DNA of 48,238 nt from contig NZ_JADEVE010000315.1 of the NCBI RefSeq assembly GCF_016125955.1, positions 1-48,238 of the forward strand, read 5' to 3'. The stretch's first letter is position 1. Each line of letters opens with the position of its first letter. The stretch comes from Acetomicrobium sp. S15 = DSM 107314 (lineage in GTDB: Bacteria > Synergistota > Synergistia > Synergistales > Thermosynergistaceae). Below the pieces are notes generated by a model. That model was given only the letters and a program-made list of their open reading frames with translations. It had not been told where the DNA came from and did no database searches. Both the position numbers and the translations under genes were made by a program. Positions 1-48,238 of this stretch are shown here, in pieces.

Positions 1-101
1 CCCAAAAACGCGGCGACTATTATGCCTACCGTCACCAACCCCGCGGCCAACAACACCTGAAACGTCAAAGAAAGACCGCTACGAGTCCTTGATTCAGTCA
101 T
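1..101 (-). CDS. N-terminal fragment of a membrane-anchored protein
   Basis: A minus-strand reading frame starts with ATG at 101 and runs off the left edge, giving about 33 residues. A purine-rich GAGGGGTGG stretch lies about a dozen bases upstream of the start. The visible N-terminus is polar with two Arg, followed by a hydrophobic segment of about 20 residues (LLAAGLVTVGIIVAAFLG), which reads as a signal anchor or first transmembrane helix. Chemoreceptors and other sensory or secreted proteins begin this way, but too little is present to name a family. It is divergent from the gene at 297. Confidence 0.5.
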   Translation of the reverse strand, partial: MTESRTRSGLSLTFQVLLAAGLVTVGIIVAAFL

Positions 102-296
102 CTTCGTTACCACCCCTCATGAGTTTTTAACGACCAGCCTAAACGATTAATGAAAACGCTTCAATCTATCCTTCTTCTAAATCGTTCCCGCCCGATAAAT
201 CTTACGACAAAACCGGTCTTGTGCCAACCCTTGACCCCATGTCTGCGAAGGTTTAATTTAACCAAAACGCGTCCTCACAAAGCGAGGTGCAATTAA

Positions 297-1337
297 ATGA
301 GTGAAGAAATCGTCTTAACGTGGGAATCGATATCGGTGCGCGCAAGGGAGCGCCTTCAAGGGATCTGTTTCCTGTGCAAGGTTTGCGACGGCAGGGCTTG
401 CGCGGGACAAATTCCAGGCATAGGCGGGGTTGGCACAGGGAGCTCGTTCATCAACAACGTATCTGCGCTGGGCGCCATAAGACTCAATATGCGGACGCTC
501 CACAGCGTAGCGGAGCCAGCCCTCGAAAGCACGATATTCGGGCACAGGATTTCCATGCCGATCTTGGGAGGTGCCGTCGCCGGCGCAAAGGTCAACTTCC
601 AAGGCTGCATAAGCACATGGGACCTCACCTGGGCTCAAGTGGAGGGAGCTCATAAAGCCGGCACGATCGCGCTGACGGGAGACGGCCCCCAAGCAGAAGA
701 ATACGCCATGGGGCTCGAAGCTATTAAAAAGGCCGGTGGCGCGGGCATGCCGATCATAAAACCGAGAAAACCCGAAGAGATAATAGAGCGCATCCGCCTG
801 GCCGAAGAGGTCGAACCTGTGGCGGTGGGAATAGACGTAGACGCGGCAGGGTTAATCAATATGAGGAGGTCGGGGCAGTTCGTAGGGCCTTTAAGCCCTT
901 CGACCTTAGAGAAAATCTGCTCCTCGACGAAGCTGCCCGTGGTAGTAAAGGGCATCATGACAAAAGACGAGGCAATTGTAGCCTATGAAGCCGGCGCAGC
1001 GGGGATAGTGGTCTCAAACCACGGCGGCAGAGTGCTCGACCACACGCCGGGCACGGCCGAAGTCCTTCCCGAGATAGCTGATGCCGTAAAAAGCAAAATA
1101 ACCGTGATGGCCGACGGTGGCGCAAGGAGCGGCACGGACGTGCTCAAATTCTTGGCGCTCGGGGCTGACGCCGTCCTCATCGGAAGGCCCGTAGTGTGGG
1201 CCTTAATGGGAGGCGGGGTTGAAGGGGTTTGCCTGCTCTACAAAAGGCTAGCCTCGGAACTCGAAATCGCCATGATCCTCACCGGCTGTCGATCGCCTGA
1301 GGTGGCAGATAAATCCATCATATATACAACTAAATAG
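297..1337 (+). CDS. FMN-dependent alpha-hydroxy-acid dehydrogenase/oxidase-like protein
   Basis: This 346-residue protein belongs to the FMN-dependent alpha-hydroxy-acid dehydrogenase family (lactate oxidase, glycolate oxidase, L-lactate dehydrogenase), TIM-barrel enzymes that oxidise 2-hydroxyacids to 2-oxoacids. Visible family residues are Lys218 in VVVKGI, the catalytic His242-Gly-Gly-Arg245 motif, the phosphate-binding DGGARSG loop at 273-279 and GRP at 297-299. The usual LDG after the histidine motif reads LDH. The N-terminus carries four cysteines, C24-x2-C27-x2-C30-x4-C35, which classical lactate oxidases lack and which could bind a metal or Fe-S cluster. GAGGTG lies 8 bases before the ATG. 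The gene stands alone and ends at a hairpin shared with the convergent rubrerythrin gene. The electron acceptor cannot be read from sequence; in an anaerobe a dehydrogenase role is more likely than an oxygen-using oxidase. Confidence 0.82.
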   Translation: MSEEIVLTWESISVRARERLQGICFLCKVCDGRACAGQIPGIGGVGTGSSFINNVSALGAIRLNMRTLHSVAEPALESTIFGHRISMPILGGAVAGAKVNFQGCISTWDLTWAQVEGAHKAGTIALTGDGPQAEEYAMGLEAIKKAGGAGMPIIKPRKPEEIIERIRLAEEVEPVAVGIDVDAAGLINMRRSGQFVGPLSPSTLEKICSSTKLPVVVKGIMTKDEAIVAYEAGAAGIVVSNHGGRVLDHTPGTAEVLPEIADAVKSKITVMADGGARSGTDVLKFLALGADAVLIGRPVVWALMGGGVEGVCLLYKRLASELEIAMILTGCRSPEVADKSIIYTTK

Positions 1338-1344
1338 TATAGTT

Positions 1345-1375
1345 AAGGCTCCTCTTGAAGATTGCGAGGAGCCTT
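1345..1375. terminator. Bidirectional hairpin terminator
   Basis: A perfect 10-bp inverted repeat (AAGGCTCCTC ... GAGGAGCCTT) with an 11-base loop lies between the convergent stop codons of the hydroxyacid dehydrogenase and rubrerythrin genes. Only a short, interrupted T run follows on the plus strand, so termination strength is uncertain, but position and symmetry fit a shared terminator. Confidence 0.7.
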
Positions 1376-1393
1376 ATTAAAGGGTGTGCGTAT

Positions 1394-1948
1394 TTAAAAC
1401 TCCTTATAGGCGCTCTTCGCTGCACCGCAGACCGGGCACTTGTCAGGGGCAGCCTCGGTTATGGTGTGACCGCACACAGAGCAGATATAAACCTTGCCCA
1501 CCTCCAGGTCTTTGCCAGCCTTGGCTGCTTCCTGAGCCTTACGATACAACTCTGCGTGGAGCTTCTCGGCCTCGAGCGCAAAGGTGAAGGACCTTGCAGC
1601 CTCTTTCTCGCCCTGAAATTTGGCTGTCTCTAAATATACGGGATACATCTGCTCTACTTCGAAGACTTCGCCCATTATAGCGCCGCTCAAATTCTCAGCG
1701 GTCTTTTTGAGGCCGAAGACGCCGCCTGCCGTCACAGGATGATCCCCTATATCGCCGTCAAGGACGGTAAAGTGGTTATTCGCATGGACCCACTCAGCGT
1801 AGGATATAGCATTGAAGAGCCTCGCTATATTGGGAAAGCCTTCCTTCTTCGCTGCCTCGCTCCACGTCAAATAGCGCATATGCGCCATGCTCTCGCCGCC
1901 ATAGGCGGAACGCAAGAAATCGGCAGTCATCGCATTTTTAACAGCCAT
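1394..1948 (-). CDS. rbr: Rubrerythrin
   Basis: Rubrerythrin is a cytoplasmic non-haem diiron peroxidase that reduces hydrogen peroxide with electrons from rubredoxin-type donors, a common oxygen defence of anaerobes. The 184-residue protein has the expected two parts. An N-terminal ferritin-like four-helix domain carries Glu/His diiron ligands (Glu19, the E-W-V-H at 52-55, Glu94/Glu97, and E-x-x-x-H near 127-131). A C-terminal rubredoxin-like domain has CxxC pairs at 156/159 and 171/174. A GAGGGGGG Shine-Dalgarno sequence lies just upstream. It is transcribed alone from a good promoter at about 1988-2017. Length and architecture are typical. Confidence 0.95.
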   Translation of the reverse strand: MAVKNAMTADFLRSAYGGESMAHMRYLTWSEAAKKEGFPNIARLFNAISYAEWVHANNHFTVLDGDIGDHPVTAGGVFGLKKTAENLSGAIMGEVFEVEQMYPVYLETAKFQGEKEAARSFTFALEAEKLHAELYRKAQEAAKAGKDLEVGKVYICSVCGHTITEAAPDKCPVCGAAKSAYKEF

Positions 1949-1987
1949 ACTCTAAACCCCCCTCACAAGAATTTGTATTGCTTTTAA

Positions 1988-2017
1988 ACTATAATCCATA
2001 GAGCTTCGAAGCGTCAA
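1988..2017 (-). promoter_or_regulatory. Sigma-70-type promoter for rubrerythrin
   Basis: On the minus strand TTGACG (2017-2012) is followed after 18 bases by TATAGT (1993-1988), about 40 bases before the rubrerythrin start codon. Match and spacing are close to the housekeeping consensus. No peroxide-regulator operator was recognised with confidence. Confidence 0.55.
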
Positions 2018-2133
2018 GCCCTCGAAATGCCTCGCTTACTTAAGAGTAACATTGCGCTTGGAGATCGAAACAGAGCCGCTATTCCCTTTGAAGACAAATG
2101 CCGGTCGTTGGATATCGGCTTTCGCAATCCCAA

Positions 2134-4071
2134 CTATGGAGACTTGAAGTTAGAGGCGCTTGCGCCGGATGTTTTCCTCATTAGGACATAATCAAACTCT
2201 GCCAGCGGGATTCCGTAATCCCTCGCAACGATCCTTCCCGTCTCTTCCACCCGCCAACCGTCCTCGGTCAGCTCCTGCAAGGGCAACCCTTCAGGGCTCC
2301 TGCCCACAAATAAAACTGCCCTGGCATACCCTTGAAGCCCTTTAGTCTCAGGGAACCATTGCTTATATATGAGACTCTCTTCCCCTACGAGGTTGGGACC
2401 GGCGGTATAGGCCACTCCCTCTCTCTCGGAGTCGTTTTTGCCGAAGAGCTTTGTGCGGTAAAAGGCAAGCTCGCTCGTGACCTTGTGTTTGTCCATGCCA
2501 ACTATAAGGGGCTCTTCCCCCAGGGCCTTTTCCCACTGGTCTTCCAACCCCTCCACCTGCCGCGCCAGATCCTCCCAACCAACCATAGGCGCATTTTTTG
2601 GATACGCTAAGATCGGGAAGCCCAAAGTCGCATAATGTAGCGCGAAGCCGAAGACCAGCAACACAACAGCTATAGTGGGAAACCATGCCCTCCTCAAGAA
2701 GGCGACCAGCTTGCCCTCACCGCTGACCATATGCCATGCCATTATAGGAATGAGAGAAAGCCAAGCGGGGCCCGTCCAGTTGAGCTTGACCTCTCGAAAA
2801 AGGCTAAAAAGCGTAAAGACAGCGACTGGAAAGAGAGCCGTAAGGGTCAAAAACAGGAACTTCCGCCTCCCCAACGACGCCATCGTCTTTGGGGATATGG
2901 CCGCTACGGCTGCTGCCACGCCGGTGGGCGAAAGGAGCAACAATAGATACGCCACCGTATCGAGAAGGGAAAATCGCGTAGGACCCAGCAATCTGCGCGG
3001 GCCTTGAAAACTGAAGGAGATCCAGTTGTGTTGGGCGTTCCATATTATTGCGGGAGAGAATATGGCGAAGGCTATGAGGAGGGCCAGATATGGCCTGACG
3101 CTCAACAACTTCTTACGGGAGATCGGATCAACGAGCATAAAAAGGAGGGTCCCGGCCCCTAACAGTGCGATAGTATACTTAGACAAGAGCCCCAACCCGG
3201 CACAAATACCTACGCCCCACCAGGCCGCACGCTCCTCTCCGAGGAGGGCCCGTTCCAAAAAATACAACGTCCCGGCCCAAAAAGTCACGAGCGGTGCATC
3301 TGGCGTCATGATCATGCCGATGCCGAAGAAGAACGGTATGGTCGAAAAGAGCAGCAGAGCAGGCCAAGCCACAGACTTTTCAAAACAATTTCTCGCCAAG
3401 CCGTAGATGAAGAAGGCGGCAATTACCCACGAGAGGAAAGCGCCGATCCTGACGAAAAACTCCGTATGGCCGAAGATGCCAGTGAAGAGCGCTATAATCC
3501 AAGCCACCATAGGAGGGTGATCCAAGTAACCGATATCCAAGTGCTGAGCGTAGTTCCAATAATATGCTTCCTGCGGTATGAGCTCCATGGTGCCCATGAA
3601 AAAGAGGCGCAACAAGGCCGCATAGGATACGACTAATACTGTCACCATACCCCAATATACCTTTTCGCTACGCCTCAGGCTGGTCACAGGGAAAACGAAG
3701 AATGCCGATCCCAAATATGTAACTGCAGCTGACACCGCAATCGCCAACGTTACGGCCGCAAGCGGCGGCCATTCCCAAGAACAAGCCGCTGTGGCCAGAA
3801 CCCCTCCGCGCAGGAAAAGGGCCGCCCCGGCCACGGCAAAAAACGCCACGCATTCCCTCCTGGGCGAAAGGTGAAATTGTCCCCTTCCGAAGGCGGCCTT
3901 GGCATTATAGAAATTGAGGAAGGCTGCGGGTATGAAGCTCACCACATGAGCTTGGCCTGGAGGAAAGCCCAGGGAAAACGCAGCCCAAAAGAGCAGAAAA
4001 TCGAAGACCATGCCGGAGATCCCCACTACTGACGCGTAAACGCCGCCCCTTACGCTTCCTCCTTTGATCAT
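2134..4071 (-). CDS. GtrA-like / GT39-type membrane glycosyltransferase
   Basis: A polytopic membrane protein of about 645 residues. The first ~120 residues form a GtrA-like four-helix domain (polyprenyl-linked sugar translocation family; note GQAHVVSF). The rest resembles the PMT_2/GT39-GT83 class (ArnT/dolichyl-mannosyltransferase-like), which moves sugars from polyprenyl-phosphate donors onto extracytoplasmic acceptors. The stretch ELIPQEAYYWNYAQHLDIGY followed by DHPP is the conserved first loop with its acidic and His residues. The protein is closely similar over both domains to the C-terminal two thirds of the 871-residue protein at 37280-39895 but lacks that protein's GT2 domain. The start is set at the ATG at 4071, preceded by GAGGGGAAGGTGT; the frame extends 7 codons further to a weaker TTG. 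It is monocistronic as far as can be seen. Acceptor and donor are unknown. Confidence 0.8.
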   Translation of the reverse strand: MIKGGSVRGGVYASVVGISGMVFDFLLFWAAFSLGFPPGQAHVVSFIPAAFLNFYNAKAAFGRGQFHLSPRRECVAFFAVAGAALFLRGGVLATAACSWEWPPLAAVTLAIAVSAAVTYLGSAFFVFPVTSLRRSEKVYWGMVTVLVVSYAALLRLFFMGTMELIPQEAYYWNYAQHLDIGYLDHPPMVAWIIALFTGIFGHTEFFVRIGAFLSWVIAAFFIYGLARNCFEKSVAWPALLLFSTIPFFFGIGMIMTPDAPLVTFWAGTLYFLERALLGEERAAWWGVGICAGLGLLSKYTIALLGAGTLLFMLVDPISRKKLLSVRPYLALLIAFAIFSPAIIWNAQHNWISFSFQGPRRLLGPTRFSLLDTVAYLLLLLSPTGVAAAVAAISPKTMASLGRRKFLFLTLTALFPVAVFTLFSLFREVKLNWTGPAWLSLIPIMAWHMVSGEGKLVAFLRRAWFPTIAVVLLVFGFALHYATLGFPILAYPKNAPMVGWEDLARQVEGLEDQWEKALGEEPLIVGMDKHKVTSELAFYRTKLFGKNDSEREGVAYTAGPNLVGEESLIYKQWFPETKGLQGYARAVLFVGRSPEGLPLQELTEDGWRVEETGRIVARDYGIPLAEFDYVLMRKTSGASASNFKSP

Positions 4072-4134
4072 ACACCTTCCCCTCTCTGTCAAGGCTCGAA
4101 AAATAGCACCGCCATCAATTATCCCACGCCATTA

Positions 4135-5724
4135 TCATTTCGCGGTTAGCACTTGGCCGGGTAGATCGCCTGTGGGCTTTCCATCGGATATGACTGGAAT
4201 GCCGTTTACCAGGACATGCGCGATGCCATCCGGATATTGCCGCGGCTCCTCGAAGGTGGCGCGATCGGCAACACGAAGGGGGTCAAAAACCACAACATCG
4301 GCGGCAAGTCCTTCTTTTAGCACGCCGCGGTCTGTCAGGCGAAAGGCAGCAGCAGGAAGGCCCGTCATCTTTTTGACGGCTTCTTCGATGAAAAGCACCT
4401 TCTCCTCCCGGACGTATTTGCCTAATATCCTCGGGAACGTCCCGAAAAGTCTCGGGTGAGGCTTCCCCGAGCCGTATATGCCGTCTGTTCCAACCATAAC
4501 CCAGGGCCTCTTCATGACCTCGATGAGGCTTTCCTCGCAGTTCTGGAAGACGACCATGGTAGCCTTGTTCTTTTCCTCCAATACGATGTCTATGACGGCG
4601 GCGATGGGATCACAGCCGCGTTCTGCAGCGATAGCAGCTATGCTCTTGCCCACGATCGCGGGGTTGTTGCTTCCCACGGAGGATACGATCACGTTCTCCC
4701 ATCCTTCTCTCTTTCCCCGGTCCTCCCAGGAAGGCGTAGGGTGAGCGAACGATTCCTTGATCTTTTCCCTCTCTGCTGGATCGCTCAAGCGTGACAGGAG
4801 CATATGAGCGCCGCCGGCGTGTACCCATGGCGGCAGACAGGCCGAAAGGGCTGTGGAGCCGGCTATATATGGATATTGGTCGGCTGTTATCGCTAACCCT
4901 TCTTTCTTATGATTTTCCAGATTGTCCAAAATTTCCTTTGCTCTCCCCCAATTGTTTTTGCCGATGGTCTTCAGATGCGATATGTGGAGGTGTACACCGG
5001 ACGCGCGGGATACATCAAGCATCTCGCGATGGGCGTCCATTATGCTGTCGGCTTCGTTACGGACGTGAACTACCAGGGCGCCGGAGCGTCCTGCCACAAC
5101 CTTGCACAACTCTACGAGCTCATCAAAGGCGGCATAGCAGCAGGGAGGATATATGAGACCCGTAGAAAGCCCGAGCGCACCAGAACACATGCACTCATCC
5201 AAGATTTCTTTCATCCTGTTTAACTCGTCTCGAGAGGCATGACGATCTTCCATGCCCATGACAGCTATGCGCACGGCGCCGTGGCTCGCAAGTGCTCCTA
5301 TGTTATTGATGATCCCCTTCCTGCTATACTGTTTTAGGTATTCGGCAAAAGAACTCCAATCCCATTCGATATTTGGCGTGCCCAAAAGCCCTGCCAAATG
5401 CTCTTGAAGCATCTCCTTCGCACCAGCGGAAGTGAGAGGAGCTAAACCCAGGCCGTCTTGGCCCAATATTTCCGTGGTAACCCCCTGCCTTACCTTTTCC
5501 TCCAAATGGGGATTGTCGAGAAGCATTAAGTCACTGTGGCTATGCGTGTCGATAAACCCAGGAGTTACACAGAGCCCACCAGCATCGATGACGGTTTTGG
5601 CTCCTTCCTCTATGCGTCTGGCAATCGAGGCGATCTTGCTGCCTGAAATAGCCACGTCGGAGATAAAGCCCGGGGCACCTGTGCCGTCTATTACGGTGCC
5701 GCCCTTGATCAGCACGTCATACAT
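4135..5724 (-). CDS. N-acyl-D-amino-acid deacylase (D-aminoacylase family amidohydrolase)
   Basis: This 529-residue protein belongs to the D-aminoacylase branch of the amidohydrolase superfamily, cytoplasmic Zn enzymes that hydrolyse N-acyl-D-amino acids to D-amino acid and carboxylate. The N-terminal beta-sandwich strand (DVLIKGGTVIDGTG) leads to the metal motif DTHSHSD with His61 and His63, then QDGLG, a later ISHLKT histidine, and the C-terminal GTDGIYGSGKPHPR block typical of D-aminoacylase and dihydroorotase-like relatives. Length matches D-aminoacylases (about 480-530). GGAGGG precedes the ATG. It is the last gene of a minus-strand unit after the dehydratase and SDR genes, 35 bases after the SDR stop, so it probably works on a related catabolic substrate. 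Exact substrate (D-glutamate, D-aspartate or neutral acyl amino acid) is not readable. Confidence 0.85.
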   Translation of the reverse strand: MYDVLIKGGTVIDGTGAPGFISDVAISGSKIASIARRIEEGAKTVIDAGGLCVTPGFIDTHSHSDLMLLDNPHLEEKVRQGVTTEILGQDGLGLAPLTSAGAKEMLQEHLAGLLGTPNIEWDWSSFAEYLKQYSRKGIINNIGALASHGAVRIAVMGMEDRHASRDELNRMKEILDECMCSGALGLSTGLIYPPCCYAAFDELVELCKVVAGRSGALVVHVRNEADSIMDAHREMLDVSRASGVHLHISHLKTIGKNNWGRAKEILDNLENHKKEGLAITADQYPYIAGSTALSACLPPWVHAGGAHMLLSRLSDPAEREKIKESFAHPTPSWEDRGKREGWENVIVSSVGSNNPAIVGKSIAAIAAERGCDPIAAVIDIVLEEKNKATMVVFQNCEESLIEVMKRPWVMVGTDGIYGSGKPHPRLFGTFPRILGKYVREEKVLFIEEAVKKMTGLPAAAFRLTDRGVLKEGLAADVVVFDPLRVADRATFEEPRQYPDGIAHVLVNGIPVISDGKPTGDLPGQVLTAK

Positions 5725-5759
5725 GACGAGATCCCTCCTTAGATCTTAGTGATAGGCTC

Positions 5760-6536
5760 TTAGTCGGCACATCTGCCGCCGTCTACTAAAAGAAGCGTAC
5801 CCGTGACGAAGTCAGAGGCTTTCGAGGCGAGGTATACGATCGCTCCCGCCACGTCCTCGGGGGTCCCGAGCCTCCCCATGGGTATGCTCCTCGCTATGCT
5901 TTCATAATGATCGCCCACCTTGAGATAATCGCGCGTCAGGTCGGTCTCTACATAGGCCGGCCCTATGGCGTTCACGTTGACGCCACAGGGGGCGAGTTCC
6001 ATGGCGAGTACCTTGGTCAAAAGCAAAACACCGGCTTTGCTTGCCGCATACGCCGAATGGTTGGGATGCCCAAGCACCGACGACACGGAGCCCATGTTTA
6101 TGATTTTGCCGTGCCCCTGAGCCTTCATAATCTTGGCCGCTTCTTTGCAGCACAAGAAGGTCCCCTTCAGGTTTACGTTCATGATCTTGTCCCAATCTTC
6201 TTCCGGGAACTCCACTACGGGAAGCCTCTTGTTGATCCCGGCCATGTTGACTAAGATATCCAACTTGCCGTAAGTCTTCATTATGTCGTCGAAAACCTGT
6301 GAAACCTGACCCGAACGGGTGATATCGGCATCGAAAAACGATATATCCCTTCCCATGGCACCGAAGTCGCTCTCGAGATGCCGCACCTTCGATGTGTCCA
6401 AGTCCACAACCGTCACATGGCAGCCGTGCTGCCCCAAGGCCAAAACTGCTTCTCTGCCTAAGCCGCCGGCTCCACCAGTGACGGCTGCTATCTTGTCCGT
6501 GAGGTCAAAGAGGCCTCTGTAATCTTTAGAGAGCAT
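5760..6536 (-). CDS. SDR-family NAD(P)-dependent oxidoreductase
   Basis: A classical short-chain dehydrogenase of 258 residues, which oxidises or reduces a hydroxyl/keto group with NAD(P). Visible motifs are the cofactor-binding TGGAGGLG at 20-27, Asp45 after strand beta-2 (suggesting NAD preference), NMAG at 97-100, catalytic Ser150/153, Tyr163 and Lys167 (YAASK) and the C-terminal GTLLLVDGG. It resembles gluconate 5-dehydrogenase or 2-deoxy-gluconate 3-dehydrogenase-type SDRs. Its start overlaps the end of the upstream dehydratase gene by 11 bases, so the two are almost certainly co-translated. The pair suggests oxidation and dehydration of a sugar acid or similar polyhydroxy acid, but the substrate is inferred. 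Confidence 0.9.
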   Translation of the reverse strand: MLSKDYRGLFDLTDKIAAVTGGAGGLGREAVLALGQHGCHVTVVDLDTSKVRHLESDFGAMGRDISFFDADITRSGQVSQVFDDIMKTYGKLDILVNMAGINKRLPVVEFPEEDWDKIMNVNLKGTFLCCKEAAKIMKAQGHGKIINMGSVSSVLGHPNHSAYAASKAGVLLLTKVLAMELAPCGVNVNAIGPAYVETDLTRDYLKVGDHYESIARSIPMGRLGTPEDVAGAIVYLASKASDFVTGTLLLVDGGRCAD

Positions 6537-8217
6537 CCTTATCTTCCTTCCCTCTCATAACGGCACCTTGGGAAGAAGACCCCACCATTGCCCTGTAGAT
6601 ATCGAGATATCCGCCTGGGAAACGCCTATAGGGCCTGCGCGGCGTGGCGCATTTGAGGCGCTCTTCTATTTCGGTATCCGAAAGTCGCACATTGAGCTTC
6701 CTGTTCGGGATGTCTATGTCGATCACGTCGCCATCCCTGAGGGCAGCTATGGGACCACCATCCGCAGCCTCTGGGGACACATGGCCGATACACGGCCCCC
6801 TCGTGGCGCCGGAAAACCTGCCATCCGTAATCATGGCGACCGAGTCACCCAGACCCATGCCGACGATGAGCGCGGCAGGTATGGAAAGCTCCCTCATGCC
6901 AGGCCCTCCCTTGGGACCTTCGTACCGCACCACGAGTACGTCGCCTGGCTTTACCGTCTTGCCCAGAAGCGACTCCCTCACGTCCTCCTCGCTGTCAAAC
7001 ACCTTGGCCGGCCCGGTGTGGACCATCATTTTGGGGTCAACCCCGCTTTGTTTTACGATGGCGCCTTCAGGGGCGAGGTTTCCCTTAAGTACAGCAAGTC
7101 CTCCTTCGTGGCTTATGGGATCGTCCAACGGACGAATCACATCTCTCCTCACGATTTTGGCCTTTTCCAGGAGCTCGCCGAGGCACATGCCGGTAACGGT
7201 GAGCACCTCGAGATTGAGAAGAGGGGAAAGCTCCTTCATCACCGCGCCTACGCCGCCCGCTTCGTGTAAGTCCTTGACGTTAAACTGCGCTGCGGGCTTA
7301 AACTTCGCTATGCACGGCGTCTTACGGCTTAAACTGTCGAACATTTCAAGCGGTATAGATATGCCAGCCTCCGCGGCAATAGCTGGCAGATGCAACACGG
7401 CGTTCGATGAACCGCCCGTGGCTAATACAAACTTAATGGCGTTCTCGAAGGCCTTTGCTGTCATTATATCCCTCGGCCTTACGCCTTCCTCAACCAACGC
7501 TACGGCGCGCCTGCCGGTGTATTTTGCGAGCCTCAGGCGACCCGAAGAGACAGCCGGCACAGTAGCAGCCCCGGGGAGGGCCATACCTAAGGCCTCTATG
7601 ACACATCCCATGGTGCTGCCCGTTCCCATCATGGCGCATACGCCGGCAGTGGGGCAACTTTCAGACTCGACCTGGATGAACTCTTCATCGCTCATGGCTC
7701 CCACGCTGACCTTTCCCATGCCCTCTTTTATGTCGCACATCACCCATTCCTTGCCCAAAAATTTCCCCGGCACCATGGGGCCGGCGGGCAAGAATATAGA
7801 GGGGAGGTTTATTCGCGCGGCGGCCATAAGCATGGCCGCAGGGGACTTGTCGCAGGAGGCCAAAAACACCGCCCCGTCAAAGAGGTCTATGTGGCCACCT
7901 ATCATAGTCTCTATTTCCGCGGCCATGAGCTCTCGGCTGGGTAGGACATAATGCATTCCTGCCCCTTGAGCCCATCCGTCACAGATAGAAATCGTGTGAA
8001 ACTCGACAGGCACGCCACCGGCGCTCCACACACCGGCTTTCACGTGCTCGGCCAAGGTCTTTAAATGCATGCACCCAGGGTGAATCTCGCTATAGGCGCT
8101 CACTACGGCTATTACGGGCTTGTTTATATCCTCGTCCGTATATCCGGCAGCCCTGAACATCTGCCGCGGATAAGCTCCGGTGACTCCTTCAAGAACCTGA
8201 TGTTTTCGACTCGTCAT
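6526..8217 (-). CDS. IlvD/Edd-family dehydratase (dihydroxy-acid or sugar-acid dehydratase)
   Basis: This 563-residue Fe-S enzyme dehydrates 2,3-dihydroxy acids to 2-keto acids. The three cluster cysteines are visible: C49 in HPGCMH, C122 in SCDKSP and C194 in AGVCAMM. Lys124 in CDK and the GWAQGAGMHY block also match the family. The usual TANTM after the third Cys reads TGSTM. Family members are either IlvD (branched-chain amino acid synthesis) or sugar-acid dehydratases (gluconate, arabinonate, xylonate). No ilv genes accompany it, and a co-translated SDR follows, so a catabolic sugar-acid role is more likely than IlvD itself; this is an inference from context. A GGGGGTGGAG Shine-Dalgarno sequence precedes the ATG, and a plausible promoter lies at 8250-8278. 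It is divergent from etfB. Confidence 0.88.
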   Translation of the reverse strand: MTSRKHQVLEGVTGAYPRQMFRAAGYTDEDINKPVIAVVSAYSEIHPGCMHLKTLAEHVKAGVWSAGGVPVEFHTISICDGWAQGAGMHYVLPSRELMAAEIETMIGGHIDLFDGAVFLASCDKSPAAMLMAAARINLPSIFLPAGPMVPGKFLGKEWVMCDIKEGMGKVSVGAMSDEEFIQVESESCPTAGVCAMMGTGSTMGCVIEALGMALPGAATVPAVSSGRLRLAKYTGRRAVALVEEGVRPRDIMTAKAFENAIKFVLATGGSSNAVLHLPAIAAEAGISIPLEMFDSLSRKTPCIAKFKPAAQFNVKDLHEAGGVGAVMKELSPLLNLEVLTVTGMCLGELLEKAKIVRRDVIRPLDDPISHEGGLAVLKGNLAPEGAIVKQSGVDPKMMVHTGPAKVFDSEEDVRESLLGKTVKPGDVLVVRYEGPKGGPGMRELSIPAALIVGMGLGDSVAMITDGRFSGATRGPCIGHVSPEAADGGPIAALRDGDVIDIDIPNRKLNVRLSDTEIEERLKCATPRRPYRRFPGGYLDIYRAMVGSSSQGAVMRGKEDKDAL

Positions 8218-8249
8218 TTCTCCACCCCCGCAAGATCTTTAGGCGTTAT

Positions 8250-8278
8250 GATATATTAGTCTAAACTATAAATGCCAA
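8250..8278 (-). promoter_or_regulatory. Candidate promoter of the dehydratase operon
   Basis: Minus-strand TTGGCA (8278-8273), a 17-base spacer and TATATC (8255-8250) lie about 32 bases before the dehydratase start codon. The region is shared with the divergent etfB, for which a TATAAA at 8267-8272 is visible but without a convincing -35 box. Confidence 0.4.
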
Positions 8279-8301
8279 AAATGCAGCGAGCGTGAAAGGC
8301 C

Positions 8302-9081
8302 ATGAATATTGTCGTTCTGGTAAAGATCGTGCCCGATATAGAAAAAGTCACGTTCAACGTGGAAAACGGCACGGTGGACAGGGCTTCCGCACCTCAGGAG
8401 GTCAACCCCTTCGACCTGAACGCCCTCGAAGAGGCGGTAAAGATCAAAGAAAAGGTCGGTGGAAGGGTGACAGCCGTGTGTATGGGACCTCCCGAAGCGA
8501 AGGAGGCCCTCAAAGATGCCCTGGCGAGGGGCGCCGACAGGGCGATTTTGCTTTCGGACAAGAAGCTGGCCGGCTCTGACACCCTTGCCACCTCATACGC
8601 GCTCTCCAGCGCCATAAAAAAGCTGGGCGAATTCGACCTGATATTGTGCGGCGAAAAGGCCACAGACGGCGACACGGGCCAAGTGGGGGCCGAAACAGCG
8701 GAGCATTTGGGCATTCCCCACGCCTATTACGTCTCGCTCCTTTCCATCGAAGGAGAAAAAGCCGTCGTGCATTCAGAGATGGAAGACAGGCTCCTCGTCA
8801 TGGAATTTCCTCTGCCAATGTTAGTCTCCGTGACCAAAGACATAAACACCCCCCGGCTGCCATCGCTTAAAAGCAAGCTCGCTTCCCGCAAAAAGGAGGT
8901 AGAGGTATGGTCCGCCGTTGACATAGGAGCAGACGAAACTAAGCTTGGTTTCCCGGGCTCTCCCACGATGGTTTACAAGGTAACGTTTCCCACCGAAGAA
9001 GGAAGAAAAGGCCTTATTTTCAAAGACACAAACGAGGGAGTCAAAGGAATAGCCAAAGCCCTCACGTTTTTTAAGGCTTAA
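8302..9081 (+). CDS. etfB: Electron transfer flavoprotein beta subunit
   Basis: A 259-residue EtfB, the subunit that binds AMP or a second flavin and accepts electrons from dehydrogenases to pass on through EtfA. The N-terminus MNIVVLVKIVPD, NPFDLNALEEAVKIKE and CGEKATDGDTGQVGAETAEH are characteristic. Length is normal. GAAAGG lies 5 bases before the ATG. Unusually it stands alone: the following 355 bases hold no gene, and the only etfA in the window is at 41224, next to a GlcD-type oxidase and without its own etfB. In Acetobacterium-type lactate dehydrogenase systems the order is etfB-etfA-glcD, so this EtfB may be the displaced partner. Confidence 0.92.
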   Translation: MNIVVLVKIVPDIEKVTFNVENGTVDRASAPQEVNPFDLNALEEAVKIKEKVGGRVTAVCMGPPEAKEALKDALARGADRAILLSDKKLAGSDTLATSYALSSAIKKLGEFDLILCGEKATDGDTGQVGAETAEHLGIPHAYYVSLLSIEGEKAVVHSEMEDRLLVMEFPLPMLVSVTKDINTPRLPSLKSKLASRKKEVEVWSAVDIGADETKLGFPGSPTMVYKVTFPTEEGRKGLIFKDTNEGVKGIAKALTFFKA

Positions 9082-9436
9082 CCACCTACGCGTAACCTCA
9101 AGGTCAGGTCTTTTCTTTTGTATTTTTACCCCTTCTAACTCTTGTTCTCCCTCACTTCTACATCTACCTTAGCTCACCCGCGCAGGCGATGACTTGACTC
9201 ATCTCATTTACCTCTTTTGAACCGTATCTCTCATATCTAAAAGCAGAACCACTCTGACCTCATAACCAACACTTCTAATTGAGTAAGAGGCTGCCCGAAG
9301 TTTTGCCTGCGCTGTGGCCTGCAACCGACTTTACTCCCAATAACACAGCAAAGATACTGATATGCCAGCTGAAAAATCGATTAAGTTTTTCTTTAGATTG
9401 ATATAAAAGGCAGGGTATTGTTTTTGGTAACAGGCG
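9082..9436. other. Gene-free spacer between etfB and citF
   Basis: No convincing coding frame or hairpin terminator is visible. The left part (9091-9165) carries a degenerate copy of a pyrimidine-rich repeat also seen at 17731 and 18681. A GAGGCTG word at about 9286 also occurs at 17699. The right part is AT-rich. It reads as the junction of the AT-rich citrate block with older sequence. Confidence 0.4.
9091..9165 (+). repeat. Degenerate intergenic repeat, copy A
   Basis: The sequence around GGTCAGGTCTTTTCTTTTG, preceded by a CGTAACCTC word, resembles CCAGGTCTCTACTTTTTGTG preceded by CATAACCCT at 18681 and GTCGGGCCTTTACTTTTTATG at 17741. Both are followed by a run of CT-rich words. Similarity is judged by eye and is imperfect. 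Such GGTCAGGTC...CTTTT words can occur at ends of REP/IS200-like elements, but no transposase is nearby. Confidence 0.35.
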
Positions 9437-11002
9437 TCAGCATTTCAGTCCATATATAACATCGAGGATTGAGCCATCACGATACTCCACTATCGCAGCA
9501 ATCCGCGATTCGTCAAATCCAATTGGATCCATACAGCCAGTAAGAGTTTCTGTTTCCATACGTAGTTTTTCAATATCGATCACGCGAACGCCACCTTTAA
9601 GGGCTAACTTCAGAAGGTCCTCCCTGCGTGGGCTGATACATACGCCTCGTTCGGTAACAATCGCATCTACGCACGCGCCGGGGGTACAGATGGTTTGGAC
9701 ATTCTTTTTGATAGAAGGCAATCCCTTACGGAAGCTAGGCAAGACTACTACAGTTAACGCCGCACCAGCTGCTGCATCGGGATGGCCCCCCATCCCGCTA
9801 CGCAAACGCCCATTATGACCAGTCAAAAGGTTGACGTTAAAATCCACGTCGACATCAAGGGCACCTAAAACGGCTACGTCGAGTTGATGGGTCATGCATC
9901 CGGCATTGAAGGGATTCGCATACCAAGAGGCATCAATTTCATAATGGGTAGAATTTCGAAGCATAGAAGCCCCCATAGCTGGGTCGAAACTCTGAACATC
10001 GTAAAGAGCCTTAAATAGACCTTCTTCCAGTAAGGGAACCATATCGGCAGTGATGCCACCAAGAGCAAAACTGCCTGCAACCCCTTTTTGCTGCATATAT
10101 GCACGCACATATTGCGTCACTGCCATGGAGATCCCCCCTCCACCGGCCTGATAGGAAAAACCAGGACGAATGGCGCCAGAGGCAACGATTAGTTCATAGG
10201 CATGATAAGCCAATGCCAACTGTGTAGGGCTTTTGGTGACGCGTATCGATCCAGTAGCCAACTCTCGAGGGTCACCGATAGAATCCAACACTACCACTTG
10301 GTGTACTAAATATTGTGGGATGGAAATACGGGGAGTCAGGGGGAATTCGACTAAATTATCAGTAACTGCGATTACATGTCTGGCAAAACGGGCGTCATGA
10401 ATGCCATAACCTAAAGAACCAAACGCCGAGGGGCCACTTATGCCAGTCATGTTGCCGCACTTATCACATGCAGAGGCGGCCACAAAAGCCACATCGATAG
10501 ATATGGATCCCTCCTCTACAGCTCGAGCGCGGCCGCCATGGGTTCGGATAACAACGGGTGGGAGATATTCATTCTTAGTCTGATAATAGTCACCCACAGC
10601 ACCTCGAATGGAGGCACAAATCTGTCGGATCAAACCAGAGTTGATATAATCCACTACAAAGTCATGACACTCTAATAACGCTGAACTTACCAGCGTAAGA
10701 TCCTTAAATCCCATATTGTCAAGCTCTGCCAGTACTTGAGAAATCACTCTATCGCCATTTCTTAGATGATGATGAAAACTGATAGTCATTCCGTCGCGAA
10801 GACCAGAACGCTCAATAGCTGCTCGCAGGTCAGGCGCTACTTTATTTGTGTTAATTGGAATCACATCACGCTTGACTGCCGCAATAGCATTGAAGGTAGG
10901 AGACGTAGTAACTCCTGTTACTCCAGCGAACGGACGAACGCTACCTATCCCTGACAGCTCAGTAGGGACTAAGCGTCCGGCTGCGTTTTTTACCATATTC
11001 AC
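9437..11002 (-). CDS. citF: Citrate lyase alpha subunit (citrate-ACP transferase)
   Basis: CitF transfers citrate to the acyl carrier protein CitD by exchanging with acetyl-ACP, the first half of citrate cleavage to acetate and oxaloacetate. The 521-residue length and the N-terminus with PTELSGIGSVRPFAG match CitF, a CoA-transferase-fold protein; RTHGGRARAVEEG, GGGISMAVTQYV and GRLRSGMGGHPD are recognisable blocks. It starts with GTG at 11002, whose GTGA overlaps the citE stop, with GGAGG 7 bases upstream, so translation is coupled. It is the last gene of the cit block. The sequence is visibly more AT-rich than the flanking regions. A citramalate-lyase-type enzyme with the same subunit plan cannot be excluded. 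Confidence 0.92.
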   Translation of the reverse strand: MNMVKNAAGRLVPTELSGIGSVRPFAGVTGVTTSPTFNAIAAVKRDVIPINTNKVAPDLRAAIERSGLRDGMTISFHHHLRNGDRVISQVLAELDNMGFKDLTLVSSALLECHDFVVDYINSGLIRQICASIRGAVGDYYQTKNEYLPPVVIRTHGGRARAVEEGSISIDVAFVAASACDKCGNMTGISGPSAFGSLGYGIHDARFARHVIAVTDNLVEFPLTPRISIPQYLVHQVVVLDSIGDPRELATGSIRVTKSPTQLALAYHAYELIVASGAIRPGFSYQAGGGGISMAVTQYVRAYMQQKGVAGSFALGGITADMVPLLEEGLFKALYDVQSFDPAMGASMLRNSTHYEIDASWYANPFNAGCMTHQLDVAVLGALDVDVDFNVNLLTGHNGRLRSGMGGHPDAAAGAALTVVVLPSFRKGLPSIKKNVQTICTPGACVDAIVTERGVCISPRREDLLKLALKGGVRVIDIEKLRMETETLTGCMDPIGFDESRIAAIVEYRDGSILDVIYGLKC

Positions 11003-11892
11003 GGCAATACCTCCTCGGGATCACAAGGAATGCCAGCTTGCGCCAACACGTGTATAGCTTGACGGATAACTGGACCATCTACCATCTTTCCGTTAACGCT
11101 GAAGACGCCACGCCCTTCTGCACGAGCTACCTTCGCCGCGGCAATCACATCCATAGCGTGGAACAAAATCTCCTCAGGAGGATAAAAACCTTCGTTAATA
11201 ACTCGAATCTGAGAAGGATGAATTGCTGACTTGCCAGCAAAACCCATCGCTGCAGCCAACTTGGTGCTGGCCAGTAGACCTTCCATATTGTCAATGTCCG
11301 TGTAAACGGAGTCAAAACAATCGATCCTCGCTGCTTTTGCTGCTAAAACTACACGACTTTTTACATAAGCTAATTCTTCACCAGACAATGTCCTTCGAAT
11401 GCCCATATCAGCCATTAAGTCCTGTTCACCCAATCCAATACCTTTTACGCGAGAACAACTGCGCACTAAATTTGCTACATTCTCTACGGCTCGTGCCGAT
11501 TCCAGCAGGATGTGAAGGCCAATACCGCCCTCAGGCAACCCATTAGCCCTCTCGAGCTCTGATATTTTTCTATCAACCGTACATATGTCATCTGTAGACT
11601 CAACTTTCGGCAAGCGAATCACATCAGGATTTGCCGGAACAACCTCTATCAAATCCGCCTCCCACCATGGAGTAGACACATCGTTAATTCTAACCACTTT
11701 CCCAACATCGCCAAAAGAAAGACAACGCAGCGCATAGGTTACAAGGCGTCGAGCTTCATCTTTATGCCTTGGGGCCACGGCATCCTCCAAGTCAAGAATT
11801 ACACAATCAGCGCCCAGAGAAGCACAACTTTGTAGCATGGCTGGGTTATTACCTGGGACAAAAAGCAATGAACGCTTAAGCTTTAATGCCAT
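10999..11892 (-). CDS. citE: Citrate lyase beta subunit (citryl-ACP lyase)
   Basis: CitE cleaves citryl-ACP to acetyl-ACP and oxaloacetate in the cytoplasmic citrate lyase complex. It is a TIM-barrel protein of the HpcH/HpaI-CitE family. Visible features are RSLLFVPGNNP near the N-terminus, DLEDAVAP with the metal-binding acidic residues, VRIND with the substrate Arg, LLESA with the metal Glu, GKSAIHPSQI toward the end. The likely start is the ATG at 11892 (297 residues), with GGAAGGAAAG upstream and MALKLKRSLLFVPG as expected; the open frame extends ten codons further. It overlaps the end of citD by 17 bases and the start of citF by 4. Confidence 0.93.
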   Translation of the reverse strand: MALKLKRSLLFVPGNNPAMLQSCASLGADCVILDLEDAVAPRHKDEARRLVTYALRCLSFGDVGKVVRINDVSTPWWEADLIEVVPANPDVIRLPKVESTDDICTVDRKISELERANGLPEGGIGLHILLESARAVENVANLVRSCSRVKGIGLGEQDLMADMGIRRTLSGEELAYVKSRVVLAAKAARIDCFDSVYTDIDNMEGLLASTKLAAAMGFAGKSAIHPSQIRVINEGFYPPEEILFHAMDVIAAAKVARAEGRGVFSVNGKMVDGPVIRQAIHVLAQAGIPCDPEEVLP

Positions 11893-12160
11893 CTGGCATC
11901 TTTCCTTCCAGCGCTCGCTCAAGTGCTACCTCTATCCTGGCACAAATCACAAAAGTCAAGGCGCCAAAATCTTCTACCGCCAAACGAACCTTCGGCATGC
12001 CATAACGCGCTAAAATTTCTCGAATCAGTGTATCAGTACGAGTAGCAAAAAGCTGACTGTTTTCACCCCTATAAATCCACTCTGTCCTTTCAGCCGGCTC
12101 GACCATAACGAGGCAGTCGCACTTTTCGCTGGAACCAGCCTGCACTGTATGTAAAACCAT
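11876..12160 (-). CDS. citD: Citrate lyase acyl carrier protein-like subunit
   Basis: CitD is the acyl carrier of citrate lyase, carrying a phosphoribosyl-dephospho-CoA arm on a Ser. This 94-residue protein has the expected size and fold words: AGSSEKCD at the N-terminus, ILARYGMPKVRLAVEDFGAL and an Ala-rich C-terminal helix. In well-studied CitDs the motif is AGTLESxD with the modified Ser directly after Glu. Here that position is Lys, with Cys next and two Ser just before the Glu. The modification site is therefore missing, shifted or misaligned by eye. A strong GGAGG precedes the ATG. citC, citX and citG, needed for charging and arm synthesis, are not in the window. Confidence 0.85.
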   Translation of the reverse strand: MVLHTVQAGSSEKCDCLVMVEPAERTEWIYRGENSQLFATRTDTLIREILARYGMPKVRLAVEDFGALTFVICARIEVALERALEGKMPDGIKA

Positions 12161-12285
12161 CCCCTACCTCCTCCGTTGCTATTTAATCATTCACAGAAAT
12201 CATTTTTTAACGACAATCTCATCATTTAGGGCTCATACGAACCATGGGTATAGATATGCTTCTCTGAACATGCGCCTTAAAAATA

Positions 12286-14229
12286 TTATTGTAGAGAATA
12301 TGACGATATCCGCGCTCGTTGCTTTGTGAGTAGATAAAGGAGAAGCAAAATTATTAACCCGCAAATATCCGAAAGTATACCAGGATAAAGCAATACCAAC
12401 GAACCTGTCAAAGCTAACAAACGTTCATACCAATGTAGAGGAGCCATCATGTAGTTTTCCGAGGCGGAGGCTAACAAAAACACACCGATAATGGCTGTGA
12501 CCACGGCCTGTGTCGTAGTAATCCAGCTGGTAACGTTGGTCAACAAGATCTCAGGAGCCAAGACAAAAATAAAAGGAACAATAAAACCAGGCAGTGCTAA
12601 CTTTACAGCAGTAAAGGCTGTCCTGTTTGGATCTGATCCGGCAATGCCAGCAGCAGTATAGGCTCCCACGCAAACCGGAGGAGTTACCGTAGACAACACA
12701 GCATAAAAGAATACAAACATATGGGCATCCAAAGGATTAACACCTAACAAGACCATAGCAGGGGCTGCTACTACACTAGCCATGACATAGCTGGCCGTTG
12801 AGGGCATTCCCATACCAAGAAGTACGGAAAGAATCATTGCCATTATCAGTGTAAATATCAAATGTCCCTGAGTTAAGGCAAGAATGGCGTCACCGATACG
12901 CAAGGCAATGCCGGTAGCTCCCATCATGCCAACTGCTACTCCGACAATAATACAAGCCATAGCAACTGAAAGAGCTACCTTGGAACCACTCTCTAAAGCA
13001 GATATCAGTGCCTTCACGCTCAGACGATCAGATTTCTTCACAAAACTAAGGAGCACGCAGCTGATAATGCCCCAGCATCCTGAATAAAGCGGATTATACC
13101 CTTTTACAAGAAAGTAAACTATGATAAACAGAGGAATTGCTTTATAACCGCTATTTAAGAACACTTTGCCAGCCTTGGGTAATGTATCCTTGGAAAGGCC
13201 TTGGAGTCCAAGTCGAGAAGCCTCAAGACTGAGAGAACACCAAATACCCCAGAAATAAAGAAAGGCAGGAATAATCGCAGCCAAAATGACCTTAGTATAG
13301 GAGATACTGAGGGCATCTGCAATTATGAACGCCGCGGCACCCATGACAGGAGGCATGATTTGACCACCAGATGAAGCTGCTGCCTCTACGGCTGCAGCAA
13401 AGTGAGACGGATATCCAATTTGTTTCATCAGCGGAATTGTAAAAGTGCCAGTAGTAGCCACATTAGCCGAGGTACTACCGCTAATGGTTCCCATAAGGGC
13501 GCTAGACACCACAGCAATCTTTGCCGGCCCACCTTTACGATGTCCCGTAAGAGCCATGGCGATGTCATTGAAAAAATCCGCTGTATTGGTTACCTTCAAA
13601 AAGGCTCCAAACAAAATAAACAGATAAATGTAAGTGGCAGAAACACCTGTTACCAAACCAAAAAGGCCATCGGTGGTAAGATAGAGTTCTTCAATAATAC
13701 GGGGTACCGACAGCCCAAAGTGCTGAAGCGGGCCGGGCATAGAACGTCCAAAATAGGCAAAGAGTAAAAATAAAGAACAGAAACAGGGGAGAATATAACC
13801 TAAGACTCGGCGTCCAGCCTCAAAAACTAAAGCCGTGAAGATTCCACCAAGGACTATTTCATAGCCATAGGTTATACCTGCACGCAAGGCTATGCTCTCG
13901 TAGCCAAAAAAGACATAAAGGGCACAACCAGCTGAAGCTATAGCCAAAAACCAATCCAAGAGAGACGCTCGATTTCGTGGCGAATTTTTCGAAGCTGGAT
14001 ACAACAAAAAGATCATAAATAATACAAAAGCCACGTGAAAGCTACGCTGCTGCATGGTAGGCAAGAGCCCAAAAAAAGCTGTATAGAGTTGAAAAACTGC
14101 AAGGGAAACCGCCAACACCGTAATGAGCTTGCCTACAGGGCCCATTAAAAGGCGCTGCTTTCCTGCTTGGGTAGCAGTAGTTCTATTGGTGGTATTAGAT
14201 GGCGTAATAATGGAAACAGGAGAACTCAT
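12286..14229 (-). CDS. Fused TRAP transporter permease (DctQM type, TAXI-associated)
   Basis: A 647-residue polytopic inner-membrane protein in which the small (4-helix) and large (12-helix) TRAP permease subunits are fused, the form that works with TAXI-type binding proteins. TRAP systems import organic acids with a sodium gradient. Visible features are a hydrophobic N-terminal quarter, then the DctM-like SGSTSANVATTG, GGQIMPPVMGAAAFI and LGMGMPSTASYV loops typical of fused permeases. The ATG at 14229 is preferred over the upstream GTG at 14238 because CAGAGGTG sits 6 bases before it. The TAXI binding protein gene lies upstream in the same direction and the citrate lyase genes lie downstream, so the substrate is probably a tri- or dicarboxylate. 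Confidence 0.92.
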   Translation of the reverse strand: MSSPVSIITPSNTTNRTTATQAGKQRLLMGPVGKLITVLAVSLAVFQLYTAFFGLLPTMQQRSFHVAFVLFMIFLLYPASKNSPRNRASLLDWFLAIASAGCALYVFFGYESIALRAGITYGYEIVLGGIFTALVFEAGRRVLGYILPCFCSLFLLFAYFGRSMPGPLQHFGLSVPRIIEELYLTTDGLFGLVTGVSATYIYLFILFGAFLKVTNTADFFNDIAMALTGHRKGGPAKIAVVSSALMGTISGSTSANVATTGTFTIPLMKQIGYPSHFAAAVEAAASSGGQIMPPVMGAAAFIIADALSISYTKVILAAIIPAFLYFWGIWCSLSLEASRLGLQGLSKDTLPKAGKVFLNSGYKAIPLFIIVYFLVKGYNPLYSGCWGIISCVLLSFVKKSDRLSVKALISALESGSKVALSVAMACIIVGVAVGMMGATGIALRIGDAILALTQGHLIFTLIMAMILSVLLGMGMPSTASYVMASVVAAPAMVLLGVNPLDAHMFVFFYAVLSTVTPPVCVGAYTAAGIAGSDPNRTAFTAVKLALPGFIVPFIFVLAPEILLTNVTSWITTTQAVVTAIIGVFLLASASENYMMAPLHWYERLLALTGSLVLLYPGILSDICGLIILLLLYLLTKQRARISSYSLQ

Positions 14230-14238
14230 AAAAATCAC

Positions 14239-14672
14239 CTCTGATTATAGATACAAAGCAGTAGGATAGAACATTTAGACCCTCGTTTTTAAACATCACC
14301 CGACATGCGCCTTAGACATTCAATTGTGCCCATCGATCCGAGCTGCCAATTGTGTCTAACCTATCCGCACCGTTTTTGCCAGACAGGAGCGCTAATTTAA
14401 CCCCGTGTTCATCCTCACGCATTTGCTGTCCTTTGAGAGCCTGAGACTACGTTTACGCTAACTCGTCATAACAATTTAGCTTGATAATGTAATCCTTAGA
14501 GCATAAGCATTTATTTCCGCTACAACTGCCCCTTCGGATTTCACCTTACTGTGAAGACTCTCATCTTGGATAACAGGCTGCACTGTCTCGCCTACCAGTA
14601 GACCTTTTCCCAGAGGTAGCATCCTGAGCATAAATTGGGGGGCACGGCCCCCCAAGCCATTAAAAATACAAA
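14239..14672. other. Spacer between TAXI protein and fused permease genes
   Basis: No coding frame is credible. It contains the strong hairpin at 14635-14655 just after the TAXI gene. It also has a direct repeat of CAATTGTG at 14321-14328 and 14347-14354, about 90 bases ahead of the permease start on the minus strand, which could be regulator half-sites or chance. The large spacer suggests that the permease and cit genes have their own promoter, but none was clear. Confidence 0.4.
14635..14655 (-). terminator. Hairpin after the TAXI gene
   Basis: A perfect 9-bp stem (TTGGGGGGC ... GCCCCCCAA) with a 3-base loop starts 18 bases past the TAXI stop codon. On the minus strand it is followed by ATTTATG, a weak T run. 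It could end most transcripts after the binding protein gene, giving more binding protein than permease, or protect the 3' end. Confidence 0.7.
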
Positions 14673-15623
14673 CTACTTAAGCAGACCAACTTCTTTATAA
14701 TATCTCAAAGCACCGGGATGAATATCCATGATACAACCATTAAGGGCGTTCTCAATGCTGAATTCAGCAAAGTAATTGGGAAGCCGGTCTTTTAAAAACT
14801 GTACATTCTCATACATCATCTTAACGGTCTTGTAAACTACATCTTCCTTCATATCTGCGTAAGTAAACAAGGCTCCTACCGCTGCAATTGTAGGAATGTC
14901 CTGATCGTAACCCTTATAGGTGCCTGCAGGAATGACTGAGGGAATAAAGAAGGGATTTTGTTCTAAGATCATGGCGCGTTGCTCTGGATCAATGGGTAAA
15001 AGACGCACGTTTTTAGTGAGCATATCCTCAACCTGCGCGTTGGGATAAGTGGTAAGCCAGACGTGGCCTTGCACAGCACCAGTCTGGAGAGCCTCCACAA
15101 CTTCAGAACGGCCATAACGATCAATCTTTATATCTTCGTCTTTTATTCCATAAGCGCCGAGGATGATGCGGCAGTTAGTTTCGATGCCCTGACCGATAGA
15201 ACCATAGTCAACCCGCTTGCCTTTCAAATCGGCAATGCTTTTGATGTCGTCACCATTGACAAGAATATGAGCAGGCATAGGATAAATTGCCGTTACAAAA
15301 CGAATCTGTTTGAGGGGGCGCCCCTCAAAACTACCGATGCCGTTCCACGCCTCATATGTTGTTGCAGATTGAGACAGGCCAAATTCCATATCTTTTTTCT
15401 CAAGAGCAACCAAATTTTTTGCTGAGCCACCAGTAACGGCCGTATAATTAATGCCATTTTTTACAGAATTTCCCAACTGGGCGATGGTATTACCGATCAA
15501 ATAAAAGCCACCGCCTACGGTACTGGTCCCAATGCGAGCAAACTCAGACGCACACGAAATCCCTGCAACCGCAAACACAAGCGTTGCTGCCAACAGAATC
15601 CCCACCATGCTTTTGCGAATCAT
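14673..15623 (-). CDS. TAXI-family TRAP transporter substrate-binding protein
   Basis: A 316-residue periplasmic binding protein of the TAXI family (TRAP-associated extracytoplasmic immunogenic). The N-terminus has two basic residues, a hydrophobic core and a likely cleavage site after ISCA or ASC-A-S (signal peptide about 25 residues). The mature part begins with RIGTSTVGGGFYLIG, the family hallmark, and later has DLKGKRVDYGSIG and LPIDPEQ-type segments. AAAGGGGGT precedes the ATG. It is followed by a strong hairpin and then the fused TRAP permease that it should deliver substrate to. Its ligand is unknown; clustering with citrate lyase suggests a tricarboxylate or related acid. Confidence 0.93.
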   Translation of the reverse strand: MIRKSMVGILLAATLVFAVAGISCASEFARIGTSTVGGGFYLIGNTIAQLGNSVKNGINYTAVTGGSAKNLVALEKKDMEFGLSQSATTYEAWNGIGSFEGRPLKQIRFVTAIYPMPAHILVNGDDIKSIADLKGKRVDYGSIGQGIETNCRIILGAYGIKDEDIKIDRYGRSEVVEALQTGAVQGHVWLTTYPNAQVEDMLTKNVRLLPIDPEQRAMILEQNPFFIPSVIPAGTYKGYDQDIPTIAAVGALFTYADMKEDVVYKTVKMMYENVQFLKDRLPNYFAEFSIENALNGCIMDIHPGALRYYKEVGLLK

Positions 15624-15829
15624 ACCTATACCCCCTTTGTTCTTAAAGTTGTGCTGTTTGCCTGAAATTACAATTACCCAACAACAACTCTTTTAGCCTT
15701 GCACATAGCAAGCTTATTTAAAAGTCATCAAACTGCCCTAACGAGCCTTTTCAATTTCAGTATGCCGAAAACCTATCTTTTGCATCTTTCCCTCTTCCTT
15801 CTTCTCTCTCGAAAACTCAATTGTAGCCC

Positions 15830-16627
15830 TTAGCTTAGAGACACTGCCCTCATGTCATCCATGGTTGCACCTATATGGTGTGAGATTTCAACAGCAGCGT
15901 TTTTTGCTTCTTCTATTGTTTCTTGTGTTATCTCAAATCGCGATGCTGGTCCACTTACACTTAACGCAGCTATTATTTTATCTTCTTCATCAAATATAGG
16001 CGCAGCGACTGCCACAACGTCAACATCCCGCTCGCCAAAGCTTACTGCGTATCCTTGCCTACGAACTTTTGCTAATTCAGTCCTAAACAAATAAGGATCG
16101 CTTATAGTATTTTTAGTAAGGGGTTTAAGTTTTGTGATGGCAATAATTTCCTCTATAAATTCTTCAGGCTGCCACGCTAAGAGCACTTTGCTCGCAGCGC
16201 CGCAATATGCAGGAACTTTTTGTCCCACGCGAACAGCCTGCCGCACCAGGTGTAATCCTTCAGCTTGTTTTATACAGACACGATCGTAACCATCAAGAAC
16301 GTAAAGGTTCACCGTTTCCTGAGTCGTGTCACGCAACCTCTCCATTACAGATTGTGAAACATAATCCAAATTTATGGCACTTTTTGCCACGGTGCCTAGA
16401 TGAAAAAGTTTAATACCTAAGCGATACTTGAGCGTTTTTGTGTCCTGACATACGAAACCTTCTTGTTCGAGTATTCGCAATAACCAATGCACCGTGCTCT
16501 TAGGCAAACCGGTCTTTCTCGCAATTTCGCTGACTCCCAAGACGGACGCCTCGAGCGAAAACGAAGAAAGCACTCGCAAAGCTCTACGTATTGGCATACC
16601 TACCAGTCTCGTATTTTGCTCCCCCAT
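15830..16627 (-). CDS. IclR-family transcriptional regulator (cit block)
   Basis: A 265-residue IclR-type regulator with an N-terminal winged helix-turn-helix (about residues 13-75, including SEIARKTGLPKSTVHWLL) and a C-terminal GAF-like effector domain with AAPIFDEEDKIIAALSVSGP. IclR proteins act as dimers at promoters of catabolic genes. GAGGGAGC precedes the ATG. It sits between the isocitrate-lyase-family gene and the TAXI gene on the same strand and so is likely to control this block. An inverted repeat TGAATATCGTTCA ahead of the block (17628-17640) is a candidate site. The effector is unknown. Confidence 0.93.
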   Translation of the reverse strand: MGEQNTRLVGMPIRRALRVLSSFSLEASVLGVSEIARKTGLPKSTVHWLLRILEQEGFVCQDTKTLKYRLGIKLFHLGTVAKSAINLDYVSQSVMERLRDTTQETVNLYVLDGYDRVCIKQAEGLHLVRQAVRVGQKVPAYCGAASKVLLAWQPEEFIEEIIAITKLKPLTKNTISDPYLFRTELAKVRRQGYAVSFGERDVDVVAVAAPIFDEEDKIIAALSVSGPASRFEITQETIEEAKNAAVEISHHIGATMDDMRAVSLS

Positions 16628-16669
16628 CTAATTGCTCCCTCAAATATCCTGCGCCCAAACTGACTGAAA

Positions 16670-17596
16670 TTAATGGCGCTCGGCCTTCGCTTTTTCCAAG
16701 CCTCCACGATCTCTATAGCGAAATGCTATCTCATCCTCAGTCAAATAACGAGACTCGAGGTCGCGAATTTTGTCAAGCCTAACCAATTCAGTAAACTCCT
16801 CAAAAGTCAGAACGTTGGGGATGTCTTTGATGGTTCCCTTCGCCTTGATATACTCAAGCGCTTGCTTTACACCACAGGCAGCAGCCATAACAGCAGTTAC
16901 AGGAATGCTAACCCTTGCCGCGCCCCACTCTTGAAGCTCTTGGATTGTCACAAGTGGGGTTCTGCCGCCTTGAAGTAAATTAATCGAGACAGGGGCGTCT
17001 ATTTCTTTTATCACGCGCTTAATCCCCTCTACTGAATCGACAGCCTCAACAAATATCAAGTCGGCCCCTGATTTTGCATACATGTTGCCACGACGAATTG
17101 CTTCGTCAATCCCATAAACTGTATATGCATCAGTTCGGGCGTTGATCACAAAATCAGGGTCTTTAGCAGCCTCACGTGCTGCTTTGATTTTAAGCACCAT
17201 TTCATCAGCGGATATGCACTGTTTTCCCGTAATATGTCCACACCTTTTGGGACTTATCTGGTCTTCCAAATTAATTCCCGCAGCCCCTGCTGCTTCAAAC
17301 TCGCGGACAGTATAATAAGTATTAACCGCGTTACCGAATCCATTATCGCCATCGGCCATGACGGGTATATCAACTGCACTGCATATATTGCGTGTGATGT
17401 CTAACATTTGAGTCCCACTTAAAATGCCAATATCGGGTAGCCCCAAATAAGAGGCGGCGAAACCAAATCCAGAACACTGTACCGCTTTAAAGCCTGACAC
17501 TTCTATCAAACGAGCTGAAAGCACATCGTATGCTCCCGGCATCACAAGAATTTCAGGATCATTTATCAGTTTTTTTAATAATGTAGTTTTGCGCAC
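16670..17596 (-). CDS. Isocitrate lyase/PEP mutase-family C-C lyase
   Basis: A 308-residue TIM-barrel protein of the isocitrate lyase/phosphoenolpyruvate mutase superfamily. Visible are the Mg-binding DGDNGFG (82-88), EDQ (111-113) and the catalytic KRCGH loop at 117-121 with Cys119. Retention of this Cys argues for a true lyase such as 2-methylisocitrate lyase or 2,3-dimethylmalate lyase rather than a Cys-less oxaloacetate decarboxylase or PEP mutase. It starts with GTG, with GAGGGGAG 8 bases upstream. It is the first gene of the cit block, 42 bases ahead of the IclR gene. No methylcitrate synthase or dehydratase is nearby, so a propionate methylcitrate cycle is not supported here. The substrate may be linked to whatever the TAXI-TRAP system imports. 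Confidence 0.85.
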   Translation of the reverse strand: MRKTTLLKKLINDPEILVMPGAYDVLSARLIEVSGFKAVQCSGFGFAASYLGLPDIGILSGTQMLDITRNICSAVDIPVMADGDNGFGNAVNTYYTVREFEAAGAAGINLEDQISPKRCGHITGKQCISADEMVLKIKAAREAAKDPDFVINARTDAYTVYGIDEAIRRGNMYAKSGADLIFVEAVDSVEGIKRVIKEIDAPVSINLLQGGRTPLVTIQELQEWGAARVSIPVTAVMAAACGVKQALEYIKAKGTIKDIPNVLTFEEFTELVRLDKIRDLESRYLTEDEIAFRYRDRGGLEKAKAERH

Positions 17597-17627
17597 TGCT
17601 TTATCTCCCCTCTATGTTCAGTATTAT

Positions 17628-17640
17628 TGAATATCGTTCA
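17628..17640. promoter_or_regulatory. Candidate IclR operator
   Basis: TGAATATCGTTCA is an inverted repeat (TGAA-N5-TTCA) 32 bases ahead of the lyase start codon. A further TGAAC half-site lies at about 17617-17621 on the minus strand (TTCAG on plus). Position fits a regulator site for the first gene of the block. Assignment to the IclR gene is inferred. Confidence 0.3.
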
Positions 17641-17730
17641 TATATATTGAAGACCTGTTGAAAGCTTAAATTATACGGACGATTTTGTCAATAGGCCGAG
17701 AGGCTGTTTGAAAATTTCCTTTCGCACCAG

Positions 17731-17800
17731 AGTCAGGTTAGGTCGGGCCTTTACTTTTTATGTTCTTGCCCATTATTCTCCCTAGCTCTTTCCTCTTTAG
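17731..17800 (+). repeat. Degenerate intergenic repeat, copy B
   Basis: The segment has GGTTAGGTCGGGCCTTTACTTTTTATG followed by CT-rich words, resembling copies A (9091) and C (18681). It lies at the right-hand side of the AT-rich cit block, while copy A lies at its left-hand side. Alignment by eye only. Confidence 0.3.
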
Positions 17801-18075
17801 CTTAAACAGCATTGGCAACGATGTGATAAAAGGAGGTGAGACTAAAACCGATTCTCTTTTTAGAATTGCACCTCGCTTGTTATGTGCATCCGTCTCGAAT
17901 AGATCGGATATTAAAGCCTGCCCTTAGGGCTGCTATAATAGGTCTTACTTAGAACGAGGTCCTTATAAGAGACCATACGCATATTCAATCAATTCGCCCT
18001 TGAGGGCAGCTCGGCAAAAGGCCCTAAGATCGAGCCTGCCCAACTAACAAATATATTTGTTATGGAGGAATCGAG

Positions 18076-18318
18076 ATGGAGAAGGGGAAAACGGTCATGG
18101 AGCTAAGTCATCGAATCGTTTCTGATCCGGAAATCTGCAGCGGCGAGCCCTGTGTGGCCGGCACAAGAATACCTGTATGGGTGATATTAAGCCATCTGGC
18201 TTCCGGTGAGGATATCGAAACCATCCTGCGCAACCTCCCTCGCCTAAGCAGAGAGGACATCCTGGCCTGCCTGGAATATGCGAGCTATTTAGCGACAGAA
18301 AAGGTGGTACCGGTATGA
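18076..18318 (+). CDS. DUF433-family antitoxin
   Basis: An 80-residue protein of the DUF433 family, DNA-binding antitoxins paired with DUF5615 PIN-like toxins. The block RIVSDPEICSGEPCVAGTRI followed by PVWVIL and the helical tail with LSREDILACLEYA are family hallmarks. GGAGG lies 8 bases before the ATG; a second Met seven residues in is also possible. The stop codon is one base before the start of the partner gene. The partner is frameshifted, so this may be a surviving antitoxin. Confidence 0.9.
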   Translation: MEKGKTVMELSHRIVSDPEICSGEPCVAGTRIPVWVILSHLASGEDIETILRNLPRLSREDILACLEYASYLATEKVVPV

Positions 18319-18319
18319 A

Positions 18320-18675
18320 ATGGTCATCGTCCTCGATGAGAATGTCAGTCTAACTTTGGCTTCTGCGCTTCGGCAAGCGGGCTATGAGGTTATATTGCTA
18401 TAGCTGAGACTGCTGAGAGAGGCATGGTCGATGCTGAGGTGTGGAAATTAGCAAAGGCACGACAGGCAATCCTTATTACCAGGGACTACGGCTTCGCTAA
18501 CCCGGTACGCTTCAGGACTCAGGAAGTTGGAGCTGTAATCTATCTCCGTCGGGCCAACTTGAGCTCCGAGAAAGAAGCAGAGCTGGTGATGAGTTTCTTG
18601 ACTGCCCATAAATTAAAAGAGGAATATGATGGGCGCTTGATTACTCTGTGGCCTGGCGGGGTGCGAATCCGTTGA
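18320..18675 (+). pseudogene. Frameshifted DUF5615 PIN-like toxin
   Basis: Frame one from ATG 18320 gives VIVLDENVSLTLASALRQAG and ends at TAG 18401-18403. The continuation IAETAERGMVDAEVWKLA then ILITRDYGFAN, up to the stop at 18673-18675, lies in the frame shifted by +2. Joined, the two halves give one complete DUF5615 protein of about 118 residues: the N-terminal DEN, the central acidic D-A-E-V and the TRDYGFAN motif are all family features. The break is near 18390-18400 and needs one extra base or two fewer to repair. It directly follows the DUF433 antitoxin gene. It could be a real inactivating mutation or a sequencing indel. Confidence 0.82.
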
Positions 18676-18680
18676 CGGTC

Positions 18681-18745
18681 ACATAACCCTTGGGGCCAGG
18701 TCTCTACTTTTTGTGTTTTTAGACTACCTAACTTTTTGCCTCCAG
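18681..18745 (+). repeat. Degenerate intergenic repeat, copy C
   Basis: CATAACCCT followed by GGCCAGGTCTCTACTTTTTG and TGTTTTTAGAC is the closest match to copy A (9091). It continues with CT-rich words including TCTTACATCTCACAT, comparable to TTCTACATCTACC in copy A. It lies just past the broken toxin gene. Confidence 0.35.
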
Positions 18746-18952
18746 GTCCATCCTCTCACGTCTTACATCTCACATTTTTGCTTTTTCTGCGGGGTTCGTG
18801 GTTGGATATTGTATTGTTAGTTCTTCACCTTCGGCCATCTGAGCAGGCGATAGTTTCGCCCAGCTGCTTCTTTTAGAATGCGGTTGCTTTTTGCCATGCA
18901 ATTGGGCTTTGAATTTTTGCCCTCTGCTCATTTGAGTGAATCCGTCATATCT

Positions 18953-20239
18953 TTATTTTAACAGTTTAGCATATGATACGTCGAGTTTCTCGTTTAAGAG
19001 AAGGAGGCTCTCTAAAAGGACCTCCGCTCCTGCTATGATGTGCTCCTCCTTCGTGAACTCCTCAGAACAGTGGCTTAAACCCTTAACGCTTGGGACGAAG
19101 ATCATGCCTATAGGCGCGATTGAAGCTACGTGCATAGCGTCGTGCCCTGCTCCGCTTGGCATTTCTAAATACTCGTATCCAAGATTGGAACACGCCTCTT
19201 TTATGGTAGCTATAATATTTTCCGAACATAGGGCGGGATAGGCGTCGCTTGCAGTTTCGAAGGATACGGAAACATGGCATTTTGCACTTGTATCTGATGC
19301 AGCCTTCTCGACTTGATCCAAGAATGTATCGATTTCTTCTTCCGATATGCTTCTCACCTCTAAGTCCATGATGCATAAACCGGGGATCACATTGGGAGAA
19401 TTGGGGAAAATCTCTATGCGGCCAACTGTGGCCACCAAGGGAAAACTGCCCTGCCAATCTAAAGCCAAGTCGTGGACGAGCGAAATCATCTGAGAAGCTC
19501 CTACCAGCGCATCATTTCTGGCCTTCATTGGAGTGGTGCCTGCGTGATTAGCCTGTCCCCTTACGGTAATCTTTACGCGGCGGATCGCCACGATGCCCGA
19601 AACCACTCCTATAGGAATGCCAGCCGTATCCAGTACGGGGCCCTGCTCTATATGCAGTTCCATATATGCAGCGATATCGCCGCGTTTCTTTAGAGGTGCG
19701 TTTAAAAGGTCTGGATTGCCCCCCATGCGCTTTATGGCATCTTTAAGCGTTTCGCCGTTGGGATTGTTGCGCAGCAGCATTTCTTGAGATAGGGTCCCAA
19801 CTATAGCGCGGCTTCCCACACAGGAAACGGCGCCGTAGTCGCTCACTTCTTCCGATAAGAAGTCCACTACCTCCAAGGGGAATCGCAAAGATTGGCCAGA
19901 GCGATGAAGGTAAGATGCCACCGCCGCACCGGTCAATACCCCTAAGATACCGTCATATCGCCCGCCACCGGTAACTGTGTCTGTATGAGACCCTATCATT
20001 ATGGGCGGCCTGTCGCGATCAAGTCCTTCCATGCGTCCAATTAAGTTTGCCGCCGCATCAAGCTTTACATCCAAACCAGATGTCTCAAAGTGGCTTTTGA
20101 GCCATTCTCTTCCCCTTAAGTAAGTTTCTGTAAAGGCACGCCTCGTAAAGGGAGGAGCACTTTGATCTGTAAGGGTGGCCATCTTTTCAATAGCCCTAAT
20201 TAAAGCTTTACCATCTATTCGGCCTGTCAATATCAACAC
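18953..20239 (-). CDS. M20-family N-carbamoyl-L-amino-acid hydrolase / allantoate amidohydrolase
   Basis: A 428-residue Zn- or Mn-dependent amidohydrolase of the M20 subgroup that hydrolyses N-carbamoyl amino acids or allantoate, releasing ammonia and CO2. Metal ligands appear as SHTDTV (His85), Asp96 in GGRYDG, the SEE pair at 129-131 and a late His in GAGHDA; ELHIEQGP and GQANHAGTTPM (dimerisation domain) are signatures of this subgroup. The frame opens with GTG at 20239, but TTG at 20230, 6 bases after AGAGGTG, is an equally likely start. It lies 31 bases after the DctM gene, at the end of a unit with a cyclic amidohydrolase and a TRAP transporter. Together they would open and strip a cyclic ureide such as hydantoin or allantoin. 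Confidence 0.9.
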   Translation of the reverse strand: MLILTGRIDGKALIRAIEKMATLTDQSAPPFTRRAFTETYLRGREWLKSHFETSGLDVKLDAAANLIGRMEGLDRDRPPIMIGSHTDTVTGGGRYDGILGVLTGAAVASYLHRSGQSLRFPLEVVDFLSEEVSDYGAVSCVGSRAIVGTLSQEMLLRNNPNGETLKDAIKRMGGNPDLLNAPLKKRGDIAAYMELHIEQGPVLDTAGIPIGVVSGIVAIRRVKITVRGQANHAGTTPMKARNDALVGASQMISLVHDLALDWQGSFPLVATVGRIEIFPNSPNVIPGLCIMDLEVRSISEEEIDTFLDQVEKAASDTSAKCHVSVSFETASDAYPALCSENIIATIKEACSNLGYEYLEMPSGAGHDAMHVASIAPIGMIFVPSVKGLSHCSEEFTKEEHIIAGAEVLLESLLLLNEKLDVSYAKLLK

Positions 20240-20270
20240 CTCTATCGCATGAGTTAAAAAATTTAAAGAG

Positions 20271-21593
20271 CTATCCTAACAGTAAGTTTGGAAGCCATGT
20301 AGCGATCTGCGGGAACATAAAGAGTGCCACCAGCACAATTATGTCGCACAACACAAAAGGCCACACACCGCTGAAGATATCCTCCAACGATACGCTATAT
20401 TCATGCGGTATCACGCCTTTCATAGCGTAGATGTTCAAGCCAACCGGAGGTGTTACTCCACCTATTTCGGTCAGCTTGAGGGCTATTACGCCGAACCAGA
20501 TCGGATCGTAACCCAATCTCACAACGAGCGGGAAAACGACCGGCAGGGTTAGAGCATATATACCTACGGGCACCATAATCATCCCCAAGAGAAACATGAT
20601 CCCTAAAATTCCTAGCATGATAAAGACCCTTGGGATATTGAGATTTAGCAAAAACATGGCCATTTCCGTGGGGAGCCTCGTCAAAGCCAAGACGCGGCTA
20701 TAGAAAAGGGCGCCGATATTAATCAGAAAAAGCATGGCCGTGGTATTGGCGGATTCTTTCATGGCAGTGTTAACAATGCTAAATTTTCGGATGCTTCCCT
20801 GAAAGTAGCCAAATACCAGGGTTAAAATGGCACCTACGGCTGCAGCCTCCGTGGGCGTAAATACTCCTGCGTAGATGCCTCCGAGGACGGCGAACGCTAT
20901 TATGATAACTGGCCACATATTCCAGACCGCTTTTCTCCTCTGCTCAGGGGTAAAGGAACTTTTTGAGGCTTCAGGCGCCAGCCGGGGATTCCTCTTAACG
21001 GCATAAATGATGTATATCGAGTAGACAGATGCGGTAATGAAACCAGGAATGACACCGGCCGCAAAGAGTTTACCCACCGATTGCTGCGTAAACATGGCAT
21101 AGATGATCATCATCATGCTCGGCGGAATCATGGAAGCAAATGTCCCAGCGGAGGCAATACACGCTGTAGAGAGCCTCTTGTCGTAGCCGATGCGCTGCAT
21201 CTCAGAAAAGACCATTTTGCCAAAGATCGCCGTTGCGGCAATGGAGGAGCCGGAGAGAAGTCCAAACATCGCACAACCAAAGCACGTGGCGATGGCAAGT
21301 GAACCCTTTAACCTTCTGGCGAGGGCATATACGCCGTTGTAAGCCCTCTGGGCATAGCCGCCATAAGCAGCAAACGCCCCCATTAACGTAAATAACGGAA
21401 TACAAGTCCACGTGGGCGTAGCGATAGAAAAATAAGCCGCCTGGCCAAGAAGAGATAGCGCGCTGTCGACACCGATCAACAAAGTGGATATTAAAAAGCC
21501 ACTTAGGATGAACGCTAACCCTATCTGTAAGCCTGTGGCCATCAATGCCAAAAGCAATAATACGCACAAGGTACCGCCCGTCACGAAGTCCAT
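20271..21593 (-). CDS. dctM: TRAP transporter large permease subunit DctM
   Basis: A 440-residue, 12-helix inner-membrane protein that couples sodium entry to substrate import together with DctQ and the periplasmic binding protein. Recognisable loops are GSSIAATAIFGKM, MIPPSMMMIIYA, VFTPTEAAAVGA and GGVTPPVGLN. GGAGGTGG precedes the ATG. The DctQ gene ends 24 bases upstream and the M20 hydrolase follows, in one unit. Confidence 0.95.
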   Translation of the reverse strand: MDFVTGGTLCVLLLLALMATGLQIGLAFILSGFLISTLLIGVDSALSLLGQAAYFSIATPTWTCIPLFTLMGAFAAYGGYAQRAYNGVYALARRLKGSLAIATCFGCAMFGLLSGSSIAATAIFGKMVFSEMQRIGYDKRLSTACIASAGTFASMIPPSMMMIIYAMFTQQSVGKLFAAGVIPGFITASVYSIYIIYAVKRNPRLAPEASKSSFTPEQRRKAVWNMWPVIIIAFAVLGGIYAGVFTPTEAAAVGAILTLVFGYFQGSIRKFSIVNTAMKESANTTAMLFLINIGALFYSRVLALTRLPTEMAMFLLNLNIPRVFIMLGILGIMFLLGMIMVPVGIYALTLPVVFPLVVRLGYDPIWFGVIALKLTEIGGVTPPVGLNIYAMKGVIPHEYSVSLEDIFSGVWPFVLCDIIVLVALFMFPQIATWLPNLLLG

Positions 21594-21617
21594 TGGCCCA
21601 CCACCTCCCCCCGCGGC

Positions 21618-22085
21618 TCAAGCGCTAAAATCATTCACAGCGTTTATCAGCATCTGAATCCAGAAAAAGGCAATACCTACAACCATCACGACTTTCACCG
21701 GCCAAAGGCGCAATTCCACAACCCCCGCAAGCGCTTCACGGCTAACATAAGAGGCAATGGCATCCTGAAGCAGAGCATAGAAAAAAATGCCGATGGATAT
21801 GAGAGCCAAAATGTAGGCCGACAGTTCTATGACACGCTTTATTCGAGGAGAGAAGGCATTTTTCACTATTTCCAGGCTTACATGCTCCTTATGTTCTTCA
21901 CAACGGGCCATCCCAAGGTATATTACGATCATCATGACAAAGACTGAAAGTTCTGCCATCCCCTGAATAGGCTTACCTACATTGCGACTGCAAACATCCA
22001 TTACCAATAACACCATCATTACAAGCATAAGCCACCCGCAGAATGCAGATAGCGCTTCATTTGTCTTATGAAAAAAATGTTTCAT
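21618..22085 (-). CDS. dctQ: TRAP transporter small permease subunit DctQ
   Basis: A 155-residue protein with four hydrophobic helices and the R-N-V-G-K-P segment near residue 35, followed by GMAELSVFVMM, typical of DctQ. It forms the membrane complex with the adjacent DctM. GGGAGGG precedes the ATG. A hairpin at 22121-22160 separates it from the binding protein gene. Confidence 0.93.
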   Translation of the reverse strand: MKHFFHKTNEALSAFCGWLMLVMMVLLVMDVCSRNVGKPIQGMAELSVFVMMIVIYLGMARCEEHKEHVSLEIVKNAFSPRIKRVIELSAYILALISIGIFFYALLQDAIASYVSREALAGVVELRLWPVKVVMVVGIAFFWIQMLINAVNDFSA

Positions 22086-22120
22086 TTTTTAAGCCCTCCC
22101 ATCCCCATACAAAGAGCAAA

Positions 22121-22160
22121 ACGTGGGGCATCGTGCCCTTAAAGACACTGTGCCCCACAT
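22121..22160 (-). terminator. Intra-operon hairpin between dctP and dctQ
   Basis: GTGGGGCA (22123-22130) pairs with TGCCCCAC (22151-22158), extended by a G-U pair. On the minus strand it is followed by GTTTTGC. It starts a few bases after the dctP stop. Such partial terminators or 3'-protecting hairpins commonly raise binding protein over permease. Confidence 0.6.
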
Positions 22161-22165
22161 TTTAC

Positions 22166-23194
22166 CTACTGCTCTCGCTTTATGGCTTCCTGAACAAGGG
22201 CTCTCAGTTTTTCCATTACTGAAGGCGCGGTTTCAAGACCGGCTTCTTTAGCTTCCTCGATCCACTGTTTCTGAAGATCTTGTAGTCTATCCGCATTCTC
22301 CCACTTCGCTATGTCCTCTTTCGACATGAACGTGACGGTGCAACCTGCAGCACGCTGCTCTTCAACGATCTTGTCGAAGGTTTCGTCATAAACCCTGGAG
22401 AATGCCGCTTCGGCAATCTCACTTGCCTTGAGCATCCCATCTTGGACATCCTTTGGCAGTTTGTTCCAAAAGTCGATATTTACAAGATGAAGGAACGGTT
22501 GGGCATACCACAATTCCTTAGAAACCAAAAGGTTGGGCGCTGCTTCATGGAACTTCATCAGATGCAATCCGTCATAATTGGTAAAGCATCCTGTTATCGT
22601 GCCAGTCTGCAGTGCCATATACACGTCGTCCCATGCGACAGAGACCGGAACAGCCCCCGCGTTTTCCAGGAACCTAAAAGCCCACTTGTCGCCGGCTCTC
22701 CATTTTTGTCCCTTTATATCGTCTATGCTCTTAATAGGTTTTGTGCTACAAAAGGCGCCAGGCAACCCGGCTGTAAAGAGCAACGGCTTTACGTTAGCCT
22801 TGGCGAGCTCCTCTTTCAGCTCGGGGATCTCCTCAAAGGCTTTGCGGTAGAGCCACACCATATTCTCGAACTTGCTGGGACCACGAGGGAAAAGTTTAAG
22901 GGCGGTAAAAGAAACGAGTTGGCCAGGATAGTGTCCGGGGTAAATAAAACCCATGTGGGTCACTCCAGAACCTATGCCTTTAAGCGCTTCTTGGGAGGAA
23001 AGCAGCGCACCGCCCCAGAAATCCTGAATTTTCACCTTGCCTTCGGTCTGCTTTATGATCTCGGGGAACCACACTTCGCTTAGGAATTTGGGCCGCATCC
23101 CTCCTGGCGGATCGTGATTTGAGTATTTTATGGTAATTGTTTGAGCCTCACAGGTTATTCCCGTAAAGAACAAGAAAGATACGACTGCAATCAT
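22166..23194 (-). CDS. dctP: TRAP transporter substrate-binding protein DctP
   Basis: A DctP-type periplasmic binding protein for the adjacent DctQ-DctM permease. Family features are SNHDPPGGMRPK near the mature N-terminus, the helix-strand LFTAGLPGAFCSTKPI, DIKGQKWRAGD with the substrate Arg, and GTITGCFTNYDG. The in-frame ATG at 23194 gives a signal peptide with no basic n-region. The same frame is open further upstream and encodes G-R-K-L-F-V-R before it, but its only ATG there (23228, with GGAGG 7 bases before it) is one base out of frame at a run of four G. Removing one G gives a normal signal peptide. Real frameshift, assembly indel or a genuine start at 23194 remain possible. Ligand unknown, probably a cyclic ureide or its derivative. 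Confidence 0.88.
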   Translation of the reverse strand: MIAVVSFLFFTGITCEAQTITIKYSNHDPPGGMRPKFLSEVWFPEIIKQTEGKVKIQDFWGGALLSSQEALKGIGSGVTHMGFIYPGHYPGQLVSFTALKLFPRGPSKFENMVWLYRKAFEEIPELKEELAKANVKPLLFTAGLPGAFCSTKPIKSIDDIKGQKWRAGDKWAFRFLENAGAVPVSVAWDDVYMALQTGTITGCFTNYDGLHLMKFHEAAPNLLVSKELWYAQPFLHLVNIDFWNKLPKDVQDGMLKASEIAEAAFSRVYDETFDKIVEEQRAAGCTVTFMSKEDIAKWENADRLQDLQKQWIEEAKEAGLETAPSVMEKLRALVQEAIKREQ

Positions 23195-23305
23195 CCCTAT
23201 AACCCTAACAAATAACTTTCTACCCCATGGCTGAACCTCCCTTCTTTAATACAACGCATCGCTTTTTACACCGCTTCACTCATAGAGCCAAACCTGTCAA
23301 ACCCT

Positions 23306-24664
23306 CTAAACGACACGCCCTATAAACCTTCCCCATCCAGGTTTGCCGACCACCTCCTTCCCATCGTAGACCACCTGCCCCCGCACGATCGTAGCTATTA
23401 CGCGCCCGGTCAGCTCCATTCCGTCGTAAGGACTCCATTTGGCGCTGCTATAGCTTTTATCAGCGCTAAATCTCCACTTGTCTTTTGGATCCAACACAAC
23501 TATGTCTGCATCGGCGCCTACGCGGATAACTCCTTTTTTGGGATAGAGTCCGAAACGGCGTGCAGGTGCTTCACTAACTAACTGCGTAACCATCGTGACG
23601 TCCATACCTCGCTTAGCCGCACCCTCGCTGTAGATGAGCGGCAAAAGCAGCTCTACACCTGGGACGCCAGAGCCATTATCGAAAATGTTAGGATGGGTCT
23701 TATTTTCCAAAGGCCAGGGGGCGTGATCAGATGTGATGAAATCTATTTCTTCACTCATAAGTTTCTGCCATAACTCTTCAACCATGGTGCGGGGTCTCAA
23801 GGGGGGATTTATTTTGCCAAAGGCTTTAAGCCTCGGCATGTCTTCCTCGGCAAGGACAAGGTAATGTATGCACGTTTCAGCAGTCACGTCGAGCCCCCAA
23901 TTTTTGTAACTTCTGACAATATCAAAACCACGAGGTACGCTGATGTGAGCTATGTGGACTTTGGCGTCGCACGCAAGCGCAAGCTCAAGCAAATGCGCTA
24001 TGGCAGTCGTCTCAGTAACAGGAGGCCGACTGCGACAATGGTCTAACGGGTCACCGTAGCCGCAACTTTTCAGCTCGTCCACCAAAGTCCTGACCAACTC
24101 TTCGTTCTCGGCGTGAAAACTGGTAACTACTCCGTATTTATTTAGCTCTGAAAAGGCTTTCATCAACTCCCGATCCGTGATCCTGGGGAAGCGATAAGGG
24201 TCAGTCTCATAAGTCGACATCTTGAAGGCACAGGCGCCCTCTTCTATTAATCCTTTTATTTCTCCAGTGCCGCCACTCTTGGCTATCGTGCCATAAAGAG
24301 CAACATCTACTACAGCTTCGTTATTGGCTTCTGATATCTTTTCTTTAAGGCGAGATCGATTCATCACGGGGCCAGCTGCATCGAAAGGCATGTCAATCAC
24401 CGTCGTGACACCGCCTGCAGCGGCTGCGCGAGTTGTATTAATGAGTCTTTCGGGTTTGTCTTTGACGCTCGCCGAGTGTACATGGGCATCGATGGCACCC
24501 GGTAAGATCAATTTGCCCCTCGCGTCCAGAACCTGCCCTGCAGATGGGGCTTCTTTTTCTAACCCAATGGCTGCAATTTGGCCTCCGGAAACAGCCACAA
24601 ACCCATCCCGCACGACATCGCCCGATGTCACGACATCACCCTTAATAACGAGATCGATCGGCAT
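23306..24664 (-). CDS. Allantoinase/dihydropyrimidinase-like cyclic amidohydrolase
   Basis: A 452-residue metal-dependent amidohydrolase that opens cyclic amides (allantoin, hydantoin, dihydropyrimidine or dihydroorotate). Visible are the small beta-sandwich at both ends, DAHVHS with the first two His ligands, the expected carboxylated Lys in GACAFKM, FHAEN and IAHIS with two further His, and SDHAPW with the metal Asp. The ATG at 24664 is chosen because GAGGAGG lies 7 bases ahead; the frame runs 12 codons further up into the end of the IclR gene. Downstream are dctP, dctQ, dctM and the M20 carbamoyl/allantoate hydrolase. The allantoinase-hydantoinase choice cannot be made by eye. Confidence 0.87.
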   Translation of the reverse strand: MPIDLVIKGDVVTSGDVVRDGFVAVSGGQIAAIGLEKEAPSAGQVLDARGKLILPGAIDAHVHSASVKDKPERLINTTRAAAAGGVTTVIDMPFDAAGPVMNRSRLKEKISEANNEAVVDVALYGTIAKSGGTGEIKGLIEEGACAFKMSTYETDPYRFPRITDRELMKAFSELNKYGVVTSFHAENEELVRTLVDELKSCGYGDPLDHCRSRPPVTETTAIAHLLELALACDAKVHIAHISVPRGFDIVRSYKNWGLDVTAETCIHYLVLAEEDMPRLKAFGKINPPLRPRTMVEELWQKLMSEEIDFITSDHAPWPLENKTHPNIFDNGSGVPGVELLLPLIYSEGAAKRGMDVTMVTQLVSEAPARRFGLYPKKGVIRVGADADIVVLDPKDKWRFSADKSYSSAKWSPYDGMELTGRVIATIVRGQVVYDGKEVVGKPGWGRFIGRVV

Positions 24665-24683
24665 TCCCACTCCTCCTCGCAGT

Positions 24684-25454
24684 TTATATAACCGACGCAT
24701 CTAACGCTTTAGTGATTTCTTTAGCCGCTTCAAAAAGTAGCGGCACAAATTTCCTTTCTTTTTCTTCACTGAATCTATATTCTGGCATACCGATAGTTAG
24801 ACTCCCATAGATCTCTCCATGCCTGGCAACTAAGGGAACAGCTATGGCGGTTGCCCCTTCGTCCACTTCACCCGTTATAGTGGCGTATCCGAGCTCCTTG
24901 AGCTTTAAAACCCTCTCCAACACCTTGTGAGGATCGGTCCACGTCCTTTCCGTATACCTTTCCAAAGGCTTAGAGAATAGGTGAGATCTTATCCTGCTTT
25001 CCGGCATGCCTATCAATATCGCTATTCCGGTAGCGCCGGCATGGAGAGGGAAGTATCGCCCTACTTCAGAGGTCAACTTCACGCTTCGCGGCGTCTCGAA
25101 CTTCTCTATGCATATCGCACCAATCTTGTTTTCAACGGCCAGTACTATCGTTTCGTCTGTGAGCTCCAAGAGTTTCATCATGATCGGTCGGGATACAGCA
25201 ATTAGGGGGTGACGCATCAGTGAGGATCTGATCGAAAGTATTCCTAAACCCAAGCGGTATTTGCCGCTGTTTTTGTCTTTCTCTACCCACTCATTTTCTT
25301 CCAAGGTAATGAGAATCCTGTGGACGACGCTTTTGTGCAAGCCCACCTTCCTGCTGAGCTCAGAAATGCCAGCTTCGCCCTTTCCTTGACACAAAGCTTC
25401 GAGAACTTTAATGGCCCTTGAAATCGATTGGTTGATATAGCTATCTCGTTCCAT
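24684..25454 (-). CDS. IclR-family transcriptional regulator (ureide cluster)
   Basis: An IclR-type regulator of about 256 residues with an N-terminal winged helix-turn-helix (ISELSRKVGLHKSVVHRIL) and a C-terminal effector domain (DEGATAIAVPLVARHGEIYGSL). The ATG at 25454 fits the normal N-terminus and has GGAGG just upstream, although spacing is short; the frame extends to a TTG at 25481. It is the first gene of the amidohydrolase-TRAP-carbamoylase unit and divergent from the phosphonate operon. A strong promoter with a palindromic site over the probable transcription start suggests autoregulation. Confidence 0.92.
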   Translation of the reverse strand: MERDSYINQSISRAIKVLEALCQGKGEAGISELSRKVGLHKSVVHRILITLEENEWVEKDKNSGKYRLGLGILSIRSSLMRHPLIAVSRPIMMKLLELTDETIVLAVENKIGAICIEKFETPRSVKLTSEVGRYFPLHAGATGIAILIGMPESRIRSHLFSKPLERYTERTWTDPHKVLERVLKLKELGYATITGEVDEGATAIAVPLVARHGEIYGSLTIGMPEYRFSEEKERKFVPLLFEAAKEITKALDASVI

Positions 25455-25483
25455 CTTCCTCCGTCTCGATAAGAGAGACAATG

Positions 25484-25504
25484 TATCGCAAATTTGTCAC
25501 GATA
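25484..25504. promoter_or_regulatory. Candidate IclR operator
   Basis: TATCG (25484-25488) and CGATA (25500-25504) form inverted arms around a central CAAATTTG palindrome. The site begins immediately downstream of the -10 box of the IclR promoter and so covers the likely transcription start, the classic position for autorepression. Confidence 0.45.
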
Positions 25505-25533
25505 AACATACTACCTGTCCATGACTCTGTCAA
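25505..25533 (-). promoter_or_regulatory. Sigma-70-type promoter of the IclR-ureide operon
   Basis: On the minus strand a perfect TTGACA (25533-25528) is followed after exactly 17 bases by TATGTT (25510-25505), about 50 bases ahead of the IclR start codon. Confidence 0.6.
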
Positions 25534-25785
25534 GAATATGAGCAAAACTGACATTATTCTATTTTAGTGCTAAAAGCGGCGACACTTAGCCCACAAGGTT
25601 GCTTATGTATCCGACAGGGATGTGCTCTCACATTGGCGTGCGTGGACATATACACAGGTGCCGAGCGTTACCAACTTGTAACCCACTCGTGATGCATTCA
25701 TAACAGAGGCCGTGATAGATTTGCCTCGTCCGAGAAACAAGAAAAGGATAGTAAATAAAAACAATTTCAAAAGGGGTGAAGTAAA

Positions 25786-26664
25786 TTGAGCAAGGCAAAA
25801 GTGTGGGTCGTCTTGGGAATCGCGGTTTTGGCCTTAGCCGCAGGATGCATTTCATCGGAGGCAGCAGAGGCTTTACGGATAGGTCTTATACCCGCAGAAG
25901 ACCAAAGGGAGATGCTCAAGCAATATGAAGGGATTATAGAATATCTCGAAGAATCGGTGGGGATGGAGATCAAGCCTTTTGTGGCCACAGACTACTCAGG
26001 TGTTATCGAGGCCATGCGTTCGGGCAAATTGGACATCGCCTACTTCGGCCCCTTCTCTTACGTCTTGGCCGCCGATGTGGCAAACGTCGAGGCCTTTGCA
26101 GTGCCGATGAGGAGCGATGGCAGGACTACCTACAACAGCATCATAATTGCACATGCCGAAACCGGCATAAAATCCATATCGGATTTAAAAGGGAAGACTT
26201 TCGCCTTCGTGGATCCAGCGTCGACCTCGGGACACCTCTTCCCCAGGGCAATGCTACAAAAGGCGGGCATCGACCCCGAAAAGGATTTCTCCAGCATGGT
26301 CTTCGCCGGCGGGCATGACGCTGTAGAGCTGGCCGTCAAGAACCGCAAGGTGGACGCAGGAGCGGACAGCGACAAGACGTACGATCGCATGGTAAAAGAT
26401 GGCCTCATTGACCCTAAGGTAAACATAATCATCGCCAAATCCGATCCCATCCCGGGCTCGCCCTGGGCATGGAGAAGGGACCTCCCCGACGACCTCAAGG
26501 GTAAGTTCAAGGCTGCCATACTGGAAGTGGGCACAAAGAGGCCCGACATCTTAGCGAAGATGTCGGGCGGAATAGCAGGCTACGCTGAGGCTAAGGACGC
26601 TGACTACAACGTGATCAGGGAAACGGCCAAAATCCTAAACCTCGACCTCAAGAGCTTAAATTGA
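25786..26664 (+). CDS. phnD: Phosphonate ABC transporter substrate-binding protein
   Basis: PhnD captures phosphonates outside the membrane for the PhnCE importer. The 292-residue protein has a signal sequence with a lipobox-like ALAAGC (Cys21), so it is probably a lipoprotein. AYFGPFSYV and DPASTSGHLFP are the family's substrate-loop motifs; DLKGKTFAF and the GGHDAVELAV segment also match. It starts with TTG after AAGGGGTGA. It is the first gene of the phosphonate operon. A perfect 12-bp inverted repeat lies inside its 3' end (26541-26568). The following phnC frame opens one base after its stop codon. Confidence 0.95.
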   Translation: MSKAKVWVVLGIAVLALAAGCISSEAAEALRIGLIPAEDQREMLKQYEGIIEYLEESVGMEIKPFVATDYSGVIEAMRSGKLDIAYFGPFSYVLAADVANVEAFAVPMRSDGRTTYNSIIIAHAETGIKSISDLKGKTFAFVDPASTSGHLFPRAMLQKAGIDPEKDFSSMVFAGGHDAVELAVKNRKVDAGADSDKTYDRMVKDGLIDPKVNIIIAKSDPIPGSPWAWRRDLPDDLKGKFKAAILEVGTKRPDILAKMSGGIAGYAEAKDADYNVIRETAKILNLDLKSLN

Positions 26665-26665
26665 G

Positions 26666-27592
26666 ATGGCCAGCCTCGAAAGAGAACCCATCATGAAAGG
26701 ACAAATTTCCTCATATATCCCGGCCGTCCTAACGGCAGAAGTTCAAGCCCAGGAGGTCAAGAATCTGCACGACACGCCAAGCATGGTGAAGCCTCAAACC
26801 GAAAGGAGCACTAAGGCTAGTAAAACCATGATAAAGGCGCAGGATTTATGGAAAGAATTTCCAAACGGCGTTCAGGCCCTACAGGGCGTGAGCTTTGAGG
26901 TGGAAAGAGGAGAGTTCGTGGCGCTCTTGGGCTTAAGCGGGGCCGGCAAATCGACCCTTCTGCGCTGCATAAACGGCCTGATCAAGCCTACAAAAGGTGA
27001 GGTATGGATAAATGACACACCGGTGGGCGACGCCGGTGCAGATCTGAGAGCGCTCAGAAGGCAGTTGAGCATGATATTCCAGCAATTCAACCTCGTAAAG
27101 CGACTCACCGTCTTGGAAAATGTCCTGTGCGGTCGGCTCTCGTATTGCAACCCATTGTCGAGTTGTTGTCGCTTCTTTTCCAGAGCAGATTTGCATATAG
27201 CTTTCGAGGCGTTAGAAAGGGTGCACCTGACGGATAAAGCCAACGTAAGGGCAGATCAGCTCTCCGGTGGGCAGCAGCAGCGCGTAGGGATAGCGAGGGC
27301 GTTAGTGCAACAACCACAGGCAATCTTGGCGGACGAACCGGTTTCGAGCTTGGACCCGAAAACTTCCCGCAACATCATGGAGATCCTGCAGCAGATCAAC
27401 GATACAGATCATATCACCGTAATAGCAAGCCTTCACGATGTTGAGCTCGCCTTGACATACGCGCATCGGGTCATCGGTCTCCAAGCCGGCAGGGTTGTCC
27501 TCGATAGCCCTGTGGAAGGCATCCGCGACGAAGACCTGGAATACCTGTACGAGCAGCAGAGGCAGGAAGAAGCCCTGCTGGAGGTGATTTGA
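26666..27592 (+). CDS. phnC: Phosphonate ABC transporter ATP-binding protein
   Basis: PhnC drives phosphonate import with PhnE and PhnD. ATPase motifs are Walker A GLSGAGKST, Q-loop QQFNLV, signature LSGGQQQRV, Walker B AILADEP and the switch His in ASLHD. Family members usually begin at the equivalent of Met55 (26828, MIKAQDLWKEFPNG), about 254 residues. The open frame from ATG 26666 adds a polar 54-residue extension of no known role. Neither ATG has a good Shine-Dalgarno sequence: AAAGGAGC is 17 bases before 26828, so the start is uncertain. The end overlaps the phnE start (TTGA). Confidence 0.93.
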   Translation: MASLEREPIMKGQISSYIPAVLTAEVQAQEVKNLHDTPSMVKPQTERSTKASKTMIKAQDLWKEFPNGVQALQGVSFEVERGEFVALLGLSGAGKSTLLRCINGLIKPTKGEVWINDTPVGDAGADLRALRRQLSMIFQQFNLVKRLTVLENVLCGRLSYCNPLSSCCRFFSRADLHIAFEALERVHLTDKANVRADQLSGGQQQRVGIARALVQQPQAILADEPVSSLDPKTSRNIMEILQQINDTDHITVIASLHDVELALTYAHRVIGLQAGRVVLDSPVEGIRDEDLEYLYEQQRQEEALLEVI

Positions 27593-28407
27593 TTTTGGAA
27601 GGGCGTAAGGATGAGGGGGTACTTCAAGCCACCCCCTCTCCCCTATCTTGGTTTCTCCAGTGGCAACGGCTGTTAATCGTCGCCGTATTGGTGGCTATAT
27701 ATTGGAAGAGCGCCGCGGATAGCGAGCTGAGTGTTGTAATGCTCATAGATGGGATCCCCAATATATTCGACATTGTGGGGAGGATGCTGCCGCCCAACTT
27801 CTCCATCTTGGGTTCGCTCGTAAAGCCGACATTCCAGACCATCGAAATGGCCATATGGGGGACGACGCTGGCCGTGCTCTTATCGATGCCCTTGGGTATG
27901 CTTGCCGCAAAGAACTTAACGCCAAACCCGCTGCTTTATAGCGCCTCCCGCCTCATCCTCAATGCACTGCGAGCCATTTCTGAGATCGTGTTCGCCCTCA
28001 TCTTCGTCGCTGCCGTGGGATTGGGTCCGTTTCCGGGGGTGCTGGCCTTGGCGGTGCACTCTGCAGGTCAGTTGGGTAAGTTCTATGCTGAGGCAATAGA
28101 GAATATCGACCCAGGTCCCGTCGAAGCGCTGGAGGCCACAGGGGCTCATAAGCTTCAGGTCATCGCCTATGCGATAATCCCCCAGATCATACCCGAGTTC
28201 GTCACGTACACCCTCTACCGCTGGGAGGTAAACGTGCGAGCAGCTACCGTCCTCGGCCTCGTAGGCGCTGGCGGGATCGGCTTTGAGCTCATGACCAGCA
28301 TGCGTCTCTTTCAATATCGCGATACGTCAATGATCCTCCTCGTCATTTTGGCTGCAGTAATTTTGGTGGATCACACGTCTAACAAAATCAGAAGCGCCAT
28401 CATATGA
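27589..28407 (+). CDS. phnE: Phosphonate ABC transporter permease
   Basis: PhnE is the membrane channel of the phosphonate importer. The 272-residue protein has about six hydrophobic segments, and the cytoplasmic EAA loop (EALEATGAHKLQVIAYAIIP) contacts PhnC. It starts at a TTG overlapping the phnC stop (27589), or at TTG 27595, with GGAGGTG just upstream. The stop overlaps the phnG ATG. Confidence 0.94.
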   Translation: MILEGRKDEGVLQATPSPLSWFLQWQRLLIVAVLVAIYWKSAADSELSVVMLIDGIPNIFDIVGRMLPPNFSILGSLVKPTFQTIEMAIWGTTLAVLLSMPLGMLAAKNLTPNPLLYSASRLILNALRAISEIVFALIFVAAVGLGPFPGVLALAVHSAGQLGKFYAEAIENIDPGPVEALEATGAHKLQVIAYAIIPQIIPEFVTYTLYRWEVNVRAATVLGLVGAGGIGFELMTSMRLFQYRDTSMILLVILAAVILVDHTSNKIRSAII

Positions 28408-28844
28408 AAACGGGGGGTGCGCGAATGGAAAGGGAGAAACTCTTCGATATCCTCTCCATGGCGAGCGACGAAACCATAGAAGACGTGGCCAAGCTCGTCC
28501 TGGAGGAGGCGCCAGATGTTGAGACCATAAAGGGTCCCCGCGTGGGCCTCGTAATGATGCAAGCCAAAGAGTCTGTAGAGGACGAAATCTTCAACCTCGG
28601 TGAAGTTTTGGTATCGGAGTGCGCCGTAACGTCGGGAAACTTCATTGGATGGGGAATCTGCATGGGTGAAAACCTTAAAAAGGCCTCCAACTTGGCTCTG
28701 ATAGACCTAGCCTTCGAGGCGTCTCTGCCGGTCGCTTCCAAAATCGTAGCCGTGGCGGAAAAAGAGCAGAAAGACCAAGAGGCCAAAAAAGAAGAGCTCT
28801 TTGCGGCCGTGTTGCGCTCCCGTGTGGATTTCGAGGTGATTTGA
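28404..28844 (+). CDS. phnG: C-P lyase core subunit PhnG
   Basis: PhnG is part of the PhnGHIJ core complex and, with PhnH, PhnI and PhnL, allows displacement of adenine from ATP by a phosphonate. The 146-residue length and segments DVETIKGPRVGLVMMQAKES and ECAVTSGNFIGWG are typical. The ATG overlaps the phnE stop (ATGA). A second Met (28425) with a G-rich leader is an alternative start. The stop is one base before the GTG of phnH. Confidence 0.94.
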   Translation: MKTGGARMEREKLFDILSMASDETIEDVAKLVLEEAPDVETIKGPRVGLVMMQAKESVEDEIFNLGEVLVSECAVTSGNFIGWGICMGENLKKASNLALIDLAFEASLPVASKIVAVAEKEQKDQEAKKEELFAAVLRSRVDFEVI

Positions 28845-28845
28845 G

Positions 28846-29460
28846 GTGTTATCGCCATTCGAATCTCAGTACGTATTCAGACGCCTCTTAGACAGCATGG
28901 CCAGGCCTGGGAAGATCAACGAGCTACGCCAACATATTTCATGCAAAGGGAATTTCCCTGAGGAGCATCTGGCTGTGATGGCGGTGGCGGGCACGCTTCT
29001 CGATTCGGAGGTAACGTTTGCGCCACTGGGTGACAAGATGAAGGAGCTCGCTCCGCACATCTCCCTCATGACGGAAAGTCGAGTCGCAGAACCGGAAGAG
29101 GCGGACTTTCTGCTATCCGACGGCCTTTATCCCGCCACCGAAATCTCGTGCGCAAAGAGGGGAACCCTCCTCTTTCCGGAGGGCGGCGCCACGATAATTC
29201 TGGAGGTAGAAGAGCTCCTGGCCGACGGAATGGATGTAGATACCTATGTCGTTGTAGAGGGACCGGGGGTGCCAGAGAAAAGAGGCTTTGCTATCTGCGG
29301 GCTTTTCCCCGAGAACCTCGCTCTCGTTCAAGAGGCAAACGAGGAATTTCCCCTCGGCGTCGATGTGATCCTCGTCTCGAGGTCAAATAGGGTGACATGC
29401 CTGCCTAGGTCGGTCAGGTTTGAATCGCTCTCCGCAAGCTACGGGAGGTGTCGCGCTTGA
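28846..29460 (+). CDS. phnH: C-P lyase core subunit PhnH
   Basis: PhnH is a PLP-transferase-fold subunit, without PLP, of the C-P lyase core complex. The 204-residue protein opens with the family pattern SQYVFRRLLDSMARPG. It starts with GTG right after the phnG stop, with GAGGT only a few bases before it. Its stop overlaps the phnI start region. Confidence 0.93.
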   Translation: MLSPFESQYVFRRLLDSMARPGKINELRQHISCKGNFPEEHLAVMAVAGTLLDSEVTFAPLGDKMKELAPHISLMTESRVAEPEEADFLLSDGLYPATEISCAKRGTLLFPEGGATIILEVEELLADGMDVDTYVVVEGPGVPEKRGFAICGLFPENLALVQEANEEFPLGVDVILVSRSNRVTCLPRSVRFESLSASYGRCRA

Positions 29461-30602
29461 GTTATACAGCCATCAAAGGCGGAGAAAGGGCCATCGACGC
29501 TGCCGAGGAGCTGGTCCACTTCTTCCGTTTGAAGGGCAACTCACGTCCCCTTGAAGTGAGGCAGATTATGGATCAAATGCGATTGGCTGTGGACCAGGTC
29601 ATGGGAGAAGGCTCACTTTACGCCCCATATCACGCCGCATTGGCCCTAAAACAGGCCGAGGGAGATACCATCGAGGCCTCGTTTTTATTAAGGGCATACC
29701 GCTCGACTCTGGAGCGCTTGGGTTATTCCATCGTAACCGACATAAGCCGCATGTTGGTCATAAGGCGCATATCCGCCGCCTTCAAAGACATCCCAGGCGG
29801 CCAAATACTGGGACCAACCCGCGACTACTCCCTGCGCCTCCTAAATTTCGACTTGGCCGAGGAGGACTCCGAAAAAGCAAAAAGCTTCATTAGCGACTTC
29901 CTCTCAAAGGGCGATGGACTCTCAACCCAAAGACTGCCGCTGCGCTTCCCCAAGGTGATCGAAATCCTCAGGGCAGAGGGATTATTAGAAAAGGCGCGGC
30001 CTCGCAATACGAAAGAAGGATCCGTCCCAGACTTGACCAGGGAGCCGTTGACCTTCCCAGCAGCTCGACAAATCCGCTTGCAGGCCATGGCTCGAGCCGA
30101 GAAGGGAAGCATTATGGCTTTAGCCTACAGCACCATGCGAGGTTACGGCAATGTCCACCCGACGTTGGGCGAATTGAGAGTCGGGTATGTTCCCCTCGTA
30201 ATGGACAATCCGATAAGAAAAGACATAAAGGTGACCGTGGGGTGGTTATTGGTGACCGAAGCGGAGGTGATAACCAGTATGGACGACGCGCAAGGCACGC
30301 CGCGCTTCACGCTGGGTTACGGCCTGTGCTTCGGCCAGGACGAGATCAAGGCCATCTCTATGGCCGTTTTAGATCGGGCAATGCAGGCCAAAGAGGCCGG
30401 AGCTCCAGGCGAGGATGACGAGTTCGTCCTATGTCACATCGACGGCATAGACTCGTCGGGCTTCACGGCCCATTGGAAGCTTCCCCATTACGTCACCTTC
30501 CAATCGGCTTTAGACCGGCTGCGGCGCACACAACAAATCAAGAAAAGAGAGGAGGTCATGCCCGATGGAACTCCAGAATACGACCAGCCGCAACAAGTAT
30601 AA
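29457..30602 (+). CDS. phnI: C-P lyase nucleosidase subunit PhnI
   Basis: PhnI carries the nucleosidase activity that replaces adenine of ATP with the phosphonate, giving alpha-D-ribose-1-(alkylphosphonate)-5-triphosphate together with PhnG, PhnH and PhnL. The 381-residue sequence begins YTAIKGGERAIDAAEEL, the family N-terminus, and contains SYSTMRGYGNVHPTLGELR-type sequence (here AYSTMRGYGNVHP). TTG at 29457 is chosen as the start because GGGAGGTG lies 6 bases ahead and TTGA overlaps the phnH stop; a GTG three codons upstream is possible. Its end overlaps phnJ by 38 bases. Confidence 0.95.
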   Translation: MSYTAIKGGERAIDAAEELVHFFRLKGNSRPLEVRQIMDQMRLAVDQVMGEGSLYAPYHAALALKQAEGDTIEASFLLRAYRSTLERLGYSIVTDISRMLVIRRISAAFKDIPGGQILGPTRDYSLRLLNFDLAEEDSEKAKSFISDFLSKGDGLSTQRLPLRFPKVIEILRAEGLLEKARPRNTKEGSVPDLTREPLTFPAARQIRLQAMARAEKGSIMALAYSTMRGYGNVHPTLGELRVGYVPLVMDNPIRKDIKVTVGWLLVTEAEVITSMDDAQGTPRFTLGYGLCFGQDEIKAISMAVLDRAMQAKEAGAPGEDDEFVLCHIDGIDSSGFTAHWKLPHYVTFQSALDRLRRTQQIKKREEVMPDGTPEYDQPQQV

Positions 30603-31434
30603 CTTCGCCTTTCTCGACGAAGGCAGTAAGCGCGAATTCAGGCGCCGCATGCTCAAAGCGGTTGCAATACCCGGCTATCAGGTTCCTTTCGCCTCCAGGG
30701 AGCTGCCTTTGGCCAAGGGATGGGGAACGGGGGGATTGCAGCTTACCATGTCTCTTATAGGCCCGGACGACATCCTCAAGGTGATAGACCAGGGATGCGA
30801 CGAAGTAGTAAATGCGGTGAACATTAGAAAGCTCTTGGCAAAGACGACAGGGGTAGACACGACGATAGACACGACGGAGGCGACGATAATCCAGACCCGC
30901 CATCGCATTCCCGAAGAACCATTAAGGGAAGACCAGATCTTGGTATTCCAAGTTCCCTACCCTGAGCCACTCAGGCTGGTTGAACCGAGCGAGACTAAAA
31001 CGAGGCAGATGCATGCGGAGGGAGATTATAGCCGCCTCTGGGTTCACCTATATGAAGAGATCGTTCGCTGGGGCGAGGTCGCCATCGGATCACGATACCC
31101 GGTTATGATCAACGACCGCTACATAATGGATCCTTCTCCGATCCCGCGCTGGGACATACCTAAACTTCACATGGCCAAAACGCTCTACCTCTTCGGAGCA
31201 GGGAGAGAGAAGCGTATATACGCCGTGCCTCCATATACTTCGGTTAAGCCTCTGGAGTTCGACGATCATCCCTTTAGAGTCGAGGACTTCACAGGAAAAC
31301 GGTGCTCCCTCTGCGGCAGCACAGATACATACCTGGACGAAATAATCGACGATGTCGCAGGCGAGCGACGATATATGTGCTCCGATACCTCGTATTGCCT
31401 GAAAGTCAGACAGACGAAAGAGGTGAAGGTATGA
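30565..31434 (+). CDS. phnJ: Alpha-D-ribose 1-methylphosphonate 5-phosphate C-P lyase (radical SAM)
   Basis: PhnJ breaks the carbon-phosphorus bond by radical-SAM chemistry, giving the alkane and 5-phosphoribosyl-1,2-cyclic phosphate. The 289-residue protein has the exact C-terminal cluster pattern C247-x2-C250-x21-C272-x5-C278; three Cys bind the 4Fe-4S cluster and the fourth is the thiyl radical site in the Escherichia coli enzyme. AVAIPGYQVPF carries the glycine (Gly37) matching the proposed glycyl radical residue, and GWGTGGLQLT follows. GGAGG precedes the ATG within phnI. The stop overlaps the phnK ATG (ATGA). Confidence 0.97.
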   Translation: MELQNTTSRNKYNFAFLDEGSKREFRRRMLKAVAIPGYQVPFASRELPLAKGWGTGGLQLTMSLIGPDDILKVIDQGCDEVVNAVNIRKLLAKTTGVDTTIDTTEATIIQTRHRIPEEPLREDQILVFQVPYPEPLRLVEPSETKTRQMHAEGDYSRLWVHLYEEIVRWGEVAIGSRYPVMINDRYIMDPSPIPRWDIPKLHMAKTLYLFGAGREKRIYAVPPYTSVKPLEFDDHPFRVEDFTGKRCSLCGSTDTYLDEIIDDVAGERRYMCSDTSYCLKVRQTKEVKV

Positions 31435-32333
31435 AGACCTCAACGGCAGACTCGCAGGCACTTTATTTTAGCGAAAAAGCGGATGACGTCCTAACGAAAG
31501 AAAAGCCGCTCCTTTCTGTGCGCGGCCTGGTAAAGATATATGGCACGGGTTGTCCTCGCTGCCTTGACCTGACCGGCTCAGAGGTAAATTGCAATACCTG
31601 CCCGCACTGTCATTCTGTGGTCGCTTGCAACGAGGTGAGCTTCGACCTTCACAAGGGAGAGATCTTGGGCGTGGTGGGAGAGAGTGGCTCCGGCAAGAGC
31701 ACCCTCGTCCAATGCCTTTACTTCGACGTGGAGGCCACCGCTGGCAAGGCTTTCTTCCTTCCATACAAAAGGGGAGAGGCTAACATTTTATCGCTATCCT
31801 CTCAAGAGAAGCGCCGCATCCGCAATCATATGCTGGGCATGGTGTATCAAAACCCGCAAATTGGATTGAAGATGCACTTCACGGCCGGAGGCAACGTGGC
31901 TGAAAAACTTCTGACAGCCGGCTTCTTTCACTTCGACAACATAAGGGCACGGGCCGGCGAGCTCTTGGAGCGCACCGAGGTACCGCTGGATAGGATGGAC
32001 CACCTTCCCAGATACTTCAGTGGAGGAATGCAACAGAGAGTGCAGATCGCCAAGGCTTTGGCCAACAACCCTCCTCTGGTCCTCTTGGATGAGGTCACAA
32101 CGGGCCTCGACGTCTCGGTGCAGGCCAAAGTGCTCGATCTGATAAAGGGGTTGCAGGAGGAGTTGGGCGTAGCCATGATCATCGTATCTCACGATCTGGG
32201 AGTAATCCGGCTGCTCGCCGAGAGGACGATGGTCATGAAAAACGGCCACGTTGTGGAATCCGGTCTAACCGACCAGATCTTGGAAGATCCGCAACACCCT
32301 TACACACAACTCCTCGTCAGCTCGCTTCTATAA
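31431..32333 (+). CDS. phnK: C-P lyase ABC-type protein PhnK with cysteine-rich insert
   Basis: PhnK is an ABC-type ATPase that docks on the PhnGHIJ core. The 300-residue protein has Walker A GESGSGKST, Q-loop MVYQNPQIGL, signature FSGGMQQRV, Walker B LVLLDE and SHD. Between the first strand and the Walker A region it carries an extra Cys-rich segment, C41-x2-C44-x9-C54-x2-C57-x2-C60-x5-C66, absent from the E. coli protein and resembling a zinc ribbon or metal-binding knuckle. The ATG at 31431 overlaps the phnJ stop and has GAGGTG 3 bases before it; the upstream open frame is phnJ shadow. Confidence 0.93.
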   Translation: MKTSTADSQALYFSEKADDVLTKEKPLLSVRGLVKIYGTGCPRCLDLTGSEVNCNTCPHCHSVVACNEVSFDLHKGEILGVVGESGSGKSTLVQCLYFDVEATAGKAFFLPYKRGEANILSLSSQEKRRIRNHMLGMVYQNPQIGLKMHFTAGGNVAEKLLTAGFFHFDNIRARAGELLERTEVPLDRMDHLPRYFSGGMQQRVQIAKALANNPPLVLLDEVTTGLDVSVQAKVLDLIKGLQEELGVAMIIVSHDLGVIRLLAERTMVMKNGHVVESGLTDQILEDPQHPYTQLLVSSLL

Positions 32334-32350
32334 AGTTAGGAGGTGACATT

Positions 32351-33118
32351 GTGGCATATGGTTTCGCAAAAAGCGAGGAGGAGAATGTCTTACTCAAGGT
32401 CTCAAACTTGAGCAAGACATTTAGTGTCCATCTGTTGGGCGGCATGACGGTTACGGCATGCCAAGGAATAACGTTTTTCATAAGGGCCGGCGAGGCCTTG
32501 GGCATTCAGGGACCCAGCGGGTCAGGCAAATCCACAATCCTAAGGTGCATCTACCGCACTTACCTTCCCACCTCGGGCGAGATGCTCTACCGCTCAAATC
32601 GCGGAACGGTGGATCTCGCCAGAATAGACGAGAGAAGTATTTTGATGCTACGAAGGGAAGAGATATCCTATGTCTCCCAATTCCTCCGTGTTATCCCCAG
32701 GGTGTCAGCCCTCGATGTGGTATCTCAAGGCCTCAGAAGAAAAGGACATCCCAAAGAGGAGGCTTTAAACCGGGCAAGGCTGCTCCTTTCGCGCCTGGGA
32801 ATCCCTCCTTCCTTGTGGAGCGCTTTCCCGTCCACATTCAGCGGAGGAGAACAGCAGCGGGTCAACGTGGCTCGTGCCATAGCAGCCGAACCGAGGCTCA
32901 TTTTGCTCGATGAGCCCACCGCTTCCCTGGACGCCGATTCCAAGGAGATGATGATAGAGCTGTTTTTGGAATTAAAAGCAAGAAGAACAGCGTTTATCTT
33001 GGTTTCCCACGATATGAATGCCCTTAAGCGAGTCTCGGACAGGATTTTCTGTCTGAGCAAGGGCAAAGCACAAAACTCCGGGGAGGTAGAAATGGAATAT
33101 GCACAAGTTGATGATTGA
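32351..33118 (+). CDS. phnL: C-P lyase ABC-type protein PhnL
   Basis: PhnL is the second ABC-type ATPase of the pathway and is required with PhnGHI for the nucleosidase step. The 255-residue protein has Walker A GPSGSGKST, Q-loop YVSQFLRVIPRV (a PhnL feature), signature FSGGEQQRVNVARA, Walker B LILLDEPTASLD and SHD. It starts with GTG 5 bases after AGGAGGTG, 17 bases after the phnK stop. Its end overlaps phnM by 20 bases. Confidence 0.95.
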   Translation: MAYGFAKSEEENVLLKVSNLSKTFSVHLLGGMTVTACQGITFFIRAGEALGIQGPSGSGKSTILRCIYRTYLPTSGEMLYRSNRGTVDLARIDERSILMLRREEISYVSQFLRVIPRVSALDVVSQGLRRKGHPKEEALNRARLLLSRLGIPPSLWSAFPSTFSGGEQQRVNVARAIAAEPRLILLDEPTASLDADSKEMMIELFLELKARRTAFILVSHDMNALKRVSDRIFCLSKGKAQNSGEVEMEYAQVDD

Positions 33119-34313
33119 CGGAGCCAATATAGTTCTCCCAAATGGAATGCTTGAAGAAGGCTATCTGCGCATCGAGGACGGCATCATAATCGACGTGGGC
33201 GCGGGGAGGCCTTCACCCGAAAAAGGCATTTCCTACATAGATGCTTCAGGCCTGTATATATTGCCAGGCTTGATCGACATACATAGCGACGCCGTAGAAA
33301 AAGAAGTACAGCCTCGCCCCAATGTGACAATCCCCATCCCTTCATCCTGTAGAGAGCTTGAGCGCAAACTGGCCGCTGTCGGGATTACGACTATCTTTCA
33401 TTCATTATCGTTCTCTGGAGGCGAAGGGATCCGCTCCAATGCCCTGGCCGCAGAATGCGCGCGGTTTATAAGGAGGCGCGCAGACCAAGAACATCTGATC
33501 CGCAATCTCGTCCACCTGCGATATGAAATAGGCAATACCAAAGCCTTAGAGCTGATATACGAGCTTTTGGAAGAAGGTGCTTGTGATCTCGTGTCTTTCA
33601 TGGATCACACGCCGGGGCAAGGGCAATATCGTGATGTAAGTCAGTACCATCATTATATAAAGAAGACGTTTTGGCTCGAGGATAAAGACTGCCAGAGGCT
33701 GATCGAAGAGAAGATCCAGGCCAGACAACGAGTGGACTTCAGGGCTCTCAGCAATCTGGCACGCTCGGCCAAGGATGCAGGTATTCCTTTGGCTTCCCAC
33801 GATGACGATAGCCCAGAGCGCGTGGAGGTGGCCAGCGCGATGGGAGTCGACGTCATGGAATTCCCGATGAACTTAGAGACGGCCAAATACGCCAGGAACC
33901 TCGGACTCCACGTATGCGTCGGCGCCCCAAATCTGCTCCAGGGGCGTTCCCACAACGGTAACCTGAGCGCCCAAGTCGCCGTAGAAGATGGTGCGGCCGA
34001 TATCCTCTGCTCCGACTATTACCCTCCGGCCCTTCTGAAGGGAATCTTCAAACTCGCTGATAACGGTATGGACATTTCCCGCGCCGTAAACCTGGCATCG
34101 CTAAATCCGGCAATAGCCTTGGGGTTGGACGATGAGATCGGATCACTCGAGGTGGGGAAAAAAGCGGACTTTATTCTGGTGCGCCTGGAAGAAAACGACC
34201 CCTTAGTAATAACTACAGTTACAGAGGGAAAGATAGTTTTAACCTACAACTACCATGACCCTTCGCATTTAGAAGGAGTTTTGGCTTCAGAAAAGGAGGC
34301 AATTGCTCAATGA
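33099..34313 (+). CDS. phnM: Alpha-D-ribose 1-methylphosphonate 5-triphosphate diphosphatase
   Basis: PhnM removes pyrophosphate from ribose-1-phosphonate-5-triphosphate to give the PhnJ substrate. It is an amidohydrolase-superfamily protein of 404 residues with the metal motif DIHSD (His62, Asp64), FMDHTPGQGQYRD and ASHDDDSPE, all PhnM signatures. The ATG at 33099 lies inside phnL, with GGGGAGG upstream; ATG 33111 is an alternative. Its stop overlaps the start of the TIM-barrel gene (ATGA). Confidence 0.96.
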   Translation: MHKLMIDGANIVLPNGMLEEGYLRIEDGIIIDVGAGRPSPEKGISYIDASGLYILPGLIDIHSDAVEKEVQPRPNVTIPIPSSCRELERKLAAVGITTIFHSLSFSGGEGIRSNALAAECARFIRRRADQEHLIRNLVHLRYEIGNTKALELIYELLEEGACDLVSFMDHTPGQGQYRDVSQYHHYIKKTFWLEDKDCQRLIEEKIQARQRVDFRALSNLARSAKDAGIPLASHDDDSPERVEVASAMGVDVMEFPMNLETAKYARNLGLHVCVGAPNLLQGRSHNGNLSAQVAVEDGAADILCSDYYPPALLKGIFKLADNGMDISRAVNLASLNPAIALGLDDEIGSLEVGKKADFILVRLEENDPLVITTVTEGKIVLTYNYHDPSHLEGVLASEKEAIAQ

Positions 34314-35293
34314 GAAACGAGGATAACGTGTTCATCAAAAGTATCGGGATTAACGTTGATGCAGCATATGTGGACGGGGATCTAAGACGGCTGATCGAGC
34401 TGCTCGACGAGTACGCCGAAATGGAAGTCGAATGTGTAGAGGTCCCCTTGCACGCCACAGGAGCAATGTTGGGCGGCAAACTTATATCAGAAAGGGTTGA
34501 CGAGGTTTCGCGAATATTGAAGCGCTACCACTTCCATTACTCCGTGCATGCGCCAAACCCGATAAACCTTATGGATGCCGATGAACCTGAGCTGCACAAA
34601 GAGGCATTATTAGAAAGTATTAGATTCTCCGCCACTATAAATTCTAAAATATTGGTCTATCATAGTGGCAGATATATCCCAGAGGAACACTTTCACATAC
34701 CATGGCAAGCAGCAGGAAGGGCGACGCCTGAAACTGAAAGGCGAAGGTCGATGAACCGACGAGAAAAGGAGGCGCTTTTATCGCTGGCCAAGGAGGGAGA
34801 ACGCCTGGGCGTAACGCTATGTTTAGAGAATGCCCGGCCTTACCTCGATGGAGGCTTCTATTGCTACGCCGAGGATCCCTTCAGATTAGCCGAGCGCGTT
34901 CGCGACCTGAATCATCCTCGCATAGGCATCACTTTGGACATTGGGCACGCCTATCTATCGGCAAAACGCTATGGCTTCGACTTCCTAGAAGCCGTCAGAA
35001 GCGTCGCTCCTTTCACCAAACATGTGCATCTGCACGACAACTTTGGTCGAGTTTGCAGCTCGCTGGAGAAGAAACAGGTTGAGCTCTCCGCCTTGGGCAG
35101 AGGCGACATGCACCTTCCCATCGGCAAGGGAGAGATCCCCGTAGAAGAAGTCTTTTCGGTCCTGTGCGATTGCAATTACTCCGGCTTGCTGATCAACGAG
35201 ATAAGGCACCGCTACCTCGCCTGGGCTAGCGATGCGCTCGATCTCTGCAAGAGGCTTTTAAACATCACAAAAGAGAGCGCGTTGCCGAGCTAA
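34310..35293 (+). CDS. TIM-barrel metalloprotein (AP-endonuclease-2/sugar-isomerase superfamily) in phn operon
   Basis: A 327-residue protein of the xylose-isomerase-like TIM-barrel superfamily (COG1082/endonuclease IV clan). Its ATG overlaps the phnM stop, so it is translated with the C-P lyase genes. All nine positions that bind three Zn in endonuclease IV appear to have a counterpart in order: His80, His118, Glu173, Asp210, His213, His240 (or 242), Asp266, His268 and Glu297. GDMHLPIGKGEI in particular resembles the D-x-H...IG-x-G-x-I of endonuclease IV. Sugar isomerases of this clan share some of these, so activity is not proven. phnP, the usual cyclic-phosphate diesterase gene, is missing from the operon, and this protein is a candidate replacement. 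A sugar-phosphate isomerase acting on the released ribose phosphate is the alternative. Confidence 0.85.
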   Translation: MRNEDNVFIKSIGINVDAAYVDGDLRRLIELLDEYAEMEVECVEVPLHATGAMLGGKLISERVDEVSRILKRYHFHYSVHAPNPINLMDADEPELHKEALLESIRFSATINSKILVYHSGRYIPEEHFHIPWQAAGRATPETERRRSMNRREKEALLSLAKEGERLGVTLCLENARPYLDGGFYCYAEDPFRLAERVRDLNHPRIGITLDIGHAYLSAKRYGFDFLEAVRSVAPFTKHVHLHDNFGRVCSSLEKKQVELSALGRGDMHLPIGKGEIPVEEVFSVLCDCNYSGLLINEIRHRYLAWASDALDLCKRLLNITKESALPS

Positions 35294-36246
35294 AGCTTTT
35301 CGCGCCAATATTGCAGCATGTCCCTGACGGTGGTAGCGAGGTCGTATTCGGGCTTCCAACCGGTGGCAGAGGCGAGTTTGGAAGAATCGCCGAATATGAT
35401 AGGCTCATCTTTGAGCCTGAACAGCGCTGGATCTACTGTTACTTCAAAAGGAAGACCGAGCTTTTTCTTTATAATTTCTACTATTTCATAGACGGCATAT
35501 ACCCTTTGAGCGCTGGCGTTATACACCTCGCCCGGCGCACCTTTTTTTGCGAGCAGGATGAGGGCAGAGACTAAATCTCTTACATCGAGTATAGCTCTGC
35601 GATTCTCCATGTTTCCCACCCGCAGCGCTGGCGGTATATATCCCTTTTCTATCTGAATAGCCCTAAAGGTGAGGTCGGCACACACGTCACCTATCTTCCT
35701 GGGGCCGGTAGTGTTGAAGATTCTCACTCTTATACCCTTGATACCGAAGGTAGCCCAATATTGGTGGGTCAAGAGGTCCTGGGCAACCTTGCTGACGCCG
35801 TAGGGATGCAAGGGAAGCATCGCATGATCCTCCGATATGGGGACCTCTTCCTCGCTCACGTAGCCGTAAGCGGCGCTCGAACATGCTACGACAACCGTTG
35901 GGTCATAGGACTCTTTGGTCCTCAGGAGTTTTATCGCCTCAAACAAATTCGCCGTGCCTATCACGTTCGTCTCAAGCGTCTCTTGAGGTTTTTCCCACGA
36001 GACGCCAGGGAAACTCTGAGCCGCCAAGTGATAGATGACCTGCGGTTTATATTGTTCGACCAGGGTATAGACGTTTTGGAAGTAACGCACGTCCGTCTCG
36101 ACAAACGTGGCCTTTCCCTCTATCTCCTTCATGTCGATCGTGGGTTTATAGTAAGAAGCGATGACGTTTTCTTTCTTTTCGTTGCAGGAGAGCCTTTCTA
36201 TGAGATGGCTCCCTATCATTCCCCCAGCTCCTGTGATCAAGATCAC
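35290..36246 (-). CDS. NAD-dependent epimerase/dehydratase (GDP-mannose dehydratase-like)
   Basis: An extended SDR of about 318 residues acting on nucleotide sugars. Visible are the NAD-binding TGAGGMIGSH at the N-terminus, a conserved Ser-Ser at the active site (ACSSAAYG) and the catalytic YGVSK; the sequence is closest in style to GDP-mannose 4,6-dehydratase or GDP-6-deoxy-lyxo-hexulose reductase relatives. GTG at 36246 is chosen as start: it overlaps the upstream kinase stop (GTGA) and has GGGGGGTG 8 bases ahead; the open frame runs six codons further. Its stop overlaps that of the convergent TIM-barrel gene. It is the last gene of a sugar unit with the GHMP kinase and a fused glycosyltransferase. 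Confidence 0.88.
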   Translation of the reverse strand: MILITGAGGMIGSHLIERLSCNEKKENVIASYYKPTIDMKEIEGKATFVETDVRYFQNVYTLVEQYKPQVIYHLAAQSFPGVSWEKPQETLETNVIGTANLFEAIKLLRTKESYDPTVVVACSSAAYGYVSEEEVPISEDHAMLPLHPYGVSKVAQDLLTHQYWATFGIKGIRVRIFNTTGPRKIGDVCADLTFRAIQIEKGYIPPALRVGNMENRRAILDVRDLVSALILLAKKGAPGEVYNASAQRVYAVYEIVEIIKKKLGLPFEVTVDPALFRLKDEPIIFGDSSKLASATGWKPEYDLATTVRDMLQYWREKL

Positions 36247-37277
36247 GGATGTCGCACCCCCCAAGTATGTAACCCTATCTCTGTGAACGAATAATTGGCT
36301 ATCTGGGCACCCTCTTCCTGAAGCGCCTCAGCCACGGCATATCTCTTGTCAGCCTCCGCAAAGAAGAACATAAACCCTCCGCCACCCGCTCCTGAGACCT
36401 TCCCACCCAAAGCACCGGCTGATTTAGCCCTTTCATACAAGGCATCTATCCTCTGGTTCGTAATGCCTTCCGTAAAGCGCTTCTTCGATTCCCACGCCCT
36501 ATCGAGGAGAAGGCCGAAATCGTCCAAATTGCCGGTCACCAAGGCCGCCTTCATGGCCACAGCGAGCTCTTTGGCCTCATGAAGCGACTGAAGCGTCTCC
36601 CTCCTGCCGGAGGTCATGTCTCTTATTTGAGAGCTCAATATCCTGGACGAATCATGGGACCCTCCCACATAGGCCAAGATCAGCCTATGATGAAGCTCGT
36701 AAACCACATCGCTACGCAACCTCAAAGGATTGACTATCGTATTTGCCCCGTTGAACTCTATAAAATTGAAGCCCCCGAAGGCGGCGGCATACTGGTCTTG
36801 TTTGCCGCCGCGAATATTGAGCTCTTCCCTCTCTATGCGGTAGGCGAGCTCGGCCACCTCATACGGCGTGAGGGGCATGTTGAGCCAATGCTTAAATGCG
36901 CCTATCAGGGCTACGCACACCGCTGAAGAAGAGCCTAACCCCGAACCAGGAGGAGCATCGTTATGAATCCTGAGCCTGAAACCCTGGCCGATACCGTAGT
37001 TTTTCCTCATGTAGTTGACAACGCCTTTTATGAGGTCCAGATGGCCATCGTAAGCCAGAAATTGATCCACGTCATACTTCAGAGCTGTATCGTAATCTAT
37101 GCTCTCTATCTCTATGGTTTTGTCGTCAAACGGGAAAAGGCTTACGGTGGCATAACGATCGATGGTAGCGTTCATGACAGCACCGCCATATTCATCGCAA
37201 TAGGGGGACACGTCGGTCCCGCCTCCGCCGAAGCTTATCCTCAAAGGCACCCTGGATCGCGTGATCATGCCGCCCAT
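36243..37277 (-). CDS. GHMP-family sugar kinase (heptose-7-phosphate kinase-like)
   Basis: A 344-residue GHMP kinase of the D-glycero-D-manno-heptose-7-phosphate kinase type, phosphorylating a sugar at the anomeric position before nucleotide activation. RVPLRISFGGGGTD, the ATP loop APPGSGLGSSSAV (108-120) and KVSGAGGGGFMFF are its signatures. The ATG at 37277 begins 2 bases after the glycosyltransferase stop; the longer frame would overlap that gene. The epimerase follows with a GTGA overlap, so the three proteins are likely made together. Confidence 0.88.
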   Translation of the reverse strand: MGGMITRSRVPLRISFGGGGTDVSPYCDEYGGAVMNATIDRYATVSLFPFDDKTIEIESIDYDTALKYDVDQFLAYDGHLDLIKGVVNYMRKNYGIGQGFRLRIHNDAPPGSGLGSSSAVCVALIGAFKHWLNMPLTPYEVAELAYRIEREELNIRGGKQDQYAAAFGGFNFIEFNGANTIVNPLRLRSDVVYELHHRLILAYVGGSHDSSRILSSQIRDMTSGRRETLQSLHEAKELAVAMKAALVTGNLDDFGLLLDRAWESKKRFTEGITNQRIDALYERAKSAGALGGKVSGAGGGGFMFFFAEADKRYAVAEALQEEGAQIANYSFTEIGLHTWGVRHP

Positions 37278-37279
37278 CT

Positions 37280-39895
37280 TTATTTCAGAACACCCTCGGA
37301 ATGGACACACGGCACTCGCGCGATGGTGTAATAATAATGCCCTACAGGGGTGCCGTCTTTGCAAACGGTCAGTTTCTTCACTTCTCCCACGCTCCAACCA
37401 TCCCTGATCAGTTCATCTAAAGATAGCTCCTCTGGGTTTTTGCCCACGAGCAAGAGCACCTTAGCGTAGGCGCGCAAACCCTTGCCCTCCGGAAACCAGT
37501 ATTTATACATGAGGCTCTCTTTCCCGAAGAAGCTGGGACCAGCGGTGTAGGTTATCCCCTCTCCTTCCTCGTCATCTTTGTCTTCGAGTTTCGTCCGGTA
37601 AAAGGCCAGTTCGCTCACAATCCTGTGTTTGTCCATACCGAGCACTAAGGGCTCATATCCTGTGGTCGCTTCAAGCACATCTTCGATCTCTTCCACCTGC
37701 CTCGCCAAATCGCTCCATCCCAAAACGGGTGCGCCCTGAGGATAGCCGAGCAGAGGCAAGCCCAAGGTGGCATAATGAAGCGTTACGCCGAAGAGGAGGA
37801 AAAGGGCTACAGCCGTGGGGACCCACGCCTTCCGCAACAGGGCGACAGCCCGCGACCCCGTGAAGCCGCACGTCACCTGATACGCCATTAAAGGGACGAG
37901 AGCGAGCCACGCAGGGCCGCTCCAGTTCAACTCAACCTCGCGGAAAAGGCTGAAGGCTAAGAAAGTGCACACGGGAACCAGAGCAATCACCGCGCAAAAG
38001 CGATGTCTTCGATCTCTGTTACGGCTGTTCTTAGCGGCGAAAACGGCCAAAAAAGCGGCCAAGAGACCGGTAGGTGAGAGGATAGCGATCAAATGACCTA
38101 AAAACTGCGGCAGGTAAAACTGAAACATACCGGCAAACCTTCGGGGACCCTGAAACGTGAAAGAAGCCCACCCATGCTCCATGTTCCACAGGATCACTGG
38201 CGAAAAGATCGCCAGGGCAAGGGCAACCGCCAGATACGGCTCCTTTCGCCTGAGCCATCGACGGGACGCAGGGTCTACTGCCATAAAAAGCAAGGCCGCC
38301 GGCGCCAAGAGCGCTATGGTGTACTTGGAAAGCAAGCCCAAGCCGGCGCAAATCCCCACGCCCCACCATGCCGAGCGTTTTTCACCAAGAAGAGCGCGCT
38401 CCAGAAAGTAAAGCGTACCTGCCCAGCAGGCAGTAAGCGGAGCATCGGGCGCCATCAGCATGCCCACCCCGAATAAGAAGGGGAGCCCTGCTGCAAAAAA
38501 GAGGGCAACAAAGGCCACGCTCCTGTTATAAAGCTCGCGCGCAAAGGCAAAGAGAAATGCCCCCATGACGGCCCAAGAAAGCATTGCCCCCAACCTCACG
38601 GCAAATTCCGTATGGCCAAAGACGGCGGTAAAAAGGGCTATTATCCAAGCTACCATGGGAGGATGATCAAGGTAACCTATATCCAAATGTTGGGCATAGT
38701 TCCAATAATAGGCCTCCTCAGGTATGAGCTCCATCACTCCCATGTAAGAAAGGCGCAGCACCACAGCATAAATGAGGAAGATGATAGAGATAGCCCGCCA
38801 TCGCAGCTCTTCGTGCCTTTCTCCATCGGGGGGAAATACGAAGAAAGCATTGCCGACATAATTCACTGCCGCGGCAGCAAATATCCCACCCATGACAGCC
38901 GCAAGCGGTGGCCACCCCCACACTTCGTTAAGCGTAGCGAGCACCCCTCCGCGCAAAAAAAGCGATGCCAGCGCCAAGAAGAGAAAGCGCATATAGCCTG
39001 CAAACGAGGTCGGATGAGGCTTCTCTTTAGCGAAGGACCATCTGGCGTTGCAGACGAAGTTAAATAACGTAGAGGAGAAAAAACTCACCACGTGAGCCTG
39101 CCCTATGGCCGACCCCATGCTCGCCAAGAGCGAAAATACGGAGAGGTCCACAGCCATGGCCAGAAGTCCCACAACGCCGAAGCGAAAGCCGCTTTTGGCC
39201 GACACGTTAGCCCCCGCCAATGCGGCCAACCGGCAGAGATAAGCCCACCCCATCCTGATAAGGTTTATCTTGGAGCGGCCGCTCGCCCTATCCCTGAACG
39301 TTATGGGCACCTCGATCACCCTGAGAGAGGAACCACCGGCGACTAAAAGCTCCATGCACACTTTAAAGCACGTAGCTTCAGGATCGAGCGAACACAGGCG
39401 GTCGCGGCGCACTGCAAAAAACCCTGACATGGGGTCTTTCACATCGACAAAGATCCTCGCCACGGCCGTGGCCGCAAAGGACGCTACGCGTCGGTAGAAG
39501 GGCCAACCAGGGGTGGAGCCGCCAGGCACATAGCGACTCGCGATAGCCATATCATGCGTGCCTTCAAGCAAAGGTTCAACCAGTGCAGGAATGACCTCAG
39601 GGGGATGACTCAGGTCGGCGTCCATGACGACGACGATATCGCCGCGGGCAGCGCGAGCTCCCGCTATTACGGACTTCGCTACACCCCGATCACCGTCTCT
39701 GGCGAGGAGGCGCACAGGATGCGCCTCCCCCCACTTCAAGACGCGCTCGCGCGTGCCGTCGGTGGAGCCATCGTCCACTACCACCACTTCAAGCTCGTAC
39801 GGAAGCTCATCGATAAGCGCTACTATGCGAGAAAGAAGAGCATCGATATTCCCAGCTTCGTTTATGGTAGGAACGACGACCGAAACCTCCGGCAT
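37280..39895 (-). CDS. GT2-GtrA-GT39 fusion glycosyltransferase
   Basis: An 871-residue three-part membrane protein. Residues 1-235 are a GT2 polyprenyl-phosphate sugar transferase (DPM1-like; VVVPTINEAGN, VDDGSTDGT, MDADLSHPP, DPMSGFF). About 238-360 is a GtrA-like four-helix domain. The rest is a GT39/GT83-type multi-membrane transferase (ELIPEEAYYWNYAQHLDIGY, DHPP). One chain would charge polyprenyl phosphate with a sugar, help flip it and transfer it outside. GGGGGAGAG precedes the ATG. It follows the alcohol dehydrogenase gene by 32 bases and precedes the GHMP kinase by 2. The last two domains are paralogous to 2134-4071. Confidence 0.92.
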   Translation of the reverse strand: MPEVSVVVPTINEAGNIDALLSRIVALIDELPYELEVVVVDDGSTDGTRERVLKWGEAHPVRLLARDGDRGVAKSVIAGARAARGDIVVVMDADLSHPPEVIPALVEPLLEGTHDMAIASRYVPGGSTPGWPFYRRVASFAATAVARIFVDVKDPMSGFFAVRRDRLCSLDPEATCFKVCMELLVAGGSSLRVIEVPITFRDRASGRSKINLIRMGWAYLCRLAALAGANVSAKSGFRFGVVGLLAMAVDLSVFSLLASMGSAIGQAHVVSFFSSTLFNFVCNARWSFAKEKPHPTSFAGYMRFLFLALASLFLRGGVLATLNEVWGWPPLAAVMGGIFAAAAVNYVGNAFFVFPPDGERHEELRWRAISIIFLIYAVVLRLSYMGVMELIPEEAYYWNYAQHLDIGYLDHPPMVAWIIALFTAVFGHTEFAVRLGAMLSWAVMGAFLFAFARELYNRSVAFVALFFAAGLPFLFGVGMLMAPDAPLTACWAGTLYFLERALLGEKRSAWWGVGICAGLGLLSKYTIALLAPAALLFMAVDPASRRWLRRKEPYLAVALALAIFSPVILWNMEHGWASFTFQGPRRFAGMFQFYLPQFLGHLIAILSPTGLLAAFLAVFAAKNSRNRDRRHRFCAVIALVPVCTFLAFSLFREVELNWSGPAWLALVPLMAYQVTCGFTGSRAVALLRKAWVPTAVALFLLFGVTLHYATLGLPLLGYPQGAPVLGWSDLARQVEEIEDVLEATTGYEPLVLGMDKHRIVSELAFYRTKLEDKDDEEGEGITYTAGPSFFGKESLMYKYWFPEGKGLRAYAKVLLLVGKNPEELSLDELIRDGWSVGEVKKLTVCKDGTPVGHYYYTIARVPCVHSEGVLK

Positions 39896-39927
39896 GATTT
39901 TCTCTCCCCCGTTTATAAGAATTACAC

Positions 39928-41049
39928 CTATGGAATTATCACGATCTTATGGACGTTTTCTGTGCCTACCTGATTCAATCCTTCCTCGAGCTGCTCGAGG
40001 GACATGCTCTTGGAGATCAGGTCTGACACTGGCAGGCTCGTCCTGCTAAAGAAATCCAAAGCGTCCTTGAACATCATGGGAGGATACGCCCAGGAGCCGT
40101 GAATGTCAACGTCTTTTTGACAGATATAAAATGGGTGCACCTCGGCCACGCCCGTATCGGTATAATGCCCTACTTCGATGAGCTTTCCTCCGCGCCTGAC
40201 GAAGGTAAGGGCGTCCTCAAATGCTTTGGGATTGCCCGCAGCCTCTATAACCACATCGGGTCCAACGCCAGATGTGAGCTTCTGCACCTCGGCTAACTTC
40301 TCTTCCAAGGGGCGCTTCCCTTCAATCACAACGTCGGCGCCGAGCTTTTTGGCCATTTCAAGCCTCTTAGGGAAGAAGTCGGTGACTATCACGAGGCCAG
40401 CACCCATGTAACGCAACGCGGCCACGACAAGCGCCCCTATTGGACCTGCACCGATGACCATTGCGCTTTTGCCTGCGCCGAACCCCTGGCCACTGAAAGC
40501 TTCGCCCGGATTTAGCGCCCTCTCCACCGCCCTCATGGCTACAGATGTGGGCTCAGTGAGCGATGCAACCTCGTCCGACACGTTGCCAGGAATTTTGAAG
40601 GCCCAGGACCTGCCGTCGACAACCACATACTCGGCAAAGCCGCCCAAAAGGTATGGAGGATTTTCGCAATTGGCGAGGCCGTAGACCCTTCGATTGGAGC
40701 AGAGCTGTGGTCTGTGCGGCATACTGAGGCAATAAAAACAGCGGCCGCAAGCCTTGGAAGCCGGGGTTACCGCTATCCTATCCCCTACCTTGAGCGGGCC
40801 ACCTATGACGTTCATCGTGTCGTTAGCCTTGGGCCCCAGCTCCTCCACGACGCCTACGAATTCGTGACCCGGAATGACGGGAAACTTGACCCACGTGGCC
40901 TTCCCCGTCATCATATGCTTATCGGTGCCGCATATACCACAAGCCTTCACCTTGAGAAGCAACCCGTCTTCCGGCGCATGGGGCTTCTCAAATTCCCTGA
41001 GCTCCAACTTCCCTGGCTTCTCCATAACCATAGCCTTTACCTTGGCCAT
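39928..41049 (-). CDS. Zinc-dependent alcohol/polyol dehydrogenase (MDR family)
   Basis: A 373-residue medium-chain dehydrogenase that oxidises an alcohol or polyol with NAD(P). Catalytic Zn ligands are Cys40 in GICGTD and His62-Glu63 in GHEFVG; structural Zn cysteines are C101, C104, C107 and C117. The NAD fold begins at VIGAGPIGALVV. It is closest in style to sorbitol, threonine or glucose dehydrogenases. The ATG at 41049 follows AAGGGGGC; the frame extends 20 codons upstream without support. It is divergent from etfA and upstream of the glycosyltransferase unit, to which it may belong. Confidence 0.9.
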   Translation of the reverse strand: MAKVKAMVMEKPGKLELREFEKPHAPEDGLLLKVKACGICGTDKHMMTGKATWVKFPVIPGHEFVGVVEELGPKANDTMNVIGGPLKVGDRIAVTPASKACGRCFYCLSMPHRPQLCSNRRVYGLANCENPPYLLGGFAEYVVVDGRSWAFKIPGNVSDEVASLTEPTSVAMRAVERALNPGEAFSGQGFGAGKSAMVIGAGPIGALVVAALRYMGAGLVIVTDFFPKRLEMAKKLGADVVIEGKRPLEEKLAEVQKLTSGVGPDVVIEAAGNPKAFEDALTFVRRGGKLIEVGHYTDTGVAEVHPFYICQKDVDIHGSWAYPPMMFKDALDFFSRTSLPVSDLISKSMSLEQLEEGLNQVGTENVHKIVIIP

Positions 41050-41223
41050 TTCACAACGCCCCCTTGTGATATTTTGGTTGAACGGCAGGGCACAAAAACC
41101 GTCCTGCACTGGTCATAATATCGCTAAAGGTGGGCAGGGGCAAGCTTCATTATGTCTTCATTGTATAATGAGGTTTGAGCGCAGATGACGGGCATGGGCC
41201 CAAAGCTGGGGGGATCGGGAAAA

Positions 41224-42192
41224 ATGGGAAGCGTTCTTGTATTCGCCGAGCGAAGGCGTGATGGCATACACCCCATAACGCACGAGCTGTTGGGCAAGGG
41301 AAGGGAACTTGCCGATGCCTTAAATCTCGATGTGCACGCAGCGCTTTTGGGATGCGACCTAAAAGAGGAGTGGGCTCAGGAGTTGATATCCAGAGGCACC
41401 GACATCGTCTTTCTCTTCAATTCACCGACGCTGGCCCATTTCGACCCCACAACCTACAAAGAAAACCTGGTTAAGCTGATCCGAGAGACGAGACCGGAGA
41501 TCGTCCTCTTCGGCGCCACGCATTTGGGCAGATCGCTCGCGCCGCGCGTGGCCGCGGCGCTGGGCACGGGACTCACAGCCGACTGCACGGAACTCGCCCC
41601 GAACGACGATGGCTCGTTGATCCAGATCAGGCCAGCCTTCACTGGCAACATCTTAGCCCACATAAAGACCCGCACCAGACCTCAGATGTCCACGGTGCGC
41701 TACAGGGTCATGAAGCCTCTCCCCCACGATCGCAACAGGCGCGGAAAGGTCGTGCCGATGGAAGCCGTCTCCTGCCCTCCTCCATCGCGCCTGATCCGCG
41801 AGGAGGTGGGTGAAAACATTAGCCTCCCCGACGCGGAGGTCATAGTTTCTGGAGGGAAAGGACTCAAAAACCCCGGAGACTTCGCCATGCTGAAAGAGCT
41901 GGCAGAGCTATTGGGGGGCGTCGTGGGTTCGAGCCGACCTTTGGTAGACCAAGGATGGATCGGCAAAGAGCACCAGGTGGGCTTCAGCGGCAACACCGTG
42001 AGGCCAAAGCTGTATGTAGCATGCGGCATCTCAGGGAGCCCGCAGCATTTGGCCGGCATGCGCGGCTCTGAAACGATCATAGCCATAAACGCAGACCCCT
42101 CAGCACCGATATTTCGCGTGGCCGATTATGGCATCGTGGGCGACCTTTACGAGGTCGTCCCGGCGCTCATAACGGAGTTAAAGAAGAGGTGA
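41224..42192 (+). CDS. etfA: Electron transfer flavoprotein alpha subunit
   Basis: EtfA binds FAD and relays electrons between EtfB and a partner oxidoreductase. The C-terminal FAD domain shows VGSSRPLVDQGWI, HQVGFSGNTVRPKLYVACGI and GSPQHLAGM, all characteristic. ATG 41224 (MGSVLVFAE) is the normal start, with GGGGGGAT 9 bases ahead; the frame extends to ATG 41185 near a TATAAT (41164-41169). There is no ferredoxin-like extension, unlike LctC of Acetobacterium. The next gene, overlapping by the GTGATG junction, is a GlcD-type oxidase. No etfB adjoins; the nearest is at 8302. Confidence 0.94.
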   Translation: MGSVLVFAERRRDGIHPITHELLGKGRELADALNLDVHAALLGCDLKEEWAQELISRGTDIVFLFNSPTLAHFDPTTYKENLVKLIRETRPEIVLFGATHLGRSLAPRVAAALGTGLTADCTELAPNDDGSLIQIRPAFTGNILAHIKTRTRPQMSTVRYRVMKPLPHDRNRRGKVVPMEAVSCPPPSRLIREEVGENISLPDAEVIVSGGKGLKNPGDFAMLKELAELLGGVVGSSRPLVDQGWIGKEHQVGFSGNTVRPKLYVACGISGSPQHLAGMRGSETIIAINADPSAPIFRVADYGIVGDLYEVVPALITELKKR

Positions 42193-43568
42193 TGACATTG
42201 GAGCATATCCTGGAACGGTTAAATGAAATCGTAGGTCCTGATTGGGTAGCGAGCAAACATGAGCTCATAGAGAGGTATCTCTCCGACGAGACCGCCAAAG
42301 GCGTTCGTCCCAAAGCTGCGAGCGATGTGGTGGTGGTAAAACCGTCGAACGCCCAAGAGGTATCGCAGATATTGAAGTTGGCCACAGACGCCGGGGTGCC
42401 GGTCTTTCCGAGGGGTGGCGGCACCGGCCTGTGCGGCGGCGCCGTCCCCACGAGAAGCGGCATAGTCCTTTCCCTTGAGCGCATGGATAAGATCGCAGAG
42501 GTAGATAGGGACAATCTCATGGTCACAGCAGAAGCAGGTGTCACACTTGGCCAATTGGAAGAGGCCGTCGAGGCGTCGGGGTTATTCTTCCCTCCCCACC
42601 CTGGGGACGAAGGAGCACAACTCGGCGGCATGATAGCCTGCAACGCAGGCGGCTCCAGAGCAGTAAAATATGGCATTATGAGAAATTACGTAAGGGGATT
42701 GGAAGTCGTCGTGCCCACCGGCGAGATCCTGCAGCTCGGCGGCAAGCTCCTCAAGGATAATTCCGGTTACGACCTGATGCACCTCATCATAGGAAGCGAG
42801 GGCACCTTAGGCGTGATAACACAGGCTACGCTGAGGCTGTATCCGGCCTTCGCATCCACGGCCACCCTGATAATCCCCTTCGAGAGCCGACATGCGGCCG
42901 TGGACGTCGTTCCCAAGATGTTGCAGATGGGCATCATCCCCCTCGCCGTCGAATATGTGGAAAAAGACCTCGTCAAACTCTCGGCCCAGGCATTGGGCTT
43001 GAATTGGCCCTGCGAAGAGGGCTCTGCTCAGCTTCTGATCACCCTGGCTGGCGAAAACGAAGAAATTGTATATGACCAGTGCGAAAAGATCGCGGAGCTC
43101 GCAGGAAATTCTGGCGCAGCTGAGGCGATAATTGCGGAGCGGCGCGAAGAGCAGGGAAACATTTTGAAGGTGAGGAGCGAGATCTACACCGCCTTAAAGC
43201 CAAAGACGTTCGATATCATGGACGCAGCCGTTCCGCCGGCCGAGATGGGACACTTCATGGATGCCATAGACGAGATCGCATCGCGCTTCGGGACGAAGAT
43301 ACCCCTCTACGGGCACGCCGCCGACGGCAACCTCCACGCCCACATTATGGATGACGTCCCGCCAAAAGACGCAGACGCCATAAAGCTCGCCATATACAAA
43401 GAGGGCGTAAGGCTTGGGGGTAAAATCACTGCGGAGCACGGGGTGGGCAAGATCAGAAACGACCTCCTTCAACTCTGCCTTCCTCCCAAGGCCATAGAAC
43501 TGATGAAGGCGATAAAGGGCGCCTTCGACCCGAAGGGCATATTGAACCCGGACTGCGCCCTTTCGTAA
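42189..43568 (+). CDS. glcD: FAD-linked oxidase/2-hydroxyacid dehydrogenase, GlcD type
   Basis: A 459-residue FAD-dependent oxidoreductase of the GlcD/LctD family, oxidising glycolate, D- or L-lactate or another 2-hydroxyacid. The FAD type-4 domain shows FPRGGGTGLCGGA and PPHPGDEGAQLGGMIACNAGG; the C-terminal cap has GHAADGNLHAHI (His-x-x-x-x-x-x-His metal/substrate site) and FDPKGILNPD. It starts at GTG 42189, ATG 42192 or TTG 42198; the last has the best spacing from AGAGGTG. Coupled to etfA, so electrons probably go to the Etf. It ends at a hairpin terminator. Confidence 0.9.
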   Translation: MMTLEHILERLNEIVGPDWVASKHELIERYLSDETAKGVRPKAASDVVVVKPSNAQEVSQILKLATDAGVPVFPRGGGTGLCGGAVPTRSGIVLSLERMDKIAEVDRDNLMVTAEAGVTLGQLEEAVEASGLFFPPHPGDEGAQLGGMIACNAGGSRAVKYGIMRNYVRGLEVVVPTGEILQLGGKLLKDNSGYDLMHLIIGSEGTLGVITQATLRLYPAFASTATLIIPFESRHAAVDVVPKMLQMGIIPLAVEYVEKDLVKLSAQALGLNWPCEEGSAQLLITLAGENEEIVYDQCEKIAELAGNSGAAEAIIAERREEQGNILKVRSEIYTALKPKTFDIMDAAVPPAEMGHFMDAIDEIASRFGTKIPLYGHAADGNLHAHIMDDVPPKDADAIKLAIYKEGVRLGGKITAEHGVGKIRNDLLQLCLPPKAIELMKAIKGAFDPKGILNPDCALS

Positions 43569-43572
43569 AAGC

Positions 43573-43615
43573 ACCCCTATACGCGGGGAGCACTGCCTCT
43601 TTCGCGCATAGGGGT
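43573..43615. terminator. Hairpin between convergent glcD and gdhA
   Basis: ACCCCTATACGCG (43573-43585) pairs with CGCGCATAGGGGT (43603-43615), 12 of 13 positions, with a 17-base loop. It sits between the convergent stop codons and is followed by TAAAA on the plus strand rather than a T run, so it suits the minus-strand gene at least as well as glcD. Confidence 0.6.
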
Positions 43616-43664
43616 TAAAACACCACTGATGGCCTTTTATGCAGCATAGCCAATGGCACACAAA

Positions 43665-44909
43665 TTAAGGCCAAATGCCGCGGAACCGCATCGCCGAGGC
43701 TATCCTTCCTATGGCTTGCACGTAGGCAGCCTGGCGCATCCTGATTTTATAATTGTTCTTAATCGCCCATATATCGTGGAAGGATTGCACAATCCTCTCT
43801 TCGAGCCTTTCTTGGACCATCTTTTCAGACCAGTAATCGCCCGTCCTTCCCTGGACCCACTCGAAGTAACTCACTATAACTCCGCCGGCGTTTGCCAGCA
43901 CGTCGGGCAGTATAAGAACGCCCTTGTCCGACAAAATTGCCTCTGCTTCCGGAGTCGTAGGCCCGTTGGCCAACTCCAACATCACTTTTGCCTTTATATC
44001 GTTGGCGTTAGACTCCGTTATCATGCCTTCCAAAGCCGCGGGAATGAGCACGTCGACATCCACCCTCAACAAGTCTTCGCCGGAGATCGTCTCACTACCG
44101 GGGAAACCTACCACAGAGCGGGTCCTCAGTTTGTGTTCTTTTACTTTATCGTACGAAAGTCCATTGGGGTTATATATAGCGCCCTTGCTGTCCGATACGG
44201 CTACAACTTTTAAGCCCATCCCCTGGAGCAATTGGTGAACGAAACTGCCGGCGTTGCCGTATCCCTGTATAGCGCACGTAAGGTCTTTACCGTGAAGGCC
44301 CAATTCTTTCAGCGCCTCGCGCAGGATGAATACACCGCCCTGGGCCGTGGCCGTCCCTCGGCCGAGGGAACCGCCCACCTCTATGGGTTTGCCCGTTATG
44401 ACAGATGGCTCGCTAAAGCCCTTGACTTTCTCATAAGTATCCGCTATCCACGCCATAGTCTGGGCATTGGTGTTTACGTCAGGGGCTGGGATATCGTAAT
44501 CCGTACCTATAAAGCGAGACACGCCTAAAGCGTAAGCCCTCGTAAGTTTTTCGAGTTCGCCCGTCGAAAGCTCGGCAGGATTACAACTGATGCCGCCCTT
44601 GGCTCCACCTAAGGGAAGGCGCACCACCGCGCACTTTATGGTCATCCAGCCGGAGAGCGCTATCACTTCGTCCCTATTCACCTGAACGTGATAGCGGATG
44701 CCTCCTTTATACGGGCCTAAGGCATTGTTAAAATGGCTCCGCCACGCCTTGAACATCTTTACCGACCCGTCGTCCAGCCGCACCGGTAGGGAAAGCTCCA
44801 ACACCTCTTTCGGCTCTTTCAAAATATCGAAATACTCCTGATCGATCTTAAGAAATGGCGCTGCTTCATCAATTTGTTGTTTGAACATCTCATATGGATT
44901 TCGCTGCAT
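43665..44909 (-). CDS. gdhA: Glu/Leu/Phe/Val dehydrogenase (glutamate dehydrogenase)
   Basis: A 414-residue NAD(P)-dependent amino acid dehydrogenase that interconverts glutamate and 2-oxoglutarate plus ammonia, central to amino acid fermentation. PYKGGIRYH (Lys68), KCAVVRLPLGGAKGGI with catalytic Lys104, PAPDVNT and the Rossmann GYGNAG are visible. Length fits the hexameric bacterial/archaeal type. AGGAGGAG precedes the ATG. It stands alone on the minus strand. Confidence 0.94.
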   Translation of the reverse strand: MQRNPYEMFKQQIDEAAPFLKIDQEYFDILKEPKEVLELSLPVRLDDGSVKMFKAWRSHFNNALGPYKGGIRYHVQVNRDEVIALSGWMTIKCAVVRLPLGGAKGGISCNPAELSTGELEKLTRAYALGVSRFIGTDYDIPAPDVNTNAQTMAWIADTYEKVKGFSEPSVITGKPIEVGGSLGRGTATAQGGVFILREALKELGLHGKDLTCAIQGYGNAGSFVHQLLQGMGLKVVAVSDSKGAIYNPNGLSYDKVKEHKLRTRSVVGFPGSETISGEDLLRVDVDVLIPAALEGMITESNANDIKAKVMLELANGPTTPEAEAILSDKGVLILPDVLANAGGVIVSYFEWVQGRTGDYWSEKMVQERLEERIVQSFHDIWAIKNNYKIRMRQAAYVQAIGRIASAMRFRGIWP

Positions 44910-45352
44910 CTCCTAAACTCCTCCTCTGCTCGATAAAAGATAAAATATGATGGCACTATGATGAAACTTACCTTATAACCAGCCAAAGCCCCGATTAAAG
45001 CAACATCGCCACCCCCCATCAAGCGGCCGAGAATCTAAAAAATAATGGGGTAAATTTTAATCACCTTTCTTAAAAATTGCAAGCCCCCAGTAAACAAAAT
45101 TTCACTCCATCGACCCGCCAATGTTGAAGCCGCTTTTAAAAGCCCTTTCGCATCGCGAACGACCACGGTGGCGTGTATTTTACGCGCCCTTTGCTTCAAG
45201 CTCTGGCCCTTGCGCCAACGATATGCTGCGGCGCCGAAAAGCAAACCTGCTTTAAACTTAACAGCACCGCCACATCGTTGCACTATATCAAGGCTGTTCG
45301 CTATGTTGTTTTTTCTGAAATAATAACTTTCTCAATTCTGAAAAACATAAGC
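44910..45352. other. Spacer upstream of gdhA
   Basis: The 443-base gap between the aminotransferase stop and the gdhA start holds one possible small frame (45035-45283, described separately). No strong promoter or terminator stands out. The gdhA leader next to the gene is AT-rich. Confidence 0.35.
45035..45283 (-). CDS. Possible small basic protein
   Basis: An 82-residue frame starting with GTG at 45283 and lying upstream of gdhA on the same strand. It begins with a Cys-containing short stretch, then KFKAGLLFGAAAYRWRKGQS, which looks like a short membrane-associated helix with a basic flank, then a long helical Arg/Lys/Ala part. No family was recognised, and no Shine-Dalgarno sequence lies before the start. 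The composition is protein-like, but it may be a remnant or chance frame. Confidence 0.25.
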   Translation of the reverse strand: MQRCGGAVKFKAGLLFGAAAYRWRKGQSLKQRARKIHATVVVRDAKGLLKAASTLAGRWSEILFTGGLQFLRKVIKIYPIIF

Positions 45353-46444
45353 TTATTTGGTGCCGATATCCGCCAAGGCTTTATCCAGCATTTCGAGGCC
45401 TTTCTCGATTTCCTCCCTGTCGCCACCAAAACCCAAACGGAAATAACGTGGCATCTTAAAACAATACCCTGGCACCACAAACGTTTTATACCGCTCTATC
45501 AGCAATGTGCACAAATCTTCAGAACTTTTATCTTCGACGAGGCGCGGGAAACCTACTACACCTCCGGCTGGGGAGATCCATTCAACGTCGCTTCTCTCTC
45601 GTATCCATTTGTCCATAATTTTGTAATTCGTATAGACCGTCTTTCTTGCTTTCTCCAAGAAAGACTGCTTTCGCTCTAATATGGCAAAAGCAATCTTTTC
45701 GCTGACGGATGAATTGCAGATCGTGATTTGTTCTCGAACGGCACGGACTGAATCGATCAACGACTCCAGGCCTGCGACCCAGCCTATTCTTATCCCGGGA
45801 ACGCCAAAAGCTTTAGACATACTGGAAACGCTAATAGCTCGGGGGCTTATCGTTGCAGCCAGCGGTGGAGGTGTATCGAATGCCAGATCTCGATACGTTT
45901 CGTCCATCAACAGATATAAGTTCCTCGATTCGACAAATCGAATGACTTCATTCAGCTCGCTCTCCGTAATCACAGATCCCGTGGGGTTATTCGGATGTGT
46001 CAGGCATACCAACTTCGTGTTGGGTTTAATCTCTTCCTTTAACCTTTCCAGATTGAGCCGGAAACCCTCTTCATACCTGAGGAAATATAAGGACACGTCC
46101 CGCTCAAGGGAGCTTGGGATTTCGTAAAGGGAGGGATAATTCGGAGCCTCGACTACCACGTGATCTTGGCGCCCCAACAGAGAAGCCATAACCGCGAAGA
46201 TCGATTCGCTCGCACCGTTGGTTACCGCGACCTGGGACATTTTCAACCCAGGAAAATCACTGGCAATCAGCTCGCGCAGTTCAGGAGCGCCTTTATGATG
46301 ACCATATCGCAATTCTATATTGGAAAAATCAAGACCAAGATCGCCCGTAGAAAAGAATTTTATGCCGCTTTCACCGATGTCATAGTCAAATTCAAATTGG
46401 TATCGATCAAACCAGTCCTCAAGTTCCATTCTTTTGAATGTCAC
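45353..46444 (-). CDS. PLP-dependent aminotransferase, class I/II
   Basis: A fold-type I aminotransferase of about 363 residues exchanging amino groups between an amino acid and a 2-oxo acid. PLP-binding features are HPNNPTGSV, the DETYRD segment with the pyridine-N Asp, the Schiff-base Lys in SSMSKAFG and the following GIRIGWV. GTG 46444 is the likely start, 8 bases after AAGGAGG; a second GTG at 46450 is too close and an ATG at 46429 is possible. Substrate not readable; it may feed gdhA-linked transamination, though the genes are separate. Confidence 0.9.
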   Translation of the reverse strand: MTFKRMELEDWFDRYQFEFDYDIGESGIKFFSTGDLGLDFSNIELRYGHHKGAPELRELIASDFPGLKMSQVAVTNGASESIFAVMASLLGRQDHVVVEAPNYPSLYEIPSSLERDVSLYFLRYEEGFRLNLERLKEEIKPNTKLVCLTHPNNPTGSVITESELNEVIRFVESRNLYLLMDETYRDLAFDTPPPLAATISPRAISVSSMSKAFGVPGIRIGWVAGLESLIDSVRAVREQITICNSSVSEKIAFAILERKQSFLEKARKTVYTNYKIMDKWIRERSDVEWISPAGGVVGFPRLVEDKSSEDLCTLLIERYKTFVVPGYCFKMPRYFRLGFGGDREEIEKGLEMLDKALADIGTK

Positions 46445-46661
46445 TTCCACAACCTCCTTGTAATGTCACCATGTAATATTTAAGGTCGAACTATATCGTC
46501 CTTCAGTTTTTTTGTCAACGCACTCTGAGTATTTAAGGATTTTGCAATTTGAGACTTCTAAAATTAAAACGTTCACATTTATTGGGTTCGTGGGCCTGGA
46601 TTGACAAAAGCAAGGGGGAAGTTTCAAGATTAGGTAAAATAATAAGACGAGGTGAAAAGAC

Positions 46662-47207
46662 ATGATAGAATTTCCAATTTCTAAGGCATTCCAATTTATA
46701 GAACCGGGCCCGGTGGTCTTGGTGTCTACCGCCCACAAGGGAAAGGCCAACGTAATGACGCTGAGTTGGCACACGGTAATAGACTTTACGCCACTTATAG
46801 GCTGCGTTATAGGCCCCTGGGATTGGAGCTATAACGCCCTCATGGCCACAAGAGAGTGCGTCATCGCTGTGCCCACTGTTGACCTGTTAGAAAAGGTTGT
46901 GGACATAGGAAACTGTTCTGGGAAAGACGTGGACAAATTCGCACGCTTTGGACTTACGCCCCTGCCGGCCAAAGACGTCCAGGCTCCTCTTATTGCCGAG
47001 TGCCTCGCTAACATAGAATGCCGCGTGGTCGATACCACCCTCACCGATAAATATGGATTATCCATCTTAGAAGGGGTGAGGGCATGGATCGACCCTGACC
47101 GCAAAGAGCGCAGGACATGCCACGCCAACGGAGATGGAACGTTCGTAGTCGACGGAGAGACAATAGACTTAAAAGAAAGGATGGTCAAGTGGCAGGATAC
47201 GCTTTAA
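46662..47207 (+). CDS. Flavin reductase-like FMN-binding protein (flavoredoxin family)
   Basis: A 181-residue split-barrel FMN-binding protein of the flavoredoxin/flavin reductase family common in anaerobes. Visible are GPVVLVSTAHKGKANVMTLS, the substrate/flavin loop near the N-terminus, and CVIAVPTVDLLEKVVDIGNC. GAGGTG precedes the ATG. It probably handles reduced flavin or an FMN-dependent electron transfer; partners are unknown. It is monocistronic, divergent from the aminotransferase. Confidence 0.88.
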   Translation: MIEFPISKAFQFIEPGPVVLVSTAHKGKANVMTLSWHTVIDFTPLIGCVIGPWDWSYNALMATRECVIAVPTVDLLEKVVDIGNCSGKDVDKFARFGLTPLPAKDVQAPLIAECLANIECRVVDTTLTDKYGLSILEGVRAWIDPDRKERRTCHANGDGTFVVDGETIDLKERMVKWQDTL

Positions 47208-47236
47208 CCCCCAAGCCAAAGTGGAGCGCGCAAACT

Positions 47237-47689
47237 TTAAGGTTCTTTGGGCTTCCTCCAAGCCGCCACTTCCCAAGGTTCAATTGGGCCAGGAACTACC
47301 CTCATTAACGGGTGAGGGTCTACGTTTGTAACAGAGCAAAGGCTGCGATACCGCTCAATGTCTCGCACTTTAAGTTTGGCCAAAAGATGCTCCCATTCAT
47401 AATTAAGCTGCCCGTCGGTAACGGGAATTAGCGTGTGTTCTTTTACGGGCAATAACTTACTGCTATCGAAGCGGTAGTTTCGAGCACGAGACTCGGCAAG
47501 CACAAATTGCAAATAGGCATTTATAGCGCCGACCGGGTCGGGTTGGTTTCTAAAACGCAACAGTTGCGGGTGAAAGCGATAGCCACAAGCCTCACCCTCG
47601 AGCACTGTCTTGGCCAACAACCCCTCCCGCCAAAGCGCTACCAGCCCTTTACCGTCCAAATAACGAGGATGCAGCGACCACAGCCTCAT
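47237..47689 (-). CDS. Pyrimidine dimer DNA glycosylase/endonuclease V-family protein
   Basis: A 150-residue protein of the Pyr_excise family (T4 DenV-related). The N-terminus MRLWSLHPRYLDGKGLVALW is the family hallmark, followed by GYRFHPQLLRF and YLQFVLAESRARNY. T4 DenV uses its N-terminal amine to excise UV dimers, but chromosomal members of this type are mostly uncharacterised. GGTGAGG precedes the ATG. It is convergent with the flavin reductase gene. Confidence 0.78.
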   Translation of the reverse strand: MRLWSLHPRYLDGKGLVALWREGLLAKTVLEGEACGYRFHPQLLRFRNQPDPVGAINAYLQFVLAESRARNYRFDSSKLLPVKEHTLIPVTDGQLNYEWEHLLAKLKVRDIERYRSLCSVTNVDPHPLMRVVPGPIEPWEVAAWRKPKEP

Positions 47690-47855
47690 AAATGCCTCAC
47701 CAACATGATAAAATCTTGGTAAAAACTATTTCACAGCACATTAAAGCTTTTCAAGAGCACAACTAAACTAATTCAGGCTCATCCAAGGTGGTCATTCTTA
47801 CGTTGCCTGATAATTAAGGACCTTGCAAATTTCACAAACTTTTTATCAACTACGT

Positions 47856-48140
47856 TTAGCTTTTTAGGAGGTTTCGAAACTCCAAAAATCCACGGCTGCC
47901 GAGATAGTGGATAATTCGCTTAGCTTCCTCCCTGACAACTTCATGCCGCAAAGCAACTTCGAGAATATGACTAACATGCTTACGTCCCATATCGATTGTC
48001 CAACCCTCTCGGCCTCCTTCGGCAATCTTTCTCAAGCATTTAACGGATTCTACAGGATATGTTTCTACAAAACTGGCTAGATGCTCTAGAACCATATCAT
48101 CAGGGCTTATTTTAGGGAAGAGTCTGCTGAAAAAACCCAT
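47856..48140 (-). CDS. Small helical hypothetical protein, possibly a C-terminal remnant
   Basis: A 94-residue frame of all-helical character ending EEAKRIIHYLGSRGFLEFRNLL. The pattern of helical pairs with LASFVETYPVESVKCLRKIA and a Gly-Arg-Gly-Trp turn resembles the end of larger HEAT-like repeat proteins, including some NTPase-linked ones, but no family is assigned. GGGAG directly abuts the ATG, a poor arrangement; an in-frame stop lies just upstream, so this is all of the frame. It could be a complete small gene or the tail of a deleted large gene. Confidence 0.45.
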   Translation of the reverse strand: MGFFSRLFPKISPDDMVLEHLASFVETYPVESVKCLRKIAEGGREGWTIDMGRKHVSHILEVALRHEVVREEAKRIIHYLGSRGFLEFRNLLKS

Positions 48141-48196
48141 CTCCCTTACTTTATGGTATCATAATACTCAAGAAGCTAACAGCTGCACAGGAGGTC

Positions 48197-48238
48197 ATGC
48201 CCTTGTTAGGACGTAGATCGAATCAAGCGACATTCTTC
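48197..48238 (+). CDS. Start of a gene truncated by the right edge
   Basis: AGGAGGTC ends directly before an ATG at 48197 and the frame stays open for 14 codons to the window end. The visible residues (MPLLGRRSNQATFF) do not identify a family. Confidence 0.4.
   Translation, partial: MPLLGRRSNQATFF

Follow-up and report, generated by a model that had tools for sequence, protein, structure and literature searches.

The window, as we call the whole stretch of 48,238 nucleotides analysed here (Acetomicrobium sp. S15, contig NZ_JADEVE010000315.1), contains a phosphonate operon of the order phnD-C-E-G-H-I-J-K-L-M-TIM according to Pfam and NCBIfam assignments, in which the last gene encodes a TIM-barrel protein. 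The upstream phn genes are spaced by gaps of at most 17 bases. The TIM ORF is preceded by a AAAAGGAGG ribosome-binding sequence and shares four bases with the end of phnM, an overlap that suggests translational coupling of the two genes. The original prediction had placed the gene in the operon on the strength of this overlap, and the ORF, the overlap and the upstream phnD to phnM assignments were all recovered. The features of the locus are as follows (phn genes named from Pfam/NCBIfam):

25786..26664, + strand, phnD
26666..27592, + strand, phnC
27589..28407, + strand, phnE (permease), similar to E. coli PhnE
28404..28844, + strand, phnG
28846..29460, + strand, phnH
29448..30602, + strand, phnI
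30565..31434, + strand, phnJ
31302..32333, + strand, phnK, listed start GTG, matched by the PhnK model from residue 105
32351..33118, + strand, phnL
33099..34313, + strand, phnM
34310..34313, + strand, ATGA overlap of the phnM stop and the TIM start, 4 bases
34310..35293, + strand, TIM-barrel (AP_endonuc_2) ORF, 327 aa, ATG start, putative cyclic phosphodiesterase proposed to replace PhnP
35290-36264, - strand, NAD-dependent epimerase gene, terminating at the stop codon of the TIM gene

Because the match to the PhnK model begins only at residue 105, the true phnK start probably lies downstream of the listed GTG. The TIM gene is followed by the NAD-epimerase gene and a GHMP-kinase gene, and upstream of phnD, on the - strand (window 22166-25481), are genes for an IclR regulator, an amidohydrolase and a DctP-type solute-binding protein. 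The nearest named record is 'Synergistales bacterium 54_24', with 88% identity over a fragment. Compared with the 88% identical fragment of a sister species, the TIM gene shows a dN of 0.056 and a dS of 0.465 and is therefore under purifying selection; the resulting dN/dS of about 0.12 also means that the ORF is not a chance one.

The usual enzymes are missing from the genome

The C-P lyase pathway is a main route of phosphonate use and of methane release from methylphosphonate. To our knowledge, no enzyme is known for its final phosphodiester step in haloarchaea or in some bacteria. The cyclic phosphate hydrolysed by PhnP is 5-phosphoribosyl 1,2-cyclic phosphate, PRcP (PMC10574752). E. coli PhnP (TIGR03307) shares with the TIM protein the proposed reaction and the place at the phn operon end, but its metallo-beta-lactamase fold is unrelated, and the window protein has neither this fold nor a place in TIGR03307. 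PhnPP, the Elen0235-type enzyme (NF041661, phosphoribosyl 1,2-cyclic phosphate 1,2-diphosphodiesterase), is a metal-dependent diesterase encoded at the same last place of the operon; Elen0235 hydrolyses first a cyclic diester, then the resulting monoester (PMC11656708). PhnPP has a PHP fold, whereas the window protein is of the AP_endonuc_2 type, with no PHP domain and no assignment to NF041661. An RcsF-like 2H phosphodiesterase (DUF1045), also of unrelated fold and absent from the window, was earlier proposed as the PhnP replacement in phnP-less operons (PMC10574752).

We found no phnP, PhnPP or DUF1045/2H gene within the window, in agreement with the original prediction, which had seen neither PhnP nor a PHP-type enzyme there, and neither of these two turned up elsewhere in the genome. 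The best TIGR03307 match, at 16 bits, is RNase Z. A search with a model built from operon-borne PHP proteins returned a single strong match, which scored 153 bits against 475-501 bits for the operon-borne proteins that had built the model. This protein scores higher with 3',5'-nucleoside bisphosphate phosphatase/RNM models than with NF041661, and the phnJ-less sister genome encodes an equivalent of it; we therefore do not consider it a PhnPP. PhnN is absent from the genome as well, the best match (64 bits, under the cut-off of 156) probably being guanylate kinase.

The TIM protein carries the nine metal ligands of endonuclease IV

The window protein matches PF01261 (AP_endonuc_2) with an E-value of 4e-32 and 112 bits against a gathering threshold of 31.1, which makes it a member of that superfamily; it shows low sequence identity to all characterised enzymes. 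It has all nine ordered counterparts of the endonuclease IV (EndoIV) zinc ligands that had been predicted (H80, H118, E173, D210, H213, H240, D266, H268 and E297). The genome encodes a separate, true Nfo on another contig (TIGR00587, 275 bits); aligned with it, eight of the nine ligands coincide column for column and Glu297 is off by one alignment column. Positions of the ligand codons, matched to EndoIV through the genome's own Nfo, and of a shared insert are:

34547..34549, + strand, His80 codon, equivalent of the metal-1 ligand His69 of EndoIV
34661..34663, + strand, His118 codon, equivalent of the metal-1 ligand His109 of EndoIV
34826..34828, + strand, Glu173 codon, equivalent of the bridging ligand Glu145 of EndoIV
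34832..34873, + strand, ARPYLDGGFYCYAE stretch, containing an insert also found in the Clostridia-class phn TIM protein but not in alphaproteobacterial relatives
34937..34948, + strand, Asp210 to His213 codons, equivalents of Asp179 and His182 of EndoIV
35027..35029, + strand, His240 codon, equivalent of His216 of EndoIV
35105..35113, + strand, Asp266-Met-His268 codons, equivalents of the metal-3 ligands Asp229 and His231 of EndoIV, absent from tagatose epimerases
35198..35200, + strand, Glu297 codon, equivalent of Glu261 of EndoIV, one column off in the Nfo alignment

The nine ligands are invariant in one alignment of the window protein with 40 diverse homologues, a set that was seeded with the HVHLHDN/KHVHLHDN segment, so that conservation in that segment is biased. 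Later sets were unseeded: the ligands are also present in 12 alphaproteobacterial relatives, in the Clostridia-class phn TIM protein and in nine haloarchaeal proteins. A second nine-ligand TIM-barrel ORF of the genome overlaps and directly follows the RNase Z ORF (contig 300; locus L014 5784-7720).

We further investigated the fold of the protein. In an AlphaFold2 model (pLDDT 81, pTM 0.85), H80, H118, E173, D210, H240 and E297 are at or beside the C-terminal ends of the barrel strands, which is the usual catalytic face. The best Foldseek matches in the PDB were MJ1311 (3wqo) and then mostly ketose 3-epimerases and UlaE, and EndoIV was not among the 50 best. Fold alone is therefore indecisive, and the ligand set carries the argument. 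In a profile alignment, D-tagatose 3-epimerase chains lack a His at either metal-1 position and are gapped where the D-x-H metal-3 motif would be, while MJ1311 and TTHB071 keep all nine ligands. An active site that matched isomerases and lacked the third metal site had been named as the outcome that would speak against the prediction; here the ligands side with the prediction, since epimerases lack the extra ones, and the best fold matches do not, being MJ1311 and epimerases rather than EndoIV.

These comparisons bear directly on whether the TIM protein could be a sugar-phosphate isomerase/epimerase whose substrate, ribose bisphosphate or ribose 5-phosphate, comes after the cyclic phosphate in the pathway, with another enzyme opening the ring. 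Its PF01261 superfamily, its mostly ketose 3-epimerase and UlaE fold matches and the name 'sugar phosphate isomerase/epimerase' borne by homologues in public records would fit such an activity. However, phn TIM proteins carry the nine ligands while tagatose epimerases are without the metal-1 His pair and the D-x-H motif, and the NCBIfam epimerase models score far under their cut-offs for the window protein. We consider an isomerase distinctly unlikely and, because epimerases lack the extra metal ligands, weaker as a reading of the sequence than a phosphodiesterase.

Members of the superfamily with known phosphodiester substrates were considered as well. EndoIV (Nfo, TIGR00587) has the superfamily fold and all nine zinc ligands in common with the window protein, which gave no TIGR00587 match at E 0.001, and a role in DNA repair was rejected in view of the genome's own Nfo. 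CbiR (NF041277) belongs to the same superfamily and has conserved metal ligands; its hydrolysis of a cobamide phosphodiester is lost when many of the conserved residues are mutated (PMC7733943), and it sets a precedent for the cutting of a non-DNA phosphodiester by this superfamily. The window protein is not itself a CbiR (32.4 bits against a cut-off of 105, and no cobamide genes adjoining). MJ1311, the best PDB match in fold and sequence, with nine ligands in the alignment, is an archaeal, function-unassigned protein with no phn link shown.

TIM and PHP genes alternate at the end of bacterial phn operons

Five of 183 Synergistia genomes carry phnJ. Among the four other than that of the window, three have a PhnPP-type PHP gene directly after phnL at the operon end, the fourth (G143) has only an N-terminal PhnPP remnant after phnL (C231:7788-7901; locus L011 about 6790-6900), and none has PhnP above the cut-off. 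The sister species without phnJ has only a truncated TIM copy adjoining a transposase gene. On its contig (L015 7743-9488), sequence matching window 1338-9054 is separated by a transposase-like gene from a TIM fragment that starts from residue 143 (window 34737). The arrangement looks like the loss of the phn region through an insertion element, or like a misassembly.

In the Clostridia class, phnJ is found in nine of 392 genomes, seven of which have a PHP gene in the phn operon, and the PHP proteins tested prefer NF041661. Another genome, G591, has no PhnP, PhnPP, TIM or DUF1045 gene within 19 kb of its phn genes; a gene of the Y_phosphatase3 family follows the transporter genes of that locus. 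A further one, G312, has the order phnD-C-E-E-GH-I-J-K-L-M-TIM. Its TIM protein is 35% identical to the window protein (201 bits), the two have in common the insert RPYLD..YCYAE and a GRGDMH.PIG motif, and they group together in two trees (support 95/82 and 95/88). No PhnP, PhnPP or DUF1045 was found in the 2,145,341 bases of G312, nearly the whole genome, where the best PHP match reached 178 bits; operon PHPs, the majority of which had gone into building the model, scored 366-437. Across 391 Clostridia-class genomes the phn-TIM clade is represented in G312 only (616 bits; next 93).

The bacterial phn operons found with a TIM gene are thus two, those of the window and of G312, and among the operons examined TIM and PHP genes never occur together. 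An isomerase would not explain why a single operon place holds either this gene or that of a known cyclic phosphodiesterase, with the two never seen side by side.

Other variants were seen as well. At locus L107 (4097-5737), a PhnPP-type PHP domain lies within a 546-aa ORF and is possibly fused to another domain. Two Clostridia-class phn operons (L110 7506-8327, L113 5259-6080) have a gene of the inositol-monophosphatase family adjoining the PHP gene or close to it. A Thermus plasmid phn operon (L261 12433-13874) has no annotated phnN or phnP and is followed by a convergent TIGR00282 metallophosphoesterase gene.

Haloarchaeal plasmids carry a TIM gene after phnM

We then surveyed plasmid phnJ operons. 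A TIM gene of the nine-ligand type directly follows phnM in all 10 phnJ-bearing haloarchaeal plasmid records found, the ligands having been checked in eight of the proteins, and in Haloferax alexandrinus (WP_345774718.1) it overlaps phnM by ATGA. Seen from the protein side, 10 of 11 haloarchaeal proteins of the TIM type are encoded after phnM, the exception being that of Halostagnicola, which sits elsewhere. In Haloarcula halophila, Halorientalis, Natrinema and Haloarcula sinaiiensis, the TIM gene is overlapped by 8 bases by a downstream HAD-IA hydrolase gene. This hydrolase is likely a phosphatase for the opened product, which fits ring opening followed by dephosphorylation. No DUF1045/2H gene was found in the haloarchaeal operons examined, and a 2023 review reported haloarchaea with phnGHIJKLM and without phnNOP (PMC10574752).

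Phn-type TIM proteins therefore occur in phn operons of Synergistota, Clostridia and Halobacteria. A phnP gene elsewhere in the genome, together with a family mainly outside phn operons, had been named as another outcome that would speak against the prediction, and here too the result favoured it. Such recurrence, at one operon position in G312 and on 10 haloarchaeal plasmids, already contradicts the notion that a COG1082-type gene merely happens to follow phnM. Bacterial examples are few and TIM-barrel genes of this kind are common in bacteria, but with the 4-base phnM overlap and purifying selection also against it, a chance neighbour is highly implausible.

The haloarchaeal TIM proteins form their own clade (support 100/100). 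A single clade of haloarchaeal, window and G312 proteins was rejected with a p-AU of 0.002, in a test that included a non-phn haloarchaeal row nested among phn TIM proteins. This rejection suggests that the AP_endonuc_2 superfamily was recruited twice, once in bacteria and once in haloarchaea, with caution for long branches.

The nearest relatives lie beside sugar phosphodiester genes

The nearest outgroup in the tree consists of alphaproteobacterial TIM proteins with about 31% identity over 95% coverage, which have the nine ligands and are encoded outside phn operons. Five of 12 such loci contain an Acc-type ABC importer and a GDPD (AccF-type) phosphodiesterase, four of 12 a Ugp-type importer, and the other three have different contexts. 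TIM proteins of acc-like operons (for example on plasmid pAtK84b and S. meliloti pSymB) adjoin an agrocinopine-type phosphodiesterase (AccF/GDPD) or ABC importers and, unlike the phn proteins of the window and G312, are without the YCYAE insert. AccF yields L-arabinose 2-phosphate or glucose 2-phosphate (PMC4526662), and ring opening of glucose 1,2-cyclic phosphate gives glucose 2-phosphate and glucose 1-phosphate (PMC7356202). It is attractive to infer that phn-TIM proteins and their alphaproteobacterial relatives have a substrate type in common, a sugar 1,2-cyclic phosphate.

Agrocinopine operons on Agrobacterium and Rhizobium opine plasmids also have a nine-ligand TIM-barrel gene, after accG and a NUDIX gene, and many other Agrobacterium plasmids, Ti included, show a partial, mostly unannotated match. 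More distant relatives (20-30% identity) were found in 46 genomes, none with phnJ, a result that looked negative by itself, and therefore only the phn-type clades count for the link to phosphonates. Phage records gave no match.

The relatives also raise the question of whether the TIM protein performs another phn-linked hydrolysis, of a side product, phosphonate or phosphate diester, while the ring of PRcP is left to the RNM-type PHP protein, to an undetected 2H enzyme or to spontaneous opening. Proteins whose genes lie beside importers and GDPD enzymes may act on sugar phosphodiesters generally, and an RNM-type PHP protein, which could in principle moonlight, is present in both bacterial TIM genomes. 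Yet that protein is equally present in PhnPP-keeping genomes and in the phnJ-less sister, E. coli needs PhnP despite having RNM, and neither the window, the haloarchaeal operons examined nor G312 has a DUF1045/2H gene. We regard this division of labour as unlikely.

A proposed cyclic phosphodiesterase of the C-P lyase pathway

Altogether, the TIM gene closes a phn operon in a genome with no PhnP and no PhnPP, with G312 as a second case. This setting, the nine ligands, the alternation with PhnPP and the recurrence in three lineages point to a functional analogue, and the cyclic phosphodiesterase held plausible in the original prediction is supported by the missing enzymes, the extra metal ligands and the recurrence in phn operons. 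From sequence comparison, we consider it probable that the TIM protein hydrolyses PRcP as a metal-dependent cyclic phosphodiesterase replacing PhnP or PhnPP. The C-P lyase system with PhnM would deliver 5-phospho-alpha-D-ribosyl 1,2-cyclic phosphate (PRcP), whose diester would be bound at a putative three-metal site formed by the nine ligands. A metal-activated water would then attack the phosphorus and open the ring to a ribose bisphosphate, presumably the 1,5- or 2,5-isomer. Because the genome has no PhnN, the product would probably leave through a phosphatase to ribose 5-phosphate rather than by direct conversion to PRPP.

The original prediction had counted the TIM barrel as a third solution to this step. 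With an RcsF/2H enzyme already put forward (PMC10574752), it would instead be the fourth proposed fold, after PhnP, PhnPP and the 2H enzyme. In the open-licence literature we found no description of a TIM gene in phn operons. A broader possibility, which we advance tentatively, is that endonuclease-IV-like TIM barrels with three metals entered the C-P lyase pathway as its cyclic phosphodiesterase on at least two occasions, in bacteria and in haloarchaea, and that the wider bacterial clade consists of sugar 1,2-cyclic phosphate hydrolases. If true, the missing-PhnP gap of haloarchaea would be filled, and the activity of the wider clade would account for its genes lying next to those of AccF-type phosphodiesterases, which make sugar 2-phosphates.

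The TIM gene that recurs in the PhnP slot, publicly labelled 'sugar phosphate isomerase/epimerase', is one candidate for the step, and as a PhnP stand-in it looks like an overlooked recurring solution. Its recognition would improve genome-based calls of which microbes are able to complete the C-P lyase pathway, and would give the endonuclease IV superfamily another non-DNA phosphodiester substrate.
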